A stretch of 64,000 bases of DNA from Trichocoleus sp. FACHB-46 (GTDB lineage: Bacteria; Cyanobacteriota; Cyanobacteriia; FACHB-46). Shown piece by piece: positions 1 to 64,000 of the stretch. Both the position numbers and the translations under genes were made by a program. The notes beneath the pieces were generated by a model. That model made no database searches. It worked only from the letters and a program-made list of their open reading frames with translations, and had not been told where the DNA came from. The DNA is taken from NCBI RefSeq assembly GCF_014695385.1, contig NZ_JACJOD010000022.1, forward strand, positions 124,001 to 188,000, read 5' to 3'. Positions within the stretch are counted from its first letter, which is position 1, and every line of letters begins with the position of its first letter.

Positions 1-682
1 ACGGTTCGTATTCAGACTGTCGCAGGTCGTTATCGAGAATAAAGAGTAGTAAATCGGCTTCAGTGGCTAACTGGCGGGCTCTCTGTTCGCGTTCAGTTCC
101 TGCTACTCCCGCTTCTAGAATGCCTGGAGTGTCCGTCACCCAAATTTCTCGATTCAATTTTTTCAGCTTCAGGTGATAGGTCGCTCCCACATCCGTCGTT
201 CCCATCGGGGCTCCGACTTGCCCGACAACTCGACCAATCAAGGCATTCACAATCGAAGTTTTGCCTGCCGAGCCCGTACCAAATACCACAACTCGCAGCT
301 CTCGCCGGGAGAGATTTTGCTCAATGGTGCGAGAACGGTTGATCAAGGCTTGACGCGCTACCTCATCCTGAATTTGGGCCACTTGCTGCCGCACCGCTCG
401 TAAGTTTTTTTCGGCTACATCTGCTTTGGCGGTTGGCAGCTTGGGTTGGGGTCGGCGAGCCTGGCGCTTTTGCAGTTGTGGCAATACGAGCAAGTAGTAA
501 ACAAACGCAGCCACCAGCACCCCTAGCAAGACAATCAGCAGTAGGAGCAGTAGATTGGCTAGGAGAGGGGCGGTAAACGCGATCGTGTAGTAGAGCCGAG
601 AGAGCGAATCAATCAGCCACAACATCAGCCCCAGCAATAAGGTGAGGCCGACAATCAGTATGATCAGGCGCGACGAAGGCAT
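1..682 (-). CDS. Membrane-anchored GTP-binding protein, cut by left edge
   Basis: The reading frame starts at the ATG at 682-680 and stays open to the window edge, giving about 227 N-terminal residues. It begins with two hydrophobic segments (about residues 6-24 and 33-65). A basic linker follows, then a G domain. The P-loop GTGSAGKTS lies at residues 135-143, a switch-I threonine pair at 162-163, and DTPG (G3) at 184-187. Two membrane spans followed by an Era-like GTPase is the arrangement of cyanobacterial DUF697-type membrane GTPases, whose cellular role is poorly defined. The NKxD motif and C-terminal part lie outside the window, so the exact subfamily is inferred. Confidence 0.85.
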   Translation of the reverse strand, partial: MPSSRLIILIVGLTLLLGLMLWLIDSLSRLYYTIAFTAPLLANLLLLLLIVLLGVLVAAFVYYLLVLPQLQKRQARRPQPKLPTAKADVAEKNLRAVRQQVAQIQDEVARQALINRSRTIEQNLSRRELRVVVFGTGSAGKTSIVNALIGRVVGQVGAPMGTTDVGATYHLKLKKLNREIWVTDTPGILEAGVAGTEREQRARQLATEADLLLFILDNDLRQSEYEP

Positions 683-957
683 GAACTCAGCCTAACCTTG
701 CTTGATGGCACGAACTCAAACGGCGATCGCTCAGCAAATATGGCAACTGGCATGGCTACTGGCAGGCCGATGCTTTTCATTCTAATCGTCTCTAGTCGTG
801 AGATTGGCAACCTCTGCTAATAGCTAGACGCGAAGTTATTCCGGAGCAGGCAAAATTTTAGACGAATGAGTGAACGGTCGCTTTGTTATGGAAGCGACAG
901 GCAAGAAGGCTAAGACCTTTGGGACTCAAGTAGTAGTTCAGTAAACAAGGAAAAACT

Positions 958-1482
958 ATGGGACTTTTTGACCAAATCGTCAGCGCCATCGATAACCCAA
1001 ACCAACAAGCTAATCATGGTCAACTAGGCGGCATTGTCAATGTCGTTCAGCAACTGAGCCAAAGTTCTGGCTCGAATCCGGCGGTGATGCAATCAGTTTT
1101 GTCTATTGTGGGCAACCATGTCCGCTCAGCGTTGCAGGAGAAGCAAGCGATCGCAGGTCCAGAGCAGGCTCAAGCGATCGTCACTCAATTCGGCGGCACC
1201 CAGGCAAATCCCCAAGCAGTGCAGAGTTTGTTTACACCAGGACAGCAGCAGCAAGTCACTCAAGAAACGGCTCAACAAACTGGGCTGAACGCTCAAACCA
1301 TTCAAGCGATGCTGCCAATTTTAGTTCCTATTGTCTTAAATCTTTTGGGGAGTGGCACCAATACTCAAAACCCACAAAATTTAAATCCCGTGCTGGGTTC
1401 CTTTTTAGACACCAACCGGAGTGGCGGGGTTGATGTGGGAGATGTCGTTAACCTGGCGAGTCAATTTCTCGGCCATCGGTAA
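958..1482 (+). CDS. DUF937-like conserved protein
   Basis: A 174-residue soluble protein starting MGLFDQIVSAIDNPNQ, preceded by AAGGAA about 6 bases before the ATG. It is rich in glutamine and asparagine. Helical stretches surround a hydrophobic core near residues 112-126 (MLPILVPIVLNLLG). The C-terminus has DTNRSGGVDVGDVVNLASQFL, a glycine-aspartate pattern recalling dockerin or EF-hand-like loops. The start and overall layout match bacterial DUF937 proteins, a family without an agreed function. It is a single-gene unit, facing the convergent RNA-binding protein gene. The family call rests on the N-terminal pattern only. Confidence 0.75.
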   Translation: MGLFDQIVSAIDNPNQQANHGQLGGIVNVVQQLSQSSGSNPAVMQSVLSIVGNHVRSALQEKQAIAGPEQAQAIVTQFGGTQANPQAVQSLFTPGQQQQVTQETAQQTGLNAQTIQAMLPILVPIVLNLLGSGTNTQNPQNLNPVLGSFLDTNRSGGVDVGDVVNLASQFLGHR

Positions 1483-1563
1483 TCATCTCCCTTAATTGAC
1501 CAGCGGAGCAAAATTCAGGGTAGGAGTTTTGAACCCTAATCCTTGACTCTTCAGTCCATTTAA

Positions 1564-1623
1564 TTCTTTGTGTCCCAAGAGCCTTAATTAGACAAACTCT
1601 AGGGCACAAAGAAAAACTATTTG
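1564..1623. terminator. Possible bidirectional terminator hairpin
   Basis: Arms TTCTTTGTG (1564-1572) and CACAAAGAA (1615-1623) pair perfectly across a 42-base loop, and CCC/GGG lies just inside the stem. The site sits between the convergent ends of the DUF937-like and RRM genes. A short A/T run follows on the plus side. The long loop makes this tentative. Confidence 0.4.
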
Positions 1624-1710
1624 CGAAGCGCTACATCACTTCGGCAACCCAACTGAATCAACTCAAAGGCATTGCAGTCGATTGCTAAATTGGTCTGTAA
1701 CTGTAGCGGC

Positions 1711-1986
1711 TTAGTAGCGACTTCTCGAGGAAGCACCACTACTTTCCCGTGGCTTAGCTTTATTAACTTTTAGCTCTCGACCTAACCACTCTGCTCCATC
1801 AAGCTCAGCGATCGCGGCGTCTTCTTTTGCGTCATCTTCCATTTCGACAAACGCAAAACCCCGTTTTCTTCCTGTCTCACGGTCTGTAGGGAGGCTAACT
1901 CGACTGACTTTGCCGTATTCCGCAAAGATCTCCTTTAGATCCTCTTCAGTAGCCTGAAAAGCCAGGTTGCCAACGTAAATAGTCAC
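1711..1986 (-). CDS. RRM-type RNA-binding protein (cyanobacterial Rbp)
   Basis: A 91-residue single-RRM protein. RNP2 is IYVGNL (residues 3-8) and RNP1 is KRGFAFVEM (about 43-51). A short Ser/Arg-rich tail ends SSRSRY. I place the start at the GTG at 1986-1984 because GGAGAG lies 6 bases upstream and the product then begins at the RRM, as in the family. An in-frame ATG further upstream would add 22 unconserved residues. Cyanobacterial Rbp proteins bind RNA, and several are cold-induced or help localise mRNA; which of these applies here cannot be read from sequence. The gene is monocistronic, with a 660-base upstream gap that could hold a long leader. Confidence 0.92.
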   Translation of the reverse strand: MTIYVGNLAFQATEEDLKEIFAEYGKVSRVSLPTDRETGRKRGFAFVEMEDDAKEDAAIAELDGAEWLGRELKVNKAKPRESSGASSRSRY

Positions 1987-2646
1987 AATTCTCTCCAAAC
2001 CAAACGAACTCAATAGCCTGCTAGTTCTTATTAGGCCAGAGTAATAGTTCAAAAACTACATTCTTGTTCTAATACTGAATCTAGCTTCGGTAGCGATCAT
2101 ATCCGATCTCTCCAGAAATGCAGCCTAATGTTAACAACATCTATACAAAAATTTCTTCTCTACAGAAGTTGCGATAGAGCCGATCTAATAGGATTGATAT
2201 CAATAGGCTAGAGCTTTTGTGGAGGCAGCTCAGTTAACTTACTCTTAACCAAAGTAGTGATAATTCTTTCCTAGGCAAGGACCGCTGCAATACTTAAAAC
2301 ATGGTTCTGCTGCACCTAATTTAAGAACTCACAATTTCAGCCTAAAAGTATCGAAGAATACTCCTGACACTAATAAGAATTGCTATTATTATGTGTTTTA
2401 AACTCATCGAACTTGAAGCATAAACAGTTCAAGCCACCTAGCACTTCCCTTGCTCAAGCATGAGGCATTGCTTCAAGAATCGCAGTCGATAAAAGCACAG
2501 CAATAAAAGCCCAGCAAGCTAAGGGACAAGTCAGCGATCGCCCTAGTAGTTATGCTGCTTTTGGGCGATCGCTGTGTTTTACTTTCCTCGAGGCTGCATC
2601 ATATTGGCCTCTGAGCGTGGCTACTCTGAGGTGCTCTATAGCCTAC
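1987..2646. other. 660-base intergenic region upstream of the RRM gene
   Basis: No credible reading frame is seen. The stretch is AT-rich near the RRM gene, as expected for its promoter and leader. It contains one strong HIP1-containing inverted repeat (2532-2574, listed separately). I see no tRNA-like cloverleaf and no recognisable riboswitch. Confidence 0.6.
2532..2574. terminator. HIP1-containing inverted repeat, possible terminator
   Basis: CAGCGATCGCCC (2532-2543) and GGGCGATCGCTG (2563-2574) are perfect 12-base complements around a 19-base loop. TGTTTTAC follows on the plus strand. It lies just downstream of the minus-strand PBP gene, whose transcript would enter the hairpin but without a clear U-tract. 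Each arm contains a HIP1 core, so chance pairing of HIP1 sites is an alternative. Confidence 0.4.
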
Positions 2647-4548
2647 TTAAGGCCGCTCAAAGTCCGAAGCGGGGCGGAAACTCTGTGCGGGTACGCCTCG
2701 AAGCGCTTGTTCCATGAAATCGCGCCAGATCGGAGCGACTAGAGTTCCCCCCGTAGCTCCATATCCGAGCGGAGCGTAGTTGTCATTCCCTACCCAAACG
2801 GCTACCGAAAGCTGCGGTACATAGCCAACAAACCAAATATCCCGCTCGGAAGAAGTCGTGCCTGTCTTACCAGCAGCAGGGCGATCGAGACGGGCTGAGG
2901 TGGCCGTTCCTCGCTCAATCACTCCTTGCAACACACTATTCAGCGAAGCTGAGGCCCAAGGATCGAGTACAAGCTGAGGCTTAGGCGTATTGTCTAGGAG
3001 TAGATTGCCACTGCTATCCGTAACCTGAGCAATAAAGGTAGTCTCGGAGTGCCAACCATTATTAGCAAAGGTGGCATAAGAGCCCGCCATTTCTAGAGGA
3101 GTCAAGTCAACTGCACCTAAAGGCAAAGAAATTACGGGTTCCATCGGGCTTTTGATGCCCAACGTCCGACAAATTTCAATCACCTTATTCAGGCCAATTT
3201 CTTGCCCCAGCTTCACTGCTGGAATATTTCGTGACATTTCTAGCGCCCGACGCAGGCTCATCGCCCCTGCAAAGGTGCCATCGTAGTTTTGAGGCGAATA
3301 GTATTCGTAGCCATCTGGATAGCTCACAGGCGAGTCATAAACAATCGAGTCAGCACCATATTTACCAGAGGCCAAGGCAGCATAGTAAACAAATGGTTTG
3401 AACGCGGAACCGGGCTGCCTCAGGGCTTGCACAGCCCGATTGTACTGGCTCTGTTTATAATCGACCCCACCTACCATCGCCTTGACAAAGTGAGTTCTGG
3501 GGTCAACAGCGACCAGTGCCATCTGATCGGCCATGTAGGAGAGACGATAGTGACCCCGGCTTACAGTATCCTCAGCAATCCGCTGGAGCTTGGTATCAAT
3601 CGTGGTCTGCACCCGCATCCCGCCCTTGAGGACTGCATCGCGGCCAAAGCGTTTAGTTAGTTCCTGTACCACAGCCTCAGTTACATAGGGCATATTGCTG
3701 GCTTGGAAAGAAGTTATTTGCCCTAATTTCAGCGGTTGTTTACGAGCCGCAACTTCTTCTTGGGGGGTGATCCATTGCAGCTCTCGCATGCGACGCAGCA
3801 CTGTTAGTTGACGCTGCTTAGCCAACTTATAGCTAACAAAGGGACTATAGTTTTCGGGAGCCTGAATTAAACCCGCCATCATGGCGGATTCGGCTAGATT
3901 AAGCTCGGAGGCATGTTTGCCAAAATAGCTGGCAGAGGCTGTTTCAATGCCGTAGGTGTTATGCCCCCAATAAACCTGATTCAAGTACATTTCAAGAATC
4001 TGATTTTTGGTCAAAATCTGCTCTAGCCGTAGAGCCAGCACGCCCTCTGCCACTTTCCGGCTAAAAGCCCGCTTAGGCGACAGAAACAAGTTTTTGACCA
4101 ACTGCATGGTTACGGTGGAGCCCCCCTCCACGGTTCTGCCCTGCTCCAAGTTAGCCATGAAAGCCCGGGTAACCCCGACTGGGTTGATGCCGTGGTGCGA
4201 GTAGAAGTGACTATCCTCAATCGCGATTACAGCTCGCTTTAAGTCAGGAGAGATTTTGTCTAGGGGCACCACTTCCCGGTTTGCTTCTCCGTGGATGCTA
4301 GAGAGCAGCTTGCCCTTGATGTCATAGACGTGGGTGGTTTCGGTAGGAACATAGCTACGCAGTACCCGCACATCAGGGAGGTTACGGAAGCTAATCGCTA
4401 AACCAACTAACCCCCCAGCCAGCACAGAGCTAGATAGCATGGTGATTCCCAGGAGGGTGCCTCCTGTCACTTTGGCAACTGCCTGCACAAATTGCAGCAT
4501 CGGTGCTGGGTTAGCCGGTTTTTTCTGTCCGATGGTGTTAGATGACAC
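2647..4548 (-). CDS. Class A penicillin-binding protein (transglycosylase/transpeptidase)
   Basis: A 633-residue bifunctional peptidoglycan synthase. One membrane anchor lies at about residues 30-53. The GT51 domain follows with EDSHFYSHHG (catalytic Glu111) and EGGSTVTMQLVKNLF (141-155). The transpeptidase domain has S381-AFK, S439-RN and K561-TGT, so all three penicillin-binding motifs are intact. It polymerises and cross-links glycan strands outside the plasma membrane. The start is a GTG at 4548-4546 with GAGGAAG about 12 bases upstream. It is divergent from tyrS. Cyanobacteria carry several class A PBPs and I cannot say which paralogue this is. Confidence 0.95.
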   Translation of the reverse strand: MSSNTIGQKKPANPAPMLQFVQAVAKVTGGTLLGITMLSSSVLAGGLVGLAISFRNLPDVRVLRSYVPTETTHVYDIKGKLLSSIHGEANREVVPLDKISPDLKRAVIAIEDSHFYSHHGINPVGVTRAFMANLEQGRTVEGGSTVTMQLVKNLFLSPKRAFSRKVAEGVLALRLEQILTKNQILEMYLNQVYWGHNTYGIETASASYFGKHASELNLAESAMMAGLIQAPENYSPFVSYKLAKQRQLTVLRRMRELQWITPQEEVAARKQPLKLGQITSFQASNMPYVTEAVVQELTKRFGRDAVLKGGMRVQTTIDTKLQRIAEDTVSRGHYRLSYMADQMALVAVDPRTHFVKAMVGGVDYKQSQYNRAVQALRQPGSAFKPFVYYAALASGKYGADSIVYDSPVSYPDGYEYYSPQNYDGTFAGAMSLRRALEMSRNIPAVKLGQEIGLNKVIEICRTLGIKSPMEPVISLPLGAVDLTPLEMAGSYATFANNGWHSETTFIAQVTDSSGNLLLDNTPKPQLVLDPWASASLNSVLQGVIERGTATSARLDRPAAGKTGTTSSERDIWFVGYVPQLSVAVWVGNDNYAPLGYGATGGTLVAPIWRDFMEQALRGVPAQSFRPASDFERP

Positions 4549-4912
4549 GGCGATTTCACTTCCTCAACACAAAAGGCGTTATTTAAGATCAAGCATTCCG
4601 AAGCGGGGGCTTCCGGAGAATTTTAACTGCGATCGCAGCTAGGTGAGCGTCTAAAGATCCCGACTTAAATCTGCGGGTTCAACTATCTTAGGTGAGACGA
4701 TCAAAGCAAATAAGGAATAGATTAACCTCAATCTGGAGATTGAGAAGCGCGAATTGAAGTTCAAGATCAAGGTGGAGTCAAGGTAAGTATTTCTGAAATG
4801 TTGGCAATATAGTAGTCTGACTGTTGAGGCTTTACCACATAACGGCTGGGCACACAGTCTGCCCAAGTTTGCCCAAATCTAAATTATTCGTATCTCCAGC
4901 CTTTTTATTCCA
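4549..4912. promoter_or_regulatory. Divergent intergenic region, PBP / tyrS
   Basis: This 364-base gap between divergently transcribed genes must hold both promoters. It is AT-rich in the middle. I cannot assign -10/-35 boxes with confidence. A 71-codon minus-strand frame inside has no ribosome site or family resemblance. No T-box-like leader was evident before tyrS. Confidence 0.4.
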
Positions 4913-6181
4913 GTGAGTTTAGCGAACCCCGTTGCCACATTGCAAAGTATGACCTCTCTTGAAGCATCTCGTGTTGAGCAAAGCCTGGCATGGCTAGACC
5001 GGGGGACGAGTGAAATATTCCCAAACCGACCCGATAGTGATGATCTAGATGAAAATCTAATCCAACGCTTAGCTCAAGCAGACAGGCCGTTGCGAGTTAA
5101 GTTTGGTATCGATCCGACTGGAGCAGAAATTCACTTGGGGCATAGTATTCCCGTGCGCAAGCTCCGGGCTTTTCAAGATGCTGGCCACACTGCTGTTTTA
5201 ATTATTGGAGATTTCACCGCTCAAATTGGCGATCCGACTGGCAAGTCTGAAGTGCGCCGACAGTTAACGCCAGCAGACGTAGCTCAAAACGCTCAAACTT
5301 ATCTGGATCAAGTCCGACCGATCTTGGACTTCGACACACCAGGTCGCTTAGAAATTCGCTATAACTCCGAGTGGCTCGCCAATCTTGACTTGTCAAAAAT
5401 TTTGGAACTGCTCTCAACCATGACGGTGGGGCAGATGCTCGCAAAAGAAGGCTTTGCGGAACGCTATGAGCGGGGCAATCCAATTTATCTGCATGAATTT
5501 CTCTATCCCTTGATGCAGGGCTACGACTCGGTAGCAGTACAAGCAGATGTGGAATTGGGCGGCACTGACCAGAAATTTAATATTGCCGTGGGCCGAGATT
5601 TACAACGCCACTTTGGACAAACGCCTCAATTTGGCTTGTTAGTACCGATTTTGATTGGCACCGATGGAACTCAGAAAATGTCGAAGTCTTTAGGCAACTA
5701 CATTGGCTTGCTCGAAGACCCCTTGACCATGTACTCGAAGCTAGAAAAAGTACCCGATGCACTGTTACCTCAGTACTGCGAGCTACTAACTGCTCGCGCC
5801 TTAGATGAGTTGCCCGAAAATCCGCGCGATCGCCAGAAGCTCTTGGCTCTTGATGTTGTCAGCCAATACCACGGGTCAGAAGCCGCTGTTAACGCTCAAA
5901 AAGCCGCTTTAGATTTAATTGGTGGGGGCACCGCTCAAGGTAACGCGGTTCGAGAATTTTCTCTAGCAGAAATCCAATTTCCTGCCAAGCTGTTCTACTT
6001 AGTTAGTGCCAGCGGTCTCTGCAAAACCAGCTCAGAAGCGCGGCGACAAATTCAAGGCGGGGCTGTCAGGTTAGAGGGCGATCGCGTAGATCAAGCAGAC
6101 CTCACCTTCAACTCCCCAGAGGAGTTGCACGGACGAGTGTTACAGCTCGGCAAAAAGAACTTTGTCCGTCTCGTACCGTGA
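4913..6181 (+). CDS. tyrS: Tyrosyl-tRNA synthetase
   Basis: A 422-residue class I aminoacyl-tRNA synthetase charging tRNA-Tyr. The HIGH motif appears as HLGH (residues 74-77), GGTDQKFN at 216-223 and the signature KMSKS at 255-259. An S4-like RNA-binding domain fills the last 60 or so residues. KMSKS rather than the KFGKT version marks the TyrZ-type branch of bacterial TyrRS. The start is uncertain: a GTG at 4913 gives this length, and an ATG at 4949 gives 410 residues; neither has a strong ribosome site. pyrF follows after 6 bases, so co-transcription is likely. Confidence 0.96.
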
Positions 6182-6187
6182 GGCCCA

Positions 6188-6937
6188 ATGTCAGTCACAG
6201 AAAAGTCAGCCACAGAAAAATCAGTCGCAGAAAAGATTATTGTGCCTCTAGATGTACCCACCGAGGCAGAGGCGATCGCCTTAGTAGAGCGCTTGCCTCA
6301 AGTTAGTTTCTGGAAGGTAGGACTGGAACTATTTGTCGGCAGTGGTCCTAGCATCTTGACCGCCTTGAAAGAGCGGGAGAAACGCATCTTTTTAGACCTA
6401 AAGCTGCACGACATTCCGAATACGATGGCAGGAGCTTGCCGAGCCGCAGCCAAATATGGCGTAGACTTGCTCACGGTGCATGCCACAGCGGGAAGAACCG
6501 CGTTAGAGGCATCTCAGGCTGCGGCTGAAGCAGGAGCGATCGCAGCGGGTCTACCTGCGCCGAAATTGATTGCAGTCACGCTCTTGACCAGCCTTTCATC
6601 CCGGATGTTGGCTCTTGAGCTGAAAGTGCCTTTAGAGCTGCCAGAATATGCCTTGCAGATGGCTCTCCTAGCTCAGGAAAGTGGCTTAGCAGGAGCGGTT
6701 TGTTCTCCTCAGGAGGCTGAGCAACTGCACCAAACTTGTGGTGACGACTTCCTCTTGGTCTGTCCGGGGGTGCGTCCGACTTGGGCAGAAGCAGGAGATC
6801 AGAAAAGAGCCATGACTCCAGCCGCAGCTTTACAGGCAGGAGCCAGTTACTTAGTGATTGGTCGTCCGATTACGGCTGCCTCTGACCCAGAAGCCGCCTT
6901 TACCCGAATTTGTGATGAATTGGCAGTTGTGGCCTAG
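6188..6937 (+). CDS. pyrF: Orotidine-5'-phosphate decarboxylase
   Basis: A 249-residue TIM-barrel enzyme converting OMP to UMP, the last step of de novo pyrimidine synthesis. The catalytic block [12 protein letters not shown] holds Asp70, Lys72 and Asp75. A phosphate-binding end VIGRPITAA lies near residues 223-231. The first 16 residues are three copies of a pentapeptide ([15 protein letters not shown]) encoded by a 15-base tandem repeat, placed before the conserved IIVPLDVP strand. The gene probably forms an operon with tyrS and the following hypothetical gene. Confidence 0.96.
6191..6235 (+). repeat. 3 x 15-bp tandem repeat in pyrF 5' end
   Basis: Units at 6191-6205, 6206-6220 and 6221-6235 are TCAGYCRCAGAAAAR-like with two or fewer differences each. 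They encode three pentapeptides ending in EK and are in frame, so the copy number can vary without breaking pyrF. Confidence 0.85.
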
Positions 6938-6954
6938 TGTGAGGAGATCCGCAG

Positions 6955-7560
6955 ATGCGGTCATGGGGTGTCGCTAAGTTAGGAATCCTGATTCTTTGCG
7001 GGTTGAATTTTCAGCTAGGGGCGATCGCGACTGACAAACCTCCGAGTTTTCCTGTGGAGCAGCGTCCCTCGTCTCCCATTACGCTCCCTGGGCGGGCTGC
7101 TTGTCCGAGTGAATTTCAACCTGTAGTGGCCTTGCTCCTGCGGGATTTACCCGGCTATATGAACCGAGTCCACCAGCGGCTCTTCCGACGCGATCGCTCT
7201 ACTGCCTCGGCTCCCTATGTCCTCCTCACCAGCCCCCCAGATTTTGAGCCCTTAGCTTTAGGGCCTGGCGTTGACCAGTCAGCGTCTTCACCAGAAGCAG
7301 AAGGAGTCCACCAAGTATTCTTCACTACTCTGGAGCGCCAGTACACAGCTGGAAAAATCATTCAGTTGCAAGGTTATCATTGGGTTTTTCTAACCCAAAC
7401 CGTGAGTGGCTGGCGATTAGCCATGATGTTTTCTCACTTTGGTCCCTATCCTGCCACCCGTCCGCCTTCACCCCCAGAAAATAGCACTCAAGGAGTCACA
7501 GGCCAAGCCATCCGCACTTGGCTGCGAGACTGCCGTGCTGGACGAATTCGGCCTCTTTAA
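6955..7560 (+). CDS. Exported hypothetical protein
   Basis: A 201-residue protein I do not recognise. It has a signal-peptide-like N-terminus (positively charged start, hydrophobic GILILCGLNF, small residues near 22-25). The rest is proline-rich and looks soluble and secreted. Two cysteines (about residues 50 and 192) could form a disulphide. The pattern QLQGYHWVFLTQTVSGWRL resembles a short beta-sheet domain. It lies 17 bases after pyrF in the same direction, with GAGGAG before the ATG, and ends one base before the convergent uracil-DNA glycosylase gene. Confidence 0.75.
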   Translation: MRSWGVAKLGILILCGLNFQLGAIATDKPPSFPVEQRPSSPITLPGRAACPSEFQPVVALLLRDLPGYMNRVHQRLFRRDRSTASAPYVLLTSPPDFEPLALGPGVDQSASSPEAEGVHQVFFTTLERQYTAGKIIQLQGYHWVFLTQTVSGWRLAMMFSHFGPYPATRPPSPPENSTQGVTGQAIRTWLRDCRAGRIRPL

Positions 7561-7561
7561 C

Positions 7562-8293
7562 CTAATCTCCCGACTGTGGATTAATCGGCGCAGAAGTACC
7601 TCTAATCTCATCCAGCTTCGTCCGCACCACTTGGATATCCTGCCACATTTGCCACTTCGGGCTTCCCGGTTCCCGCGATGGATTGCGCAATAGATAAGCC
7701 GGATGCAAAATTGGCATACAAAGATGGCCTTCCCACTCTAGCCATTGACCGCGGATCTTAGTAATGCCGCGTTTGTCTCCTGTAACCCCCCGCACCGCTG
7801 TAGCACCCGTCAACAAAATAATTTTGGGATCTACCATCCGGATTTGCTCCATCAGGTAAGGGCGACAAGCTTCTGTTTCATCTGGTGTTGGAGTGCGGTT
7901 GCCAGGAGGACGACACTTGACCATATTGCAAATGTAGACATCTGCCTCCGTGGTCAAGCGCACCGATTCCAAAATCTTTTCTAGAAGTTGTCCAGCCCGC
8001 CCGACAAAAGGCAAACCTGTTTCATCCTCATTTTGTCCGGGGCCTTCACCAATGATCATAATGGGCGCTTGCAGATTTCCTCGCCCCACCACTGCATGGG
8101 TACGGCTAGCACCTAAATCGCAGCGTTGGCACTGGTTGCAATGGACAGCCATTTGCTCCATCGCGCTGTAGGTGCCCGCTGGAATGGGTACCTTTGCACT
8201 CGTGGGAATCAAGTCTGGGTCAAAGTCCGCAGGTGCAGGAGATGCGGGAAGACCTGAAACATCAAAAAGGCTAATTTGTTCTTCGCTGGACAT
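7562..8293 (-). CDS. Uracil-DNA glycosylase, family 4 (Fe-S type)
   Basis: A 243-residue base-excision repair enzyme removing uracil from DNA. Motif A is GEGPGQNEDETGLPFVGRAG (residues 83-102). Four cysteines fit the family-4 iron-sulphur ligands: C55 and C58 (CNQCQRC region), C127 (VKCRPPGNR) and C143. HPAYLLRNP near the C-terminus is the second active-site motif. An N-terminal extension of about 45 low-conservation residues precedes the domain. It converges tail-to-tail with the preceding hypothetical gene with a single base between stops. Confidence 0.94.
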   Translation of the reverse strand: MSSEEQISLFDVSGLPASPAPADFDPDLIPTSAKVPIPAGTYSAMEQMAVHCNQCQRCDLGASRTHAVVGRGNLQAPIMIIGEGPGQNEDETGLPFVGRAGQLLEKILESVRLTTEADVYICNMVKCRPPGNRTPTPDETEACRPYLMEQIRMVDPKIILLTGATAVRGVTGDKRGITKIRGQWLEWEGHLCMPILHPAYLLRNPSREPGSPKWQMWQDIQVVRTKLDEIRGTSAPINPQSGD

Positions 8294-8526
8294 GAATCTT
8301 GACGGCAGATGTATCAGAATTTTCTTATCCCAAAGTATCAGGATGGAAAAAATTTGTAAGCAAACTCAATTCACTTAAGATTTATAAATTCTAGAACCAA
8401 TTCCTCACGCTTGAGAGCTGTCGCTAGGTGGAATGTCGAGCTTTAGCGTTATTTGGATCACTTGTAGATAACGGGTTACATCAGCCAAGATAGTGACAAC
8501 ACTATTGCCGAGCGCTGGAGGGATAA

Positions 8527-9321
8527 ATGTTACCTTCTCCGCTATTTCGCGATCGCGAAGCAGTTGGTCATGAACTAGCCCTGGCAGTTTTCGAGGAATT
8601 CACCCAATTAAAAACAGCGGCAACCGAACTAGATTGGCCCACGCTTGCCACCGCTCAACCGATCGTTTACGGCCTACCTCGTGGTGGAATTCCAGTCGCT
8701 GCTGCGATCGCCGAAAAACTCAACTGTCCCCTTGACGTAGTCATTGCCAAGAAAATCACTCGCCCCGAAGACCCAGAGCTAGCCATCGGAGCCGTTGCCG
8801 CCACAGGAGAAGTCTTGTGGACTCAGCCTCGACCTTGGCATCTTCATCGCACCAAAATTTATCAGACCGCCTTGCAAGCGACGCTAGAGAAAGCTCAACT
8901 ACAACTGACTCAATTTGGCCCCATCCGTCCCCAGGTCGAACCCCAAGGAGCAATCGCCATTTTAGTAGACGACGGCATCGCTACAGGCATGACCATCGCC
9001 GTTGCTGCGCAAGCCCTCCGCCAACAGCAACCCGCCCAAATCTGGATTTGCGCCCCAGTCGCCCCCCTAGAACTGGTGAATTGGCTTCACCAATGGTGCG
9101 ATCGCCTGATCCTCTTAGCCACTCCCGCAGAATTCTCCAGCGTCAGCCGTTTCTACCAAAATTTCCCCCAAGTAGAGCTATACGAAGCCATAGCTTGCTT
9201 ACAAAACCAGTCCCATACGGGACTTTCAGCACAAATGAATACTTGTCCTCCTAGCCCTCCAATGCTGGAGGAAGCAGAGAGGAAATTTTCCTCAGCATTG
9301 GAGGGCGAAAGAGAGCAATAA
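8527..9321 (+). CDS. Phosphoribosyltransferase family protein
   Basis: A 264-residue type I PRTase-fold protein. YGLPRGGIPVAAAIA lies at 48-62 and the PRPP-binding loop ILVDDGIATGMT at 145-156. Small stand-alone proteins of this group often lack a proven substrate, so nucleobase transfer is only inferred. The last 20 or so residues, from about CPPSPPMLEEAE, are encoded by an inverted repeat and probably are not part of the fold. The start is the ATG at 8527; no second gene follows closely. Confidence 0.85.
   Translation: MLPSPLFRDREAVGHELALAVFEEFTQLKTAATELDWPTLATAQPIVYGLPRGGIPVAAAIAEKLNCPLDVVIAKKITRPEDPELAIGAVAATGEVLWTQPRPWHLHRTKIYQTALQATLEKAQLQLTQFGPIRPQVEPQGAIAILVDDGIATGMTIAVAAQALRQQQPAQIWICAPVAPLELVNWLHQWCDRLILLATPAEFSSVSRFYQNFPQVELYEAIACLQNQSHTGLSAQMNTCPPSPPMLEEAERKFSSALEGEREQ
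9254..9306. repeat. Inverted repeat overlapping the PRTase 3' end
   Basis: Arms GCCCTCCAATGCTG (9254-9267) and CAGCATTGGAGGGC (9293-9306) are perfect complements. Further inner pairing AGGAA/TTCCT is offset by one base. The element supplies the last coding part of the phosphoribosyltransferase gene and may also act as its terminator (a U-poor tail follows). Confidence 0.7.
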
Positions 9322-9371
9322 AATATTTATACAGCGACCTAGCACGATACCAAGCAGCTAAAACTCCTTCT

Positions 9372-9431
9372 GGAGGAGGTCTGGAGGACGCAGCCGTCCT
9401 TCAGCGGGGGTTTGGGGGCGAGTGCCCCCAA
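9372..9431. repeat. REP-like palindromic repeat
   Basis: TTGGGGGC (9412-9419), GAGT, GCCCCCAA (9424-9431) is a perfect 8-base stem with a 4-base loop. The flanking text (TGGAGGAGGTCTGGAGGACG and CAGCCGTCC) adds weaker pairings. Such G-rich foldbacks are common dispersed intergenic repeats in cyanobacteria. The segment has no reading frame. Confidence 0.6.
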
Positions 9432-9597
9432 GCTCTTGGTTCTGCCAGAGAACCTACGCAAAGCAACATAAATAACTCCCACCCCAAGGCAGGTAGCCAA
9501 ATCAAAACAGTTGGACTATCCTACGGTCAGTTCTGAAACGCTTAACCCAAAACAGGTTCAAGCCATAATTAGCTGTAGTGATTAAAGTGGTGGCGAG

Positions 9598-9915
9598 ATG
9601 AGACGCTGGCAATCTTGGTGGGACACCCTAGTAGTGGCGAGTAGCAGTAACCCACCGCAATTTGTGGAATTATTGATGCTCCTGTTAGCGATCGCCCTCC
9701 TACTCGTATGGGGAGCCAGCGATGTGGTCTGGGGCCTCACGAAAGGTTGGCCTTACTTAGTCCTGAGCTTAAGCTTCGCCATTGGAGCCGCCGTCTCCAC
9801 TTTAGTCCGGGAAGCCCTCATCCCTTCCTCACAACCTCGGATTACCCAGGTCACTGCCGTCTTATTGCTGATTATCAGTTGCTATAGCTTCTCAGACTTG
9901 ATGCGCTACTTTTAA
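9598..9915 (+). CDS. Small membrane protein, unknown
   Basis: A 105-residue protein with three predicted hydrophobic spans (about residues 23-41, 50-68 and 82-96) and an N-terminus rich in tryptophan. I do not recognise the family. No strong ribosome site precedes the ATG. It stands alone, convergent with the exopolysaccharide operon on the other strand. Codon use and HIP1 content match its neighbours, which argues for a real gene. Confidence 0.6.
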   Translation: MRRWQSWWDTLVVASSSNPPQFVELLMLLLAIALLLVWGASDVVWGLTKGWPYLVLSLSFAIGAAVSTLVREALIPSSQPRITQVTAVLLLIISCYSFSDLMRYF

Positions 9916-9952
9916 GCCTGCGCAATCCATTCACGAGCTATTTCAGCAAAAA

Positions 9953-11149
9953 CTAGCGTGCGGTTGTCGCCAAAATTTTTTGATAAAACTGAATCATTTG
10001 TTGAGCGATCGCAGGCCAGCTATAGTGCTGCAAAGCATAGGCTTTTGCTCGTTGGCCTCGACGTTGGCGCTCAGACGCATCCTTCAAAGCATCCTTGAGC
10101 AAATGAGTTAAAGCTGCTACCTCACAAGGCCCGACCCAGCCTGCCTCTGCCTGCCGCACTTCCTCACAGATATGCACTTGGTCTGAAATCACCACAGGCG
10201 TGCCCATTGCCATCGCTTCGGCTACCGCAATGCCAAAGTTTTCGTAGTAGGATGGCAGCACAAACAAATCAGCGCTTTGCAGCAAGGCAGCTTTCGTTTC
10301 TCCAGCGGCAAACCCAGTTACCGTCGTGTGGGGAACGAGCGAGGAAGCTTGAATTTGGCTCCGAATCGCCGCTTCGTAATCTGGATCTTGAGGATTCCCA
10401 CCTGCTAGAACAAAATGAAATTCAATTTTTTCTGCCAGCAAAGTTTCTAGAGCAGGTAATAGCAGATCCAACCCCTTCTTAAGGTCAATTCGGGACATAA
10501 ACAAAATGAGGGGGCGATCGCTGGGAATGCCCAACTGAGCGCGAATTGCTTCGGGGTGAGCAGACAACTCCGGTAAGCTCACACCCAACGGCATGACTAA
10601 ATCTTTAGTAGTCAGCCCAAAACGTTCAGAAATTTTGGCTTCTTGAGCACTCGTAAAATGTATTGCCGCCGCCCCCGCCAAATTAGGCCGCTCTAGTAAC
10701 GCTGCATATATCTGCTTTAGCTGCTTTTTCTTGCGTAGGTCAGCGGGATCAAGGGTTCCCAAGGGACGCAGTAAATAGGGCAACTTTTGCGATCGCGCGA
10801 TCGTAGCTGCTGCTGTACTCACCGGAGAAAACAAGGCGTGAATATGGGCCAAGTCGAAGGAGTGAGCATGTTTAGCCAGCCATTGCAGCAAGTCCAAAGA
10901 GAATTTGTAGCGGCGGAAAGGTGAGCAGCGAAAATAGCGGATGTGATAGCCATCTTGTTCTACAGGGCGATCGAGGGGCACTTCTAAGGGAGCCTGGCCT
11001 GCATCGCCATTCGAGTCTGTAGTTAGGATCGTCACCTCTACACCCTGAGCAGCTAGGGCACCGGATAACCCCAACACCATCTGGCTCGGCCCTCCGTACA
11101 CTAGCGAAATGGAAGGCACAATTTGCAAAACCCGCAGAGGCTGGTTCAC
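9953..11149 (-). CDS. Glycosyltransferase family 4
   Basis: A 398-residue GT-B protein. The N-terminal half has a glycine-rich donor/acceptor loop (SLVYGGPSQMVLGL, residues 14-27). The C-terminal half has LILFMSRIDLKKGLDLLLPA and the EX7E region FVLPSYYENFGIAVAEAMAMG, typical of retaining GT4 enzymes using nucleotide sugars. It is the last gene of the minus-strand polysaccharide operon and overlaps the preceding GT4 gene by 4 bases. Position after HpsL, acyltransferase and GT2 suggests HpsO/HpsP-like roles in an extracellular polysaccharide, which is inference. Confidence 0.9.
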   Translation of the reverse strand: MNQPLRVLQIVPSISLVYGGPSQMVLGLSGALAAQGVEVTILTTDSNGDAGQAPLEVPLDRPVEQDGYHIRYFRCSPFRRYKFSLDLLQWLAKHAHSFDLAHIHALFSPVSTAAATIARSQKLPYLLRPLGTLDPADLRKKKQLKQIYAALLERPNLAGAAAIHFTSAQEAKISERFGLTTKDLVMPLGVSLPELSAHPEAIRAQLGIPSDRPLILFMSRIDLKKGLDLLLPALETLLAEKIEFHFVLAGGNPQDPDYEAAIRSQIQASSLVPHTTVTGFAAGETKAALLQSADLFVLPSYYENFGIAVAEAMAMGTPVVISDQVHICEEVRQAEAGWVGPCEVAALTHLLKDALKDASERQRRGQRAKAYALQHYSWPAIAQQMIQFYQKILATTAR

Positions 11150-12318
11150 GCGGCAAGCAACTCCTTGTAAAAGCTCAATAACTGGCTAGCCAAAGCGTGA
11201 TTGGTGTACTGGTTAAGGACTCGTTCGTACCCTCGCTTCGCCAAGTTGGTTGCTAGCTCCGGTTGCTCCATCAACTGCCGCAAGCAATCTTGCAACGCTT
11301 CGGCATTTCCTTCCGGGAAGACTAAGCCCGCATCCCCAATCACATAGGGAATTTCCCCCGAATCCGAGCCAATCACCGGGACTTGGCAAGCCATTGCTTC
11401 AATCAGCACATGGCCGAATTGCTCTTTCCAGCCCACCGAGGTTAAGGTTTTGAACTGATAGGTGGTTTCCGAAGGCAGCACCAAGGTGCTCATTAAATTG
11501 ATATATCGCTGCACCTGATCGTGCGGGACGCTCTCCACCCAAATCAACCGATCTGCCAAGCCTTCTTGCTGCGCCCAGTTAAAGAGAGTATCTTTTAGTG
11601 GCCCTCGGCCTAAGAGCATCCATTTCCAGGGGCGATCGCGCAGACCCGCCAAGGCTCTCCCTAGGGTTAGCAAGCCTTTTTCTTCCACAAAGCGCCCGAC
11701 AAAACCTACCACAAACTCAGACGGTTGAATGCCAAGCTGAGCCGCTAGTTCTGGCTGAGGTTGGGGTCGAAATAAAGTTTCATCTACTCCCAATTGCGGC
11801 ATCACACGGGCAGGGCCTTTGTAACCATGCTGCTGCAAGATTTCCACACCATCCTGATTCCCAGCTACCAACCCATCAGTATGGCGCAAGTTATAAGCTT
11901 CAATGGCGGAGATGGGAAACTTGAGGCTGTAAGGTAGATTCCACCAAGTAAAAAATAGGTTTTTAGCTTTTAGGCCTAGCAGACGGTTTAGCGTAATCAG
12001 TTGGCTATAGCCGATCGCCTTTGATCCCTGCTCTACTTGAATGATTTGGGGTCGAAACTGGCGTAGCAACGTGACCAGATCTTGACCAAAACAAAGTAGT
12101 CCTTGATTGTTCTGGCTCAAATTGGAAACCGGGACAATCCGGAACGGACCTTCTTGGCGAGGCTGAGTTTCAATAATGGTATTTTGCACGCCTCCAGGCC
12201 GCCACCGTTGAGGCACCACAATTGTTACCTCAACATCTGGCTCCAATCGGGCCAGCGATCGCAACTTCTCACAATTGAGATCAACGATATAGGTATGGCT
12301 AGCTACTAAAATTCTCAT
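11146..12318 (-). CDS. Glycosyltransferase family 4
   Basis: A 390-residue GT-B glycosyltransferase. The N-terminus MRILVASHTYIVDLNCEKL is a Rossmann strand. FVGRFVEEKGLLTLGRAL lies near residue 206, and the donor-site acidic motif falls within LIEAMACQVPVIGSDSGEIP (about 328-347). It probably adds a hexose during assembly of the same polysaccharide repeat unit as its neighbours. Its stop overlaps the next gene's start by 4 bases, implying translational coupling. It differs clearly from the downstream GT4, so they are not a recent duplication. Confidence 0.9.
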   Translation of the reverse strand: MRILVASHTYIVDLNCEKLRSLARLEPDVEVTIVVPQRWRPGGVQNTIIETQPRQEGPFRIVPVSNLSQNNQGLLCFGQDLVTLLRQFRPQIIQVEQGSKAIGYSQLITLNRLLGLKAKNLFFTWWNLPYSLKFPISAIEAYNLRHTDGLVAGNQDGVEILQQHGYKGPARVMPQLGVDETLFRPQPQPELAAQLGIQPSEFVVGFVGRFVEEKGLLTLGRALAGLRDRPWKWMLLGRGPLKDTLFNWAQQEGLADRLIWVESVPHDQVQRYINLMSTLVLPSETTYQFKTLTSVGWKEQFGHVLIEAMACQVPVIGSDSGEIPYVIGDAGLVFPEGNAEALQDCLRQLMEQPELATNLAKRGYERVLNQYTNHALASQLLSFYKELLAA

Positions 12319-12377
12319 GGCTGTTTAGAATTTACTCGTTGAACCCTACCTTTACCTTTTAGCCTGAACCAAATCTG

Positions 12378-13469
12378 CTAAGACTTCATGGAGCTAACAG
12401 CTGTAGCTTGTTCATCTAACGATTGGTTGGCAACGGGTGCCTGTGTCACTCTAGCGTTCTGATCCAAGCGTGTATAGGTTTGACCATCATCCCAGATAGA
12501 TTTAATCACAGTCCAAACAGCACTCAGGAATCCTAAGAAATAGAACCCCGCGCGACTTAGGATCTTTAGGGGAGAACCGCTCTTGTGGCAAGGTGGCCGA
12601 CCTAGCACGTGACAGTCGAATAGGCGAGCAAACAAGCGTAGAGCTTGGATCGGGGTGAGATTCTTCAGCCCTAGCAAGAAGTGGTTGTGGTAGAAAGTGA
12701 GTTGATATTGCAGCGATCGCGTGCTGATATCGTGACAACCTCCCGTTTCTTCTCCTAAATGCACCAGATGAGCTTCTGGGTCGTACCAAATGCGGTAGCC
12801 CGTTTGGCGAATATGCAAGCAAAAGTCAGACTCCTCTCGCACAGCGCTACCTCGAAAGCGCTCATCAAAGTGCAGGCCATGCTGCTCAAACAGCTCCCGA
12901 CGAAAGGACATATTACAGCCTCTCGCGGTCAACACTTGCTGAGGTTTAATCGTGTGAACCAAATCAATGTGATACCAGGCTATTCCTGGGTCCATCGCTT
13001 CGGGCGGCAAATATTCAATGACGCGAGTTTTCTTCGACTCAGTCAGCTTCATGCGATCGAAGACACGACCCGCCACAGCCCCCACATCTGGTTGTTCCAC
13101 ATAGTTGCGGGCATGCGTTGCTAGAAAACCAGGCGTAAGCTGCACATCATCATCAATGAACAAAATAATGTCACCTGTAGAGCGCCGCACGGCGTAGTTT
13201 CGCGCTCCGGGCAAGCTGGCCCAATCCACCCGGAACCACTGAATCTTGCCTGCTGTGGCTAGTTGCTCCAAGTAGGCTTCGGTCGCAGGCTCGTGAGTAC
13301 AAGTTTGGTCTACCACCAACACTTCAAAGTTAGGGTAGTCCTGCGTCATGACATCCACTAGTGTGTCTCGCAAAGCCTCCTCACGACAATAGGTGGGAAC
13401 AATCACCGAGATTAAAGGCCAAGCCATAACATCTGAATTTTTCATTGCAGTTTCAGTTTGGTTGGTCAT
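12378..13469 (-). CDS. Glycosyltransferase family 2
   Basis: A 363-residue GT-A enzyme. ISVIVPTYCREEAL (residues 20-33) opens the nucleotide-sugar fold and FIDDDVQL (about 109-116) supplies the metal-binding DXD. VREESDFCLHIRQTGY is the acceptor-side ED motif. A short hydrophobic patch near residue 307-325 may associate with the membrane. The ATG directly abuts the TAG stop of the upstream acyltransferase gene. In hps-type loci a GT2 (HpsN-like) occupies a comparable place, but I do not assign that name. Confidence 0.9.
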   Translation of the reverse strand: MTNQTETAMKNSDVMAWPLISVIVPTYCREEALRDTLVDVMTQDYPNFEVLVVDQTCTHEPATEAYLEQLATAGKIQWFRVDWASLPGARNYAVRRSTGDIILFIDDDVQLTPGFLATHARNYVEQPDVGAVAGRVFDRMKLTESKKTRVIEYLPPEAMDPGIAWYHIDLVHTIKPQQVLTARGCNMSFRRELFEQHGLHFDERFRGSAVREESDFCLHIRQTGYRIWYDPEAHLVHLGEETGGCHDISTRSLQYQLTFYHNHFLLGLKNLTPIQALRLFARLFDCHVLGRPPCHKSGSPLKILSRAGFYFLGFLSAVWTVIKSIWDDGQTYTRLDQNARVTQAPVANQSLDEQATAVSSMKS

Positions 13470-14588
13470 CTAAGCTTGACTACTCACTAATTTTCTAGTC
13501 TGTTTGCGAATAAAAACTTCTGTTTTGACAAATAAAAATCCATAAATAGTAAGTAATAAACCTACTACTAAAACAGAGAAGCCGAGGTGAAGATAAGGGG
13601 GCAAATCAAGCAACTGATTGAGTCTACGCAAAGCCACCACAAAAAGCGGTTGATGAATTAAATATAGTTGATATGAGTAAAGTCCTAATAACGAAAGAAA
13701 GCTCATACCCCACTGTAGCGATCGCCATTGGCTCAAGAATTGGAGAAGCGCATAAAGTCCCAAGAATAGAATTGGCGAGAGTAGCACATCAAACCCAAAC
13801 ATATAAGTGATGTTAGCTTTGCCCAAAACCATTCCGGCACAAATTACAATACCAATCACAAAAGTACCAATAGCCGCTAGCCAATCAATTCTCCTAAAGG
13901 ATTGCTTCTCAAAGTAAACAAACCCCCAGTACAAACCAAGGCAAAGTTGAAAAAAGTAGCTACCCAAGAAGTTATTTTGCAATAAAAACCAGAAACTCGG
14001 TGAACTCTGAGGTAGAACCCAACAAAGAGCCTTAGTTAGGGCAGCAACTAAAATCCCTAAGCCCAAAATCTTGACTGTCTGCCCTCGGCAAAAATAGAAA
14101 ATTAGAGGAATGCTTAAATAAGCTTCTAGGATGACTGTAAAAAACCAAAAGCCAGGGTTGATCGATTGAAACTCATAACCTGCCAAACCAATACAGCTCA
14201 GGATAAAGTTCTGAATCGAGTTGATTTTTAAGTGGCCGAACCACTGATAGAGCATCAAACTAGATACAACCGCCAGAAAATAAGTAGGATACAGCCGAGA
14301 GATTCGCTTCTTTAACCACAATTTCCAATCTACCGATATCTCAGTTAAATTAGCTGTTTTCAAAGCTGAGGCTAAAGCATAGCTGGTATTAAACCCAGCC
14401 ATGACAAAAAAGATATCAACCGCAGCGTAGCCGAAGCGAGCCCCATTTCGATCCAAAGCGACGACTAAATCAAAGCGCTCAGGGTAGTTTTGAAAAAAGT
14501 GGAATAAGATAACTGCTAAGATTGCAATTCCCTTGGTTTGGTCAATCCAATCTAATCTCTTTCTAACCACTTTAGTTTCACAATTCAC
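13470..14588 (-). CDS. Membrane acyltransferase 3 family protein
   Basis: A 372-residue polytopic protein with about ten hydrophobic helices. The N-terminal signature RLDWIDQTKGIAILAVILFHFF carries the conserved catalytic-type His of the acyltransferase 3 (OafA/NodX) family; FGYAAVDIFFVMAGF follows. These enzymes acylate, usually O-acetylate, sugars at the membrane. The start is a GTG at 14588-14586 with AAGGAAA upstream. Co-transcription with glycosyltransferases and the HpsL-like gene suggests acetylation of the polysaccharide. This gene is more AT-rich than its neighbours, a possible sign of a different history. Confidence 0.9.
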   Translation of the reverse strand: MNCETKVVRKRLDWIDQTKGIAILAVILFHFFQNYPERFDLVVALDRNGARFGYAAVDIFFVMAGFNTSYALASALKTANLTEISVDWKLWLKKRISRLYPTYFLAVVSSLMLYQWFGHLKINSIQNFILSCIGLAGYEFQSINPGFWFFTVILEAYLSIPLIFYFCRGQTVKILGLGILVAALTKALCWVLPQSSPSFWFLLQNNFLGSYFFQLCLGLYWGFVYFEKQSFRRIDWLAAIGTFVIGIVICAGMVLGKANITYMFGFDVLLSPILFLGLYALLQFLSQWRSLQWGMSFLSLLGLYSYQLYLIHQPLFVVALRRLNQLLDLPPYLHLGFSVLVVGLLLTIYGFLFVKTEVFIRKQTRKLVSSQA

Positions 14589-14602
14589 GGCGGTTGATTT
14601 CC

Positions 14603-16240
14603 TTATAAAGTTGCTGTTGCTTTTTTCGATCGCCTACCTTTCTTCTTACTAACCAAATCCTCCGAGGCTTCTTTAAGTAATTTTTCCTGGCGATCTAATT
14701 CTGGCAACTTCAAAATCACGCCAGCAAAAAACCAGTAGTAAACAGCCACTGGGTCTACATCTAAGGGGTAGTAGTAAGTATTGAAGCTAATGAATAAGAT
14801 GAAAACCCAGAAACTAGCTCCATAACTTCTCAAACTGCGATCGCGCACAGAGCGATAAGCCTTAAATGTAATAATGGTCAAGCTGATCGCTACTACCAAA
14901 AAAGCCAGCACTCCCAGCGGCCCAATTTCGTAAAGTAATTTAGGGTAATAGGTTTCAATGAGTTCCGAGTTGCCCAAAGAGCGGGCCGCATTCGTGGCTC
15001 GCCCCAAACCCTTGCCTAAAAAACCAGATCGCTCTGCGGCATATTCAAACTGCTGCATGATGAAGGCTTGAGGGGGTGAAGCTTCCCATCGTCCTTGAAA
15101 ACTAGTAATCCGCTCTTGGACGACCTCCGGATTGGCTGCCATCGCAACGCTCAAAATCAGACCTAAGCCTGCGCCTATGGGAATAAAGCGCTTGAGGTTA
15201 GCGACTTGTCCCGTGAGGATTAGCAGAATCACTGTGGTCACTGGTACCAGTGCTAACGCAATTCTCTGGCCCGATAAGGTAGACATAATGAAGGTTGCTG
15301 CCATTGCTGACAACCCAGCATTCCGCCAAACAAACGAGGGATCGCTGAAGGCCGCAGCAAAGCTGATAAACCCGCTGGAAATGAGAAACCAACCCCACTG
15401 CCACGGGGCAACAAAGGTTCCAGGCAGGCGGATCTGCCCATGCTCAGGGCTATATAGCAGAGAGCCACCGACTAAGCATCTTGCGTCTAGAGAGGCCTTG
15501 AAGAGAGATGCTCCTGAGGCTACCGTTCCAGCACAACGGCCTGTCTTGAGGAAAGTGTATTGAATGAAGGCAAGACCGCAACATGCCAAAATCAACACAA
15601 CATGAAGGCGCAGCAGGAAATGGAGGTCTTTTTTGTCTCGGATTAAGTAATAAGCACAGACGATTAAAGGGATATAACCCATCAAAACCTTGAGACCCAA
15701 AATTCCCATTGCAAATGGCTGCTCGGCTCCATTAGCCGCCATCTGTTGCGAGCCGTTAATAAAAGCTAGAACTAGTAAACAATAGGCAAACAAAATTCCC
15801 AATGCCGGCATGAGCTGCTTAGGAATTAGAAAAGGCAGACGCTCGCGCCGACAGTACTGAATAGTGCCAATGAGAGCTGGGATAAAGAAAGCGTCCTTAG
15901 CCAACTGGAGCAAAGGGCTATTGCCAATCGCATAGGTGATCGTTCCGCCAAAGGGTAGGTAGATAAGAAATCCCCACATTGCCTGACGCGGATACTTAAA
16001 TGACAGGCTGAGGCAAAGCAGACCCACAGTTAAGCCAATTCCTGGCTTCGGATCTTCATTAATTACACCGAAACATAAGCCCGCAACTGCACACAGTAAA
16101 AGGGCAAAAATTGTGTAGTTAACGAGTTCTTTCCGGGCTTGGGCAGCTTTTCGTTTCTGAGCCAACCGCTCCTTCATCGTTAGCGGCGGGGCTTCGTCAT
16201 TGAGAGCTTTTTGCTTTGACTTCAGTTTTGATTTGGGCAT
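14603..16240 (-). CDS. hpsL: HpsL-like hormogonium polysaccharide membrane protein
   Basis: A 545-residue protein with a basic, lysine-rich cytoplasmic N-terminus (residues 1-40). About twelve membrane helices follow, then a charged C-terminal tail. The phrases LSLSFKYPRQAMWGF, PFGGTITYAIGNSPLLQLAK, RLPGTFVAPWQWGWFLISS and YYPLDVDPVAVYYWFFAGV match what I remember of cyanobacterial HpsL. Genetic work in Nostoc links hps genes to the polysaccharide needed for gliding. The topology resembles O-antigen polymerase/ligase proteins. It is first in the minus-strand operon. The symbol is by recognition, not by alignment. Confidence 0.75.
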   Translation of the reverse strand: MPKSKLKSKQKALNDEAPPLTMKERLAQKRKAAQARKELVNYTIFALLLCAVAGLCFGVINEDPKPGIGLTVGLLCLSLSFKYPRQAMWGFLIYLPFGGTITYAIGNSPLLQLAKDAFFIPALIGTIQYCRRERLPFLIPKQLMPALGILFAYCLLVLAFINGSQQMAANGAEQPFAMGILGLKVLMGYIPLIVCAYYLIRDKKDLHFLLRLHVVLILACCGLAFIQYTFLKTGRCAGTVASGASLFKASLDARCLVGGSLLYSPEHGQIRLPGTFVAPWQWGWFLISSGFISFAAAFSDPSFVWRNAGLSAMAATFIMSTLSGQRIALALVPVTTVILLILTGQVANLKRFIPIGAGLGLILSVAMAANPEVVQERITSFQGRWEASPPQAFIMQQFEYAAERSGFLGKGLGRATNAARSLGNSELIETYYPKLLYEIGPLGVLAFLVVAISLTIITFKAYRSVRDRSLRSYGASFWVFILFISFNTYYYPLDVDPVAVYYWFFAGVILKLPELDRQEKLLKEASEDLVSKKKGRRSKKATATL

Positions 16241-16734
16241 AGCAAAACTATGAGGCTGATCCTCTCCTTAACTTTGACTCGGAGCCTCGACGCGGAGCCA
16301 CAACTAATTAGGTCAATCAATTAGTGGCATTTTCCGGCGGAGAAACTAGCGGTAGTTTCAGAGGCAATGTAGAGGGTTGTACCAATTGCGTAGATTCTTT
16401 CTGCGAGAACCCCAAATAAAGTTGAGAGACGGCTAGGGTATCGGCATCAGCAGTAGGGAGAGGGGCCTACCAATTGTGGCATCTGGGCTTCTGATCCGGC
16501 GACTGTTTGGCTTGGCTTTAAGAAGGCTTTAAACAACTGACCCCATTAACCTTAGAAAAACTTAATATTGACGTGCTTTTTTGCACACAAAAAAGCTTTT
16601 TTCAAGATCAGACTCGGCAAATCCAAGAATAGAGGGTTGCTGTAGTAGCTTTCGCTGCTTTCAACAACCCTCTACTTCCTAGCAAACTATCGAGCCGCTA
16701 CCAGTGCTGCCAAAAAAATAAACTCTGAGTAGTG
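16241..16734. other. 494-base intergenic region, hps operon promoter and glmM terminator
   Basis: No reading frame is supported. The right third holds a terminator-like hairpin (16630-16674). GCTTTTTT (16575-16582), AAAAAAGC (16589-16596) and a second GCTTTTTT overlapping it (16595-16602) can form two mutually exclusive short stems. The left part must carry the promoter of the HpsL-led operon; I cannot fix its boxes. Confidence 0.5.
16630..16674 (-). terminator. Terminator hairpin downstream of glmM
   Basis: TAGAGGGTTG (16630-16639) pairs perfectly with CAACCCTCTA (16665-16674), extended to 13 bases with one mismatch. It lies about 60 bases after the minus-strand glmM stop. TTCTTGGATTT follows in transcript sense, so the U-tract is imperfect. 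Confidence 0.55.
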
Positions 16735-18222
16735 CTAAGTCAAATGCTCTTGTACAGCTAAAACTAGATTGTCTGTCCAGTAAGATGCCAACTCGGCACT
16801 AGCCGCTTCTACCATGACTCGAATCACAGGTTCGGTTCCAGAGGCTCGAACCAAAATTCGGCCTTGGTCTCCCATATGGGCTTCGGCTTGAGCGATCGCA
16901 TTCTGCAAACCATCACAGTTTTGCCAGTTCAAACGGCGATCGCGATCCTCAACTCGCACATTCTTGAGTAGCTGGGGATAAGTTTGGAAGCTTTGATCGA
17001 CTAAATCTGCCAAAGAAGTACCTGCCCCTCGCACCAGTGCTGCCAGGTGTAAAGCAGTTAGTAGGCCATCCCCACTGACGCTATAGTGCCGACAGAGAAT
17101 GTGCCCCGATTGCTCGCCGCCTAACATGGCACCTTGGCGCAGCATTTCGGCGTGGACATATTGATCCCCTACGGCAGTACGCAGCAGTTTACCGCCTTGT
17201 TTTTCCCAAGCCCGCTCGAAGCCCAAGTTTGCCATTACCGTCGAAACGATGGTGTCGCCGGGTAACTCTTGCGCTTGACGTAGCGTTTGGCCCCAGAAAT
17301 ATAGAATATAGTCCCCATCCACAGTGCGGCCTTGAGCATCCACGGCCAGCACTCGGTCGGCATCACCATCAAAGGCAAAGCCGATATGAGCGTTATGCTG
17401 CTTCACTGCTGCCCGTAGCGGGTCAAGATGGGTGGAACCGCAGTTAACGTTAATGCGATCGCCGTCTGGACTGTCGTGGAGACAAATCACCTCAGCACCC
17501 ATCGCCGTAAATACCTCAGGCGCTAAGTTCGCGGCTGCACCCCAAGCGAGATCCAAGACAATCCGCATGCCTTGCAAGTTCACGGCTGGAAGTAGCGGCT
17601 TGTGTAGCGACTCCACATACTTGCTCAATAGTTCTGGCCGATGGTAGTGCTGTCCCCAGCGATCGCCACCCTGGAGTTGCGGCTTCACATCTACCGCATT
17701 ACCCCGGATCGCCGCTTCAATTTGAGCTTGGACTGCTAGGGTTAGCTTGGCTCCATCTGGGCCAAAAAACTTGATGCCGTTATCTTCTGGAGGATTGTGG
17801 CTGGCTGAGATCATGACACCACCCAGCGCCCCGGTGGTTTGAGCGAGATAAGCAACACTGGGAGTAGGGCACAGCCCTAAATTCCAAACTTCTAGGCCAG
17901 CAGCGGTCAAGCCCGCAGAGAGCGCCATCGCTAACATATCGCTAGAATTTCTGGAATCTTGGCCCAAAATGATCGGGCCTGATGTCGTCGTGTGAGATTG
18001 CAATACACGACCTGCCCAAAAACCCACTTGTAGCGCTAAAGGAGCGCTCAACAAATCACCCGCATGGCCTCGAATCCCATCAGTACCAAATAGCGGAGTA
18101 GCTGGTAGGTTGAGTTGAAGCGGTTGTTTTTGAATTGTGGGCTCAGAGGGGGCAGACTGTACCTTTGAAATCGAAATCGAAGCTAAGCTAGGACGTTGCG
18201 TCCGGGCAGGGGATGTGACCAT
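16735..18222 (-). CDS. glmM: Phosphoglucosamine mutase
   Basis: A 495-residue alpha-D-phosphohexomutase converting glucosamine-6-phosphate to glucosamine-1-phosphate for UDP-GlcNAc synthesis. LFGTDGIRG begins the fold. The phosphoserine loop [12 protein letters not shown] has its Ser at residue 141, the metal loop DGDADR at 285-290 and the phosphate-binding RASGTEP near the end. I chose the ATG at 18222-18220 because GTGGAG lies about 11 bases upstream; an upstream frame to 18303 would add 27 unconserved residues. The N-terminus is still about 40 residues longer than E. coli GlmM. Phosphomannomutase activity is the alternative, but the ISASHNP form favours GlmM. Confidence 0.92.
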
Positions 18223-18586
18223 AAATTTAAGCACTCCACTCACAACACACTCACAGTGGAGAATAGCACTTTCCCTCAGAGGCTGCTCTACTGCCAAGAG
18301 CATAAAGTGTACAGTCCAGCTATGAATCTGTAGGATTTTTCAAAATATTCAGTTTATACGTTTAAGTAACGCGCTACCGAGTGCATTTCCGGAGAAAAAT
18401 ATTTTTTAGTCAAATAGTAATGTTCAAACTTTACTATTTGACTAAACCAAGGAATAGACGGCTTTGCTGTATGTGTCGTATTAGCTAATCCAAGCGCGAT
18501 CTAAAACGCGATCGCCATTTGGATTAGGGTTGTAGCCTGCATCTGCAAAGTCGTTGAGGAGCGGATTGGATCGTCCCTAGCTTGGT
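18223..18586. other. 364-base intergenic region with two inverted repeats
   Basis: It separates the kinase stop from glmM (same strand). It holds a perfect 14-base inverted repeat (18407-18444) and an outer 9-base pair CTAATCCAA (18485-18493) / TTGGATTAG (18519-18527) enclosing two HIP1-like cores. One is probably the kinase terminator. The glmM promoter must lie on the left side. Confidence 0.5.
18407..18444. repeat. Perfect 14-bp inverted repeat
   Basis: TAGTCAAATAGTAA (18407-18420) and TTACTATTTGACTA (18431-18444) surround a 10-base loop. The stem is AT-rich. ATATTTTTC follows within about 16 bases in minus-strand sense. It could be a kinase terminator or a dimeric operator for glmM. Confidence 0.7.
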
Positions 18587-20548
18587 TTAGATCGCTTTAA
18601 CAAATTCCTTTGCTGGCAATGCCGCTGAATTAGCAGAAGAAATCGCTTGAATTGGCAAGGTAATCATAAACTTTGCGCCTCGCCCTATCTCAGAAGTGAC
18701 CTCAATTTTGCCGTGATGCTTTTCTATAACTTGGTAGCAAATCGCTAAGCCTAATCCTGTGCCTTGTCCCACGGGTTTGGTGGTAAAGAACGGATCAAAT
18801 AGTTTGCTACTGAACTCGCTGGAAATACCTGGACCGTTATCTGCAATACAGATTTTTATTTGATTAAATTTCAGTACCTCAGTTTCAATGGTAATTTGCT
18901 TCCTCGCCTGATTTGATGGCGATACCAGTGCATCAATCGCATTATTTAGCAGATGCATGAACACTTGATTGAGCTGTGCTGGATAGCACTCCACTAAGGG
19001 CAGCTTGCTGTATTGCTTGACAATTGAAATCTCTGGAGCCAGCCGATGATTGAGAATTAACAGTGTGTTGTCGATACCTTCATGGATATCGACTGGCTTC
19101 ATCTCTGCTTCATCTAAGCGCGAAAAGTTACGCAGCGATAGAACGAGTTGGCGAATCCGATCAGTTCCCGCTTGCATCGAAGTCAAAACTTTAGGCAAGT
19201 CATCCACTACAAACCCAACATCTAAATCAGCAATCTGCGCTTGGAGAACCGCAGGAGGATGAGGATATTGTTGCTGATAAAGCTGCACCAAGCTGATCAA
19301 TTGCGTCATATAGGTGTTGGCATAGTTGAGATTGGCTGCCACGAAAGTAATGGGATTATTGATTTCGTGGGCAAATCCTGCCACCATTTGGCCCAAGCTC
19401 GACATTTTCTCGGTTTGAATCAACTGAGCTTGGGTTTGACGTAGCTCTTGCAGGGCTTGATGTAACTCATGAGCTTGAGATACCAGCTCGCCATTCAACT
19501 GTTGCAGGTGGTCGTGAGCCTCTGCCAACTGTTCATTCTTGCGCCAAAGTTCTGCTGTGCGTTCTTCTACTCGTTTCTCTAGCGTTTGATGTACGGTTTG
19601 CAGTTCGTGGGTATGCTCGGTGACGCACTGCATCAACCCATTCAAGGCCGCTGCTAACAAGCCGACTTCATCTTGGGTGGTAATAGGCGCTTGCAGCTCA
19701 AAGTTCGATTCCTTAGTGGCTCGCTGAGCTACCTTGGTGACAGACTCTAGGGGACGAGCGATCGCCCGACTCGTCAAAACTGCCAAAATAGCCGCAATGC
19801 TAACGGAAAGTACCATGCTTAGGGCAATGATTTCAGTCCGCAGGGTTTTGGCATCGGCTAAAGCCACTTCTGCCCGCTGCTGTTCCTGACGGTTGCTTTC
19901 AATCAGTTGAACTAAGTTATCTAAAAGACCATCAAACTTGAGCGAAGCTGCGCTAGTAGAAAACTGAAGCAACCAAGCCTGCCTAGCTTTGAGTTCTGTA
20001 GTTGAAAGCTCTTGGGGATTTGTCTCTCGCAGAAACACCTCCATTTGCTGGAAGTAGTCACGCACGATCCCCTGGCTTGATTGCAGAAACTGGGTGAGAG
20101 TAGGTGAATTCTCAGTTGCAGCTACAGATTGCAGGCTTGGCAGAATCTTCTGAGTTTTATCAATATGGCTGAGGAAATGATCGTGCTTAGCCTCAAACAG
20201 TGCGGGTTTCTCTAGGAGCGGCACAAACTCGTGGTGGTGCAAGCGCATATGCAGTACATTGCGTTGCAGCTCACTCAGCAGTTGCTCTTGCTTTACAGCG
20301 CGAGTGAGTTGTTTCTGCGCTTGGTTTTGGTAGTAGTCTCCCACCGTTAACCCAGCAGTTGTGCCTAGCAGGGCTACCCCGATCGCGACTGCATAGCCAG
20401 AGCCAATTTTGCGACGAATGCTTGCGCCATGCACCCACTGCTTCACCCTCTGAAAACTTGCTTCGGAAGTGAGCGATCGCTTATACAGATGCGGCTGAGG
20501 GACCGCGATTTCGTAGCTATGAGGAGAACTGGGGTTTTGAACCTGCAT
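18587..20548 (-). CDS. Membrane sensor histidine kinase
   Basis: A 653-residue kinase. Membrane helices lie at about residues 52-71 and 239-258 and enclose a mostly helical periplasmic domain of about 165 residues, like four-helix-bundle (CHASE3/4HB) sensors. A HAMP-like linker (about 260-315) and a long coiled coil (315-385) follow. The phosphoacceptor is His394 in GFAHEINNP. The ATP-binding domain has DNGPGIS and GQGTGLGLAI. No receiver domain or partner regulator is adjacent, so the signal and target are unknown. The ATG at 20548 is the only plausible start. Confidence 0.92.
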   Translation of the reverse strand: MQVQNPSSPHSYEIAVPQPHLYKRSLTSEASFQRVKQWVHGASIRRKIGSGYAVAIGVALLGTTAGLTVGDYYQNQAQKQLTRAVKQEQLLSELQRNVLHMRLHHHEFVPLLEKPALFEAKHDHFLSHIDKTQKILPSLQSVAATENSPTLTQFLQSSQGIVRDYFQQMEVFLRETNPQELSTTELKARQAWLLQFSTSAASLKFDGLLDNLVQLIESNRQEQQRAEVALADAKTLRTEIIALSMVLSVSIAAILAVLTSRAIARPLESVTKVAQRATKESNFELQAPITTQDEVGLLAAALNGLMQCVTEHTHELQTVHQTLEKRVEERTAELWRKNEQLAEAHDHLQQLNGELVSQAHELHQALQELRQTQAQLIQTEKMSSLGQMVAGFAHEINNPITFVAANLNYANTYMTQLISLVQLYQQQYPHPPAVLQAQIADLDVGFVVDDLPKVLTSMQAGTDRIRQLVLSLRNFSRLDEAEMKPVDIHEGIDNTLLILNHRLAPEISIVKQYSKLPLVECYPAQLNQVFMHLLNNAIDALVSPSNQARKQITIETEVLKFNQIKICIADNGPGISSEFSSKLFDPFFTTKPVGQGTGLGLAICYQVIEKHHGKIEVTSEIGRGAKFMITLPIQAISSANSAALPAKEFVKAI

Positions 20549-20672
20549 AGGCCTTGAGGCACAGAAAGAGGTTAGAGCGTATCTTCACCCTCCTTCGGAG
20601 GAATTACGGAAAATCCGTAAGTAATTCACCGATTCTTAAAATTAACTAGTTATCTTTACGTAAAGTAGCCAT

Positions 20673-20969
20673 CTAAACGCCTACCTGAGATAACAGAACC
20701 TGCATCTGCCCCCAAGTTAGCCCTTGGGCTAAATAAACCGGGGATTGGGGTGTATAAGGGCTTTTTAAGCGATCGATCGCCACAATTTTGGCCCCCTCCG
20801 GTAACATCGGCACTTCGGGATCAAAAGCGGTAGGGCGTACGAGGGAACTGGAAAAGCCCTTAAAAATCGTAATTTCGTCTGGTTCTTCCTCAACTTCGGC
20901 ATGAACAATCAAAACTTCTTGAGGGCGTTTGGTTGTGTACTGCTCCAAACGGTATCCAATCGAATTCAT
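20673..20969 (-). CDS. Conserved cyanobacterial-type small protein, unknown
   Basis: A 98-residue soluble protein, acidic in the middle (HAEVEEEPDEITIFKGF) and ending GLTWGQMQVLLSQVGV. The start chosen is the ATG at 20969-20967, with GAGG 5 bases upstream, rather than the GTG one codon before. I believe it belongs to a small conserved family found in cyanobacteria and plastid-bearing eukaryotes, but I cannot name a function. It lies downstream of the ndhH pair on the same strand with a 126-base gap. Confidence 0.7.
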   Translation of the reverse strand: MNSIGYRLEQYTTKRPQEVLIVHAEVEEEPDEITIFKGFSSSLVRPTAFDPEVPMLPEGAKIVAIDRLKSPYTPQSPVYLAQGLTWGQMQVLLSQVGV

Positions 20970-21095
20970 CACTGCCTCTGCTACGAAAATGCGTTTTCCT
21001 GAGATTGGGAGATATTTTTGCGGCCAAGGTAAAAAACTCTCCTAGAAGCCACTATAAGAACCATCAACATTTTCTGATGCAGTGAGCCACATGAA

Positions 21096-22280
21096 TTAGC
21101 GATCGACTGAACCCATAATGATGTCGATGCTGCCTAAAATTGCCATAATATCAGCGATTTTGACTCCACGTAGTAAGTGAGGCAAGATTTGCAGATTGTT
21201 GAAATCAGCGGCGCGAATTTTCCAACGCCAAGGGAAAACGCTATCATCCCCAATTAAATAGACACCCAATTCACCTTTACCGCTCTCGACTCGGACATAG
21301 TGCTCTCCGGCAGGAACTTTAAAGGTGGGAGCGATTTTCTTGCCAATGAATTGGTAGTCAAACTCATTCCATTGAGATTTTGGGCCTGTAATGATTCTTT
21401 GAGCTTCTAGGTTTTCGTAAGGGCCACCGGGCAATCCCGCGATCGCTTGGCGCAAGATTTTGATCGACTCGCGCATTTCCCCTAAACGGACGCGGTAGCG
21501 AGCAAAGCAATCTCCTTCTGTCGCCCACTGCACGTCCCAGTCAAAGTCGTCATAACACTCATAGTGATCAACTTTGCGGAGATCCCATTTCACGCCAGTC
21601 GCTCGCAACATGGGGCCAGAAAGACCCCAATTCAAGGCTGCGGCTCGACCAATTGTGCCTACACCTTCAACCCGGTGGCGGAAGATTGGGTTGTTGGTTA
21701 CGACCCGCTCGTACTCTTCTAAACGTGGCCCCAGATAATCACAAAAGTCTTGGCACTTATCTATCCAACCGTAGGGTAAGTCAGCGGCCACTCCGCCGAT
21801 GCGGAAGTAGTTGTTGTTGACCATGCGGTAACCAGTCGCGGCTTCCCACAGGTCATAAATCATTTCTCGCTCGCGAAAAATCCAAATCGGTTGAGTACCC
21901 AATCCTAAATCATGCGCGAACGTCCCCAGCCACAGTAAGTGATTGGCAATGCGGTTCAGTTCCAGCATGATCACCCGGATATAGCTGGCGCGCTTGGGCA
22001 CTGGGATATCTGCCAGCTTTTCGGGTGCATTCACCGTCACGGCTTCATTAAACATGCCCGCCCCATAGTCCCAACGACTGACGTAGGGCACGTACATAAG
22101 GTTGGTACGGTTCTCAGCAATCTTTTCCATGCCGCGATGCAGATAACCAATCACGGGTTCGCAATCTACCACCTCTTCGCCATCCAGGGTTACGACTAAG
22201 CGAAAGCAGCCGTGGGTGGTGGGATGATGTGGCCCCATGTTGAGAATCATGGGTTCGGTTTTGGTTTCAAGCTTGACCAT
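21096..22280 (-). CDS. ndhH: NAD(P)H-quinone oxidoreductase subunit H, divergent paralogue
   Basis: A 394-residue homologue of the 49-kDa/NuoD subunit of NDH-1, which shapes the plastoquinone cavity. It shares about 84% identity with the adjacent copy (hand count, 62 differences, no gaps). [12 protein letters not shown] and SRWDY are intact. The quinone loop reads [11 protein letters not shown] instead of [11 protein letters not shown]. Residues 120-133 ([14 protein letters not shown]) differ at ten positions from the normal [14 protein letters not shown]. No frameshift or stop is seen, so it is probably expressed. It may assemble an alternative NDH-1 or be a diverging duplicate. Confidence 0.92.
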
Positions 22281-22628
22281 AATTAGTCAAAAACCTCCCT
22301 ATCAGGGTTGGCGGAATCGGCTCAATCGGTCAACGGCACCAACGCTGTCCAAATCGCAACCAATCTTGCTTGGCTAACAGCTCCAACTCGTAGCGTTGAT
22401 TCAGAACCATAGAGCTGTTGAAATTGAGTTCTGAACTAAGAATTAATACTTAAGTTCTATGACTTTTACGGGAGCGATCGCCTCACCCAGCGAGGTGAAC
22501 CTATGGAACATTACTGAACCTTGACTTGAACTAGCGACAGGAAAAGCCACAAAAAAATGGAGCAGGTTTTTCACCCACCCCATGCGATCGCTGGATTACA
22601 GCGTAGAAACTAATGTATGACTGGAGAG
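22281..22628. promoter_or_regulatory. 348-base region between the two ndhH genes
   Basis: It is long enough for a separate promoter for the downstream, divergent ndhH. There are no reading frames and no remnant ndhH sequence that I can see. Short pairings such as CCCTATCAGGG (22298-22308) are weak. Confidence 0.4.
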
Positions 22629-23813
22629 TTAGCGATCGACTGATCCCATAATGATGTCGATGCTACCCAAGATGGCGACAATATCCGCAACCTTCACGCC
22701 ACGGACGATGTGAGGGAAAATTTGCAGGTTATTGAAGTCAGCCGCCCGAATCTTCCAACGCCAAGGGAAGACCGTGTCGTCCCCAACGATGTAAATTCCC
22801 AGTTCCCCTTTACCGCTCTCGACTCGGACGTAGTGTTCGCCAGAGGGGATTTTAAAGGTGGGGGCAATCTTCTTACCAATAAACTGGTAGTCAAACTCGT
22901 TCCACTCAGACTTGGGACCCGCAGACATCCGCTTGGCTTCTAGATTTTCGTAAGGGCCACCTGGCAATCCCGCGATCGCCTGACGAATAATCTTGACCGA
23001 TTCACGCATCTCCCGAATCCGCACGATGTAGCGGGCAAAGCAATCGCCTGCGGTTTCCCACTGCACATCCCAGTCAAAGTCGTCGTAGCACTCGTAGTGA
23101 TCAACTTTACGCAAATCCCATTTCACACCAGAAGCCCGCAGCATGGGACCAGAGAGACCCCAGTTAATTGCTTCTTGGCGGCTAATGGTGCCCAAGCCTT
23201 CAACCCGACGGCGGAAAATGGGGTTGTCGGTGATCAGGCGCTCGTACTCATCCACTTTGGGTAGGAAGTAATCGCAGAAGTCTTCGCACTTGTCTACCCA
23301 ACCATAGGGCAAGTCAGCAGCAACTCCACCAATGCGGAAGTAGTTGTTGTTGACCATGCGGTAGCCAGTCGCGGCTTCCCACAGGTCATAAATCATTTCC
23401 CGTTCGCGGAAGATGTAGAAGAAGGGAGTTTGTGCTCCTACGTCTGCTAGGAATGGGCCAAGCCACAGCAAGTGGTTAGCAATGCGGTTCAGCTCCAGCA
23501 TGATCACACGGATATAACTGGCTCGCTTAGGCACAGCAATATCGGCTAGCTTTTCGGGAGCATTCACCGTCACCGCTTCATTAAACATCCCCGCTGCATA
23601 GTCCCAACGGCTGACGTAAGGGACGTACATGATGTTGGTACGGTTCTCGGCAATTTTTTCCATGCCACGGTGCAAGTAGCCAATCACTGGCTCGCAGTCC
23701 ACCACATCTTCCCCGTCCAGGGTAACAACCAACCTCAACACACCATGCATGGAGGGATGGTGAGGCCCCATGTTCAAAACCATGGGTTCTGTGCGGGTTT
23801 CAATCTTTGCCAT
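22629..23813 (-). CDS. ndhH: NAD(P)H-quinone oxidoreductase subunit H
   Basis: The canonical 394-residue NdhH of the cyanobacterial NDH-1 complex, acting in respiration, cyclic electron flow and CO2 uptake at the thylakoid. [13 protein letters not shown] (residues 16-28), [12 protein letters not shown] (48-59) and [17 protein letters not shown] (119-135) match the consensus sequence I know for plastid and cyanobacterial NdhH. It is upstream of a second, divergent copy on the same strand. It is divergent from the M48 protease gene across a 410-base region. Confidence 0.97.
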
Positions 23814-24223
23814 CGGTGAGCAGTCTCCCCTTTACGTCGTTTCGGCAACCGCACCTATCAGTGGTTTGTGGTTAGTGGCAAGTCAGCAGCACTTCACGAA
23901 GCAATTTGCCTCGGAATCGTCGCTACAACTCGTCACTAAGCGTGGCGGATGGGCACGGTCTGTTTATGTACTCAATTTATTGCATTTTCTTAATTATAGA
24001 GAGTTGCGGTTCCCAAAGTTGGCTGTGATTCAGCTAGCCCAATTGATTTTGTGAACTATCACTATCAGCACGATTGATGGGTCAAGGCGATCGCAGCCTC
24101 ATTCAGCAGTATCAATGCACCACCAATTCAGTAAATCTGCCTACTTGAATTGAAGAGTTGGCTGGGAAATCTGATGGGGGATTTCCAATTACAGTCTTCA
24201 GTTGCTGAGGCGAAAGAGGGGCT
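23814..24223. promoter_or_regulatory. Divergent intergenic region, ndhH / M48 protease
   Basis: 410 bases between divergent starts. The central part is AT-rich (for example TTATTGCATTTTCTTAATTATAG split across 23978-24000), consistent with promoters. No gene, tRNA or strong hairpin was seen. Confidence 0.4.
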
Positions 24224-26125
24224 ATGGCTTGGACAGAAGAAAAGTTTGAAGCATTGATCCAGCGTTTAGAAAAATTGGCTCGCCAGCAGCCTGCCACTTA
24301 CAGAATGCGAGTGGGTTTGTTGGCAGTGCTGGGATATGTCTATATCTTTGCTGTAATTGCTGGGCTATTGGCTGTGTTTGCGGCGATCGCTTGGTTCATG
24401 ATTTTTAGCGGTCGCATCCATACCGCCATGATCAAGCTGGCAATTCTGGTCTTGATTCCAGCTTTAATTGCGCTGCGATCGCTCTGGGTCACCTTTCCAC
24501 CGCCTACAGGTCTGCCTTTGTCTCGACAGCAGGCTCCCCAACTGTTCGCGCTGCTAGACGAACTCACCACAAAACTACAAGCTCCCCGTTTTCATCATGT
24601 GTTAGTGACCGAGGGATTCAACGCGGCTGTCGCGCAAGTTCCTCGCCTAGGCATGTTGGGTTGGCAAAAAAATTACTTGCTGTTGGGTCTGCCGCTGCTG
24701 CAAGCCCTTTCCCTAGAGCAATTCCGGGCAGTACTGGCTCACGAACTAGGTCACCTCTCCGGGAATCACAGTCGCTTCTCAGGTTGGATCTACCGTGTTC
24801 GTAAAACCTATGCCCAACTATTTGAGCGACTACAGCACAGCGAACAGCAGGGTTCTTGGTTCCTATTTGAACGATTTTTTAACTGGCATGCGCCGTTCTT
24901 TAATGCTTATTCGTTTGTCCTCGCCCGTAATAACGAATATGAAGCCGATCGCTGTGCCGCCGAATTAGCAGGAGCGAATCATGCTGCCGCTGCCCTGATT
25001 AACGTTAATATTCAAGCTCAATTCTTGGAAAGTGCCTATTGGCCTAAAATTTACCAACAGGTAGAGCAGCAGATTGAGCCACCCGCCACCGCCTTTACCA
25101 ATTTGACCACAGCCCTACGCCAGCCTGCAGAGCCTGCAACTGCTACGCAATGGCTCAACCATGCCCTAGCCTGCAAAACCGATTATGCCGACACTCATCC
25201 TTGCCTCAGCGATCGCCTTTCTGCCTTAGGGGTCTCGCTCTCACCTGAGCACCCCCTGACACTACCCCAGCCTGTATCGGTCAGTGCTGCCAGAGTGCTG
25301 TTGGGGTCAACCTTGACTCAGCTCACAGCTCATTTCGATCGCCAATGGCAGGAGCAGATGGCAACTTCTTGGCGGCAACGGTACGCCCACCTTCAGGAAT
25401 GCCAGAAACAGTTGCAAGTTCTAGAAACCCAAGCCCAAAGCCAGCCTTTGACGCTAGAAGCAGCTTGGGAGCGAGCGAGATTGACTTTAGAAGTCCGGGA
25501 CTCAGCCGCAGCAATTCCTCTGTTAGAAGCAGTGCTGACGATGGACCCTGAGCATGCTGCTGCTCATTACACTCTCGGGCAAGTGTTGCTAGAGCAGCAA
25601 GAAGCAGCAGGCATTGAGCACATCGAAAAGGCGATCGCAGCTCGGTTCGACTGGGCCTCATCGGGATACGAACTGATTCTGAATTTTTTGTACCAGCAAG
25701 GGCAAACAGAGCAAATTCAGATTTATCAGAAACGGGCGGAACAGCACTACGAAACCCTGATGTTGGCCCGACGAGAGCGTTCTTCTGTGCAAGCCAGCGA
25801 CGAATTTCTAGCCCATGATTTCTCAGCGGAGACAATTCAATCTCTGGTAACGCAGTTAGCTCGGTATGATCAATTGAAAGAGGCATACTTGGTGCGGAAA
25901 GTGATGCATTACTTTCCCGAAGAAGCTTTTTATGTATTGGCGGTGAAGCGCCAGCAGCGGTTTTGGGAGACCAACAGCGATCAGGTCGATCAAAAATTTA
26001 TTGATCAGATTGCCGATGGCATGGAATTTCCTGAGCAGACTTACATCCTGCTGCTGAACAAGCACACCAAAAATAGAGAAAAGAAACTACGCCAAGTAGC
26101 ACCCACAGCGATCTATCGACGGTAA
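24224..26125 (+). CDS. M48-family membrane metalloprotease with TPR-like tail
   Basis: A 633-residue zinc peptidase of the HtpX/Ste24 group. Two membrane helices lie at about 30-60 and 68-88. The zinc site is H173ELGH177, with the third ligand in NEYEAD (238-242). The C-terminal 250 residues look like helical TPR repeats (AIPLLEAVLTMDPEHAAAHY, ALGQVLLEQQEA-like), a fusion often seen in cyanobacterial M48 proteins. It probably degrades or refolds membrane proteins under stress. GAGGGG precedes the ATG. rsmH begins 9 bases after its stop, so they may share a transcript. Confidence 0.9.
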   Translation: MAWTEEKFEALIQRLEKLARQQPATYRMRVGLLAVLGYVYIFAVIAGLLAVFAAIAWFMIFSGRIHTAMIKLAILVLIPALIALRSLWVTFPPPTGLPLSRQQAPQLFALLDELTTKLQAPRFHHVLVTEGFNAAVAQVPRLGMLGWQKNYLLLGLPLLQALSLEQFRAVLAHELGHLSGNHSRFSGWIYRVRKTYAQLFERLQHSEQQGSWFLFERFFNWHAPFFNAYSFVLARNNEYEADRCAAELAGANHAAAALINVNIQAQFLESAYWPKIYQQVEQQIEPPATAFTNLTTALRQPAEPATATQWLNHALACKTDYADTHPCLSDRLSALGVSLSPEHPLTLPQPVSVSAARVLLGSTLTQLTAHFDRQWQEQMATSWRQRYAHLQECQKQLQVLETQAQSQPLTLEAAWERARLTLEVRDSAAAIPLLEAVLTMDPEHAAAHYTLGQVLLEQQEAAGIEHIEKAIAARFDWASSGYELILNFLYQQGQTEQIQIYQKRAEQHYETLMLARRERSSVQASDEFLAHDFSAETIQSLVTQLARYDQLKEAYLVRKVMHYFPEEAFYVLAVKRQQRFWETNSDQVDQKFIDQIADGMEFPEQTYILLLNKHTKNREKKLRQVAPTAIYRR

Positions 26126-26134
26126 GGAATCGGC

Positions 26135-27034
26135 ATGACCACGGACTCCCAAGAACTGCTCAACTCGGATACTCCAGCCTTTGTCCATGTCTCAGTGCTG
26201 AGCCGAGAACTGATTGCAGGCTTGGAAGTCCGGGCGAGCGGCCATTATTTAGATGTGACCGTGGGTGGCGGCGGGCACAGTCGCTTAATCCTAGAAGCCG
26301 CACCGGATGTGCAAGTCACAGCTCTAGATCAGGACGAACAAGCGATCGCCGCCGCGCAGGCAAATTTAGCTGAGTTTGGCGATCGCGTCCAGTTCTACCA
26401 CCGCAACTTCGCCACTTACGACCCCGGAAAAGTGCAATTTGCTGGCATCATTGCCGATTTAGGCGTGAGTTCGGCCCAGTTTGATATTCCCGATCGGGGG
26501 TTCAGTTTTCGTCACGAAGCCAGCCTCGACATGCGAATGGACCAACGCCAAGACCTCACCGCCGCTGAGTTGATTAATTTTGGGGATGAGGTAGAACTAG
26601 CGAATATCTTCTATAACTATGGCGAAGAGCGGCTGTCGCGCCGCATTGCCCGCAATATTGTGGAGCGACGACCCTTCCAAACCACGACGGAATTGGCAGA
26701 AGCGATCGCGCGTTGTGTCCCCCGTTCCTACCGCTATGGCCGCATCCACCCGGCGACTAGAGTGTTTCAAGCGTTGCGGATTGCGGTGAATCAAGAACTC
26801 AAGGTTTTAGAAACATTTCTTGACACTGCACCGGGTTGGTTAGCACCGGGGGGCAGAATTGGCGTGATTAGTTTTCATAGCTTGGAAGATCGACTGGTGA
26901 AACACAGATTGCGCGATTCACCCTTGCTCAAAGTGCTGACCAAAAAGCCCATCTTGCCCCAACCAGACGAACTGGAGAACAATCCGCGATCGCGTTCCGC
27001 AAAACTCCGGTTGGCCGAACGGCAGCCAGACTGA
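26135..27034 (+). CDS. rsmH: 16S rRNA (cytosine1402-N4)-methyltransferase
   Basis: A 299-residue SAM-dependent methyltransferase (MraW) acting on 16S rRNA C1402 in the 30S P site. SAM motif I is [10 protein letters not shown] (40-49). [19 protein letters not shown] is the family signature. [17 protein letters not shown] and [14 protein letters not shown] mark the inserted RNA-binding region and C-terminal strands. Length is normal. In many bacteria it sits in the dcw cluster; here it follows a protease gene. Confidence 0.96.
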
Positions 27035-27215
27035 CTTGCCCTTAGACATATGCAGCCTGAGCAGTTTTAACTCTTTGTGCCGCTTTTTATCTCCAAAAAG
27101 GTCATTGAGCCAGCTTTTCTAACAAGGTACCTTAAGAAAAACTCAACTTAAAAGATAACGGGTCGTATCGACGATCGCTCTTAGTAGCTAGCCTGCAACA
27201 ACCATCTGCTCAACT

Positions 27216-29417
27216 ATGCAAGCACAAGATCCGTTAACCTCTCCACTGGCTTTAGAGACTGCGATCGATCGGCGTCCTTTAACGGCATCTCCTGACACCT
27301 CAGTGGCAGAGGTAATTGCCATGATGAGCAAAGCCCAGAGTAGCTGCGTGCTACCCAGTTTAGAACTGTCGCGTAACATCGTTTTAATGGGTGAAGCCCG
27401 CGCTAGCGCCATTCTGGTAGTTGAAGGCTCACAGTTACTAGGTGTGTTTTCCGAGCGAGAGGCGATCCAGGCAATTACTACAAATCAAAACTTGGCAGAG
27501 ACTAGGGTTGATCAGGTCATGCAGCAACCGGCGATCGCCCTAACTCAGACTGAGCACCAAGATGTTTTTACTGCCCTAGCCCTCCTACGGCAACATCAAA
27601 TTCAGCATTTGCCCGTCGTAGACCCGCAAGGCCAATGGGTGGGGCTAGTCACACCTGCCAGCATTCGGAATGTATTACAGCTAGATGAATTGCTGAAATC
27701 CAAGCCGCTAGTAGAGCTGGCAGCTGCTCCGGCAGTTCAAGCTCCTGTGACCACTACATTGCTGGATTTAGCCCAGCTCATGCTCGCACATCGAGTTGAT
27801 TATGTGGTGTTGAGCGCAGCAACTCCCACTCATGAGGTGCCGACACCCGTAGGCATCATTCTGGAACGGCACATCATCCAGCTTTGGGCTTTAGGACTCG
27901 ATTTATCGCGGATCCCAACCCAAGAGGTTATGAGCGCTGCGCTACCATGCTTCCCGGCTTCAGAGTCTGTGTTGGTGGCCTACTGGGAAATGCAACAACA
28001 GCGGGTGCAGCGTTTGGGCGTCTCTGGTGAAGTTGGAGAGTTATTGAGCGTTATTTCCCCAACTAGCTTCCTATACAGCTTAGATCTCGACGAAATGTGC
28101 AGCGCTGTGGCACAGTTACAGCGATCGATTGAGGATTTTGAAGTCGAAAAAAACCAACGAACTCAAAATTGGCATACTGACCTAGAAACGCAGCTGTTAG
28201 AAAATCCAGCAGAGTTACTGGAGCAGCTACAGTGCAGCCAAATTCTGACAGCGATGGCACTCCATATTCGGGAGTCTCTCAACTTAAACGAAATTCTTCA
28301 GACTGCTGTGAATGAAGTCCGACGCTTTTTGCAGACGGACCGAGTGATTATCTACCGCTTCAATCCAGACATGAGCGGCACTGTTGTCGTCGAATCAGTG
28401 GCAGAGGGGTGGAGGCCTGCCCTCAACAGCAACATTCGAGATACCTGCTTCGGCCAAAACTACGCCCAAGCCTACAAAAAAGGACGCACTCAAGTCACCG
28501 AAGATATCTATAGAGCGGGTTTAACTCAATGCCATATCGATATTTTGGTCTTGTATGACATCCGCGCTAGCCTCGTAGTCCCAATCCTGCAAGGCGAGCA
28601 TCTGTGGGGGTTGTTGTGTGCCTACCATTGTGCAGGCCCTAGACGCTGGCGGCAGTTTGAGGTTGAGTTACTCAAGCAACTAGCCACGCATATGGCGATC
28701 GCCATTCAGCAATCTGAACTCTATCACCAAGTCCAGAACGAATTAGCTGAGCGCAAACGGGCAGAAGAACAGCTAAAGCTTTCTCTGAAAGAGAAAGAAG
28801 TGCTGCTGAAGGAAATTCACCATCGAGTTAAAAACAATTTGCAAGTCATCTCTAGCGTCTTGAGACTGCAATCTGATTATGTCAAAGATGACAAAATCTT
28901 GGCATTGTTTAACGACAGCCAAAACCGCATTCGCTCGATGGCACTAATCCACGAAAAGCTTTACCAGTCCAGCAACTTACTAAAAATAAACTTTGATGAA
29001 TATATTCGCGATTTGACAGAAAATTTAATTCGTTCCTATGTTGCTTTTGCTTCAACTGTTACCTTGACGACCAATGCTATCGGAGTTTGGCTAAACATAG
29101 ATACAGCAATTCCTTGTGGCCTCATTATTAATGAATTAGTTTCAAATGCCTTAAAGCACGCTTTTTCAGGATCAAATCCAGACAATGAAATTCAAATCAG
29201 TATCACCTCAGGTAATGACAATCAATTCACTTTAATTGTTCGGGATAATGGCATAGGATTTCCGGAAGACATTGACTTTCGCAACACTGAATCCTTGGGT
29301 TTGGAGTTGGTGTGTGTCTTCACAGAACAGTTGGATGGGGCGATCGCGCTGGATAGAAGCAATGGCACAGCTTTCGTAATTACGTTTTCTGAAATAGGCA
29401 ATATTGGAAGGACCTAG
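27216..29417 (+). CDS. CBS-GAF histidine kinase, DXCF cyanobacteriochrome candidate
   Basis: A 733-residue soluble kinase. Two CBS pairs occupy about residues 20-160 and 165-285. A coiled coil leads to a GAF domain (about 350-505). The GAF has DTCF (Cys411) and CH (Cys439-His440), 28 residues apart, as in DXCF cyanobacteriochromes such as TePixJ (Cys494/Cys522). The red/green-type surroundings [14 protein letters not shown] and GPRRW are present. A HisKA_2 domain follows with [20 protein letters not shown] (phospho-His536) and a HATPase. A bilin-binding light sensor is therefore likely. The next gene, a receiver-kinase, starts 4 bases after its stop. Confidence 0.88.
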
Positions 29418-29421
29418 AAAA

Positions 29422-30540
29422 ATGGCCAATGAAAGAATTTTAGTAGTGGAAGACGAAAGAATTGTTGCCAGGGATATTGAGAAAAGACTCAAAAAGCTAG
29501 GCTACGTGGTGCCCATAACGGTTGCCTCTGGAGAGGAAGCCATTAAGCAGACAGCAGAAATACGACCCGACTTAGTGTTGATGGATATTCAACTCAAGGG
29601 TGAATTAGATGGCATTGAAGCCGCAGAACAAATTCGAGCAGATTTTAATATTCCGGTAATTTATCTCACTGCTTACGCCGATGAAGCCACCTTGCAGCGA
29701 GCCAAAGCAACTGAGCCCTTTGGCTATATTCTGAAACCATTTGATGCCAGAGATTTGCAAGTCGCGATTGAAGTTGCTTTACGCAGACGAATCTCGGAAG
29801 AAGCGATTCGAGTGGCTTTGGAAAAAGAGAGAGAACTGAGTGAGCTGAAATCCCGTTTTTGGTCTATGGCAGCTCACGAATTTAGAAACCCCATGACTTC
29901 GATCTTGTCTGCCGCCCAACTCCTCGAACAAGAAAAACACGATCTACCTGAGGAGCGCAGACGGGAGTACTTGTACGTTATTCAAAATGCGATCCGCTCA
30001 ATGGATCAATTGCTTAGTGACGTATTAGCCGTAGGTCGAGTCGAGGGAGGGAGCTTAAAGTTTGATCCAGCTCCTTTAGATTTGGAAGAATTTTGTCAAA
30101 TCGTTGTGGAAGAAATGCAATTTAATGCAGGTCTAAAACATCGGATTGTTCTTCATCAACAAGGCGACTGTGCTCAGACCTTTTTAGACAAGAAACTACT
30201 TAGACACATTTTGACCAATATACTTTCGAATGCGATTAAATATTCGCCTGAAGGTAATGATATTTATTTCGAGCTGATTTGTGCGGATGAGACAGTAATT
30301 TTTCAGGTTAGAGATACCGGAATTGGTATTCCGGTAGAAGCCAAAAATCACTTGTTTGAGCCATTTCAGCGAGCTGAAAATGTGGGAAATATTCCTGGTA
30401 CTGGTCTAGGGCTAACAATGGTTAAAAGATGCCTGGATCTGCATGGTGGCCAAATTTCTATAGAAAGCAACCCAGGTGGAGGAACCATCGTTACGATTCA
30501 ACTCCATTTGAATAGCCGAGTAAAATCTCGCCAAGCTTAA
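29422..30540 (+). CDS. Response regulator-histidine kinase (REC-HisKA-HATPase)
   Basis: A 372-residue protein with an N-terminal receiver (Asp55 in [10 protein letters not shown], Lys at ILKPFD). A short coiled coil leads to HisKA with His152 in MAAHEFRNP. The HATPase ends with DTGIGIP and [11 protein letters not shown]. It is the likely phosphorelay partner of the preceding kinase, since it begins 4 bases after it. The ATG at 29422 follows GGAAGGA by 9 bases; a TTG 18 bases earlier is less likely. It converges with the large hybrid kinase, with only 5 bases between stops and no room for a separate terminator. Confidence 0.92.
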
Positions 30541-30545
30541 ACAGT

Positions 30546-33500
30546 TTAGCGGTGAGGGCTGACTTGGCGCGGTAGTTCTACTCGGAAAGTTGAACCCTGC
30601 CCCACAACACTTTCGACTGTAATCGAGCCATTCATCATTTGCACTAACCAGTCTGTAATTGCTAGGCCCAATCCTGTTCCCCCATGTTTGCGGGTTGTGG
30701 TTTGGTCTACTTGGCGAAACTCTTCAAAGATATGTTGCAAATCTGATTCAGCAATGCCAATTCCAGTGTCTTGAACCGCGATCGCGACGCAGTTGGCTGA
30801 AACTTCCCACGCCATCACCTTGACGCTGCCCGACTCGGTAAATTTAATCGCATTAGACAGCAAATTTACCAAGACTTGGCGCAATCGCATACTGTCATTT
30901 ACAATGCCAGGATTCAGCAAGTTAGTGCTGACCAACAAATCTAGATTTTTTTGCTCAGCCAGCGATCGCAGCTCTTCGGTGGTTGCTTTGACCAGGTGCT
31001 CTAGATTAATTTCTTCTAGTTTCAGTTCCAGACGGCCCACTTCAATTTTGGAGAGGTCGAGAATATCGTTAATTAGTGCCAGCAAATTCTTACCGTTATT
31101 GAGAATTCGCTCCACCATGTCTTGTTGCGGGGCACTTAGTCTTTCCTGGTGCTGGCGCAGCAGCAATTGTGAGAAGCCGATGATCGCGTTCATTGGAGTC
31201 CGCAGTTCGTGAGACATGGTAGCTAGGAACTGGGATTTGAGCTGAGCCGCTTCTAGGAGTTGCAGATTTTGCAGTTGAATTTGTTGGCGTTGCCGTTCTA
31301 GCTCCGAGTTCTGACGGGCCAAAATGTCATTCTGCACCGCTAAGCGCTCTTCGCGTTCCTCCAAAACATTGATCAGACGAGCATTGTTGATTGCGATCGC
31401 CGCTTGCTCGCCAAAAGCCACTAATAATCGTTGATCTTCATCATCAAAGGCTTGGAGGTCTTGCCAATTGCCAATCGCTAGTACACCCAAGCGGCCTGCT
31501 TGAGCCGACTCGATCGCCACTGCATAAATGGAAGCAGGCATTTCCTCAGAGCCATATTCTCGCAACGATTCACCTTGCAGCAGTAGCGATTCTCCGGTCA
31601 GAAAAACTTGACCCAGAAATCCATTGCGAATGTAAGAACCATCGAGTTGCAGCTTTTCCATGCCCACACCGACTTTAGCGGTTAGCTCTAGTAGATCGCG
31701 TTGAGGGTTACGCAGCGCAATCAAGCCAAATTCAGCTCCGGGTATAGCTCCGCAGACTGAGCGCACCATTGTCTGCAACAATCCAGGTAAGTCGGCTAAG
31801 CGTTGATTCAATAAATTCGTCAACCGTTGCAACGTCCGTAACTGCTGTTGCTGCTCACCCAAAATCAGAATTGCCTGTCGCAGATTTTCCCCAACTTCTT
31901 GGGCTTCTCGATACAGCCGCGCATTGTCCGCAGCGAGAGCAGCCCGGCGGGCCAGATCTTCTGCCAAAGCCAGATCGGCTGGAGTATAACGCCGACCCGA
32001 CTCTGCACTCACGAGAGAAATGACCCCCAAAGTGCGATCGCGAGCCATCAACGGCACTAGCATGGCTGAGCTGAAGCCCACCTGTCGCAATAAGGCTAGA
32101 TGGTCTGCATCTTGGGCCATTGCTATCAACAAAGCATCGTCCATTTCTGGATAAAACTCAGATTTCCCAGTGCGAATCACGTTCGCTGTTCCTCTGGAAG
32201 CATTGGGGTCAGTGGGATAGCGCCGATATAACTCAGCCGCCCAGGCAACGTTCTTAGGGTTGGTATGGGCGATCGCCACTTGCCGTAGGGTTTGGTCCTC
32301 TGCAACCACATCCACTACACACCAATCGGCTAAACGCGGCACCAGTGACTGAGCCAAATTTTCCAGGGTGGTTTGATAGTCTAGAGAAGCCGCTAGTAGC
32401 GTGCTCGCTTCCGCCAAAAATCGCTGTGACTCCTCCGCTTGCTTGCGCTCTGTAATGTCGAGAAATGCACCCACACACCCTCGCACATTTCCCTGCTCAT
32501 CAAACAGCGGTGCATCATATTCCAACAGCTTGATGACTCGCCCATTACTGTGGACAATGTCAATCTCTGTATCTAAAACCTCTCTACCTGTCGCGGCAGC
32601 GTAGCGCAGCGGTAACTCATGAGCTGCTAATTCTTGACCATTCTGCAAAACTCTGAATTGAGTAGACTTTGCACTAGGTGGGCTGCTTAAATTTGGACTA
32701 CTTAAATCTGGACTACTTAAAGAAGTAGTACCATCCAACGGCATCTCTAGCAGCTTGGCAAAGTAGGGGTTGACTCGAATATTTTCACAGCTAGGCTCGT
32801 CTGCGATGCCAATGCCAATGGGCAGCACATCAAACAACGTCTGCAATTCATCAACCCGTCGCTGCAAGACGCGATTTAGCTCTAGGATTTTCGCTTCTCT
32901 GCGCTTGCGTTCTTTGGCAAAGGCGACGTGATTAGCAATGGTTTGGGCGAGTTGAATTTCCTCTTCAGTAAAGTGATGGGGTGTATCGTAGCAAAGCAGA
33001 AATTTGCCCAACAATTGCCCCTGAGCGATTAGTGGCATAAAACCGATCGCACGAATGCCTTCTTGCAAAATCACCGACTGTAAAGGTTCTTCGGTTAGCT
33101 CAGTTTCCACATTTGCCACCCAAATCGGCTGGGGGCTTGCGGCATCGGTAGGCCAAGGAGAACGGCCTTCAGTCGCTTGCCGATAAGTATCCGATAGCTG
33201 TCGCCAAGCCTGAAAACGCATGACGCGATCGCTATCTAAGATCAGTACAGCAGTGCGATCGACTTTGAGGGCTTGTTGAAATCCTCCTAAAGCAGCTGCG
33301 TAAATATCTTCGAGCGCAGCCGCGTGACTGACTGTATTAGTAATGTGATAAATCGCCTGCAATTGCTCAAACTGCTGACGCAAGGTGGCTTCTGCCTGCT
33401 GGCGCTCGGTGACATCGTAGAAGATCACAACTCCAGCCACAATATTGTTGTCGCGATCGCGGATGGGGCTAGAACTAACCCGCATCACACCCCAGGTTTG

Positions 33501-34967
33501 ATCTCCCCGTAGAATGCGAATTTCCTCGTCTGTGATGACTTCACCGTGAGCAATGGAACGAGCCAGTGGCCAATCTAGTGACTGATAGGGGCGACCCTCC
33601 GCATCAAATCCTCGGTAGTCTTGATATTGCGCAATTTGCTCGGCAGGCAAAAATGAATGACGCCAAATTTGCTCAACTTGCTCATTGCCCAGCACGAGTT
33701 TCCCAGAGGGAGCCTCCGCAATAATTACGCCCGCTGGCATTTGCCTTAGGACTGCTTCCAAGCGGCCTCGCTCAGTTTCTAGTTGTCGCAGCAGGTCTTC
33801 TCGCTCGGTTTCGGTCTGCTTAGTGTGGGTGATGTCTAAGACAAAGCAGACCGTCTCCTGACCCGACTCCAACAAAGCTGCCCCGATCAGCACCGAAACC
33901 CGACTGCCATCTTTGCGGATATACTCCTTTTCCCAAGGTGAGCACACTCCGGCAGTTTGCAATTGCGCGATCGCCCAAGCATCCATCTCTTGGTAGGCCA
34001 GGGGAGTCATGGCTGCCCAACGCACTTGGCCTAACTGCAACTCCTCTCTGGTGTAGCCCACCATCTCCAGGAAAGCTTCATTAGCCTCCGTAATCTCGCC
34101 CGTCAGTCTGGCGGTGATTACCCCAATCATATTGGCTTCGGCCAAGCGCCTAAATCGCCCTTCGCTTGCTCGTAACGCCTGCTCTAGCTGCTTGCGCTCA
34201 GTAATATCGCGCGAATTCAGAATGACTCCGCTCACGCCTGCATCTTGCAGTAGGTTATTCGCCACCACTTCTATGTCAATCCAATGCCCCTGAGCATGCT
34301 GGATGCGAAATTCTAAAGGAGCCGCAATTCCAGGCTGGGCCAAAATCTGAGTGAAAGTGGTCTGGAGCCTAGCCACCTCGCTGGGATGAGTATACTTAAA
34401 AGCTGATTGACCGATGAGGGTTTCAGAAGGGTAGCCTAAAATTCGCTCGATCGAGGGGCTGACATAGCGAATTGTGCTGTCCGACTCCAAAATGGTGATG
34501 ATGTCAGAAGAGTTTTGCACCAACGAGCGGAAGCGAGCTTCACTTTCTCGCAATTTTTGGTTGGCTGCCGTAGCCTGAATTTCAGCACGACACAGACGGA
34601 TAGCATTATGCAGGCTACGGGACAAACTTTCTGGAGCCAGTTTCGCTTTAGGCAGATAATCGGAAGCGCCTGCCTTCATCAGCTCAACGGCTACTTGCTC
34701 ATCCCCCTGATTGGTTAGAACGATGAAAGCCGTTTGAACTCCTTGCTCGCGCGCGGTGCGGACTAAAGTTAAGCCATCGCCGTCAGGTAATTGGTAATCG
34801 AGGAGAACGCCATCGAAGGATTGTTGCTGTAAAAGCGCGATCGCGGCACTGTAACTACCCACCTCTGATAGCTCTAACGACAGACCCGCAGCTTGGAGCG
34901 CCCGACGCACCGCCATCCGGTCTGCTTCATCATCGTCAACCACTAAGATTTTGAGAATCTCTTCCAT
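30546..34967 (-). CDS. Large hybrid sensor kinase, REC-PAS3-GAF-PAS-GAF2-HisKA-HATPase
   Basis: 1473 residues, apparently cytosolic. In order: a receiver (about 5-125, GVLLDYQLPDGDG), PAS (145-260), PAS (270-390), PAS (400-520), GAF (540-690), PAS (705-845), GAF (850-1005), GAF (1020-1185), a coiled coil, HisKA (ATMSHELRTPMNAIIGFS, about 1235) and HATPase (DTGIGIAE, GGTGLGLAI). It reads several cues and phosphorylates an unknown partner; its own receiver may accept phosphate. None of its GAFs shows the Cys-His pair of bilin binding. PAS4 contains a three-fold SSPxL low-complexity repeat. Confidence 0.92.
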   Translation of the reverse strand: MEEILKILVVDDDEADRMAVRRALQAAGLSLELSEVGSYSAAIALLQQQSFDGVLLDYQLPDGDGLTLVRTAREQGVQTAFIVLTNQGDEQVAVELMKAGASDYLPKAKLAPESLSRSLHNAIRLCRAEIQATAANQKLRESEARFRSLVQNSSDIITILESDSTIRYVSPSIERILGYPSETLIGQSAFKYTHPSEVARLQTTFTQILAQPGIAAPLEFRIQHAQGHWIDIEVVANNLLQDAGVSGVILNSRDITERKQLEQALRASEGRFRRLAEANMIGVITARLTGEITEANEAFLEMVGYTREELQLGQVRWAAMTPLAYQEMDAWAIAQLQTAGVCSPWEKEYIRKDGSRVSVLIGAALLESGQETVCFVLDITHTKQTETEREDLLRQLETERGRLEAVLRQMPAGVIIAEAPSGKLVLGNEQVEQIWRHSFLPAEQIAQYQDYRGFDAEGRPYQSLDWPLARSIAHGEVITDEEIRILRGDQTWGVMRVSSSPIRDRDNNIVAGVVIFYDVTERQQAEATLRQQFEQLQAIYHITNTVSHAAALEDIYAAALGGFQQALKVDRTAVLILDSDRVMRFQAWRQLSDTYRQATEGRSPWPTDAASPQPIWVANVETELTEEPLQSVILQEGIRAIGFMPLIAQGQLLGKFLLCYDTPHHFTEEEIQLAQTIANHVAFAKERKRREAKILELNRVLQRRVDELQTLFDVLPIGIGIADEPSCENIRVNPYFAKLLEMPLDGTTSLSSPDLSSPNLSSPPSAKSTQFRVLQNGQELAAHELPLRYAAATGREVLDTEIDIVHSNGRVIKLLEYDAPLFDEQGNVRGCVGAFLDITERKQAEESQRFLAEASTLLAASLDYQTTLENLAQSLVPRLADWCVVDVVAEDQTLRQVAIAHTNPKNVAWAAELYRRYPTDPNASRGTANVIRTGKSEFYPEMDDALLIAMAQDADHLALLRQVGFSSAMLVPLMARDRTLGVISLVSAESGRRYTPADLALAEDLARRAALAADNARLYREAQEVGENLRQAILILGEQQQQLRTLQRLTNLLNQRLADLPGLLQTMVRSVCGAIPGAEFGLIALRNPQRDLLELTAKVGVGMEKLQLDGSYIRNGFLGQVFLTGESLLLQGESLREYGSEEMPASIYAVAIESAQAGRLGVLAIGNWQDLQAFDDEDQRLLVAFGEQAAIAINNARLINVLEEREERLAVQNDILARQNSELERQRQQIQLQNLQLLEAAQLKSQFLATMSHELRTPMNAIIGFSQLLLRQHQERLSAPQQDMVERILNNGKNLLALINDILDLSKIEVGRLELKLEEINLEHLVKATTEELRSLAEQKNLDLLVSTNLLNPGIVNDSMRLRQVLVNLLSNAIKFTESGSVKVMAWEVSANCVAIAVQDTGIGIAESDLQHIFEEFRQVDQTTTRKHGGTGLGLAITDWLVQMMNGSITVESVVGQGSTFRVELPRQVSPHR
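32680..32724 (-). repeat. 3 x 15-bp tandem repeat inside the large kinase gene
   Basis: Units start at 32680, 32695 and 32710 and read GGACTACTTAAATCT with small changes. On the coding strand they give three copies of a serine/proline-rich pentapeptide (SSPDL, SSPNL, SSPPS). The repeat lies in the fourth PAS domain and keeps frame. Confidence 0.8.
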
Positions 34968-35384
34968 AACGATTGGCTATCAGCAATCCGCTCTTAGCTG
35001 GCTTTGGTTCAGTATCGACTATTCCTTGTCCTTGTACTAAATACTGTAAACAAATCGCTCAGCCTCAACAAATTCTGAACGCTTCCGGCTGTTTCACTCA
35101 AGGTCCCTCATGCTCTACAAACACTCCTTCGCTAGCCAGAGCAGGGACTAAGAGATAGATAAAGTGGTGGCTGGATCGGGTGATGTTAACTTCAAGTGAT
35201 AACGAGTACACAATGAAGCTTAACCATACATTTTTGACAGCAAGATCTATTATCGGAATAGTTCAGCCCGTTCCTACTATCGATAGATAGATTATTTCAA
35301 CGCCGGACGGATAAGCTTGAGCTAGTTCCTTTTGTGTGAAAAACTACTTTCACCTTCTTATTTATAAGAATTGCAAAGCTGATT
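34968..35384. promoter_or_regulatory. Divergent intergenic region, hybrid kinase / NarL regulator
   Basis: 417 bases. The section nearest the NarL-type gene is AT-rich and contains CTATCGATAGATAG (35278-35291). It holds promoters for both genes by position. No gene or strong hairpin is seen. Confidence 0.4.
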
Positions 35385-36119
35385 ATGAACGAAATTCAAG
35401 TTGCCCTGATTGAAGACCATGATTTGACACGAGTGGGCCTACGGACCGCTCTCCAGCAACGGGGCGCAGTTAAAGTTATTGGTGAGGCTGCCACCGGTAC
35501 TGAAGGATTAAAGTTACTAGAAACTGCTAAACCCGATGTAGCAATTGTGGATATCGGCTTGCCCGATATGGATGGAATCGAACTAACCAGGCGATTTAAG
35601 CAAATGCTGGCTGAGTCAGATTCCCCTGAGCCATCCACCACTAAGGTCATGATTTTGACCATGAATGACAACGAGGATGCCGTTCTAGCAGCTTTTGCGG
35701 CTGGGGCTGACTCTTATTGCATGAAAGACGTGAATGTGGATAGGCTGCTAGAAGCGCTGAGAGTTACCAACGAAGGCAATAGCTGGATTGATCCAGCGAT
35801 CGCTCGTGTGGTGCTGCAACAAACCCGCCAGCCTTCGTCTCAAACCGTTAGCAGCATCCCTAGCGAAATTCACACAGTTGCGATTAACGCTGCTGATGAC
35901 GAATACAGCCAAATGATCGAGGCTTACCCCTTGACCGAGCGGGAGCTAGAAGTTCTAGAGCTAATTGTGGCAGGTTGTAGCAATGCGGCGATCGCCGAAA
36001 AACTCTACATCACGGTTGGCACTGTGAAAACCCACGTTCGCAACATCCTCAACAAACTCTGCGCGGATGACCGGACTCAAGCCGCAGTTCGCGCCCTCCG
36101 TTCTGGTCTAGTTGGCTAA
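35385..36119 (+). CDS. NarL/FixJ-type response regulator
   Basis: 244 residues: a receiver domain with Asp56 in AIVDIGLPDMDG and a C-terminal LuxR-type HTH (LTEREVLELIVAG form, AEKLYITVGTVKTHVRNI). The linker is about 45 residues. It binds DNA after phosphorylation by a kinase that is not adjacent; the divergent hybrid kinase is a candidate partner. The ATG at 35385 begins the receiver directly. Length and motif spacing are normal. Confidence 0.93.
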   Translation: MNEIQVALIEDHDLTRVGLRTALQQRGAVKVIGEAATGTEGLKLLETAKPDVAIVDIGLPDMDGIELTRRFKQMLAESDSPEPSTTKVMILTMNDNEDAVLAAFAAGADSYCMKDVNVDRLLEALRVTNEGNSWIDPAIARVVLQQTRQPSSQTVSSIPSEIHTVAINAADDEYSQMIEAYPLTERELEVLELIVAGCSNAAIAEKLYITVGTVKTHVRNILNKLCADDRTQAAVRALRSGLVG

Positions 36120-36504
36120 ACTAGCCGTTACTTTGTTTACTCTCCGGGCTGGAGCGACTAACCTCAAACTTCCTCCAGGCGAGAGTTTATCCTTTGTCCT
36201 GCCCATTTTAGTGACGCGATCGCAGTTCGTTCCGGTTGGTTATGGGTGGGACTTTTTTAGGCTCAAGTTTGCGCTGCGTAACCCGTTTTAACCTATACCC
36301 GTTTCTCTAGAATTTGGGTTTCATCTGTTAGGGTTCCCCTAATCTAGGGTACTTTTGAATTTGAGATGATGTGTGGCCGAGGTGCCGGGACCAGCTTGCA
36401 ACTCGCTGCTCTGTTCTGTCCGCTTGTTTGATTATTAGTCGAATAGCGTTACTCTGACTACTTTCAAGCCACCATCACAATTAACCTGTCAAGTGGAGTA
36501 CCGC
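36120..36504. other. 385-base intergenic region upstream of the phosphatase gene
   Basis: It separates two plus-strand signalling genes. No tRNA, riboswitch or reading frame is recognised. It presumably holds the promoter of the phosphatase/anti-sigma pair. Confidence 0.4.
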
Positions 36505-38211
36505 ATGAGCCAGGGCAGTGGGGGCAAGCTCAAACTGATGGTCGTAGACGACGAACCCGACAACTTAGATTTGTTGTATCGGACCTTTCGGCGTGATTTT
36601 GAAGTTTTCAAAGCTAGCAGCGGTCTCAACGCGCTCCAATCTCTAGATCAAGAGGGAGAGATGGCAATTATCATCTCTGACCAACGCATGCCTGGAATGA
36701 ACGGCACGGAATTTCTGAGCAAAACAGTCGAGCGCTTCCCCGATACGATTCGTATTGTTTTGACGGGTTACACCGATGTTGAAGACTTAGTAGAAGCCAT
36801 CAATACAGGTAAGGTTTTCAAGTACATCACTAAACCTTGGATGCCTGATGAGCTGAAAACAGTCGTGCAGCAAGCGGCAGAAACTTATCAGGTTTTGAAG
36901 CAGAGAACGAATGAGTTGCAGCGAGCCCTCAGACGCGAATCGCTATTTAATGCTATGACGAGTGCGATTCGAGAGTCGTTAGACTATCGCAGCATGCTAC
37001 AGACGATTGTGGAAACCATTGGCAGTGGTTTTGAGGCGACCTGCTGTATCTTGCGGCCCGTTGAGAGCGATCGCCTCACCGCAGAATTCTTTTCCTACCA
37101 AGCCCCTACCCAAGCAGAACTCTTAAGTTCGAGTCACTACCTTTCTGGCAGCCAAGCTGAGGCCGACTCACTCACTCATCAAGCACTGACAACTCGCCAA
37201 ACTCAACTAGCCCCTACAGGGGTGACATCCCCTGAGCTAGCGCAGCTCGTTATTCCGCTGACTTATCAGCAAGAACTGCTCGCCGTCCTGGCACTTTACC
37301 AAGACAGTACAGTCTCTATCTGGCCGCCCGAAGACATTCAACTGATTGAAGGGGTTGCAGAACAAGCCGCTCTAGCCATTTCCCAAGCTAAGCTCTACCA
37401 ACTCATTCAAGAGCAGACGCAACAAATGCGAGCGGAGCTAGAAGTTGCTCGCCAAATTCAAACCAATTTGCTACGGCAAAGCTGGCCAGAGGTTGAGGGA
37501 GCCAAGATTCAAGCCTGCTGCTATCCAGCTCGTGAAGTCGGTGGTGATTTCTTTGAAGTCTATGTTCATCCGCAAGGCGATATTTGGTTGACAGTCGGAG
37601 ATGTCTCTGGCAAAGGAGTCCCAGCCGCTTTATTTATGGCCAGTGCTATTTCCGTGCTACGGCGAGAACTTGCTCAAGAAGCTCCGCCTGAACCAAATAT
37701 CGTGATGCAGAACTTAAACAGCGGCTTGTCAGAGGATTTAGTCAGTAACAACTGTTTTATTACAATGGTTTTGGCCCGTTATACACCCGCCACGGGTCAG
37801 CTAGTCTATGCCAATGCGGGTCACGTTTATCCGCTAGTATGGTCTCACCAGGCCGTGATTTCAGCCAGTTCTTCAGAAACGTTACCAATAGAACCAACTT
37901 ACTTAAAAACTCGGGGCGTCCCACTGGGCATTCTACCTATTTGGAAGGCGGCGGCAGGCAATGTAGTTCTGAATTCAGGAGAAGTATTTCTGCTGACTAG
38001 TGATGGTATTACTGAGGCAACAGTTAACGCAGAAGGGATCGGTGATGGCACTCCTCTGAGTGCAAGTTCGATGTTGCAGCAAACAGGCCTCTGGCAGCTT
38101 CTCACCCAAGAGCGAACTCCCTTAAACCTCAATACCCTCCTGGAGCGCATTCAAGCGCATAACCCCATTCAGGAAGATGACCAAACCATTCTCTCTCTGG
38201 AGGTTCTGTAG
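36505..38211 (+). CDS. Receiver-GAF-PP2C phosphatase (RsbU/SpoIIE type)
   Basis: 568 residues. The receiver (about 8-125) has Asp59 in IIISDQRMPGMNG and Lys in YITKPWMPDE. A GAF-like domain (about 155-300) and a coiled coil lead to a PP2C-type phosphatase (about 320-565) with GGDFFEVY and WLTVGDVSGKGVPAALFMA as metal-binding strands. Such proteins dephosphorylate anti-anti-sigma (STAS) proteins in partner switching. The ATG at 36505 is preferred because GGAG lies 6 bases upstream; a GTG 12 bases earlier is in frame. The RsbW-type kinase gene starts 3 bases after its stop. Confidence 0.92.
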   Translation: MSQGSGGKLKLMVVDDEPDNLDLLYRTFRRDFEVFKASSGLNALQSLDQEGEMAIIISDQRMPGMNGTEFLSKTVERFPDTIRIVLTGYTDVEDLVEAINTGKVFKYITKPWMPDELKTVVQQAAETYQVLKQRTNELQRALRRESLFNAMTSAIRESLDYRSMLQTIVETIGSGFEATCCILRPVESDRLTAEFFSYQAPTQAELLSSSHYLSGSQAEADSLTHQALTTRQTQLAPTGVTSPELAQLVIPLTYQQELLAVLALYQDSTVSIWPPEDIQLIEGVAEQAALAISQAKLYQLIQEQTQQMRAELEVARQIQTNLLRQSWPEVEGAKIQACCYPAREVGGDFFEVYVHPQGDIWLTVGDVSGKGVPAALFMASAISVLRRELAQEAPPEPNIVMQNLNSGLSEDLVSNNCFITMVLARYTPATGQLVYANAGHVYPLVWSHQAVISASSSETLPIEPTYLKTRGVPLGILPIWKAAAGNVVLNSGEVFLLTSDGITEATVNAEGIGDGTPLSASSMLQQTGLWQLLTQERTPLNLNTLLERIQAHNPIQEDDQTILSLEVL

Positions 38212-38214
38212 TCC

Positions 38215-38670
38215 ATGAGAACTGAGCTTCACGTACCCAGCGACTTGAAGTTTTTAACTATTGTTGAAAACTGGCTGCTAGGCTCCTTAGAAGTTGAGCT
38301 AGGCAACCATGTGGATTGGCCAAAGCAATCAAATCGCCTCCGTCTAGTGTTAGTCGAAGCGTATTCTAACGTCGTGCGTCATGCCCACCGCAATCAGCCC
38401 AACCTACCGGTGTTGATTCGCTTAGAACTCAAAGATCGCGACATTGCTCTAGAGATTTGGGATCACGGCAAAGGGTTTGATCTTTCCACCTATTTGCCCC
38501 CCACCCCGGAAGATAAGCAGGAAAGTGGCTATGGATGGTTAATTCTAAACCGTCTCATGGACCGAGTGGAATACCGACTTCAGGTGAATGGCCGCAACTG
38601 TCTCAAATTAGAAGCAAGTCTGCCTGAAGAAGCAAATTCTAAACTCAATTCTCATTCAAAAACGGATTGA
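38215..38670 (+). CDS. Anti-sigma regulatory factor (RsbW-type Ser/Thr kinase)
   Basis: 151 residues of the HATPase_c_2 family. VLVEAYSNVVRHAHRNQ carries the ATP-binding Glu and Asn (N-box). IWDHGKGFD is the G1 box and SGYGWLILNRLMD the G2 region. It should phosphorylate a STAS protein or bind a sigma factor, opposing the upstream phosphatase. The two genes are coupled. No STAS gene lies next to them, so the antagonist must be encoded elsewhere. It ends 16 bases from the convergent CTDH gene. Confidence 0.92.
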   Translation: MRTELHVPSDLKFLTIVENWLLGSLEVELGNHVDWPKQSNRLRLVLVEAYSNVVRHAHRNQPNLPVLIRLELKDRDIALEIWDHGKGFDLSTYLPPTPEDKQESGYGWLILNRLMDRVEYRLQVNGRNCLKLEASLPEEANSKLNSHSKTD

Positions 38671-38686
38671 CCAAGCAGTTTATGCC

Positions 38687-39115
38687 TTAACGCTGAAGAT
38701 TTAACAGTTCTTGAGGGGACGCCAAGAGCTTAACAGTAACGGAAGTAATTCTTTCTTGGGCGTCTAGAATAAAAAGCCAAGAGACGTTGACACTGAACCA
38801 AGGCGTTTGGACTTTGCCAGCTACTTGTGCTTGAAGACAGTTATTGTCTACTTCCTCAGTAATTCCTTGTTCAGGCTGTAGCACCATGCCTGCTGCTTCT
38901 TTTTGCAGATAAGCAGCGATCGCTTCTGCCCCTACTAGCGGTGGCTCGAACGGTGCATTCATCACACCCTCAGCCGTAAACAACTGGCTTGCTGCTTCAA
39001 AATCAGCCGCGTTGAGCCTTTCAAAGTATCGGAGAATTGTTGGTTCTGTAATTCCTGCGATTGAAATGGTTACTTGATTAGAAGTTACTTGATTAGGAAC
39101 AGTGGAATTAGACAT
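38687..39115 (-). CDS. OCP C-terminal-domain homologue (CTDH), NTF2 fold
   Basis: 142 residues. The series LRYFERLNAADF, PPLVGAEAIAAYL, VAGKVQTPWF, SWLFI and LLASPQELLNL matches the C-terminal domain of the orange carotenoid protein. Tyr30 and Trp113 fall where OCP Tyr201 and Trp288 hydrogen-bond the keto-carotenoid. CTDHs dimerise around and deliver canthaxanthin or echinenone to helical carotenoid proteins. Cys93 may serve in dimer formation, as reported for an Anabaena CTDH. The ATG at 39115 is preferred; the longer frame adds 35 residues without similarity. No HCP or OCP gene is in the window. Confidence 0.85.
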   Translation of the reverse strand: MSNSTVPNQVTSNQVTISIAGITEPTILRYFERLNAADFEAASQLFTAEGVMNAPFEPPLVGAEAIAAYLQKEAAGMVLQPEQGITEEVDNNCLQAQVAGKVQTPWFSVNVSWLFILDAQERITSVTVKLLASPQELLNLQR

Positions 39116-39341
39116 AGTTAGACTTACAAATTCAGTTGTAATCGCAAAGCTAGTGAAGCCAGCCTTCCTTACAAACGCTGAACTACAGTAATCAATTAAA
39201 TTCAGCTTCAAAGGATGCAACTAGACTAAAGAAAAGCAACTGACCAAAGCTTGCCCCCGCAGATGGATTTCCCTGATCTCCGAAGTAACAATAGGGTTTC
39301 AAATTACGAATTACGAACCACAAATTACAAATTGATGTTAC

Positions 39342-40889
39342 TTACCAAGTCGGCAGCCAACGGCGCAGTTGCCAATCGGAGGGAGACAGGGGGAGTCCCA
39401 GGTAGAGGGGTAGCCAGAAGATAAAGGCCAAAATGATCAGGAAAATGGCTGTAGCACCTGCAACTCGGAACCAATACTGGCGGCTGTGGAGCCAGCGATC
39501 GATGAGCCACGCGATCGCAAGTAATGAGAAGACAGAAGCACCCATGTAGTGGTAGAGAAAGGTGCAGCGGCTGACTCGCATCCAGGGGATCACGTTGGCC
39601 CAATAGTTGACGACGATGTAAACGCCAATCCACAAGTCCATTGACCCAGTTATCGACCCAGGGGTTGATCGAGTGAGGGGAGGAGTGGCGATCGCTTGGT
39701 CGGAGGGTGGGTTAGAGGTAGCGTCCATGGTGTCGGCTTGTTGCACCCAGTTGTAGAAACGGGTTCCTAGCATCCACATCACCAACAAAATGCCAGCCGT
39801 AGAGAGCCACCAGAGCGCGGGATTGCCCATCGCGTGAATGTCGTAAACCACTTTCACGGCTGCCTGGGGTAGGGGAGGCTTGGCAGGTACGATATCGCTG
39901 GTGGTTTGGGCAGTTTCGTAGAGGTAAACAATGGGACGCTGCATGAAAAACCAGCTGTGCCAGTCAGAGCAGTAGGGGTGAACTTTGGGGCCATTGCCAA
40001 CCTGCTCGTGATACGACAAAATTCGTTTCTGTACGTCCCAGAAGTTGGGGCTGGGATTGAGCTGGAGATGAGGAATCCAGCTCAGACTGTAAGTTAGAAC
40101 TGGGACAACTGCCAAACTTGTAATGGCGGCAATCGGATTGAGTTGAGTCAGCTTGCGCAGGGGAGAAATGAATTGCTTACCGCTGGGTGTGACGGTAAGG
40201 TCCGCTGTTGCTCCCCAAAACTTGGCAACCAAGCGCATGATCCAAGCGGTAAACCACAACAAATAAGCCCCGAACAAAAACCATAAGCCATTCCACTTGA
40301 CAGCAGCAGCAGCGCCAAAGGCAATACCTGCTAGGATCAGCCACCACCAGCGTTTTACGCCTCTTCGATCTAGCGATCGCAAGAAAAACCACTGCCCTAA
40401 CAGGCCAAAGCTGATTAGATAGACATTGACTAGGGCGTAGCGAGACTCAACTAAAAATAGGCCATCCAAGGCGGAGAGTAAGCCCGCAACCAAGGCATAG
40501 CTACGACGACGGGTAAGCTGATAAGCAATGCCCATGACAATCAAGGGAATGAATGAACCCACTAGGGCATTCAGCCAACGGTAGCTAAAAGGGGACAGCA
40601 GCGAACCTGTGAGGGAGTTTTTAACCGCATTCGCGCCCCAAGGAGTAAGGTTGCCGAGCCAGATACCAATGGCAATCAGGTATTTGCCCAGGGGTGGATG
40701 TCCATCAAAAAAAGGCCGCTGGGTCAGGTAGTTGTTGGCAAAGGTGGCGAAGTAAACTTCATCGAAGACTAGCATGTTGAAGCGACTCAGGCCCCAGAAC
40801 CGCAGCACGATCGCCAATAAGAAAATGCCAGCGGTGCCTAGAATGAACCAAAGCTGAGGCTGCTTAGACAACTGCTTAGACCAGGCCAT
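39342..40889 (-). CDS. Dolichyl/polyprenyl-phosphate-mannose-protein mannosyltransferase family (GT39)
   Basis: 515 residues, about ten membrane helices. The first lumenal loop carries FNMLVFDEVYFATFANNYL with the Asp43-Glu44 pair of PMT enzymes and the FDGHPPLGKY motif. A large external loop follows about helix 7. Such enzymes transfer mannose or another sugar from a polyprenyl phosphate donor to exported proteins or glycolipids; the acceptor is unknown here. It is monocistronic, with its ATG at 40889. Confidence 0.9.
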   Translation of the reverse strand: MAWSKQLSKQPQLWFILGTAGIFLLAIVLRFWGLSRFNMLVFDEVYFATFANNYLTQRPFFDGHPPLGKYLIAIGIWLGNLTPWGANAVKNSLTGSLLSPFSYRWLNALVGSFIPLIVMGIAYQLTRRRSYALVAGLLSALDGLFLVESRYALVNVYLISFGLLGQWFFLRSLDRRGVKRWWWLILAGIAFGAAAAVKWNGLWFLFGAYLLWFTAWIMRLVAKFWGATADLTVTPSGKQFISPLRKLTQLNPIAAITSLAVVPVLTYSLSWIPHLQLNPSPNFWDVQKRILSYHEQVGNGPKVHPYCSDWHSWFFMQRPIVYLYETAQTTSDIVPAKPPLPQAAVKVVYDIHAMGNPALWWLSTAGILLVMWMLGTRFYNWVQQADTMDATSNPPSDQAIATPPLTRSTPGSITGSMDLWIGVYIVVNYWANVIPWMRVSRCTFLYHYMGASVFSLLAIAWLIDRWLHSRQYWFRVAGATAIFLIILAFIFWLPLYLGLPLSPSDWQLRRWLPTW

Positions 40890-41130
40890 AAACCAACTCT
40901 CAATCCCCTAACTTCTGCTGCCTTGCTGTAAGGCTTAAGCGTCGCAATGAACTTTGCTCCATCAACGATACGGCAAAAGCTTGTCTTCTCCTACACTTCG
41001 CTCCCTTAGATTTTTAGAGAAGTGATGCAGAAAGGCAAAATGTAGGCGATCGCTTAGAATTCCTTAACCCAAAATTGTTCAGCTAGGCATGGTGCATTAG
41101 CGTCGGAACTTAATTTTTTTCGGACCCGCC

Positions 41131-41679
41131 TCAATTTGGGGAGGGTTGCGCTTCAAGGCCAAATAAAGCTTGCACTTGGGCTAAAGGTAATTGCCAAAGT
41201 TGCTCTGGTTGCCAAGTATCAGGCTCAAGGCGCGATCGTTGTCCTCGCTGGTAAGCTTGCTTTAGCCGTTCCCAAGGCATTTGGCTAAATTTTGGAGTTT
41301 GGTTTTGTGGAAGCTGCTGGTAAAGCAGGCGCAGCAATCCTAACCCAATCAGGAGGTTGGTGGTGCTGAATTTGGTTCCGAGCAGAAAGGCCTGCACTTC
41401 GGCCTCCCCGATTGAGTCACTACCGTAGCCTGTCAGAATATGAATGCCGTCATGCAGTTGTTTGCGCCGAGAACCTGTGGTGAGTGGTGATAGGCCATGC
41501 TGGTCTAGAAAATCGGCCCAGGCTCGCCCAAAGGTGCCCGCAGGCAGCGATCGCAAGGTTGTCAGATTCACAATCGTTGGGACGTTGCGCCCTCGTAGCT
41601 CAGCGATGCGATCAATTAATTTAAAGAATCTTTCGACTCTAGGATTCGATGCGGGTGTGGCAGCAGTTTGGGCATTCAT
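41131..41679 (-). CDS. Coq4-family protein
   Basis: 182 residues. H76-D-x2-H80-x11-E92 (HDGIHILTGYGSDSIGE) is the exact Coq4 metal-binding signature. In other organisms Coq4 acts in ubiquinone biosynthesis (C1 decarboxylation and hydroxylation). Cyanobacteria make plastoquinone, so the substrate here is uncertain. The ATG at 41679 is preferred to a TTG eight codons upstream. The Spy-like gene lies upstream on the same strand, separated by a strong terminator, so it probably has its own promoter. Confidence 0.88.
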   Translation of the reverse strand: MNAQTAATPASNPRVERFFKLIDRIAELRGRNVPTIVNLTTLRSLPAGTFGRAWADFLDQHGLSPLTTGSRRKQLHDGIHILTGYGSDSIGEAEVQAFLLGTKFSTTNLLIGLGLLRLLYQQLPQNQTPKFSQMPWERLKQAYQRGQRSRLEPDTWQPEQLWQLPLAQVQALFGLEAQPSPN

Positions 41680-41716
41680 GTTTGTGTTCCAGATGTGTTC
41701 CAAAGACTGTCGGCTT

Positions 41717-41749
41717 AAAAATGCAGGGGCGAACCAGCGATCGCCCCTG
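41717..41749 (-). terminator. Rho-independent terminator of the Spy-like gene
   Basis: CAGGGGCGA (41724-41732) and TCGCCCCTG (41741-41749) form a perfect 9-base stem with an 8-base loop. CATTTTTAAG follows in minus-strand sense. It is 72 bases after the stop of the Spy-like gene. Confidence 0.75.
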
Positions 41750-41820
41750 GCAAAATCAACAAAGGTTTAACGGTTTAGAGCGCTTAACAATCCAACTTAC
41801 AGGGCTAGAGTAGCTAGGAG

Positions 41821-42333
41821 CTATTGCTGTTGCCCTTGCCGTCTTTGCTGTCGAGTTTGCTTCAGTTCATTCAGCGTTTGCCGCTGCTCCTCGGTGAGCA
41901 CTGCTTCCATGCGCTGACGGGACGCTTGCTTAATTTCTTGGATGCGAGTTTGTTGCTCGGCTGAGAGATTGAGGTTGGCAAATGGGCCTCTGCGCTCTCT
42001 GTTTTCTCCTTGGGGTCTAGCTTGGCCCTGGGCTCTGGCTGCTTGTCTTTCAGCCCTGGTGGCTTGTCGCTGTTCCTTGGCTGCCTCCAGTTGTTGCCGT
42101 TGCTCTGCGGTCAAAACTTGCTCGATTTGAGCTTTCGCTTCTGCATGAATTTGCTGCATCTGCGCCCTTTGTTCCGCAGATAGATTTAAAGCGTTCATGC
42201 CTTTCATCCGGGGACCGCTTTGGCTCGGTGTTCCTGTGTCAGACTGGGCCTGAACGACTTGGGTCGCGAGTGGAGCAGCAGCTAGAGTCATGGCGATCGC
42301 GCCTGCTAGCAAAGGAATCAGTTTCAGTTTCAT
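41821..42333 (-). CDS. Spy/CpxP-like periplasmic LTxxQ protein
   Basis: 170 residues. A signal peptide (residues 1-29, MKLKLIPLLAGAIAMTLAAAP, cleaved after VQA) precedes a helical glutamine- and arginine-rich body. Two LTxxQ-type motifs occur, LTAEQRQQL and LTEEQRQTL, each after an LNLSAEQ helix, so the protein is an internal duplication. Spy/CpxP proteins are small periplasmic chaperones and stress modulators. It is divergent from a NarL-type kinase gene 98 bases away, suggesting it may be regulated by or regulate that kinase. Confidence 0.8.
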   Translation of the reverse strand: MKLKLIPLLAGAIAMTLAAAPLATQVVQAQSDTGTPSQSGPRMKGMNALNLSAEQRAQMQQIHAEAKAQIEQVLTAEQRQQLEAAKEQRQATRAERQAARAQGQARPQGENRERRGPFANLNLSAEQQTRIQEIKQASRQRMEAVLTEEQRQTLNELKQTRQQRRQGQQQ

Positions 42334-42431
42334 AGTTGAAATCTTTTGTGAGGTAGCTCAGTCATTCGTGGATGAGCCAATCATAAAAAATTGGTTCTCC
42401 ACACACCTGAGGAGAAGGTCATGAAATCGGC

Positions 42432-43775
42432 ATGACTTTAGTCATGGATGATGGCGTAGGACTCAGGCATAAAAGCAGTAGTTCAAGGAAAGGTAGTGCT
42501 CTTACAGTAGAAAGCAGCACCCTTGATTTTGCTAATCCGCAAACTTCCGTGAGTCAGCCGCTAAAAGTTCCAACTCATCCATTTCCCTTCTTGCTGTATC
42601 TAGAGTGGGCTCTGCTCGGTGTCGCGACACTTTCGGAGCTGTTCTTTGTGCCGCTGCCACGGATGCGTCAGTTTCCTCTGATGACGCTCCTGAGTATTGG
42701 CGGCTTGTGGCTGATGGGGCTACGACTGCCTGTGGGCCAAGCTGGATGGCTGAAGCTGCTGTACACAGGGTTGGAGTTTAGCCTAATTGTTTTGGCGGGA
42801 GGCTTGAGCCCACGGGGAATCCGGGTTTTTCCGTTTCTCTATTTGGTTTTAGTCATTCGCAGTTGTTTGCTGTTTAAGCTGCCTGGACGCTTGATGGTGA
42901 CAGGGCTAGCGTTTTCTGCCTTCCTACTGACGCTGCTTTACCGCATGCAAACGCTGAATCTGCCCGGACGACCGATGGTGCAAGACCGCATCCGGTTTCT
43001 GATTCTCAATTTGACGTTGAATGCGGCTTTGTTGTTTGGGTTGATTCTGATCTTGGTTTTGTTTTTGATTAATGCGCTGCTGGCAGAGCGCGAAAGCCGA
43101 GAAAAGCTGGCGATCGCGAATGAACAACTACGCCAATATGCCCTGCGAATTGAAGACCAAGCCACCCTGCAAGAACGCAACCGCATTGCTCGCGATATTC
43201 ATGATTCCCTCGGTCACGCTTTGACAGGGTTGAACATTCAACTGGAAGGAGCCTTAAAGCTTTGGCAAACCAACCCCACCAAAGCGCAAGCCTTTCTAGC
43301 GGAAGCAAAACGGTTGGGATCAACAGCATTGCAAGCAGTCCGACAGTCTGTAGCAGCTTTGCGCTCCGATCCGCTGCAAGGGCAATCTGTAGAGATGGCG
43401 ATCGCCCGCCTAGCCCAAGAATTTCACTGTACAACCGGAATTTTGCCAACTTGCGAAATCGAACTGACGCGATCGCTGCCGCTAGAAGTCAAAACTACGG
43501 TCTACCGAATTGTCCAGGAATCTTTGACTAACATTTGCAAATACGCTGCGGCCAGTGCGGTGCAAATTCAGCTCAGGACGGCGAAAGACATCCTGCTCTT
43601 ACAGGTTCAGGATGACGGCAAGGGCTTTGAAGTGAATGAAAATACCACTGGCTTTGGAATTCAGGGGATGCAGGAACGGAGTTTGGCATTGGGCGGTCAC
43701 TTTACCATTGAAAGTCAACTAGGATCGGGTTGTCGCATTCTAGCCAAGCTGCCTTTACCGAAACTGCCCTCATGA
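42432..43775 (+). CDS. NarL-type membrane histidine kinase (HisKA_3)
   Basis: 447 residues. A cytoplasmic N-terminus of about 50 residues leads to about five or six membrane helices (52-215). A coiled coil and HisKA_3 with DIHDSLGHALTGLN (His257) follow, then a small HATPase with DDGKGF. The membrane region has no large external domain, so it may sense lipid state or small ligands, as in the LiaS or DesK groups. Its TGA overlaps the ATG of the response regulator gene by four bases (ATGA). Confidence 0.92.
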   Translation: MTLVMDDGVGLRHKSSSSRKGSALTVESSTLDFANPQTSVSQPLKVPTHPFPFLLYLEWALLGVATLSELFFVPLPRMRQFPLMTLLSIGGLWLMGLRLPVGQAGWLKLLYTGLEFSLIVLAGGLSPRGIRVFPFLYLVLVIRSCLLFKLPGRLMVTGLAFSAFLLTLLYRMQTLNLPGRPMVQDRIRFLILNLTLNAALLFGLILILVLFLINALLAERESREKLAIANEQLRQYALRIEDQATLQERNRIARDIHDSLGHALTGLNIQLEGALKLWQTNPTKAQAFLAEAKRLGSTALQAVRQSVAALRSDPLQGQSVEMAIARLAQEFHCTTGILPTCEIELTRSLPLEVKTTVYRIVQESLTNICKYAAASAVQIQLRTAKDILLLQVQDDGKGFEVNENTTGFGIQGMQERSLALGGHFTIESQLGSGCRILAKLPLPKLPS

Positions 43776-44455
43776 TCCGCGTTCTACTAGTCGATGACCA
43801 AAGTATTCTGCGCCAGGGTTTGAAAGCACTGCTGGAGCTAGAGCCAGACCTGGATGTGGTGGGAGATGCCAGTAACGGGCAAGTTGCGCTCCAACAAGTA
43901 GAAGCACTGCAACCCGATGTGGTGCTGATGGATGTGCGGATGCCTGTAATGGATGGGGTTGCCGCTACCAGAAGCATCTGCCAACGCTTTCCAGCAATTA
44001 AAGTCTTGGTATTGACCACCTTTGATGACGATGAATACATTGCTGAAGCCATGCGAGTGGGGGCGATCGGCTATCTGCTTAAAGATACGCCTTCGGAGGA
44101 GCTGGCTGCGGCGATCCGAGCTGTTTATAAGGGATACGCCCAATTTGGCCCAGGTATTTTTCAGAAAGTGCTTTCTCACATGGGGCCGAAACCGAGTGCG
44201 AGTGCTAACTCACCTGCTGAGCCGTTGCCTCCAGGATTGAGCGAACTCACGCCCAGAGAACGGGAAGTGTTGCGCCTGATTGCGGCGGGTTCTAGTAACC
44301 GAGAAATTGCGCAGACTTTGTTTATCTCAGAAGGTACGGTCAAAAATCACGTCACTAATATTCTGAATCGGCTGAATTTGCGCGATCGCACTCAAGCAGC
44401 TATCTTCGCCAATGCTTGTTTAGCGTTGCTGAATGACGGAAGCGGTAGCCTGTAA
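43772..44455 (+). CDS. NarL-type response regulator, partner of the preceding kinase
   Basis: 227 residues. The receiver has Asp54 in VVLMDVRMPVMDG and Lys in YLLKDTPSEE. The HTH is LTPREREVLRLIAAGSSN, IAQTLFISEGTVKNHV. The ATG at 43772 overlaps the kinase stop and starts directly at MIRVLLVDDQ. An upstream in-frame ATG at 43730 lies inside the kinase gene and is unlikely. The pair probably controls a small regulon; the divergent Spy-like gene is a candidate target. Confidence 0.95.
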   Translation: MIRVLLVDDQSILRQGLKALLELEPDLDVVGDASNGQVALQQVEALQPDVVLMDVRMPVMDGVAATRSICQRFPAIKVLVLTTFDDDEYIAEAMRVGAIGYLLKDTPSEELAAAIRAVYKGYAQFGPGIFQKVLSHMGPKPSASANSPAEPLPPGLSELTPREREVLRLIAAGSSNREIAQTLFISEGTVKNHVTNILNRLNLRDRTQAAIFANACLALLNDGSGSL

Positions 44456-44476
44456 ACTCAGATCGGCAAGTTTTGG

Positions 44477-45292
44477 TTGAGTAGAAAATTGGTGCCAACT
44501 GCTACGACTTCTGTTACCTACCCCAAGCGCAATCCTCAGGCTCGTTTGCGGCTATTTTGCTTTCCCTACGCGGGCGGCAACTCTTTCATCTTTCGACCTT
44601 GGCTGAATCACTTGCCATCAGATGTTGAACTAGGCGCGATCGAGATACCTGGGCATGGCACACGCATGGCCGAACCGCTATTAACTCGGATGCCTGAGTT
44701 GGTAGCAGCGATCGCCTCAGATCTCCTGCCCCACCTAGACAAACCTTTTGCGTTTTTCGGCCACAGTATGGGAGCCTGGGTCAGCTTTGAGGTAGCTCGC
44801 TGGTTACAAGCCCATGAGCACTTATGTCCGGTGCATCTTTTTGTGTCTGGGTCACGGGCTCCTCAATTGCCTAACTTGCGATCGCCACTACACCAGTTAC
44901 CAGAAGTGGAATTCGTCGCAGCGTTGCGTCGGCTACAAGGCACTCCAGAAGCAGTTTTAGAGCATACGGAGCTGATGGAGTTAATGCTGCCGATTCTCCA
45001 GGCTGACTTTACGGTGCTAGAAACCTACACATATTCACCTCAAACTCCCCTACCTTGCTCAATCACAGCGTTTGGAGGATTGCAGGATATAGATGTGTCT
45101 CCGGAGATGTTACAAGCTTGGCAAACCCAAACTAGTGCTAGTTTTTCTCACCGAATGCTACCAGGTAATCACTTTTTCATTCACTCAGACCAAACGTTGC
45201 TCCTAGAACTTTTAGCCCAAGAACTCACTCAAGTTGTCAGCTATCTACTTGAGTATGCCTCTCTCAAATTCCCTCCAGATTTAAGGAGTTAG
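44477..45292 (+). CDS. Type II thioesterase (alpha/beta hydrolase)
   Basis: 271 residues of the GrsT/SrfTE-II family. LRLFCFPYAGGNSFIFRPW is the family start, FFGHSMGAW holds the nucleophile Ser97, and GNHFFIHS near residue 234 supplies the His. These enzymes clear misacylated carrier proteins of PKS/NRPS lines. The start is uncertain: a TTG at 44477 or a GTG at 44492, with no clear ribosome site. The C-terminal tail follows a CTCCAGATTTAAGGAG stretch that looks like repeat remnant. The phosphopantetheinyl transferase gene follows after 9 bases. Confidence 0.88.
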   Translation: MSRKLVPTATTSVTYPKRNPQARLRLFCFPYAGGNSFIFRPWLNHLPSDVELGAIEIPGHGTRMAEPLLTRMPELVAAIASDLLPHLDKPFAFFGHSMGAWVSFEVARWLQAHEHLCPVHLFVSGSRAPQLPNLRSPLHQLPEVEFVAALRRLQGTPEAVLEHTELMELMLPILQADFTVLETYTYSPQTPLPCSITAFGGLQDIDVSPEMLQAWQTQTSASFSHRMLPGNHFFIHSDQTLLLELLAQELTQVVSYLLEYASLKFPPDLRS

Positions 45293-45301
45293 GGGGGCCA
45301 A

Positions 45302-46048
45302 ATGCAGCATTGTGAGGACAATCCTTGGCAGCCGCCACCCGCCGATTTGAAGTTGGCTCAGGATGAAGTACATGTCTGGTGTATGGTGCTAGACCAAGAC
45401 CCAGCGTTGGTTGAGCAGTTTCATGCAACCCTAGCCAGCGACGAACAGGAACGGGCCGCGAAATTCTATTTTCCTAAAGATAGGCAGCATTTTATTGTGG
45501 CGCGAGGCTTACTACGCCTAATCTTGGGCCGCTACCTCAACCAATCACCCGTTCAACTACATTTTGCCTACAACACCTACGGCAAGCCCAGGTTAGAAGC
45601 TACTCCATCGCTACATTTCAACTTATCTCACTCGAAGGGATTGGCTCTATTGGGAGTGTCGAGCGATCGCGAACTAGGAATCGACCTCGAATATATCCGC
45701 ACGGATTTTCCCGTTGATCAGGTAGCTAAATCTGTCTTTTCAGTTTCAGAGCAAAATATCTTGCGATCGCTGCCTGACGCCCTCAAACCTGAAGCATTCT
45801 TTAATGCCTGGACTCGTAAAGAAGCTTATATCAAAGCTTTGGGGCAAGGGTTGTCGATTCCGCTCAATCAGTTTGATGTAGCGTTCGTCCCTGGCGAACC
45901 TGCGGCTTTGCGAGAAGTCAGAGGGACTTGGTCAAACGCCCACAACTGGACTTTGCAGCACCTCAGCCCTGCGCTTAACTATGCAGGTGCGATCGCAGTA
46001 GCAGGATCAGGCTGGCAACTCAAGGCTTGGCGCTGGTTAAATGGCTGA
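45302..46048 (+). CDS. 4'-phosphopantetheinyl transferase, Sfp/HetI type
   Basis: 248 residues. FNLSHSKGLALLG, LGIDLEYIR (Asp128 and Glu130 for Mg2+) and FNAWTRKEAYIKALG (167-181) are the three Sfp-class motifs. It converts apo acyl or peptidyl carrier proteins to holo form. Cyanobacteria often have only one such enzyme, which must serve all their carrier proteins, so its link to the thioesterase is real but not exclusive to one pathway. The ATG at 45302 abuts the thioesterase gene. Confidence 0.92.
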   Translation: MQHCEDNPWQPPPADLKLAQDEVHVWCMVLDQDPALVEQFHATLASDEQERAAKFYFPKDRQHFIVARGLLRLILGRYLNQSPVQLHFAYNTYGKPRLEATPSLHFNLSHSKGLALLGVSSDRELGIDLEYIRTDFPVDQVAKSVFSVSEQNILRSLPDALKPEAFFNAWTRKEAYIKALGQGLSIPLNQFDVAFVPGEPAALREVRGTWSNAHNWTLQHLSPALNYAGAIAVAGSGWQLKAWRWLNG

Positions 46049-46107
46049 AAGGCAAGTGGTAGGATGAAAGCCAGCATCGCTAAACCCTGAAGTTTATTGG
46101 TATTTAG

Positions 46108-47028
46108 GTGCAACTGAAAAACGCCATTATTGCTCACAAAGCAGGAGATGCGACCAGTCGGCGCTGGGCGGAAAAATGTGCTCGGCAATTAGAAGACCGA
46201 GGTTGTAAAGTCCTGATGGGACCAAGCGGACCCAAGGATAATCCCTACCCTGTGTTCTTGGCCTCAGCCACTCATCCAATCGATTTGGCGCTGGTTTTAG
46301 GTGGGGATGGCACAGCGCTCTCCGCGACCAGACACTTGGCTGCCGATGGCATTCCGATCTTGGCGGTGAATGTGGGTGGGCATTTGGGATTCCTTACCGA
46401 ATCTTCAGAGGAGCTGAGCGATTCAGAGCGAGTTTGGGATCGGCTGCTAGAAGACCGTTTTGCGGTGCAGACCCGGATGATGGTACAAGCAAGTGTGTAT
46501 GAAGGACATCGTACCAATCTTGATCCAGTGAGCGATCGCTACTTAGCCCTGAATGAAATGACGGTGAAGCCTGCCTCTGCCGATCGCATGATCACTTCCA
46601 TTTTGGAAATGGAGATAGATGGTGAGGTAGTGGATCAGTACCAGGGAGATGGCCTGATCGTAGCGACGCCCACCGGGTCTACTTCCTACACGGTGGCTGC
46701 CAACGGTCCCATCGTGCATCCAGGGATGGAAGCGCTTGTCGTCACCCCGATTTGCCCCTTAAGCCTTTCCAGCCGCTCGATTGTGTTGCCGCCGGGATCG
46801 GTGGTGAGTATTTGGCCCTTGGCAGACAACGACCTCAGCACCAAGCTCTGGATGGATGGAGTGATGGCAACTTCGATTTGGCCAGGGCAGCGTGTGGATG
46901 TGCGCGTGGCAGACTGCCAAGCCAAGTTTATTATTTTGCGAGAAAACTATTCTTACTACCAAACACTGCGAGAAAAGTTGCAATGGGCTGGCGCTAGGAT
47001 TCGCTACAGCAACAACCACCGTAACTAA
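46108..47028 (+). CDS. nadK: NAD kinase
   Basis: 306 residues. LVLGGDGTALS (residues 63-73) has the phosphate-transfer GGDG. ALNEMTVKPASADRMI is the NAD-binding NE/D motif, and GDGLIVATPTGSTSY the diphosphate-binding glycine-rich region. It makes NADP from NAD with ATP. The start is a GTG at 46108. Cyanobacteria encode two NAD kinases of different type; this one has the longer-insert form often called slr0400-like, but I do not assign which. Confidence 0.94.
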   Translation: MQLKNAIIAHKAGDATSRRWAEKCARQLEDRGCKVLMGPSGPKDNPYPVFLASATHPIDLALVLGGDGTALSATRHLAADGIPILAVNVGGHLGFLTESSEELSDSERVWDRLLEDRFAVQTRMMVQASVYEGHRTNLDPVSDRYLALNEMTVKPASADRMITSILEMEIDGEVVDQYQGDGLIVATPTGSTSYTVAANGPIVHPGMEALVVTPICPLSLSSRSIVLPPGSVVSIWPLADNDLSTKLWMDGVMATSIWPGQRVDVRVADCQAKFIILRENYSYYQTLREKLQWAGARIRYSNNHRN

Positions 47029-47374
47029 ATACCGGAATTAAAGCGAGGGGGACAGATTATTAGGTGGAACATAGGTTGACTCAATAGCTTGGTTGTGTCG
47101 TTACGCTTTATACAGTTGCACCCAACTGATTGAAAAATTCCTCCAACCCTAACGACTCAACCCTTCTAGCTTGTAGTCTGTGCTGATTCGTTCCTAAGAA
47201 TAACGGAATCAGACAAAGTGAGCTAGCAAATTTTGTCCGTTGCTTTACGGTTGGCAGAGAGAAGTAATTGGCTGAATTTGGTGGCCCTCAAAAGTTCTGG
47301 GGAACTCTATCAACAAATAGCCAGCATCTCAGTCACCTAGGAATTGCAACTGCCCGATCTCGTGAATTTTAACT
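47029..47374. promoter_or_regulatory. 346-base region upstream of the redox-tailoring operon
   Basis: It separates nadK from the first gene of the operon and probably contains its promoter. It is AT-rich in the middle. I see no gene, and no hairpin strong enough to list. Confidence 0.45.
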
Positions 47375-48100
47375 ATGAAAAGTCACCTTGTGGCGATCGC
47401 GGAGTTATCTACTGCCGATCGCGAGGCTATGTATGGCCTATTAAGCACTCATTTTTCCGGAGTCAAGCGAGCGGTTTTTGAAGCTGACTTGAGTACCAAA
47501 AACTGGGTGATCTTATTGAAAGATGAGCGATCGCAGACCCTCAAGGGTTTCTCCACAATTCTGATGTATGAAACTGAGTTTGAGGGTGAGGATCTGACCG
47601 TTGTCTACTCTGGCGACACGATCATGGACCCCAGCGCTTGGTCTAGTTCAGCGCTCTCACGGGCTTGGATCGCCTCTGTCAATCAATTACGGCGCAAATA
47701 TCCTCGTGGCAAACTTTATTGGCTCTTGATCTCCTCTGGCTATCGTACCTACCGCTTTTTACCCACGTTTTGGCAAGAATTTTATCCTCGCTATGATGCC
47801 CTCACCTCTCCCACAATGACTAGATTGATGCAATTTCTAGCGCAGCGGCAGTTTGGCGACTGTTATGACGCTACCACTGGAATTGTCCGTTTTCCCCATC
47901 CGCAACAGCTCAAGGGACAGCTTCAGGGAATTCCAGTAGAGCGCTGCAAAGATCCACATATTGATTTTTTTGCCAGCCAGAACCCACATCACAATCAAGG
48001 AGATGAGTTGGTGTGCTTAGCAGAGATTACCGAAACTAACTTAACGCCAGCAGGACGGCGGATGTGGTTCGCCACGCTAGAACCTGCGGCCCTGGTGTAA
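47375..48100 (+). CDS. Unknown protein, possible GNAT-fold, first gene of the tailoring operon
   Basis: 241 residues, no signal peptide or membrane segment. The pattern (EAMYGLLSTHF, WVILLKDE, GFSTILMYETEF, VVYSGDTIMDPSAW) resembles an N-acetyltransferase-like fold with a mixed sheet, but no acetyl-CoA pyrophosphate loop (R/QxxGxG) is evident. I do not assign a function. It begins a run of same-strand genes and is separated from the first Rieske gene by 6 bases, so it is almost certainly part of that transcript. Confidence 0.8.
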   Translation: MKSHLVAIAELSTADREAMYGLLSTHFSGVKRAVFEADLSTKNWVILLKDERSQTLKGFSTILMYETEFEGEDLTVVYSGDTIMDPSAWSSSALSRAWIASVNQLRRKYPRGKLYWLLISSGYRTYRFLPTFWQEFYPRYDALTSPTMTRLMQFLAQRQFGDCYDATTGIVRFPHPQQLKGQLQGIPVERCKDPHIDFFASQNPHHNQGDELVCLAEITETNLTPAGRRMWFATLEPAALV

Positions 48101-48106
48101 CGACTC

Positions 48107-49204
48107 ATGAGTAGCAAAGCTGGGACGTGGACAGAAACCTTTAATCATCCCGATCGCTTTATCCAAGGGTGGCATTGGGCACTGCGATCGCGAGATCTCA
48201 AAGTAGGGCAGGTCAAACCTGTGCAGCTGTTGGGGCGAGAGTTGGCAATCTACCGCAACCAAGATGGCCAAGTGGTGGCCCTAGATGCATACTGCCCACA
48301 TATGGGGGCACATTTGGCGGAAGGCAAAGTAGATGGCACAGGCATTCGCTGTTTCTTCCATAACTGGAAATTTGATTCTCAAGGGCATTGTGTAGATGTG
48401 CCTTGCTTAGGGAAAATGATTCCTGCCAAACTCTCCAGTTGGCCAGCCGTCGAGCATTACGGCTTGATTTGGGTTTGGACGGGAGAGACACCCCAGCAAT
48501 CTCTACCCTTTGTCCCAGAGCTAGAACATACACACTGTGACGTGATGTTTGGCTCGCATTTTTTCAAAAACTGCCATCCGAATGTGCTGCTGATCAATGC
48601 GATCGATGCTCAGCATTTCAATACGGTGCATAACTTTCCGATTCAGATTGTGTTCCGCACAGAGACGCTGCATCGCAATGCCATCACCTTCAGTAACACG
48701 ACACGGGGTGGCGATGAATCTTGGCTAATGCGGTTGATTCTGCCGTTTTATAAAAATGAGGGCACCTACAGCATGTGCTACTGGTATGGCAGCACGGGTA
48801 CAGTCACCCTCGGCCCCGATTTTCTCCACTTCTACATCATGTTTACTCTACGGCTGTTGGAAGGTGGTAAAACAGAAGGACAAACCGTTTTAATCACCAA
48901 AAAGCGACCTGGGCTTCTGGGTTGGCTGTTGAATCGACTAATTCTATTCGTTACCCAATTAGTCGGCAACTACTTTGCCAAAGGTGATACTCAGGTCTTT
49001 CAGACGATTAAATTCAACCTCAAAACTCCGACCAAAGCGGATCAATCTATCGTTCAGTTCATGCAGCATGTCGAGCAACAGCAACCGCTGGCTTGGGGAA
49101 CTTGGGAGCCAACTTCAGAACTAGCGCAAGCACCTGTGACAGAAAAACTACAGACTAATTCTGGGACGCAACCTGAGCCAGAACGGGTTTGGGAGGCTGT
49201 ATGA
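48107..49204 (+). CDS. Rieske non-haem iron oxygenase (1)
   Basis: 365 residues. The Rieske centre is C63-x-H65 ... C82-x2-H85 (YCPHMGAHL, CFFHNW). The mononuclear iron site is D167-x2-H170-x4-H175 (NAIDAQHFNTVHN). The form GWHWALRSRDLKVGQVKPV resembles KshA/DAF-36-like steroid oxygenases and related single-component enzymes rather than benzoate dioxygenases. The C-terminal section has a hydrophobic segment (GWLLNRLILFVTQLV) that may touch membrane. It needs an electron donor, perhaps the ferredoxin encoded at 53464. The SDR gene overlaps its stop by four bases (ATGA). Confidence 0.92.
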   Translation: MSSKAGTWTETFNHPDRFIQGWHWALRSRDLKVGQVKPVQLLGRELAIYRNQDGQVVALDAYCPHMGAHLAEGKVDGTGIRCFFHNWKFDSQGHCVDVPCLGKMIPAKLSSWPAVEHYGLIWVWTGETPQQSLPFVPELEHTHCDVMFGSHFFKNCHPNVLLINAIDAQHFNTVHNFPIQIVFRTETLHRNAITFSNTTRGGDESWLMRLILPFYKNEGTYSMCYWYGSTGTVTLGPDFLHFYIMFTLRLLEGGKTEGQTVLITKKRPGLLGWLLNRLILFVTQLVGNYFAKGDTQVFQTIKFNLKTPTKADQSIVQFMQHVEQQQPLAWGTWEPTSELAQAPVTEKLQTNSGTQPEPERVWEAV

Positions 49205-50043
49205 AAACAGTCCTGATTACAGGCTGCTCCTCTGGATTTGGACGCGGCATGGTGGATGAGTTTCTCCGGTGCGGTTGGCAAGTGATCAGCACGATGCGGC
49301 AAGCAAACCAACGCCGAGGGCTACTGGCAGAATCGCTAGAGAAGTATGGCGATCGCTTAACAATCCTCGATTTGGATGTCACCGATCCGACTCAACGAGA
49401 GACAGTTACAGAGTATGTACGCCAAAAAGGAGATTTAGATTGTCTGGTAAATAATGCAGGCGATCGCTTTTTCGGCCCCCTGGAGGATCTCAGCGAAGCT
49501 CAACTGCGGCGACAAATGGAGGTAAATTTCTATGGTCCCGCGCTGCTGACGCGAGCTTTACTACCTGGGATCCGGACAGCGCAGGGCACGATTGTTTTTG
49601 TCTCCTCGACGTTTGGTTATACAGGTTTCCCGCTGACCTCCGCTTACTGCGCTAGTAAATATGCTTTGGAAGGCTTGGCTGAGAGTCTGTATTACGAGCT
49701 AAAGCCGCATGGCGTGCATGTTGCCCTGATTGAACCAGGAGCCAGCCACACTAACTTTGGTCACGATCCGGGTTGGGCAGAAGGAGATTCGGAAGTTTAT
49801 CAGTTACAGATGCAGAATTATCACTTGCTGAAGGAGCGATTACGGGCCAAATCCCCCAACAACACAATCCAAGTGGCTCAACAAGCGGTGGCTTTGGCAG
49901 AAGGGCGATCGCGACGCTTACGAGTACGAGTCGGACAGGATGCAACATTGGTGTATTTCTTTCAACGGCTCGTACCTGATTGGATTCGCCTGCCCTTGAT
50001 CGATCGGTTCTACCGTCGGATCTTTTTACGGAGGCCAGCTTAA
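49201..50043 (+). CDS. Short-chain dehydrogenase/reductase
   Basis: 280 residues. The NAD(P)-binding TGCSSGFG is at 7-14, NNAG at 84-87, Ser135/136 in FVSSTFG, and Y149-x3-K153 in YCASKYALEG. The set is complete, so it should be active. It probably reduces or oxidises a ketone/alcohol created by the neighbouring oxygenases. The ATG at 49201 overlaps the preceding stop, and the stop TAA overlaps the next ATG (TAATG). Confidence 0.92.
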   Translation: MKTVLITGCSSGFGRGMVDEFLRCGWQVISTMRQANQRRGLLAESLEKYGDRLTILDLDVTDPTQRETVTEYVRQKGDLDCLVNNAGDRFFGPLEDLSEAQLRRQMEVNFYGPALLTRALLPGIRTAQGTIVFVSSTFGYTGFPLTSAYCASKYALEGLAESLYYELKPHGVHVALIEPGASHTNFGHDPGWAEGDSEVYQLQMQNYHLLKERLRAKSPNNTIQVAQQAVALAEGRSRRLRVRVGQDATLVYFFQRLVPDWIRLPLIDRFYRRIFLRRPA

Positions 50044-50990
50044 TGAATCCGAACATTGCTGGATTTGATCTACCTCTGCTTGATGAAGGAGACAAACTCA
50101 ATCGGATTTTGGCTTCCACTTTAGGTAATCAGCTACCCACAGCAACACAGCTTTCCTACTCCTACCAGTCAATCTCGCAACTACCACAACCTTATTGGGA
50201 TGCAACGCATTTTGGTCTGGAACGGGTGGCGATCTTTCAGGATGCTAGTTCAACTGAACAACAGGCGATCGCGCAGATTGCTAGCCAAGGATTGTTGCTA
50301 GAAGCCTACTTCGTGGAAAAAGCGGGGATGGGCTACATGGCTAAGATGCTCTTGCTGGCAGAAACTCTAGAGGAACGAATGCTCTACAGTCTCTTCGCTG
50401 CCGAGGAAGCAACCCATTTAGCTCAGATTCGAGGTTTCTTTGCTCCGCAGGATGAGGGGGAAGAAAAAGAGTCGACTAGCACAGACGATCCGTTTCTCCG
50501 GTTTCTGTCAGATCTCTTAGAGACAGAGGACAAAGCCATCTTGCTATTTATCATTCAGGTGGTGTTGGAAGGATGGGGGCTGAGCCACTATCGCAGTTTA
50601 GCCAAGGGATGCTCTCACTTGGAGTTAGGCCAATTGTTTGAGCAATTTCTCCAAGCCGAAGCGCGTCATCATGGTTCTGGCTTGATGCTGTTTAACCAAA
50701 TATCTTTGTCTAAGCCAAGCCAAAGCGCCATCGTAGAAGCATTGATTCTGTTTCTTCGTATGGTACAAGTTGGGCCGCAGAGAGTCTTAAGTGCGATCGC
50801 TCAAGTCAAAGGAGATCTATCGCGATTGCAACAAATTCAAGTTTTGCAAGAGTTAGAAACTGAGATCCAGAGCGGGGCGCGGTTGAGTTATTTACGCTCC
50901 CTGATGCAGAAAACCACTGCTCACGCCATTGTCCAAGAATTAGAGGAACGTGGTTCTTTCAAACCCTTCCCAGCGGAGAAATGTATATGA
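50043..50990 (+). CDS. Ferritin-like diiron protein
   Basis: 315 residues of helices. Candidate ligands are Glu87/Glu92 (LLLEAYFVEKAG), Glu122-x2-His125 (AEEATH), Glu176 (VVLEGWG) and Glu206-x2-His209 (EARHHG). This is the paired E...ExxH pattern of a four-helix diiron bundle. The sequence is not a ferritin, rubrerythrin or acyl-ACP desaturase that I know. It may be an oxygenase or oxidase of the CADD/HDO-like group, which is inference. A disordered acidic stretch lies at about 136-150. The following gene overlaps its end by 4 bases. Confidence 0.85.
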   Translation: MNPNIAGFDLPLLDEGDKLNRILASTLGNQLPTATQLSYSYQSISQLPQPYWDATHFGLERVAIFQDASSTEQQAIAQIASQGLLLEAYFVEKAGMGYMAKMLLLAETLEERMLYSLFAAEEATHLAQIRGFFAPQDEGEEKESTSTDDPFLRFLSDLLETEDKAILLFIIQVVLEGWGLSHYRSLAKGCSHLELGQLFEQFLQAEARHHGSGLMLFNQISLSKPSQSAIVEALILFLRMVQVGPQRVLSAIAQVKGDLSRLQQIQVLQELETEIQSGARLSYLRSLMQKTTAHAIVQELEERGSFKPFPAEKCI

Positions 50991-52258
50991 ACAATTTATT
51001 TGACGACCCTCAAACAAATACCTTGCTGAAGAATCAAAAGGTTTACCGCAAGCTGCAAATTAACTACCAACGCAACCAGCAACAAGATCAAACTGCCGCG
51101 ATCGATGCCGCTGCTGCCAACTTTAACTATGACCACTGCAAAGATGAATACTGGAACCCGGAGGAGTTCTCCCTGCTTTACGGCACTCCTTTGTGGGAGC
51201 AAGCCAGCTCTAGCCAACGCATTGTATTAAACCATCTTTATTGGGTAGCTTATTACTCGCAGATTGTCTCAGCGGAGATCGCGACGATTTTCTTTAACCA
51301 GACAAGCGCGGCGGGTCTCTATGCTCAAGAAGATTTCCGCTTGGTCTGTGACACTTTGGATCTAGAGTCAGCCCAAGAACGAGCCCATATTCAGGCATTC
51401 AGAACCATCGCTAGTCAGACAGAGGCAGCCTTGTTCGGTCAACGGGTTTTTACGTATCCCATGCGGGGACCGTTTGCAGAGACAGTGATCTTTGCCGATA
51501 CCAACGCCCTAAAACTCTGGTGGAAGCAGGTTCAGCTCAAATGTTTTGGCTTGTTGTCTTCAGATAACACCTTTCTAGCGTGCCAATATTTCACGGTTCG
51601 GGGAGTGCGGACACTGAACGGCAAACTGGTACAGCATAAGCTCAGCGCTTACTACCAAAAGCATCCTGATCCAGAGAATGCACCGATTCCCAGCCAAATT
51701 TCCTACTATCATTTCTTGGATGAGAGTTTCCATTTCAACAGTTCTACGATTCTGTCTCATGATGTCGTGAAGTGCTTAAAGCCTCCGACAAAGTTTGAAC
51801 AAACGGTCGCAAACTTAGGGTTGCGGGGTTGTCAGCGCGATCATTATCATTTCTCCGCAGCCATCAACGGCATCTTTTGGTATGACCCAGCTCTGTATAG
51901 AGCGATCTATCAAGTGCTGCGATCGCCTGTATTTGAGATGAGCGATCGCGAAGCTAAAGAAATGATAATGGCTTGCTTTACTCAAGAATCCGAAGGATTG
52001 CACCGCAGCTATCAAACGCATCAAGAGGCAATGGAATCGTACAAGGTATATGTCGATAAGCTCGATTATGTCTGGCAGAGTAATCGGGAAATGTCTTTGA
52101 TGGCAGCCAATTCTATTCCTAAATATTTAGCAACTCAGCAACGAGCCATGCAGAATTTTTTGGCTACAGGAGAAGTTGCTTCTGTGCCGCGATCGCAGTC
52201 AACCTTTATTTCCACGCCTGCGGAAGTGGCTAACGCGGTTTTGGAGGAGGCGAGTTGA
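50987..52258 (+). CDS. AurF-like diiron oxygenase
   Basis: 423 residues. ERAHIQAF (Glu131-x2-His134), SAEIAT (Glu97) and LDESFHFNSS (Asp245, Glu246, His249) with H258 fit the diiron signatures of the AurF (p-aminobenzoate N-oxygenase) family. The family oxidises amines to nitro compounds or hydroxylates other substrates. Two further cysteine-rich points and WWKQVQLKCFGLL lie between the motifs. The ATG at 50987 is preferred (GGAG 8 bases before); the earlier ATG at 50981 adds two residues. Its TGA is two bases before the next ATG. The substrate is unknown. Confidence 0.8.
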   Translation: MNNLFDDPQTNTLLKNQKVYRKLQINYQRNQQQDQTAAIDAAAANFNYDHCKDEYWNPEEFSLLYGTPLWEQASSSQRIVLNHLYWVAYYSQIVSAEIATIFFNQTSAAGLYAQEDFRLVCDTLDLESAQERAHIQAFRTIASQTEAALFGQRVFTYPMRGPFAETVIFADTNALKLWWKQVQLKCFGLLSSDNTFLACQYFTVRGVRTLNGKLVQHKLSAYYQKHPDPENAPIPSQISYYHFLDESFHFNSSTILSHDVVKCLKPPTKFEQTVANLGLRGCQRDHYHFSAAINGIFWYDPALYRAIYQVLRSPVFEMSDREAKEMIMACFTQESEGLHRSYQTHQEAMESYKVYVDKLDYVWQSNREMSLMAANSIPKYLATQQRAMQNFLATGEVASVPRSQSTFISTPAEVANAVLEEAS

Positions 52259-52260
52259 AC

Positions 52261-53316
52261 ATGCAATTCATTCCTTCCACTTTACCTGATCTCAAAGCTC
52301 CAGTTTTTAACAATGGAAATGTCGTAGCTCAAGGCTGGTATATCATCTGTGCGAGTCGTGATTTATCAGTTGGTCGAGCAAAGTCTTTTGATCTGTGTGG
52401 TCTAAGAATAGCTGTATATCGGGGCGAAGATGGGGAGGTTCGAGCTTTAGATGCCTATTGCCCTCATTTGGGCACCGACTTGAGCCTAGGACGAGTCGAT
52501 GGCAATATGATTCGTTGCTTTTTCCATCACTGGGCCTTTGATGGCGCTGGTAAATGCCAAGACATCCCTTGTCAAGCTCAAATTCCAGATAGAGCCAAGA
52601 TTCAAGCTTATGCTACCGACGAGAAATATGGCTTTATTTGGGTGTATCCAGACAGCCAAGCGCCAGAACCTGTAGTTGAGTTTGACGAGTTAAAAGGTAA
52701 ATCCTTGGTTGTTTGGCACGATCCGCCTTTGGAGCGGCACTGCCATCATCACATCTGCATGATGAATGGCATCGATGCACAACATTTACGAACGGTTCAC
52801 AAGCTCAATGTTGAGATGGAATTATCTCTCGATCGCAATGCAATCGGTAACGTGATTGATTTCACCATGTGCGGAGAGATTCCTGGTAAGACGTGGCGAG
52901 AAACCGTACTTCAGAGATTTTTAGGTAAAAGGTATGAGTATTCCATGCGCTACGCCGATGGCTGTATGGGATTGCTAACCATGATGAAAAATGTGCGATT
53001 GGTGTCACCGCTACATATGATTTACGCCTACACACCGATCGCGCCTAACAAAACTCGGATTCAACCGATTTATGTAGCAGCGAAAAGACCAGGAATTTGG
53101 GGTTGGTTCGTAACGCGATCGCTCCTACTCCTCACTCGCCTGAGCTACTACTTTCTTCGTGATGAAGATGGCCTGATCTACAACAACATCCGGTTTGATC
53201 CGCAAGTGCTTCTGGGTATTGATGCACCGTTAGTGAAATATATGAACTATGTGAATCAGCTCAAACCTTCGCTCTGGTCAAAATGTTTTTCTAAGCAGAA
53301 ATCATCCGAAGTTTAA
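52261..53316 (+). CDS. Rieske non-haem iron oxygenase (2)
   Basis: 351 residues. The Rieske ligands are C67-x-H69 and C86-x2-H89 (YCPHLGTDL, CFFHHW). The mononuclear site is D172-x2-H175-x4-H180 (GIDAQHLRTVH). It is the same subfamily as the enzyme at 48107 (RDLSVGRAKSFDLCG against RDLKVGQVKPVQLLG), so the two are probably related by an old duplication. GGAGGCGAG precedes the ATG. The C-terminal region has GWFVTRSLLLLTRL, again a possible membrane contact. The following 147-base gap carries a foldback repeat. Confidence 0.92.
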   Translation: MQFIPSTLPDLKAPVFNNGNVVAQGWYIICASRDLSVGRAKSFDLCGLRIAVYRGEDGEVRALDAYCPHLGTDLSLGRVDGNMIRCFFHHWAFDGAGKCQDIPCQAQIPDRAKIQAYATDEKYGFIWVYPDSQAPEPVVEFDELKGKSLVVWHDPPLERHCHHHICMMNGIDAQHLRTVHKLNVEMELSLDRNAIGNVIDFTMCGEIPGKTWRETVLQRFLGKRYEYSMRYADGCMGLLTMMKNVRLVSPLHMIYAYTPIAPNKTRIQPIYVAAKRPGIWGWFVTRSLLLLTRLSYYFLRDEDGLIYNNIRFDPQVLLGIDAPLVKYMNYVNQLKPSLWSKCFSKQKSSEV

Positions 53317-53336
53317 ACGTTTTTATTTGTATCTAA

Positions 53337-53413
53337 TGTAGTGAGGCAGAGCATTCGACCTATAGCCTTTGCAGTTGTCGGAAGAACATCTACCGAATGC
53401 TTCGCCTCTACAG
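53337..53413. repeat. MITE-like foldback element in the operon
   Basis: GAGGCAGAGCATTCG (53343-53357) pairs with CGAATGCTTCGCCTC (53394-53408) with two mismatches, and flanking TGTAG/CTACA extends the ends. The centre is 36 bases. The element is about 77 bases long and fills the only larger gap of the operon. Similar GAGGCGAAGCATTCG sequences are common in cyanobacterial dispersed repeats, by memory. Confidence 0.65.
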
Positions 53414-53463
53414 GTGCAGCCCAAAATATTTCATTAATAATTATTTGACTCCTGGTTTTTATC

Positions 53464-53763
53464 ATGAACGCGTCCTGTTGTGTGGTTCACTTTCCGAATG
53501 CAAACTATGCATCCCTTACTCTAGAACCCCACCAGCATCTAGCCGAGCAGCTCACAGTCCAAAATTCTCCGGTGCTGTTTGGTTGTCGCACAGGTCTTTG
53601 TGGAACCTGTTTGGTTACCGTGACCGGGGAGCTGTCACCACCTAGTGCCGCCGAACAAGAGATTTTGGATATGCTAGCACCTGGGAATCCTCAAGCCAGA
53701 TTGGCTTGCCAAATCGATGTGATGGGAGAAATCGCGATCGCGCCTCTGACGGAGGTTATATGA
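53464..53763 (+). CDS. [2Fe-2S] plant-type ferredoxin
   Basis: 99 residues. C41-x4-C46-x2-C49 ... C82 (GCRTGLCGTC, RLACQ) is the plant-type cluster signature. It is shorter at the N-terminus than photosynthetic PetF and has CRTGLCGTC, typical of oxygenase-associated ferredoxins. It is the obvious electron donor for the Rieske oxygenases and perhaps the diiron enzymes beside it. No ferredoxin reductase is encoded here; the cell's FNR or photosystem I could reduce it. The ATG overlap with the next gene is ATGA, with GGAGG upstream. Confidence 0.93.
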   Translation: MNASCCVVHFPNANYASLTLEPHQHLAEQLTVQNSPVLFGCRTGLCGTCLVTVTGELSPPSAAEQEILDMLAPGNPQARLACQIDVMGEIAIAPLTEVI

Positions 53764-54782
53764 AATTTGAGGATTTCTGGTATGTGGTGGCTCAAAGTGA
53801 GCAACTAAAACCCAATAAAGTTCTATCTCGGACTGTATTGGGAGAATGGCTAGCGGTTTTTCGAGATGAGAATGGTGAAGCTGTCGCTCTACGCGATCGC
53901 TGTATGCACCGCAACAGTCGGCTATCTAGTGGTCAGGTATGCCAAGGACAGGTGCATTGTCCGTATCACGGCTGGGTATATGACAACAATGGAACTGTCG
54001 TAGCAGTGCCAGCAGAAGGAGATGACTTCAAGCAGCTTCAAGCTCGACGGGTGAAGCATTACGAGACTTGTGAGCAAGATGGTTATGTCTATGTACGCCT
54101 GACCGACCAGCCGAGTGAGGAATTTGAGCCCTTTCCGATGCCTCACTACCAAGAGCCAGGCTGGGCAACGGTACGAGTGATCAACCGCTTCCGCAATAAT
54201 GTCACGAACTGCGCTGAGAACTTTATTGATATTCCGCATACGGCTTCTGTACATCCTGGTGTTTTCCGTACGCCTCGCAGACAAAAGCTAGAGATGACAG
54301 TAGAGCGGCAAAAAGGAGCAGTGCGGGCAGAATACCGAAACGAAACTACGAATCTGGGTTGGTACGCCAAATTTCTCAATCCCAAGGGCGGCAAGATTCG
54401 CCATACAGATTATTTCTTCATGCCCAATGTCACCAGCGTCGAGTATGACATGGGGCCGTATCGCCAACTGTGGATTACCAGTCAATCCGTCCCAGAAACA
54501 GAAGATTCCACCTTGGTCTATACCGATGTTACTTACAACTATGGCATTTGGAATCAATTGGCGCGTCCCTTCATCCATTGGACAGCTCAACACATCATCG
54601 GTCAGGATGTGGCAGCGTTGGACTTGCAGCAAGAAGTGATTAAGAAATACGGTCAGAAATTTGCTAATACTCCGGCGGATACGATTCATACATTCGTGGA
54701 ATCGATTCGCGATCGCATTGCTGCTGGTGAAGATCCCCGTCTGTTGCCTGATCAGTCGGTTCAAGTCACGTTCTGGGTGTAG
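53760..54782 (+). CDS. Rieske non-haem iron oxygenase (3)
   Basis: 340 residues. The Rieske centre is C48-x-H50 and C67-x2-H70 (CMHRNSRLS, CPYHGW); the iron site is D157-x2-H160-x4-H165 (ENFIDIPHTASVH). The CPYHGW form and ENFIDxxH pattern belong to a different branch from the other two (PobA/CAO/vanillate-demethylase-like). I chose the ATG at 53760, with GGAGG at 53750-53754. It probably takes electrons from the ferredoxin whose stop overlaps its start. The TAG stop lies two bases before the next ATG. Confidence 0.92.
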   Translation: MKFEDFWYVVAQSEQLKPNKVLSRTVLGEWLAVFRDENGEAVALRDRCMHRNSRLSSGQVCQGQVHCPYHGWVYDNNGTVVAVPAEGDDFKQLQARRVKHYETCEQDGYVYVRLTDQPSEEFEPFPMPHYQEPGWATVRVINRFRNNVTNCAENFIDIPHTASVHPGVFRTPRRQKLEMTVERQKGAVRAEYRNETTNLGWYAKFLNPKGGKIRHTDYFFMPNVTSVEYDMGPYRQLWITSQSVPETEDSTLVYTDVTYNYGIWNQLARPFIHWTAQHIIGQDVAALDLQQEVIKKYGQKFANTPADTIHTFVESIRDRIAAGEDPRLLPDQSVQVTFWV

Positions 54783-54784
54783 GG

Positions 54785-55504
54785 ATGGCGATCTTTGCTG
54801 CTTTTGTTACTTTACTATTGTTGACCGTAACTCGCGATCGCTGCTTTAATCTCCTCTTGCAGAAGAACCGAGAAGATTGGCTGCTAGATATGTCAGGTTT
54901 ATTGGTTCAAGGAGTGGTGATTCCTGCTCTACAACTACTATTGGTTTATCAACTATATCAATGGTTGTTACCTGCCTGGAAAGGAGGTTTAGAGCTACCT
55001 CTTGGGCTAGGGTTCCTGCTCAGCTTTGTTTTCGTAGATTATCTCTATTATTGGAACCATCGCCTGCTCCATCATCGCTTCTGGCCTTGGCACCAAGTTC
55101 ATCACACCGTTACTCAAATGGACGTGTTGGGCACCTCTCGCAATACGCTATGGAGCAGCTTTTTTATTCTGTATCTGTGGATTCATCCCTTGTTTCTCTT
55201 TCTGTTGCAGCATCCAGCAGGTTATGTTTTGGGAGTCACCTTAACTGCAATTTTGGATCTGTGGCGACATAGTGCGATCGCTCCTGATCCTCAGAGTTTG
55301 ATTTATTGTTGGCTTTCACCTTGGCTTGTTTTGCCCCAAGACCATGCTTGGCATCATGCCCAACCTCAGGGCTGCAATTATGGAGCGAATCTGAAGCTGT
55401 GGGATCAATTGCATGGGACTTATTACGAATGCGATCGCGCTCCAGAAGCATTGGGGATTGAGACGAATTTGACGTTATCTCAGAAGCTATTTTGGCCTTT
55501 TTAG
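54785..55504 (+). CDS. Fatty acid hydroxylase/sterol desaturase family membrane enzyme
   Basis: 239 residues with about four membrane helices and three histidine boxes: H92RLLHH97, H103QVHH107 and H187AWHH191, with His162 and His210 also placed for metal binding. This pattern belongs to the ERG3/SUR2-like membrane diiron oxygenases (C4-sterol oxidase, beta-carotene hydroxylase, fatty acid hydroxylase). It may hydroxylate a lipid or isoprenoid chain. The ATG at 54785 directly follows the Rieske gene. The sequence suits neither CrtR nor DesA exactly, so the substrate is open. Confidence 0.9.
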   Translation: MAIFAAFVTLLLLTVTRDRCFNLLLQKNREDWLLDMSGLLVQGVVIPALQLLLVYQLYQWLLPAWKGGLELPLGLGFLLSFVFVDYLYYWNHRLLHHRFWPWHQVHHTVTQMDVLGTSRNTLWSSFFILYLWIHPLFLFLLQHPAGYVLGVTLTAILDLWRHSAIAPDPQSLIYCWLSPWLVLPQDHAWHHAQPQGCNYGANLKLWDQLHGTYYECDRAPEALGIETNLTLSQKLFWPF

Positions 55505-55521
55505 GGATAGGGAGTTGATCG

Positions 55522-56289
55522 ATGGAGACTCATCAAACGGAGATAAACCTAACCCCCCAACCCCGTTCCCTGCCAGGGAAGGGGGAGCAAATAGTGAACC
55601 AGATGAAGGTAGAGCGGCAGGGAATGACTTGGCTTAGCGCTATATTGGCTTGCTTTCCGGTGCTGGTGATGTTGTTAGCAGGAGGTTCTTTTCTGGCAAT
55701 CTGTATCTCTCCTAGCGTTTGGACTGTTTTACTGGTGCTGTTTTCGCTTTATGGCATGCCGCTATTGATTTACCGCATCCATAATCACTTTTATCCTCAG
55801 TTAGAAGGCATTAGCTATCTGCAAGGAAAAGAGTATTCGCCTTGGTGGGGGAGTCATCAAATTCAGGCTGTCTATATTGCCTTTCCAGCTTTAGAAACTG
55901 TGCTGCGTTTAATTCCTGGTGCCTTCTCCTTTTGGTTGCGGCTGTGGGGTTCCAAAATAGGCAAAGGTGTTTATTGGACTCCCCATCTGGAGATTGCCGA
56001 TCGCGGATTGTTAGAGATAGGCGATCGCGTCATTTTCGGTCATCAGGTGGGTCTCTATCCGCACATTATTAAGCCTCGAAAGCAAGATTTGATGCTGTAT
56101 GTCAAACAGATCAAAATCAGAGACGGTGTGTTTTTAGGGGCTTGGAATCACCTTGGGCCTGGGGTTGTTGTACAAGCAGAAACATACATCCCCGTTTTTA
56201 CGCATGTGTACCCTAACCAAATGATTGATCAGAGCAAAGTTCAAACTCTTTTAGCCAAACAGCAACATCAACCCTCAAAACTTGAGTAA
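55522..56289 (+). CDS. Membrane-associated hexapeptide-repeat acyltransferase-like protein
   Basis: 255 residues. Two hydrophobic helices (about 38-80) lead to a left-handed beta-helix-type region with hexapeptide-like triplets: IGKGVYWTPHLEIADRGLL, EIGDRVIFGHQV, IKIRDGVFLGAWNHLGPGVVV. Such domains use acyl-CoA or acyl-ACP to acylate sugars or lipids. The active-site His of the family could be His159 or His193. The first 27 residues are encoded partly by a dispersed C-rich repeat (55546-55588); the ATG at 55522 has GGGAG 7 bases before, but an ATG at 55603 would begin at the conserved part. Substrate unknown. Confidence 0.75.
   Translation: METHQTEINLTPQPRSLPGKGEQIVNQMKVERQGMTWLSAILACFPVLVMLLAGGSFLAICISPSVWTVLLVLFSLYGMPLLIYRIHNHFYPQLEGISYLQGKEYSPWWGSHQIQAVYIAFPALETVLRLIPGAFSFWLRLWGSKIGKGVYWTPHLEIADRGLLEIGDRVIFGHQVGLYPHIIKPRKQDLMLYVKQIKIRDGVFLGAWNHLGPGVVVQAETYIPVFTHVYPNQMIDQSKVQTLLAKQQHQPSKLE
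55546..55588. repeat. C-rich dispersed repeat inside the acyltransferase 5' end
   Basis: The segment AACCTAACCCCCCAACCCCG continues to TTCCCTGCCAGGGAAGGGGG and contains TTCCCTG/CAGGGAA (7-base stem). This form is a frequent dispersed repeat in cyanobacterial genomes, by memory. It is in frame and encodes about 14 residues. Confidence 0.65.
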
Positions 56290-56301
56290 TCCTAAAATTT
56301 T

Positions 56302-57639
56302 ATGACTCATTACGGTCTGTTATGCCCTCCCACAACTGGGCACCTCAACCCCATGCTAGCTCTAGGCTGCGAGCTGAAACAACGAGGCCATCAAGTCACT
56401 CTCTTCAATATCCTCGATACAGCAGCAAAGGCAAAAGCGGTTGAAATTAACTTTTGGCCCCTTGGTAGGAAAGAGTTTCCTTTAGGAACTTTGGGAAATT
56501 TCTATGATCATTTGGGCACATTACGAGGTTTAGCGGCTTTTCAGACCACCCTGAACTTCAGACAACAAGTTTGGGCTACTGTGTTTCTGCAAGAAGCTCC
56601 TGCTGCAATTCAAGCCGCAGGGGTAGAAGCTCTGCTCGTGGATCATGTGATTGTTGCTGGAGGAGCGATCGCCGAACGACTATCTCTGCCCTTTGTTTCT
56701 CTCTGTAGTGCCCTCTTAATGCAGCCCGATGACAGTGTGCCTCCTTTCTTTGCAGGTTGGCCTTATGACCCAGCACCTTGGACACGGTTACGAAATCGGT
56801 TTGGCCATGCTCTATTGGTGCAGTATTGGCGCATGGTGCATCAACCTGTGAATGAGTACCGCCAAATGTGGCGATCGCCGCTATATCTTAATCCCAGTGA
56901 TGCACTCTCCCCCCTCGCTCAAATCAGCCACCAACCTGCCGAGTTTGAATATCCTCGTCAATATCTTGCTCCCTACTTCCACTTTACTGGGCCGTTCCAC
57001 AGCACTGTGAGTCGAGAAACCGTCTCCTTCCCATTTGAGAAGCTAACAAGTCAACCTTTGATCTATGCCTCAATGGGAACGCTACGAAACCGTTCGCATC
57101 GGGTGTTTGAGCAAATTGCTGCCGCTTGTGTTGGCTTAGATGCTCAGTTGGTAATTGCTTTAGGGAAAGGTCTTGCTCCGGAAGCTCTTGGGGCTCTCCC
57201 TGGCGATCCGATTGTGGTCGGTTATGCTCCCCAATTAGAACTTCTGCAACGCGCCACTCTAGCCATCACCCATGCAGGCTTGAATACTGCCCTAGAATCT
57301 TTACAAGCAGGAGTGCCGATGGTGGCGCTCCCAGTCACAGATGATCAGCCAGGAGTTGCAGCTCGGATCGAATGGACAGGCGCTGGAGAAGTAGTTCCAA
57401 AATCTCGCTTGACCACAGCCCGTTTAAGAACTGCGGTTCAACAAGTCTTAACTTGCGAAACTTATAAACAAAACGCAGTCAGATTACGACAAGCGACCGC
57501 CCAAGCTGGCGGAGTAACACGGGCTGCGGACATTGTGGAACGAGCGATCGCAACTGGCAAGCCTGTCTTGACTCAAGATTTCTCCAAACCTAAACCTGAA
57601 CCATGCGCCCCATTATTCAACTCTTTGCCAAGCTGTTAA
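56302..57639 (+). CDS. GT1/MGT-family glycosyltransferase (UGT-like)
   Basis: 445 residues of the GT-B fold. The N-terminus YGLLCPPTTGHLNPMLALG is the acceptor-side loop. The UGT donor signature is AITHAGLNTALESLQAGVP (about 318-336), followed by LPVTDDQPGVAARIEW. This resembles CrtX (zeaxanthin glucosyltransferase) and macrolide-type transferases that add glucose to hydrophobic hydroxyls. In this setting it may glycosylate the hydroxylated product of the operon. The ATG at 56302 starts 12 bases after the preceding stop. The GH3 gene begins inside its 3' end (37-base overlap). Confidence 0.88.
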   Translation: MTHYGLLCPPTTGHLNPMLALGCELKQRGHQVTLFNILDTAAKAKAVEINFWPLGRKEFPLGTLGNFYDHLGTLRGLAAFQTTLNFRQQVWATVFLQEAPAAIQAAGVEALLVDHVIVAGGAIAERLSLPFVSLCSALLMQPDDSVPPFFAGWPYDPAPWTRLRNRFGHALLVQYWRMVHQPVNEYRQMWRSPLYLNPSDALSPLAQISHQPAEFEYPRQYLAPYFHFTGPFHSTVSRETVSFPFEKLTSQPLIYASMGTLRNRSHRVFEQIAAACVGLDAQLVIALGKGLAPEALGALPGDPIVVGYAPQLELLQRATLAITHAGLNTALESLQAGVPMVALPVTDDQPGVAARIEWTGAGEVVPKSRLTTARLRTAVQQVLTCETYKQNAVRLRQATAQAGGVTRAADIVERAIATGKPVLTQDFSKPKPEPCAPLFNSLPSC

Positions 57640-59150
57640 GCTCGGAGGCCCACAGATTTCATCAAGCTCTGCAAGACCCACAAGCCGCTCAACAAAAAGT
57701 TCAAAAGAAGATTTTTGAGTGCTTCGTTGCCAGTGAATATGGCAGATCTTTAGGGGTGCGATCGCTGACCGACTGGCAGAAAATCCCGATTGTGAACTAC
57801 ACCGATTTGGAGCCGTGGATTGAGCGCCAAAAGCAGATTCAGCAAGCTCTTCTGACCCCGCAACCCATTCTCTTTTACGAGAAAACTTCTGGGAGCCGTG
57901 GGGCTGCAAAATGGGTTCCCTACACGCGATCGCTGCGCCGCTCCTTTAGCCAAATGTTTTGCATCTGGGCACATGATCTGATCACAAATGGGCCTCAGTT
58001 CTCCACAGGAAAAGTCTATTTCTGTATCTCGCCGCAACTCACTCAACCCACACAGACAGATACAGGAGTACAGGTTGGACTAGCAGATGATGCCGAATAT
58101 CTAGATGGGTGGTTGCAGTGGGCGTTACGACCTTTTTTATTGGCTCCTACGGGTTTAAGTCGTCTCCGCGATCCAGAAGCGTTTAAGGAGCAGCTCTGTC
58201 TAGGGTTATTGCAATCAGAAAAACTAGAGATTATCTCAATTTGGAGTCCTAGCTTTCTCAGTGTCCATCTTGATTACATCCAGCAACACCGCCAAAAGCT
58301 TTGTGAGCAACTGCGCGATCGCGTCTCTCCCCGACGCCTCGCCTTACTCTCAGACCCCACAACGACTTGGACAGAAATTTGGCCCCACCTAAAGCTGATT
58401 TCCTGTTGGGATAGCGTCAATGCTGCCGACCAAGCTCAAGCGCTGCGATCGCACTTTCCTGGTGTGATGGTGCAGGGTAAAGGACTTTTGGCGACTGAAG
58501 CCCCGATGACAGTGCCACTGATTGCCGCTCAGGGATCTGTGCCGCTGCTGAATGAAGTCTTCTTTGAATTTGAGGATTCCACTGGCAAGATTCATCTTTT
58601 GCACGAGCTAGAGCCAGCCACAGAATACTCAATCATCTTGTCCCAAAAAGGCGGGTTGTATCGGTATCGCATGGGCGATCGCGTCTGGATGACTCACACC
58701 TACCTGAACACGCCTTGCCTGGAGTTCTTGGGCCGAGACCAGATGACCAGCGATTTAGTTGGCGAAAAACTACATGCTGCGTTTGTGGCTCAAGTCCTCG
58801 ATCACCTAAATTTGGGGGGCACAACGTTTAGAACTTTAGTTCCCGTCACTCAACCTCAGCCCCATTATGTTTTGTTGCTCAATCAGGCTGATCGGGAAGG
58901 AGATGCGATCGCCCAACGACTAGATGCTGCCCTCAGCGAGTCTCCCCACTATGAACATGCTCGGCTTTTAGGACAACTAGCACCTGCTCAAGTTTGGGTA
59001 TCGCCAGATGTGCCTGACCTGGTGCTGCGACAGAAATTGCAAGCGGGCCAAAAGTGGGGGGACATCAAGCATGAAGTGTTGGCGACCAAGCCAGTCGAAA
59101 CACTGCCGACGGTTGGGCTTAGGTCTAGTATTTTCGGTAGGGTGGGTTAG
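57603..59150 (+). CDS. GH3-type acyl-acid amido synthetase
   Basis: 515 residues. FYEKTSGSRGAAKWVPYT (residues 91-108) is the ATP-binding motif of the GH3 (auxin-responsive) family, and YRYRMGDRVW (about 350-360) is the second adenylate motif. GH3 enzymes activate carboxylic acids as adenylates and join them to amino acids or other amines; bacterial members act in natural-product pathways. The C-terminal domain (about 400-515) is present, so the protein is full length. It overlaps the glycosyltransferase gene by 37 bases, the tightest coupling in the operon, and is the last gene. Confidence 0.88.
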   Translation: MRPIIQLFAKLLSSEAHRFHQALQDPQAAQQKVQKKIFECFVASEYGRSLGVRSLTDWQKIPIVNYTDLEPWIERQKQIQQALLTPQPILFYEKTSGSRGAAKWVPYTRSLRRSFSQMFCIWAHDLITNGPQFSTGKVYFCISPQLTQPTQTDTGVQVGLADDAEYLDGWLQWALRPFLLAPTGLSRLRDPEAFKEQLCLGLLQSEKLEIISIWSPSFLSVHLDYIQQHRQKLCEQLRDRVSPRRLALLSDPTTTWTEIWPHLKLISCWDSVNAADQAQALRSHFPGVMVQGKGLLATEAPMTVPLIAAQGSVPLLNEVFFEFEDSTGKIHLLHELEPATEYSIILSQKGGLYRYRMGDRVWMTHTYLNTPCLEFLGRDQMTSDLVGEKLHAAFVAQVLDHLNLGGTTFRTLVPVTQPQPHYVLLLNQADREGDAIAQRLDAALSESPHYEHARLLGQLAPAQVWVSPDVPDLVLRQKLQAGQKWGDIKHEVLATKPVETLPTVGLRSSIFGRVG

Positions 59151-59166
59151 GCTAGCCGTAACCCAC
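59142..59166. terminator. Hairpin at the end of the tailoring operon
   Basis: GTGGGTTA (59142-59149) pairs with TAACCCAC (59159-59166) around GGCTAGCC; it overlaps the GH3 stop codon. It sits between the convergent GH3 and DUF427 genes. There is no U-tract, so termination efficiency is unclear. Confidence 0.45.
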
Positions 59167-59193
59167 CAAGCAAGCAAAACCGAGAGGCAAAAG

Positions 59194-59478
59194 TTACGCC
59201 TCGACTTTGACACCGCGCCAAAAGGCGACATAGCCTTCAATATTTTTGGCAGCCTGCTTCGCCTCTGGATAGTACCAAGCCGCGTCTTTGTTCACTTGGC
59301 CTTCTACTTCAACGTTGTAGTAGCTGGCTACACCTTTCCAAGGACAAGTGGTATGAGTTGAACTTTCTTTAAAGAATTCGCGATTGATGGCATCTGGGGG
59401 GAAGTAGTAGTTGTTCTCTACCACTTCGCAATTGTTACTTTCGGCGAGGACTGCACCGTTCCAAACTGCTTTTGCCAT
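59194..59478 (-). CDS. DUF427-family protein
   Basis: 94 residues. VWNGAVLAESNNCEVVENNYYFP, THTTCPWKG, YYNVEVEG and AAWYYPEAK are the features of the small beta-barrel DUF427 family, found widely in bacteria and fungi without an assigned role. A short ATG-led frame at the normal length. It is convergent with the GH3 gene, so it is probably not part of the operon. Confidence 0.9.
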   Translation of the reverse strand: MAKAVWNGAVLAESNNCEVVENNYYFPPDAINREFFKESSTHTTCPWKGVASYYNVEVEGQVNKDAAWYYPEAKQAAKNIEGYVAFWRGVKVEA

Positions 59479-59796
59479 GATTCACTTCCCTCGTTTCTAT
59501 TCAAGTTCGCTTGTTTGGTCAATTTTGGTTAAGAACGGACAGATTGAATCCTGTCCTAAACCAGTCTTTCTCTAGACTCTAGTCAGGATAGCGTGGAACT
59601 ATAGCGGGTTGTGCGAGGAAAGTTTATCTGTATCTTTTTGTCCTATATTTGATAGCCATGATGCTTAGTGCTGTATCAAGCAATTTTTGATCGGTGATGT
59701 ACTACACATCATTCAATCAAACCCTTCAATTAAAAATTGGCAGATTACCAGCTATTTATGCTTAATTTCCTATCGTTTTTGAGGTAAAGAGCTACT
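59479..59796. promoter_or_regulatory. Divergent region, DUF427 / acyl-CoA synthetase
   Basis: 318 bases between divergent starts, AT-rich, with no gene or clear hairpin. It presumably holds both promoters. Confidence 0.4.
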
Positions 59797-61770
59797 ATGA
59801 ACCCTCCTAATGCACCTAGCCTCCATCTAACTGAGCCAGAGCGAGCTAACCTCAAGCGCTTAGTGGACTATCAAGCTGTTGAGTCTTTGCCAGCGATTTG
59901 GCCAATTGTGGCTCAGAAATTTGGCTCAATTGTGGCCTTAAAAGATCCTCATGCCAAACCGGAAGTGTCGCTGACTTACGCGCAGGTATATCAGCAAATG
60001 CAGCACTTTGCCGCAGGGTTGCAGGCATTAGGGGTAGAAGTGGGCGATCGCGTGGGCCTAATCTCCGACAACAGCCCCCGTTGGTTTGTGGCGGATCAAG
60101 GCATCATGACGGCTGGAGCAGCCAATGCCGTGCGGAGTTCTCAAGCAGACCGTGAAGAACTTTTGTTTATTCTGGCTGATAGCGGCAGCACCGCGTTGGT
60201 CGTTGAGAATCAAGCCACTCTCAAGAAACTACGCTCTGGACTGGATGGGTTGGCAGTTCGAACCGTGGTGCTACTTTCCGACGAGGAGCCACCTGTTGAT
60301 GAAACGCTCAAAGTCTTGAACTTTTCTCAACTACTAGAGCTGGGTGCCAATCACTCGTTACAACCGGTGCAGCAAAATCGCGAAACCTTGGCTACCTTGA
60401 TCTATACATCCGGTACGACAGGCAGGCCAAAGGGAGCCATGCTCAGTCATGGGAATTTGTTGCATCAAGCCACCATGCTAGGGGCCGTTGTGCCGCCACA
60501 GCCCGGTAATATTGTGCTGAGCATCTTACCTAGCTGGCATGCTTATGAGCGAGCTTTTGAGTACTTTGTTTTAGCTCAGGGTTGCACTCAGGTTTACACC
60601 AGCATCCGTCACGTTAAGCAAGATCTGAAAACATACAAACCCCAATATATGGTGGGAGTGCCCCGTCTGTGGGAGTCGATTTATGAAGGGGTACAGAAAC
60701 AGTTTCGCGAGCAACCAGCGAGTAAGCAAAGGCTGATCAACTCGTTCCTGGCGGCTAGCCAAAAATACATTGCCGCTCAGCGCATTATCCAGGGCCTGAG
60801 CCTAGAGCATCCCCATCCTTCGGCGGTTGAACGCTTAGCAGCCGCTGCAAAAGCTGCCGCTCTGGCTCCGGTTCATGCCTTGGGCGATCGCCTGGTTTAT
60901 CGCCAAGTTCGAGAGGCCACTGGCGGCAAAATCGAGTTTTTGGTGAGTGGAGGTGGGTCTTTTGCCAAGCACCTTGACAACTTCTTTGAAATTATTGGAG
61001 TCACCGTTTTGCAGGGCTATGGCCTTACAGAAACCTCACCTGTAACCAATGTGCGGCGGCCTTGGCGCAATCTTAAAGGTGCCTCTGGTCAGCCCGTACC
61101 AGGGACGGAGATTCGCATTGTAGACCCAGAAACTCGTAAACCTCTACCTCCTGGAAAGCGGGGTTTGGTGCTGATTCGGGGGCGGCAAGTCATGCAGGGG
61201 TATTACAACAATCCGCAGGCGACCGCTAAAGCGATTGACCCGGAAGGGTGGTTTGATAGCGGCGACTTAGGCTGGGTGACGGATGAAAATGATTTGGTGC
61301 TGACGGGACGCGCCAAAGACACGATTGTCTTGACTAGTGGTGAAAACATCGAACCGCAACCGATTGAAGATGCTTGCATCCGCAGCCCATACATTGATCA
61401 AATTATGGTGGTTGGACAAGACCAGCGATCGCTGGGTGCCCTAGTCGTGCCTAACTTGGATGCTCTACAACTATGGGCCACTCAGCAAAACCTATCTCTC
61501 AACTTGCCTGATCAACCCGCTAGCACCAATCCGTCCGGGGCTTCGGCGATCGCCCTCGACGACAAACGCATTCAAGATTTATTCCGCCAAGAACTGAATC
61601 GGGAAGTGCAGAACCGCCCAGGGTATCGCCCTGATGATCGAGTGGGGCCATTCCGCCTAATTGTGGAACCCTTCTCGGTCGAGAATGGCATGATGACGCA
61701 AACCTTGAAGATTCGGCGACCCGTTGTGATGGAGCGCTATCAAGGTATGATCGACGGGATGTTTGCCTGA
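59797..61770 (+). CDS. aas: Long-chain acyl-CoA/acyl-ACP synthetase
   Basis: 657 residues of the ANL superfamily. IYTSGTTGRPKG (residues 202-213) is the P-loop, LQGYGLTETSP the adenylate-binding motif, and WFDSGDLGW with GRAKDTIVLTSGENIEP the hinge and A8 region. The insert around 290-390 is the shape of the cyanobacterial Aas (slr1609-like) enzyme that reactivates free fatty acids with ATP. Aas uses ACP rather than CoA in cyanobacteria; the name follows that knowledge. It is monocistronic with a good ATG and no strong ribosome site. Confidence 0.88.
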   Translation: MNPPNAPSLHLTEPERANLKRLVDYQAVESLPAIWPIVAQKFGSIVALKDPHAKPEVSLTYAQVYQQMQHFAAGLQALGVEVGDRVGLISDNSPRWFVADQGIMTAGAANAVRSSQADREELLFILADSGSTALVVENQATLKKLRSGLDGLAVRTVVLLSDEEPPVDETLKVLNFSQLLELGANHSLQPVQQNRETLATLIYTSGTTGRPKGAMLSHGNLLHQATMLGAVVPPQPGNIVLSILPSWHAYERAFEYFVLAQGCTQVYTSIRHVKQDLKTYKPQYMVGVPRLWESIYEGVQKQFREQPASKQRLINSFLAASQKYIAAQRIIQGLSLEHPHPSAVERLAAAAKAAALAPVHALGDRLVYRQVREATGGKIEFLVSGGGSFAKHLDNFFEIIGVTVLQGYGLTETSPVTNVRRPWRNLKGASGQPVPGTEIRIVDPETRKPLPPGKRGLVLIRGRQVMQGYYNNPQATAKAIDPEGWFDSGDLGWVTDENDLVLTGRAKDTIVLTSGENIEPQPIEDACIRSPYIDQIMVVGQDQRSLGALVVPNLDALQLWATQQNLSLNLPDQPASTNPSGASAIALDDKRIQDLFRQELNREVQNRPGYRPDDRVGPFRLIVEPFSVENGMMTQTLKIRRPVVMERYQGMIDGMFA

Positions 61771-61904
61771 TCGCTGGGCTGACGCACCGTATACAGACGC
61801 AGTATCGTTTTTGACAGAATCGTTTCTTGCAAAAACGTTGGCGCAAGTACGCGTTGTTTCCCAAGCGTTGCCCATCCTCAAACTATTTTCCAAGTGAAAT
61901 GTTT

Positions 61905-62354
61905 ATGGACGTCTCCAATTCACAATTACTCCTGAAACGAGCCATTACAGTTAAAGCGATCGTCACCCCCCGGTGGAAGGAGGAAGCTCAGCAGCAACTC
62001 CAGGCGCAAATTAATCAACTTGACAGCCAATTGCAACAGTTGGAAATGCAAGGGCAGCGGATGATTGCTGAAATTCAAAAGCAAAGTCTGCAACCCCCTG
62101 GCCCTCAAACAGTGCAGCAGATTGACAATATTCAAATTCAGGTCAATCAAAAGAAAAGTGAGCTGCTAGAGCAAAAAAACCAAGTGCTCCAGCAGTTGCA
62201 GCAAGTGCAAATGCTAGAACTCAACCAAGAAGTGAGCCAAGGCCAAATCGAAAGCTTCTTCCGGATCGAGCCGGGTGATAACTTGGTTGAAAAGATGCAA
62301 GTTGAGGTTTTATTGCGGGATGGCATCGTCGAAGAAATTCGGGGCGATGTCTAA
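61905..62354 (+). CDS. YlqD-like coiled-coil protein
   Basis: 149 residues. MDVSNSQLLLKRAITVKAIVTPRW begins the fold. A glutamine-rich coiled coil with repeated EIQKQ, QQLQQ and KKSELLEQKNQ patterns spans about residues 25-115. The C-terminus FFRIEPGDNLVEKMQVEVLLRDG is conserved in YlqD relatives. The longer frame from 61827 adds unconserved residues and overlaps no ribosome site; an ATG at 61899 is the other option. The function of the family is unknown. Confidence 0.8.
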   Translation: MDVSNSQLLLKRAITVKAIVTPRWKEEAQQQLQAQINQLDSQLQQLEMQGQRMIAEIQKQSLQPPGPQTVQQIDNIQIQVNQKKSELLEQKNQVLQQLQQVQMLELNQEVSQGQIESFFRIEPGDNLVEKMQVEVLLRDGIVEEIRGDV

Positions 62355-62428
62355 AGCTTGACTCTCTAACGATGGGTGCGATCGCTCAAAGCGCTCAGGT
62401 TAGGTGCGACTTCTAACTCTCTTGAGGT

Positions 62429-62455
62429 TTCCCACTGTTACAGGTGGGAATTTTT
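62429..62455 (+). terminator. Rho-independent terminator of the YlqD-like gene
   Basis: TTCCCAC (62429-62435) and GTGGGAA (62444-62450) form a 7-base stem with an 8-base loop, followed directly by TTTTT. It is 75 bases after the stop and ahead of the E2 gene promoter. Confidence 0.85.
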
Positions 62456-62589
62456 GTAGGGTCGGTGAGGCGATCGCAGCAATTCTAGTCAACTTTGTTC
62501 TGTGTGATAGCCCTGGTGGCATCTGTCAGGATAAAATGCGATCTGGCTTTGCTCCAGTTTTAACGATTTATTGATTCAGAACCCAGCCC

Positions 62590-63933
62590 ATGATCAACGA
62601 AGTTTTCATGCCTGCCCTCAGTTCTACGATGACTGAAGGAAAAATTGTTTCCTGGACTAAGTCGCCAGGTGACAAAGTTGAGAGAGGCGAAACCGTCCTA
62701 GTTGTCGAATCCGACAAGGCAGACATGGATGTGGAGTCCTTCTATGAAGGCTATCTCGCTGTGATCATGGTGCCTGCGGGTGAAAGCGCTCCGGTGGGAC
62801 AAACGATCGCCTTCATTGCCGAGACAGAAGCTGAAATTGAGACAGCGAAACAGAAAGCCGGGGGTCAGTCAGCGACGACCACGACAAACCCTGCGGCTGT
62901 GTCTGCGCCTGCGGATGCCTCCACCCAAGCCCGCCAAGCAGCGATCGCGACAGAAGCTACAGTTGCAACCGCCACCAACGGTAACGGCTCCAGCGTTAGC
63001 AGTGGCCGCACCATTGTTTCTCCTCGTGCTCGCAAACTGGCAAAAGACTTAAAAGTGGATCTCGCCGGATTAAAGGGCAGTGGCCCTCACGGTCGGATCG
63101 TCGCTCAAGATGTGGAAGCGGCTGCGGGTAAATCTCAACCTCCTGTTTCTGGTGGGGGCACAGTTCCACCTTCTCCAGACAGGCTCGTAGATCCAGTTCC
63201 TCCAGGTGTAGGTTCTAAGCCTAAGTCTGTTCCAATTTCTCCACCTGCCCCTGTAGTTCCCGGTCAAGTGGTGCCGTTGACCACGCTGCAAAACGCGGTC
63301 GTCCGCAACATGATGGTGAGCCTCAGCGTCCCCACCTACCATGTTGGCTACACGATTACCACCGACAACCTAGACAAGCTTTATAAGCAAGTGAAGTCCA
63401 AAGGTGTCACTATGTCGGCTCTGCTGGCCAAAGCAGTGGCAGTGACACTACAAAAGCATCCTCTATTGAATGCCAGCTACACCGAGCAAGGCATTAGCTA
63501 TCCTTCTGCGATCAATATCTCTGTTGCAGTGGCAATGGAAGATGGTGGCTTGATTACCCCTGTGCTGAAAAATGCCGATCAAGCGGATCTCTACTCGTTG
63601 TCTCGCACCTGGAAAGACTTGGTCGATCGCGCCCGTGCTAAGCAACTCCAGCCCGATGAATACAATAGCGGCACCTTCACCATTTCTAACCTGGGCATGT
63701 TTGGGGTCGATCGATTTGATGCGATTCTGCCTCCGGGCCAAGGTTCGATCCTGGCGATCGGAGCCTCTAGACCTCAAATGGTAGCAACCGATGATGGCTT
63801 GTTCGGTGTCAAACGGCAGATGCAAGTGAATATCACCTGCGATCACCGCATCATTTACGGCGCTCATGCGGCTGCTTTCTTGAAAGACTTGGCAACCTTG
63901 ATTGAGACCAATACTCAGTCGTTGACGCTCTAG
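62590..63933 (+). CDS. pdhC: Dihydrolipoamide acetyltransferase (pyruvate dehydrogenase E2)
   Basis: 447 residues. The lipoyl domain has the attachment Lys43 (ESDKADMDVE). An alanine/threonine-rich linker leads to a subunit-binding domain (143-175, SPRARKLAKDLKV, GSGPHGRIVAQDV). A proline-rich linker follows, then the catalytic domain ending in CDHRIIYGAH, the form of the acetyltransferase active site. It transfers acetyl from E1-bound hydroxyethyl to CoA, supplying acetyl-CoA. It is monocistronic in the window, starting at an ATG. Confidence 0.95.
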   Translation: MINEVFMPALSSTMTEGKIVSWTKSPGDKVERGETVLVVESDKADMDVESFYEGYLAVIMVPAGESAPVGQTIAFIAETEAEIETAKQKAGGQSATTTTNPAAVSAPADASTQARQAAIATEATVATATNGNGSSVSSGRTIVSPRARKLAKDLKVDLAGLKGSGPHGRIVAQDVEAAAGKSQPPVSGGGTVPPSPDRLVDPVPPGVGSKPKSVPISPPAPVVPGQVVPLTTLQNAVVRNMMVSLSVPTYHVGYTITTDNLDKLYKQVKSKGVTMSALLAKAVAVTLQKHPLLNASYTEQGISYPSAINISVAVAMEDGGLITPVLKNADQADLYSLSRTWKDLVDRARAKQLQPDEYNSGTFTISNLGMFGVDRFDAILPPGQGSILAIGASRPQMVATDDGLFGVKRQMQVNITCDHRIIYGAHAAAFLKDLATLIETNTQSLTL

Positions 63934-64000
63934 AATTCACCTAAGCAGGACACCTAAATAAAATTAAGAGGCGATCGCTTTTCAGTTTGGAGCGGTCGCC
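63934..64000. other. Right-edge tail, no gene
   Basis: 67 bases after the E2 stop, with one HIP1 site; no frame or hairpin is clear. Confidence 0.6.

Follow-up and report, generated by a model that had tools for sequence, protein, structure and literature searches.

The question raised by this locus is what a run of twelve genes, most of them for oxygenases and acyl-transferring enzymes, might build. The run lies at positions 47375-59150 of the window (the whole 64,000-nucleotide stretch of Trichocoleus sp. FACHB-46 DNA that was analysed). A preliminary description had listed twelve same-strand genes and their families, and gene calls and Pfam confirmed both, all twelve genes being on the + strand (the match was weak for g4 and under the cut-off for g5 and g10). 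It had also given gaps of 0-18 bases and one of 147 bases. The 147-bp gap was recovered between g6 and g7 (53317..53463), but the other spacings were found to range from -37 to +17 bp, with overlaps of 1-10 bp at five junctions and of 37 bp at g11/g12. Starts were corrected to ATG 49201 for g3 and ATG 53760 for g8, while ATG 50043 is the most likely one for g4. No promoter or terminator was called inside the 147-bp gap, and the promoter/terminator scan gave counts at or below those of shuffled sequences. There was no tRNA within the window and its nucleotide composition was ordinary, and thus no sign of a genomic island was seen. ACP, FAAL, PKS and NRPS were absent among the twelve genes by Pfam. 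Flanking genes encode a PPTase, a thioesterase and an acyl-CoA synthetase; in other genera the cluster has none of them nearby, and they were left out of the gene set.

We examined the oxidising enzymes individually. Three are Rieske oxygenases: g2 (48107..49204; PF00355, 1.7e-24), with the CxH...CxxH and DxxHx4H motifs intact and a weak KshA_C match; g6 (52255..53316; PF00355, 5e-25), KshA/SdmA-like, again with intact motifs; and g8 (53760..54782; PF00355 and VanA_C), which resembles SxtDIOX, SxtT, DdmC and NdmA and is also found, unlinked, in the Synechocystis-type genomes G076 and G093. The ferredoxin g7 (53464..53763; plant-type [2Fe-2S] Fer2, PF00111, 1e-8) keeps Cx4CxxC in 33/33 sequences and is the likely electron donor to the Rieske enzymes, the diiron enzymes or both. 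The ferritin-like diiron protein g4 (50043..50990) has a weak MiaE match, a helical fold resembling RNR R2 and AurF at weak E, and at best weak matches in a PDB profile search; its candidate metal ligands (E87, E122xxH125, E176, E206xxH209) were invariant in alignment A2. The membrane diiron enzyme g9 (54785..55504; FA_hydroxylase superfamily, PF04116, 9e-25) has the ornithine-lipid hydroxylase OlsE as its top NCBIfam match (NF052566, 7.5e-18), at 64.9 bits against an equivalog cut-off of 475. The short-chain dehydrogenase g3 (49201..50043; PF00106, 2.9e-44; TGxxxGxG and YxxxK present) was seen in the window's genus and at loci L045, L047, L048 and L050.

The remaining genes join or decorate. 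The GH3 acyl-acid amido synthetase g12 (57603..59150; PF03321, 7e-37, with GH3_M and GH3_C) has intact nucleotide-binding motifs (TSGSRGAAK, YRMGD), and its top NCBIfam match is OlsH (NF052613, 4e-8), at 32.1 bits against an equivalog cut-off of 620. A membrane-anchored, acyltransferase-like hexapeptide protein with a left-handed beta-helix is encoded by g10 (55522..56289; PF00132, just under the Pfam cut-off), which also shows Pls/PosA terminal-domain and WcaF-like matches. The macrolide-type GT1 glycosyltransferase g11 (56302..57639; PF00201, TIGR01426) lies within the operon only in the window's genus, which weakens the earlier proposal that the pathway ends in glycosylation; by their distribution, g11 and g3 are accessory genes.

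The first gene, g1 (47375..48100; 241 aa), had been called unknown. It indeed has no Pfam match, and a PDB profile search with its sequence found nothing. However, its AlphaFold2 model (pLDDT 92) matched GNATs in Foldseek (E 3e-6), with a VIA Z of ~12 over ~155 residues, so that g1 is assigned the fold of a GNAT acyltransferase; this assignment is new here. In place of the canonical R/Q-x-x-G-x-G/A acetyl-CoA P-loop, g1 has a conserved SGDT(I/V)...W segment (alignment A5), and its acyl donor may differ from that of the usual GNAT. Across the operon the metal-ligand and catalytic motifs were intact, as the preliminary description had stated, and they are also conserved in orthologues. The earlier suggestion of one biosynthetic operon with iron-dependent tailoring and amide formation is supported.

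We then considered whether the arrangement is maintained. All twelve genes were intact and syntenic in two sister species, with no decay and with dN/dS of 0.03-0.14, indicating purifying selection. The synteny anticipated earlier was found: dozens of genomes share the gene order, which was seen both in cyanobacteria and in gammaproteobacterial, Oligoflexus and Halobacteriovoraceae MAGs. Order kept so widely, along with twelve intact genes at low dN/dS, argues against chance. The distance matrices of ten of the genes were correlated (rho 0.61-0.94). Cluster-type g5 was present in 21 of 386 Cyanobacteriota genomes, and every one of these 21 had both g12 and g1, even where g5 was unlinked to them, as in the two Synechocystis-type genomes. 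Among the 386 genomes, g1 and GH3 occurred together in 29, and one without the other in only 3 (1 and 2), an almost perfect co-occurrence. Recurrent partners were an Mpo1-like 2-hydroxy-fatty-acid dioxygenase, an amidohydrolase, PAP2 and a fatty-acid desaturase. The window's genome has no convincing amidohydrolase or Mpo1-like partner, and these two are therefore taken as accessory. No g5 relatives were found in viral contigs, and those on PLSDB plasmids were distant, CylC-type ones only (28-34%).

The g1-g12 pair also recurs without Rieske or diiron genes, beside B12-radical-SAM enzymes or a fatty-acid desaturase. We observed such pairs in Cyanobacteriota side lineages and on a Citrobacter plasmid, which supply the B12-radical-SAM context, and in Burkholderia and Acinetobacter; the desaturase context occurs with or without a Rieske enzyme. 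In L096 and L097, two loci of small side lineages of Cyanobacteriota, g1 and g12 are again accompanied by g10. Since the pair recurs without the iron oxygenases, it looks like the core, to which these oxygenases would be an oxidation module that can be exchanged. For the same reason amide formation, earlier placed at the end of the pathway, is more likely a core step than a terminal one. We regard it as an evenly balanced proposition that g1 and g12 form a conserved multi-phylum core for acyl-amide assembly, to which lineage-specific, exchangeable C-H oxidation sets (Rieske/diiron, desaturase or radical-SAM) are added. If true, a superfamily of pathways not described before would carry out related chemistry in aerobic and possibly also in oxygen-independent forms. 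The oxygen-dependent and radical-SAM versions offer a natural comparison around one core. In the open-access literature searched, we found neither a report of the GNAT-GH3 core nor a metabolite from any cluster member.

The AurF/CylC-type diiron protein g5 (50981..52258; PF11583, 1e-5, below the cut-off but with clear motifs) bears on whether the product is chlorinated. A chlorinated fatty-acid pathway is the reading implied by the published description of the class (Eusebio et al. 2021, PMC8406957), where g5-type proteins appear as halogenase homologues: g5 would be a working dimetal-carboxylate halogenase that chlorinates an acyl chain, free or amide-linked, at an unactivated carbon, with the other enzymes oxidising around it. 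Consistent with this, E99, Q132, E133, H136, H244, D247, E248 and H251 were retained in 39/39 sequences, and these eight are the first-helix Glu, the QExxH and the HxxDExxH of the CylC/NocO active site (PMC12101540). The ninth residue, however, was Gln (Gln218) in 37/37 cluster-linked g5 proteins and Glu in 9/9 CylC-type ones, and the two clades were split by a 100/100 branch. In NocO this residue is E252, which is essential, the E252A variant being inactive; the same study mentions a small subset with Gln at this position (PMC12101540), and no tested member of that subset was found in the literature searched. A PDB profile search with g5 found nothing. The characterised relatives act on ACP-bound substrates, while the operon has no carrier protein. 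With Gln at the ninth residue throughout the clade, halogenation cannot be assumed, and we regard the chlorinated fatty acid as a possible reading towards which we do not lean.

We propose instead, at about an even chance of being right, that the operon encodes one O2-dependent pathway to a heavily oxidised fatty-acyl amide or aminolipid. In this scheme, g12 would use ATP to adenylate a free fatty acid and would pass it on to an amine, that of an amino acid or another one, giving a lyso-aminolipid-like amide. Further N-acylation would be carried out by g1, perhaps from acyl-ACP, since the usual CoA loop is missing, and g10 would add an O-acyl group. The acyl part would then be functionalised at several C-H positions by g9, g4, g5, g2, g6 and g8, supplied by the ferredoxin g7. 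An interconversion of alcohol and ketone by g3 and the attachment of a sugar by g11 may be added in the window's genus. We infer the substrates and the product, as well as the order of the steps and the choice between chlorination and hydroxylation by g5. Acyl lipids are suggested by the company of GH3, GNAT, Mpo1-like, OlsE-like and desaturase genes, and by the OlsH and OlsE top matches; as those scores are far under their cut-offs, the specific substrates may be other than fatty acids and ornithine. The absence of Mpo1-like and amidohydrolase genes from the window's genome also counts against the proposal, as does the fact that plant GH3 enzymes conjugate non-lipid acids too.

The Rieske proteins point in other directions as well. 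In the PDB the closest solved chain to g6 was the steroid enzyme KshA (4e-26), and SdmA, another steroid enzyme, was the top NCBIfam match of g2, g6 and g8, two of the Rieske proteins being closest to these enzymes; g9, moreover, belongs to the sterol-desaturase/FA-hydroxylase superfamily. The earlier alternative of an isoprenoid, in which the Rieske and membrane diiron enzymes would oxidise a hopanoid, a sterol-like compound or another terpenoid acid, draws on these matches, but the SdmA scores were only ~80 bits against a cut-off of 600. None of the neighbourhoods shows a recurring terpene cyclase or prenyltransferase, and the GNAT-GH3 core is accompanied by fatty-acid desaturases and B12-radical-SAM enzymes instead, so that we find this reading improbable. 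Hardly more probable, and still unlikely, is a non-lipid nitrogenous metabolite, with SxtT/SxtDIOX-type Rieske enzymes oxidising a core that resembles an alkaloid or amino acid, and GH3 and GNAT acylating it. The closest solved relatives of g8 (SxtDIOX, DdmC, NdmA and SxtT), several of which act on N-rich compounds, would fit, as would the Acinetobacter pair, which by our reading of the sequences adjoins genes for EmrA/EmrB- and TolC-like exporters, as if a small molecule were secreted. Yet no core-building enzyme (PKS, NRPS, amidinotransferase or cyclase) recurs, and a lipid is suggested by the membrane enzymes g9 and g10 as well as by the partners Mpo1, PAP2 and desaturase. Catabolic operons that oxidise aromatic or xenobiotic compounds typically also combine Rieske oxygenases and a ferredoxin, but the GH3, which spends ATP, belongs to anabolism, as do the GNAT, the hexapeptide acyltransferase and the GT1; ring-cleavage and downstream genes are not recurrent, and the cluster is conserved in phototrophs of many orders; a catabolic operon is very improbable and was rejected on gene content.

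Among known systems, the cyanobacterial saxitoxin (sxt) cluster likewise contains several Rieske oxygenases, a ferredoxin and a sterol-desaturase-like protein, and g8 resembles its SxtDIOX and SxtT. The operon nevertheless lacks an SxtA-type PKS and an amidinotransferase and has GH3, GNAT and CylC-type genes, and gene content thus ruled out its being a saxitoxin cluster. CylC and NocO share the AurF-like family with g5 (PMC12101540) and differ from it in the ninth residue; the operon has no ACP or FAAL partner. For the amide step, the nearest logic is that of planctomycetes, where a GH3-class enzyme makes N-acyl ornithine (PMC12493201). In that OlsH/OlsI pathway a bacterial GH3 forms the amide of an aminolipid and an O-acyltransferase follows, as proposed here; in contrast, our operon lacks OlsI and OlsG, has a GNAT partner and many extra oxygenases, and its O-acyltransferase candidate is g10.

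The preliminary description knew of no cyanobacterial pathway with such a set. Matched on the published description, however, the operon is one of the orphan 'Rieske-containing' CylC-homologue clusters, without known product, of which Eusebio et al. 2021 (PMC8406957) catalogued 36, mainly from Nostocales and Oscillatoriales; the class was thus published as orphan and named after its halogenase-like gene. As described there, these clusters share with the operon two to four Rieske proteins (here g2, g6 and g8), in most cases a sterol-desaturase/FA-hydroxylase family protein (here g9) and one CylC homologue, with no carrier protein or acyl-AMP ligase; the SDR and GT1 are extra in the window. The main text of that article refers to acyl transferases in general terms and does not mention GH3, which the operon has. 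Relative to that text, the amide core, the co-occurrence of g1 and g12 and the Gln residue are additions. Given the constant GNAT-GH3 pair and the clade-wide Glu-to-Gln change, the compound for chemists to look for becomes an oxidised acyl amide or aminolipid, and no longer just a chlorinated fatty acid. The Synechocystis form of the 'PriA-containing' clusters described in the same article corresponds to our locus L049 of Synechocystis salina, which was recovered independently here.

We observed twelve genes on the + strand between positions 47375 and 59150, at spacings of -37 to +17 bp apart from a single 147-bp gap. The first, g1, had no Pfam match. By Pfam, the others encode three Rieske proteins (g2, g6 and g8), an SDR (g3), a MiaE-like protein (g4, weak match), an AurF-type protein (g5, below cut-off), a Fer2 ferredoxin (g7), an FA_hydroxylase (g9), a Hexapep protein (g10, below cut-off), a GT1 (g11) and a GH3 enzyme (g12). 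The Rieske, mononuclear-iron, ferredoxin, SDR, GH3 and histidine-box motifs were all intact and were kept in orthologues, and the gene makeup given in the preliminary description was borne out. A convergent DUF427 gene (59194-59478) marks the end of the operon. Both sister species of the genus carried all twelve genes in identical order, with a dN/dS of 0.026-0.136 across every one of them; the operon is not decaying.

The operon is real, intact and widely conserved. Close relatives of g5 (E below 1e-150) were present in 21 of the 386 Cyanobacteriota genomes searched, and further genomes of this set had distant CylC-type paralogues. When 84,980 species genomes were scanned, further occurrences came to light in Oscillatoria, Laspinema, Phormidium, Nostoc, Pantanalinema, Phormidesmis, Synechocystis and other cyanobacteria, as well as in MAGs labelled Gammaproteobacteria, Oligoflexus and Halobacteriovoraceae. 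The order g2-g4-g5-g6-g7-g8-g9-g10-g12 was kept across the neighbourhood maps, usually with g1, so that synteny extends to many cyanobacteria and some non-cyanobacterial MAGs. Pairwise distances for ten gene families were correlated (rho 0.61-0.94), as expected if the gene set descends or moves together. Two genes are accessory: g3 was seen in the window genus and at four other loci (L045, L047, L048 and L050), and g11, in this operon setting, in the window genus only. Other clusters recurrently contained genes for Amidohydro_3, Mpo1-like, GT2, SnoaL-like and PAP2 proteins; the amidohydrolase and Mpo1-like genes were absent from the genome under study. These two are separate adjoining genes in cyanobacterial clusters, whereas in the gammaproteobacterial MAG cluster L045 (18433-20172, - strand) the two domains are fused.

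The earlier statement that no described cyanobacterial pathway with this set was known was too strong. The operon matches the 'Rieske-containing' CylC-homologue clusters (n = 36) of Eusebio et al. 2021, which have two to four Rieske proteins, a sterol desaturase family protein and a single CylC homologue, with no carrier protein and no known product (PMC8406957). Locus L049 matches their related 'PriA-containing' form from Synechocystis (PMC8406957). The operon is a genus-level variant of this catalogued orphan cluster, with the SDR and GT1 added, and none of the sources searched gave a product for it. The advance lies in a redefined cluster core and a Gln signature in the halogenase-like enzyme.

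As regards the core, 30 of the 386 genomes carry g1 (25 genera), 31 carry a g12-like GH3 (26 genera) and 29 carry both (phi 0.95; Fisher p-values for this co-occurrence ignore shared ancestry and are not literal). The two genes lay within 15 kb of each other in 22 of these 29, and all 21 genomes with a cluster-type g5 carried both. Linkage by itself does not account for the co-occurrence, since the Synechocystis-type genomes G076 and G093 have g8 and GH3 unlinked. The pair also occurs without g5. At L091 and L093 it accompanies a fatty acid desaturase, in one case with a g8-like Rieske protein too, and at L094-L097 a double-GNAT-like protein together with at least two B12-binding radical-SAM proteins. 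The latter four are small, non-photosynthetic-looking Cyanobacteriota genomes, which we take to be Melainabacteria-type bacteria and anaerobes; their radical-SAM version is possibly an oxygen-independent form of the pathway. On a mobilizable Citrobacter portucalensis IncF plasmid (L098/L103; NZ_CP134684.1, 51.4-63.5 kb), the pair lies with five B12-type radical-SAM proteins, an N-acetyltransferase, PAP2, a SnoaL-like protein and a fatty acid desaturase, apparently an undescribed biosynthetic cluster. In Burkholderia arboris (L102) the companions are a desaturase, a double-GNAT and a Rieske protein, and in Acinetobacter baumannii (L101, 13144-18029; NZ_CP064203.1) LuxR-, amidase-, EmrA/EmrB-, TolC-like and double-GNAT genes. 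The latter 3.97-Mb record is labelled a plasmid and looks like a chromosome. Because the pair occurs both with the g5 set and with other companions lacking g5, we interpret GNAT and GH3 as forming the core, with the iron oxygenases being one among several oxidation modules.

The nine essential residues of NocO/CylC are known (Wang et al. 2025, PMC12101540), and eight were invariant in 39 of 39 g5 sequences. The ninth corresponds to NocO E252, whose E252A mutant is inactive (PMC12101540); we placed it at position 218 by alignment to CylC-type sequences and from the published spacing to HxxDExxH. This position was Gln in all 37 cluster-linked copies and Glu in nine same-phylum CylC-type paralogues and two unlinked relatives (L067 and L069), and the two sets fell on opposite sides of a branch with 100/100 support. 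A small Gln subset is mentioned, unnamed in the main text, by the same authors (PMC12101540). Gln218 would fit either a differently tuned halide site or another reaction. L069, a second g5 paralogue of G093 that is of the CylC type, lies four genes from a GT1 that is 46% identical to g11.

The AlphaFold2 model of g1 (28 orthologues, mean pLDDT 92) grouped with GNAT acyltransferases by Foldseek and VIA-align (best E 3e-6; Z about 12 over about 155 residues). In g1, a conserved SGDT(I/V) segment replaces the acetyl-CoA loop motif that is usual in this family. From the model, g1 is predicted to acylate. Enzymes of the GH3 family form amides and activate acids by adenylation. The best NCBIfam matches were OlsH for g12 and OlsE for g9, both far below cut-off; OlsH is a bacterial GH3 enzyme that makes N-acyl ornithine (PMC12493201).

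The most economical reading of the gene content, to which we give roughly an even chance, is that the product would be an oxidised acyl amide or aminolipid, since the partners include Mpo1-like, PAP2 and desaturase proteins. The Rieske relatives were KshA/SdmA for g6 and g2, and SxtDIOX/DdmC/NdmA for g8; an isoprenoid and an alkaloid-like product are rival readings. A third rival, a chlorinated acid, overlaps with the acyl amide, which could be chlorinated as well, and the confidences of these readings therefore need not sum to one.

No PKS or NRPS was found within the operon, although genes for a type II-like thioesterase (PF00975) and for an Sfp-like PPTase lie shortly before an NAD kinase gene and g1. 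These follow a histidine kinase and a LuxR-type response regulator (42432-46048 in all), and the gene order of this region apparently matches that found upstream in the sister species. Elsewhere in the window, a run on the - strand (9953-16240) with two GT4-type and one GT2 glycosyltransferases and one Acyl_transf_3 protein is probably an exopolysaccharide operon.
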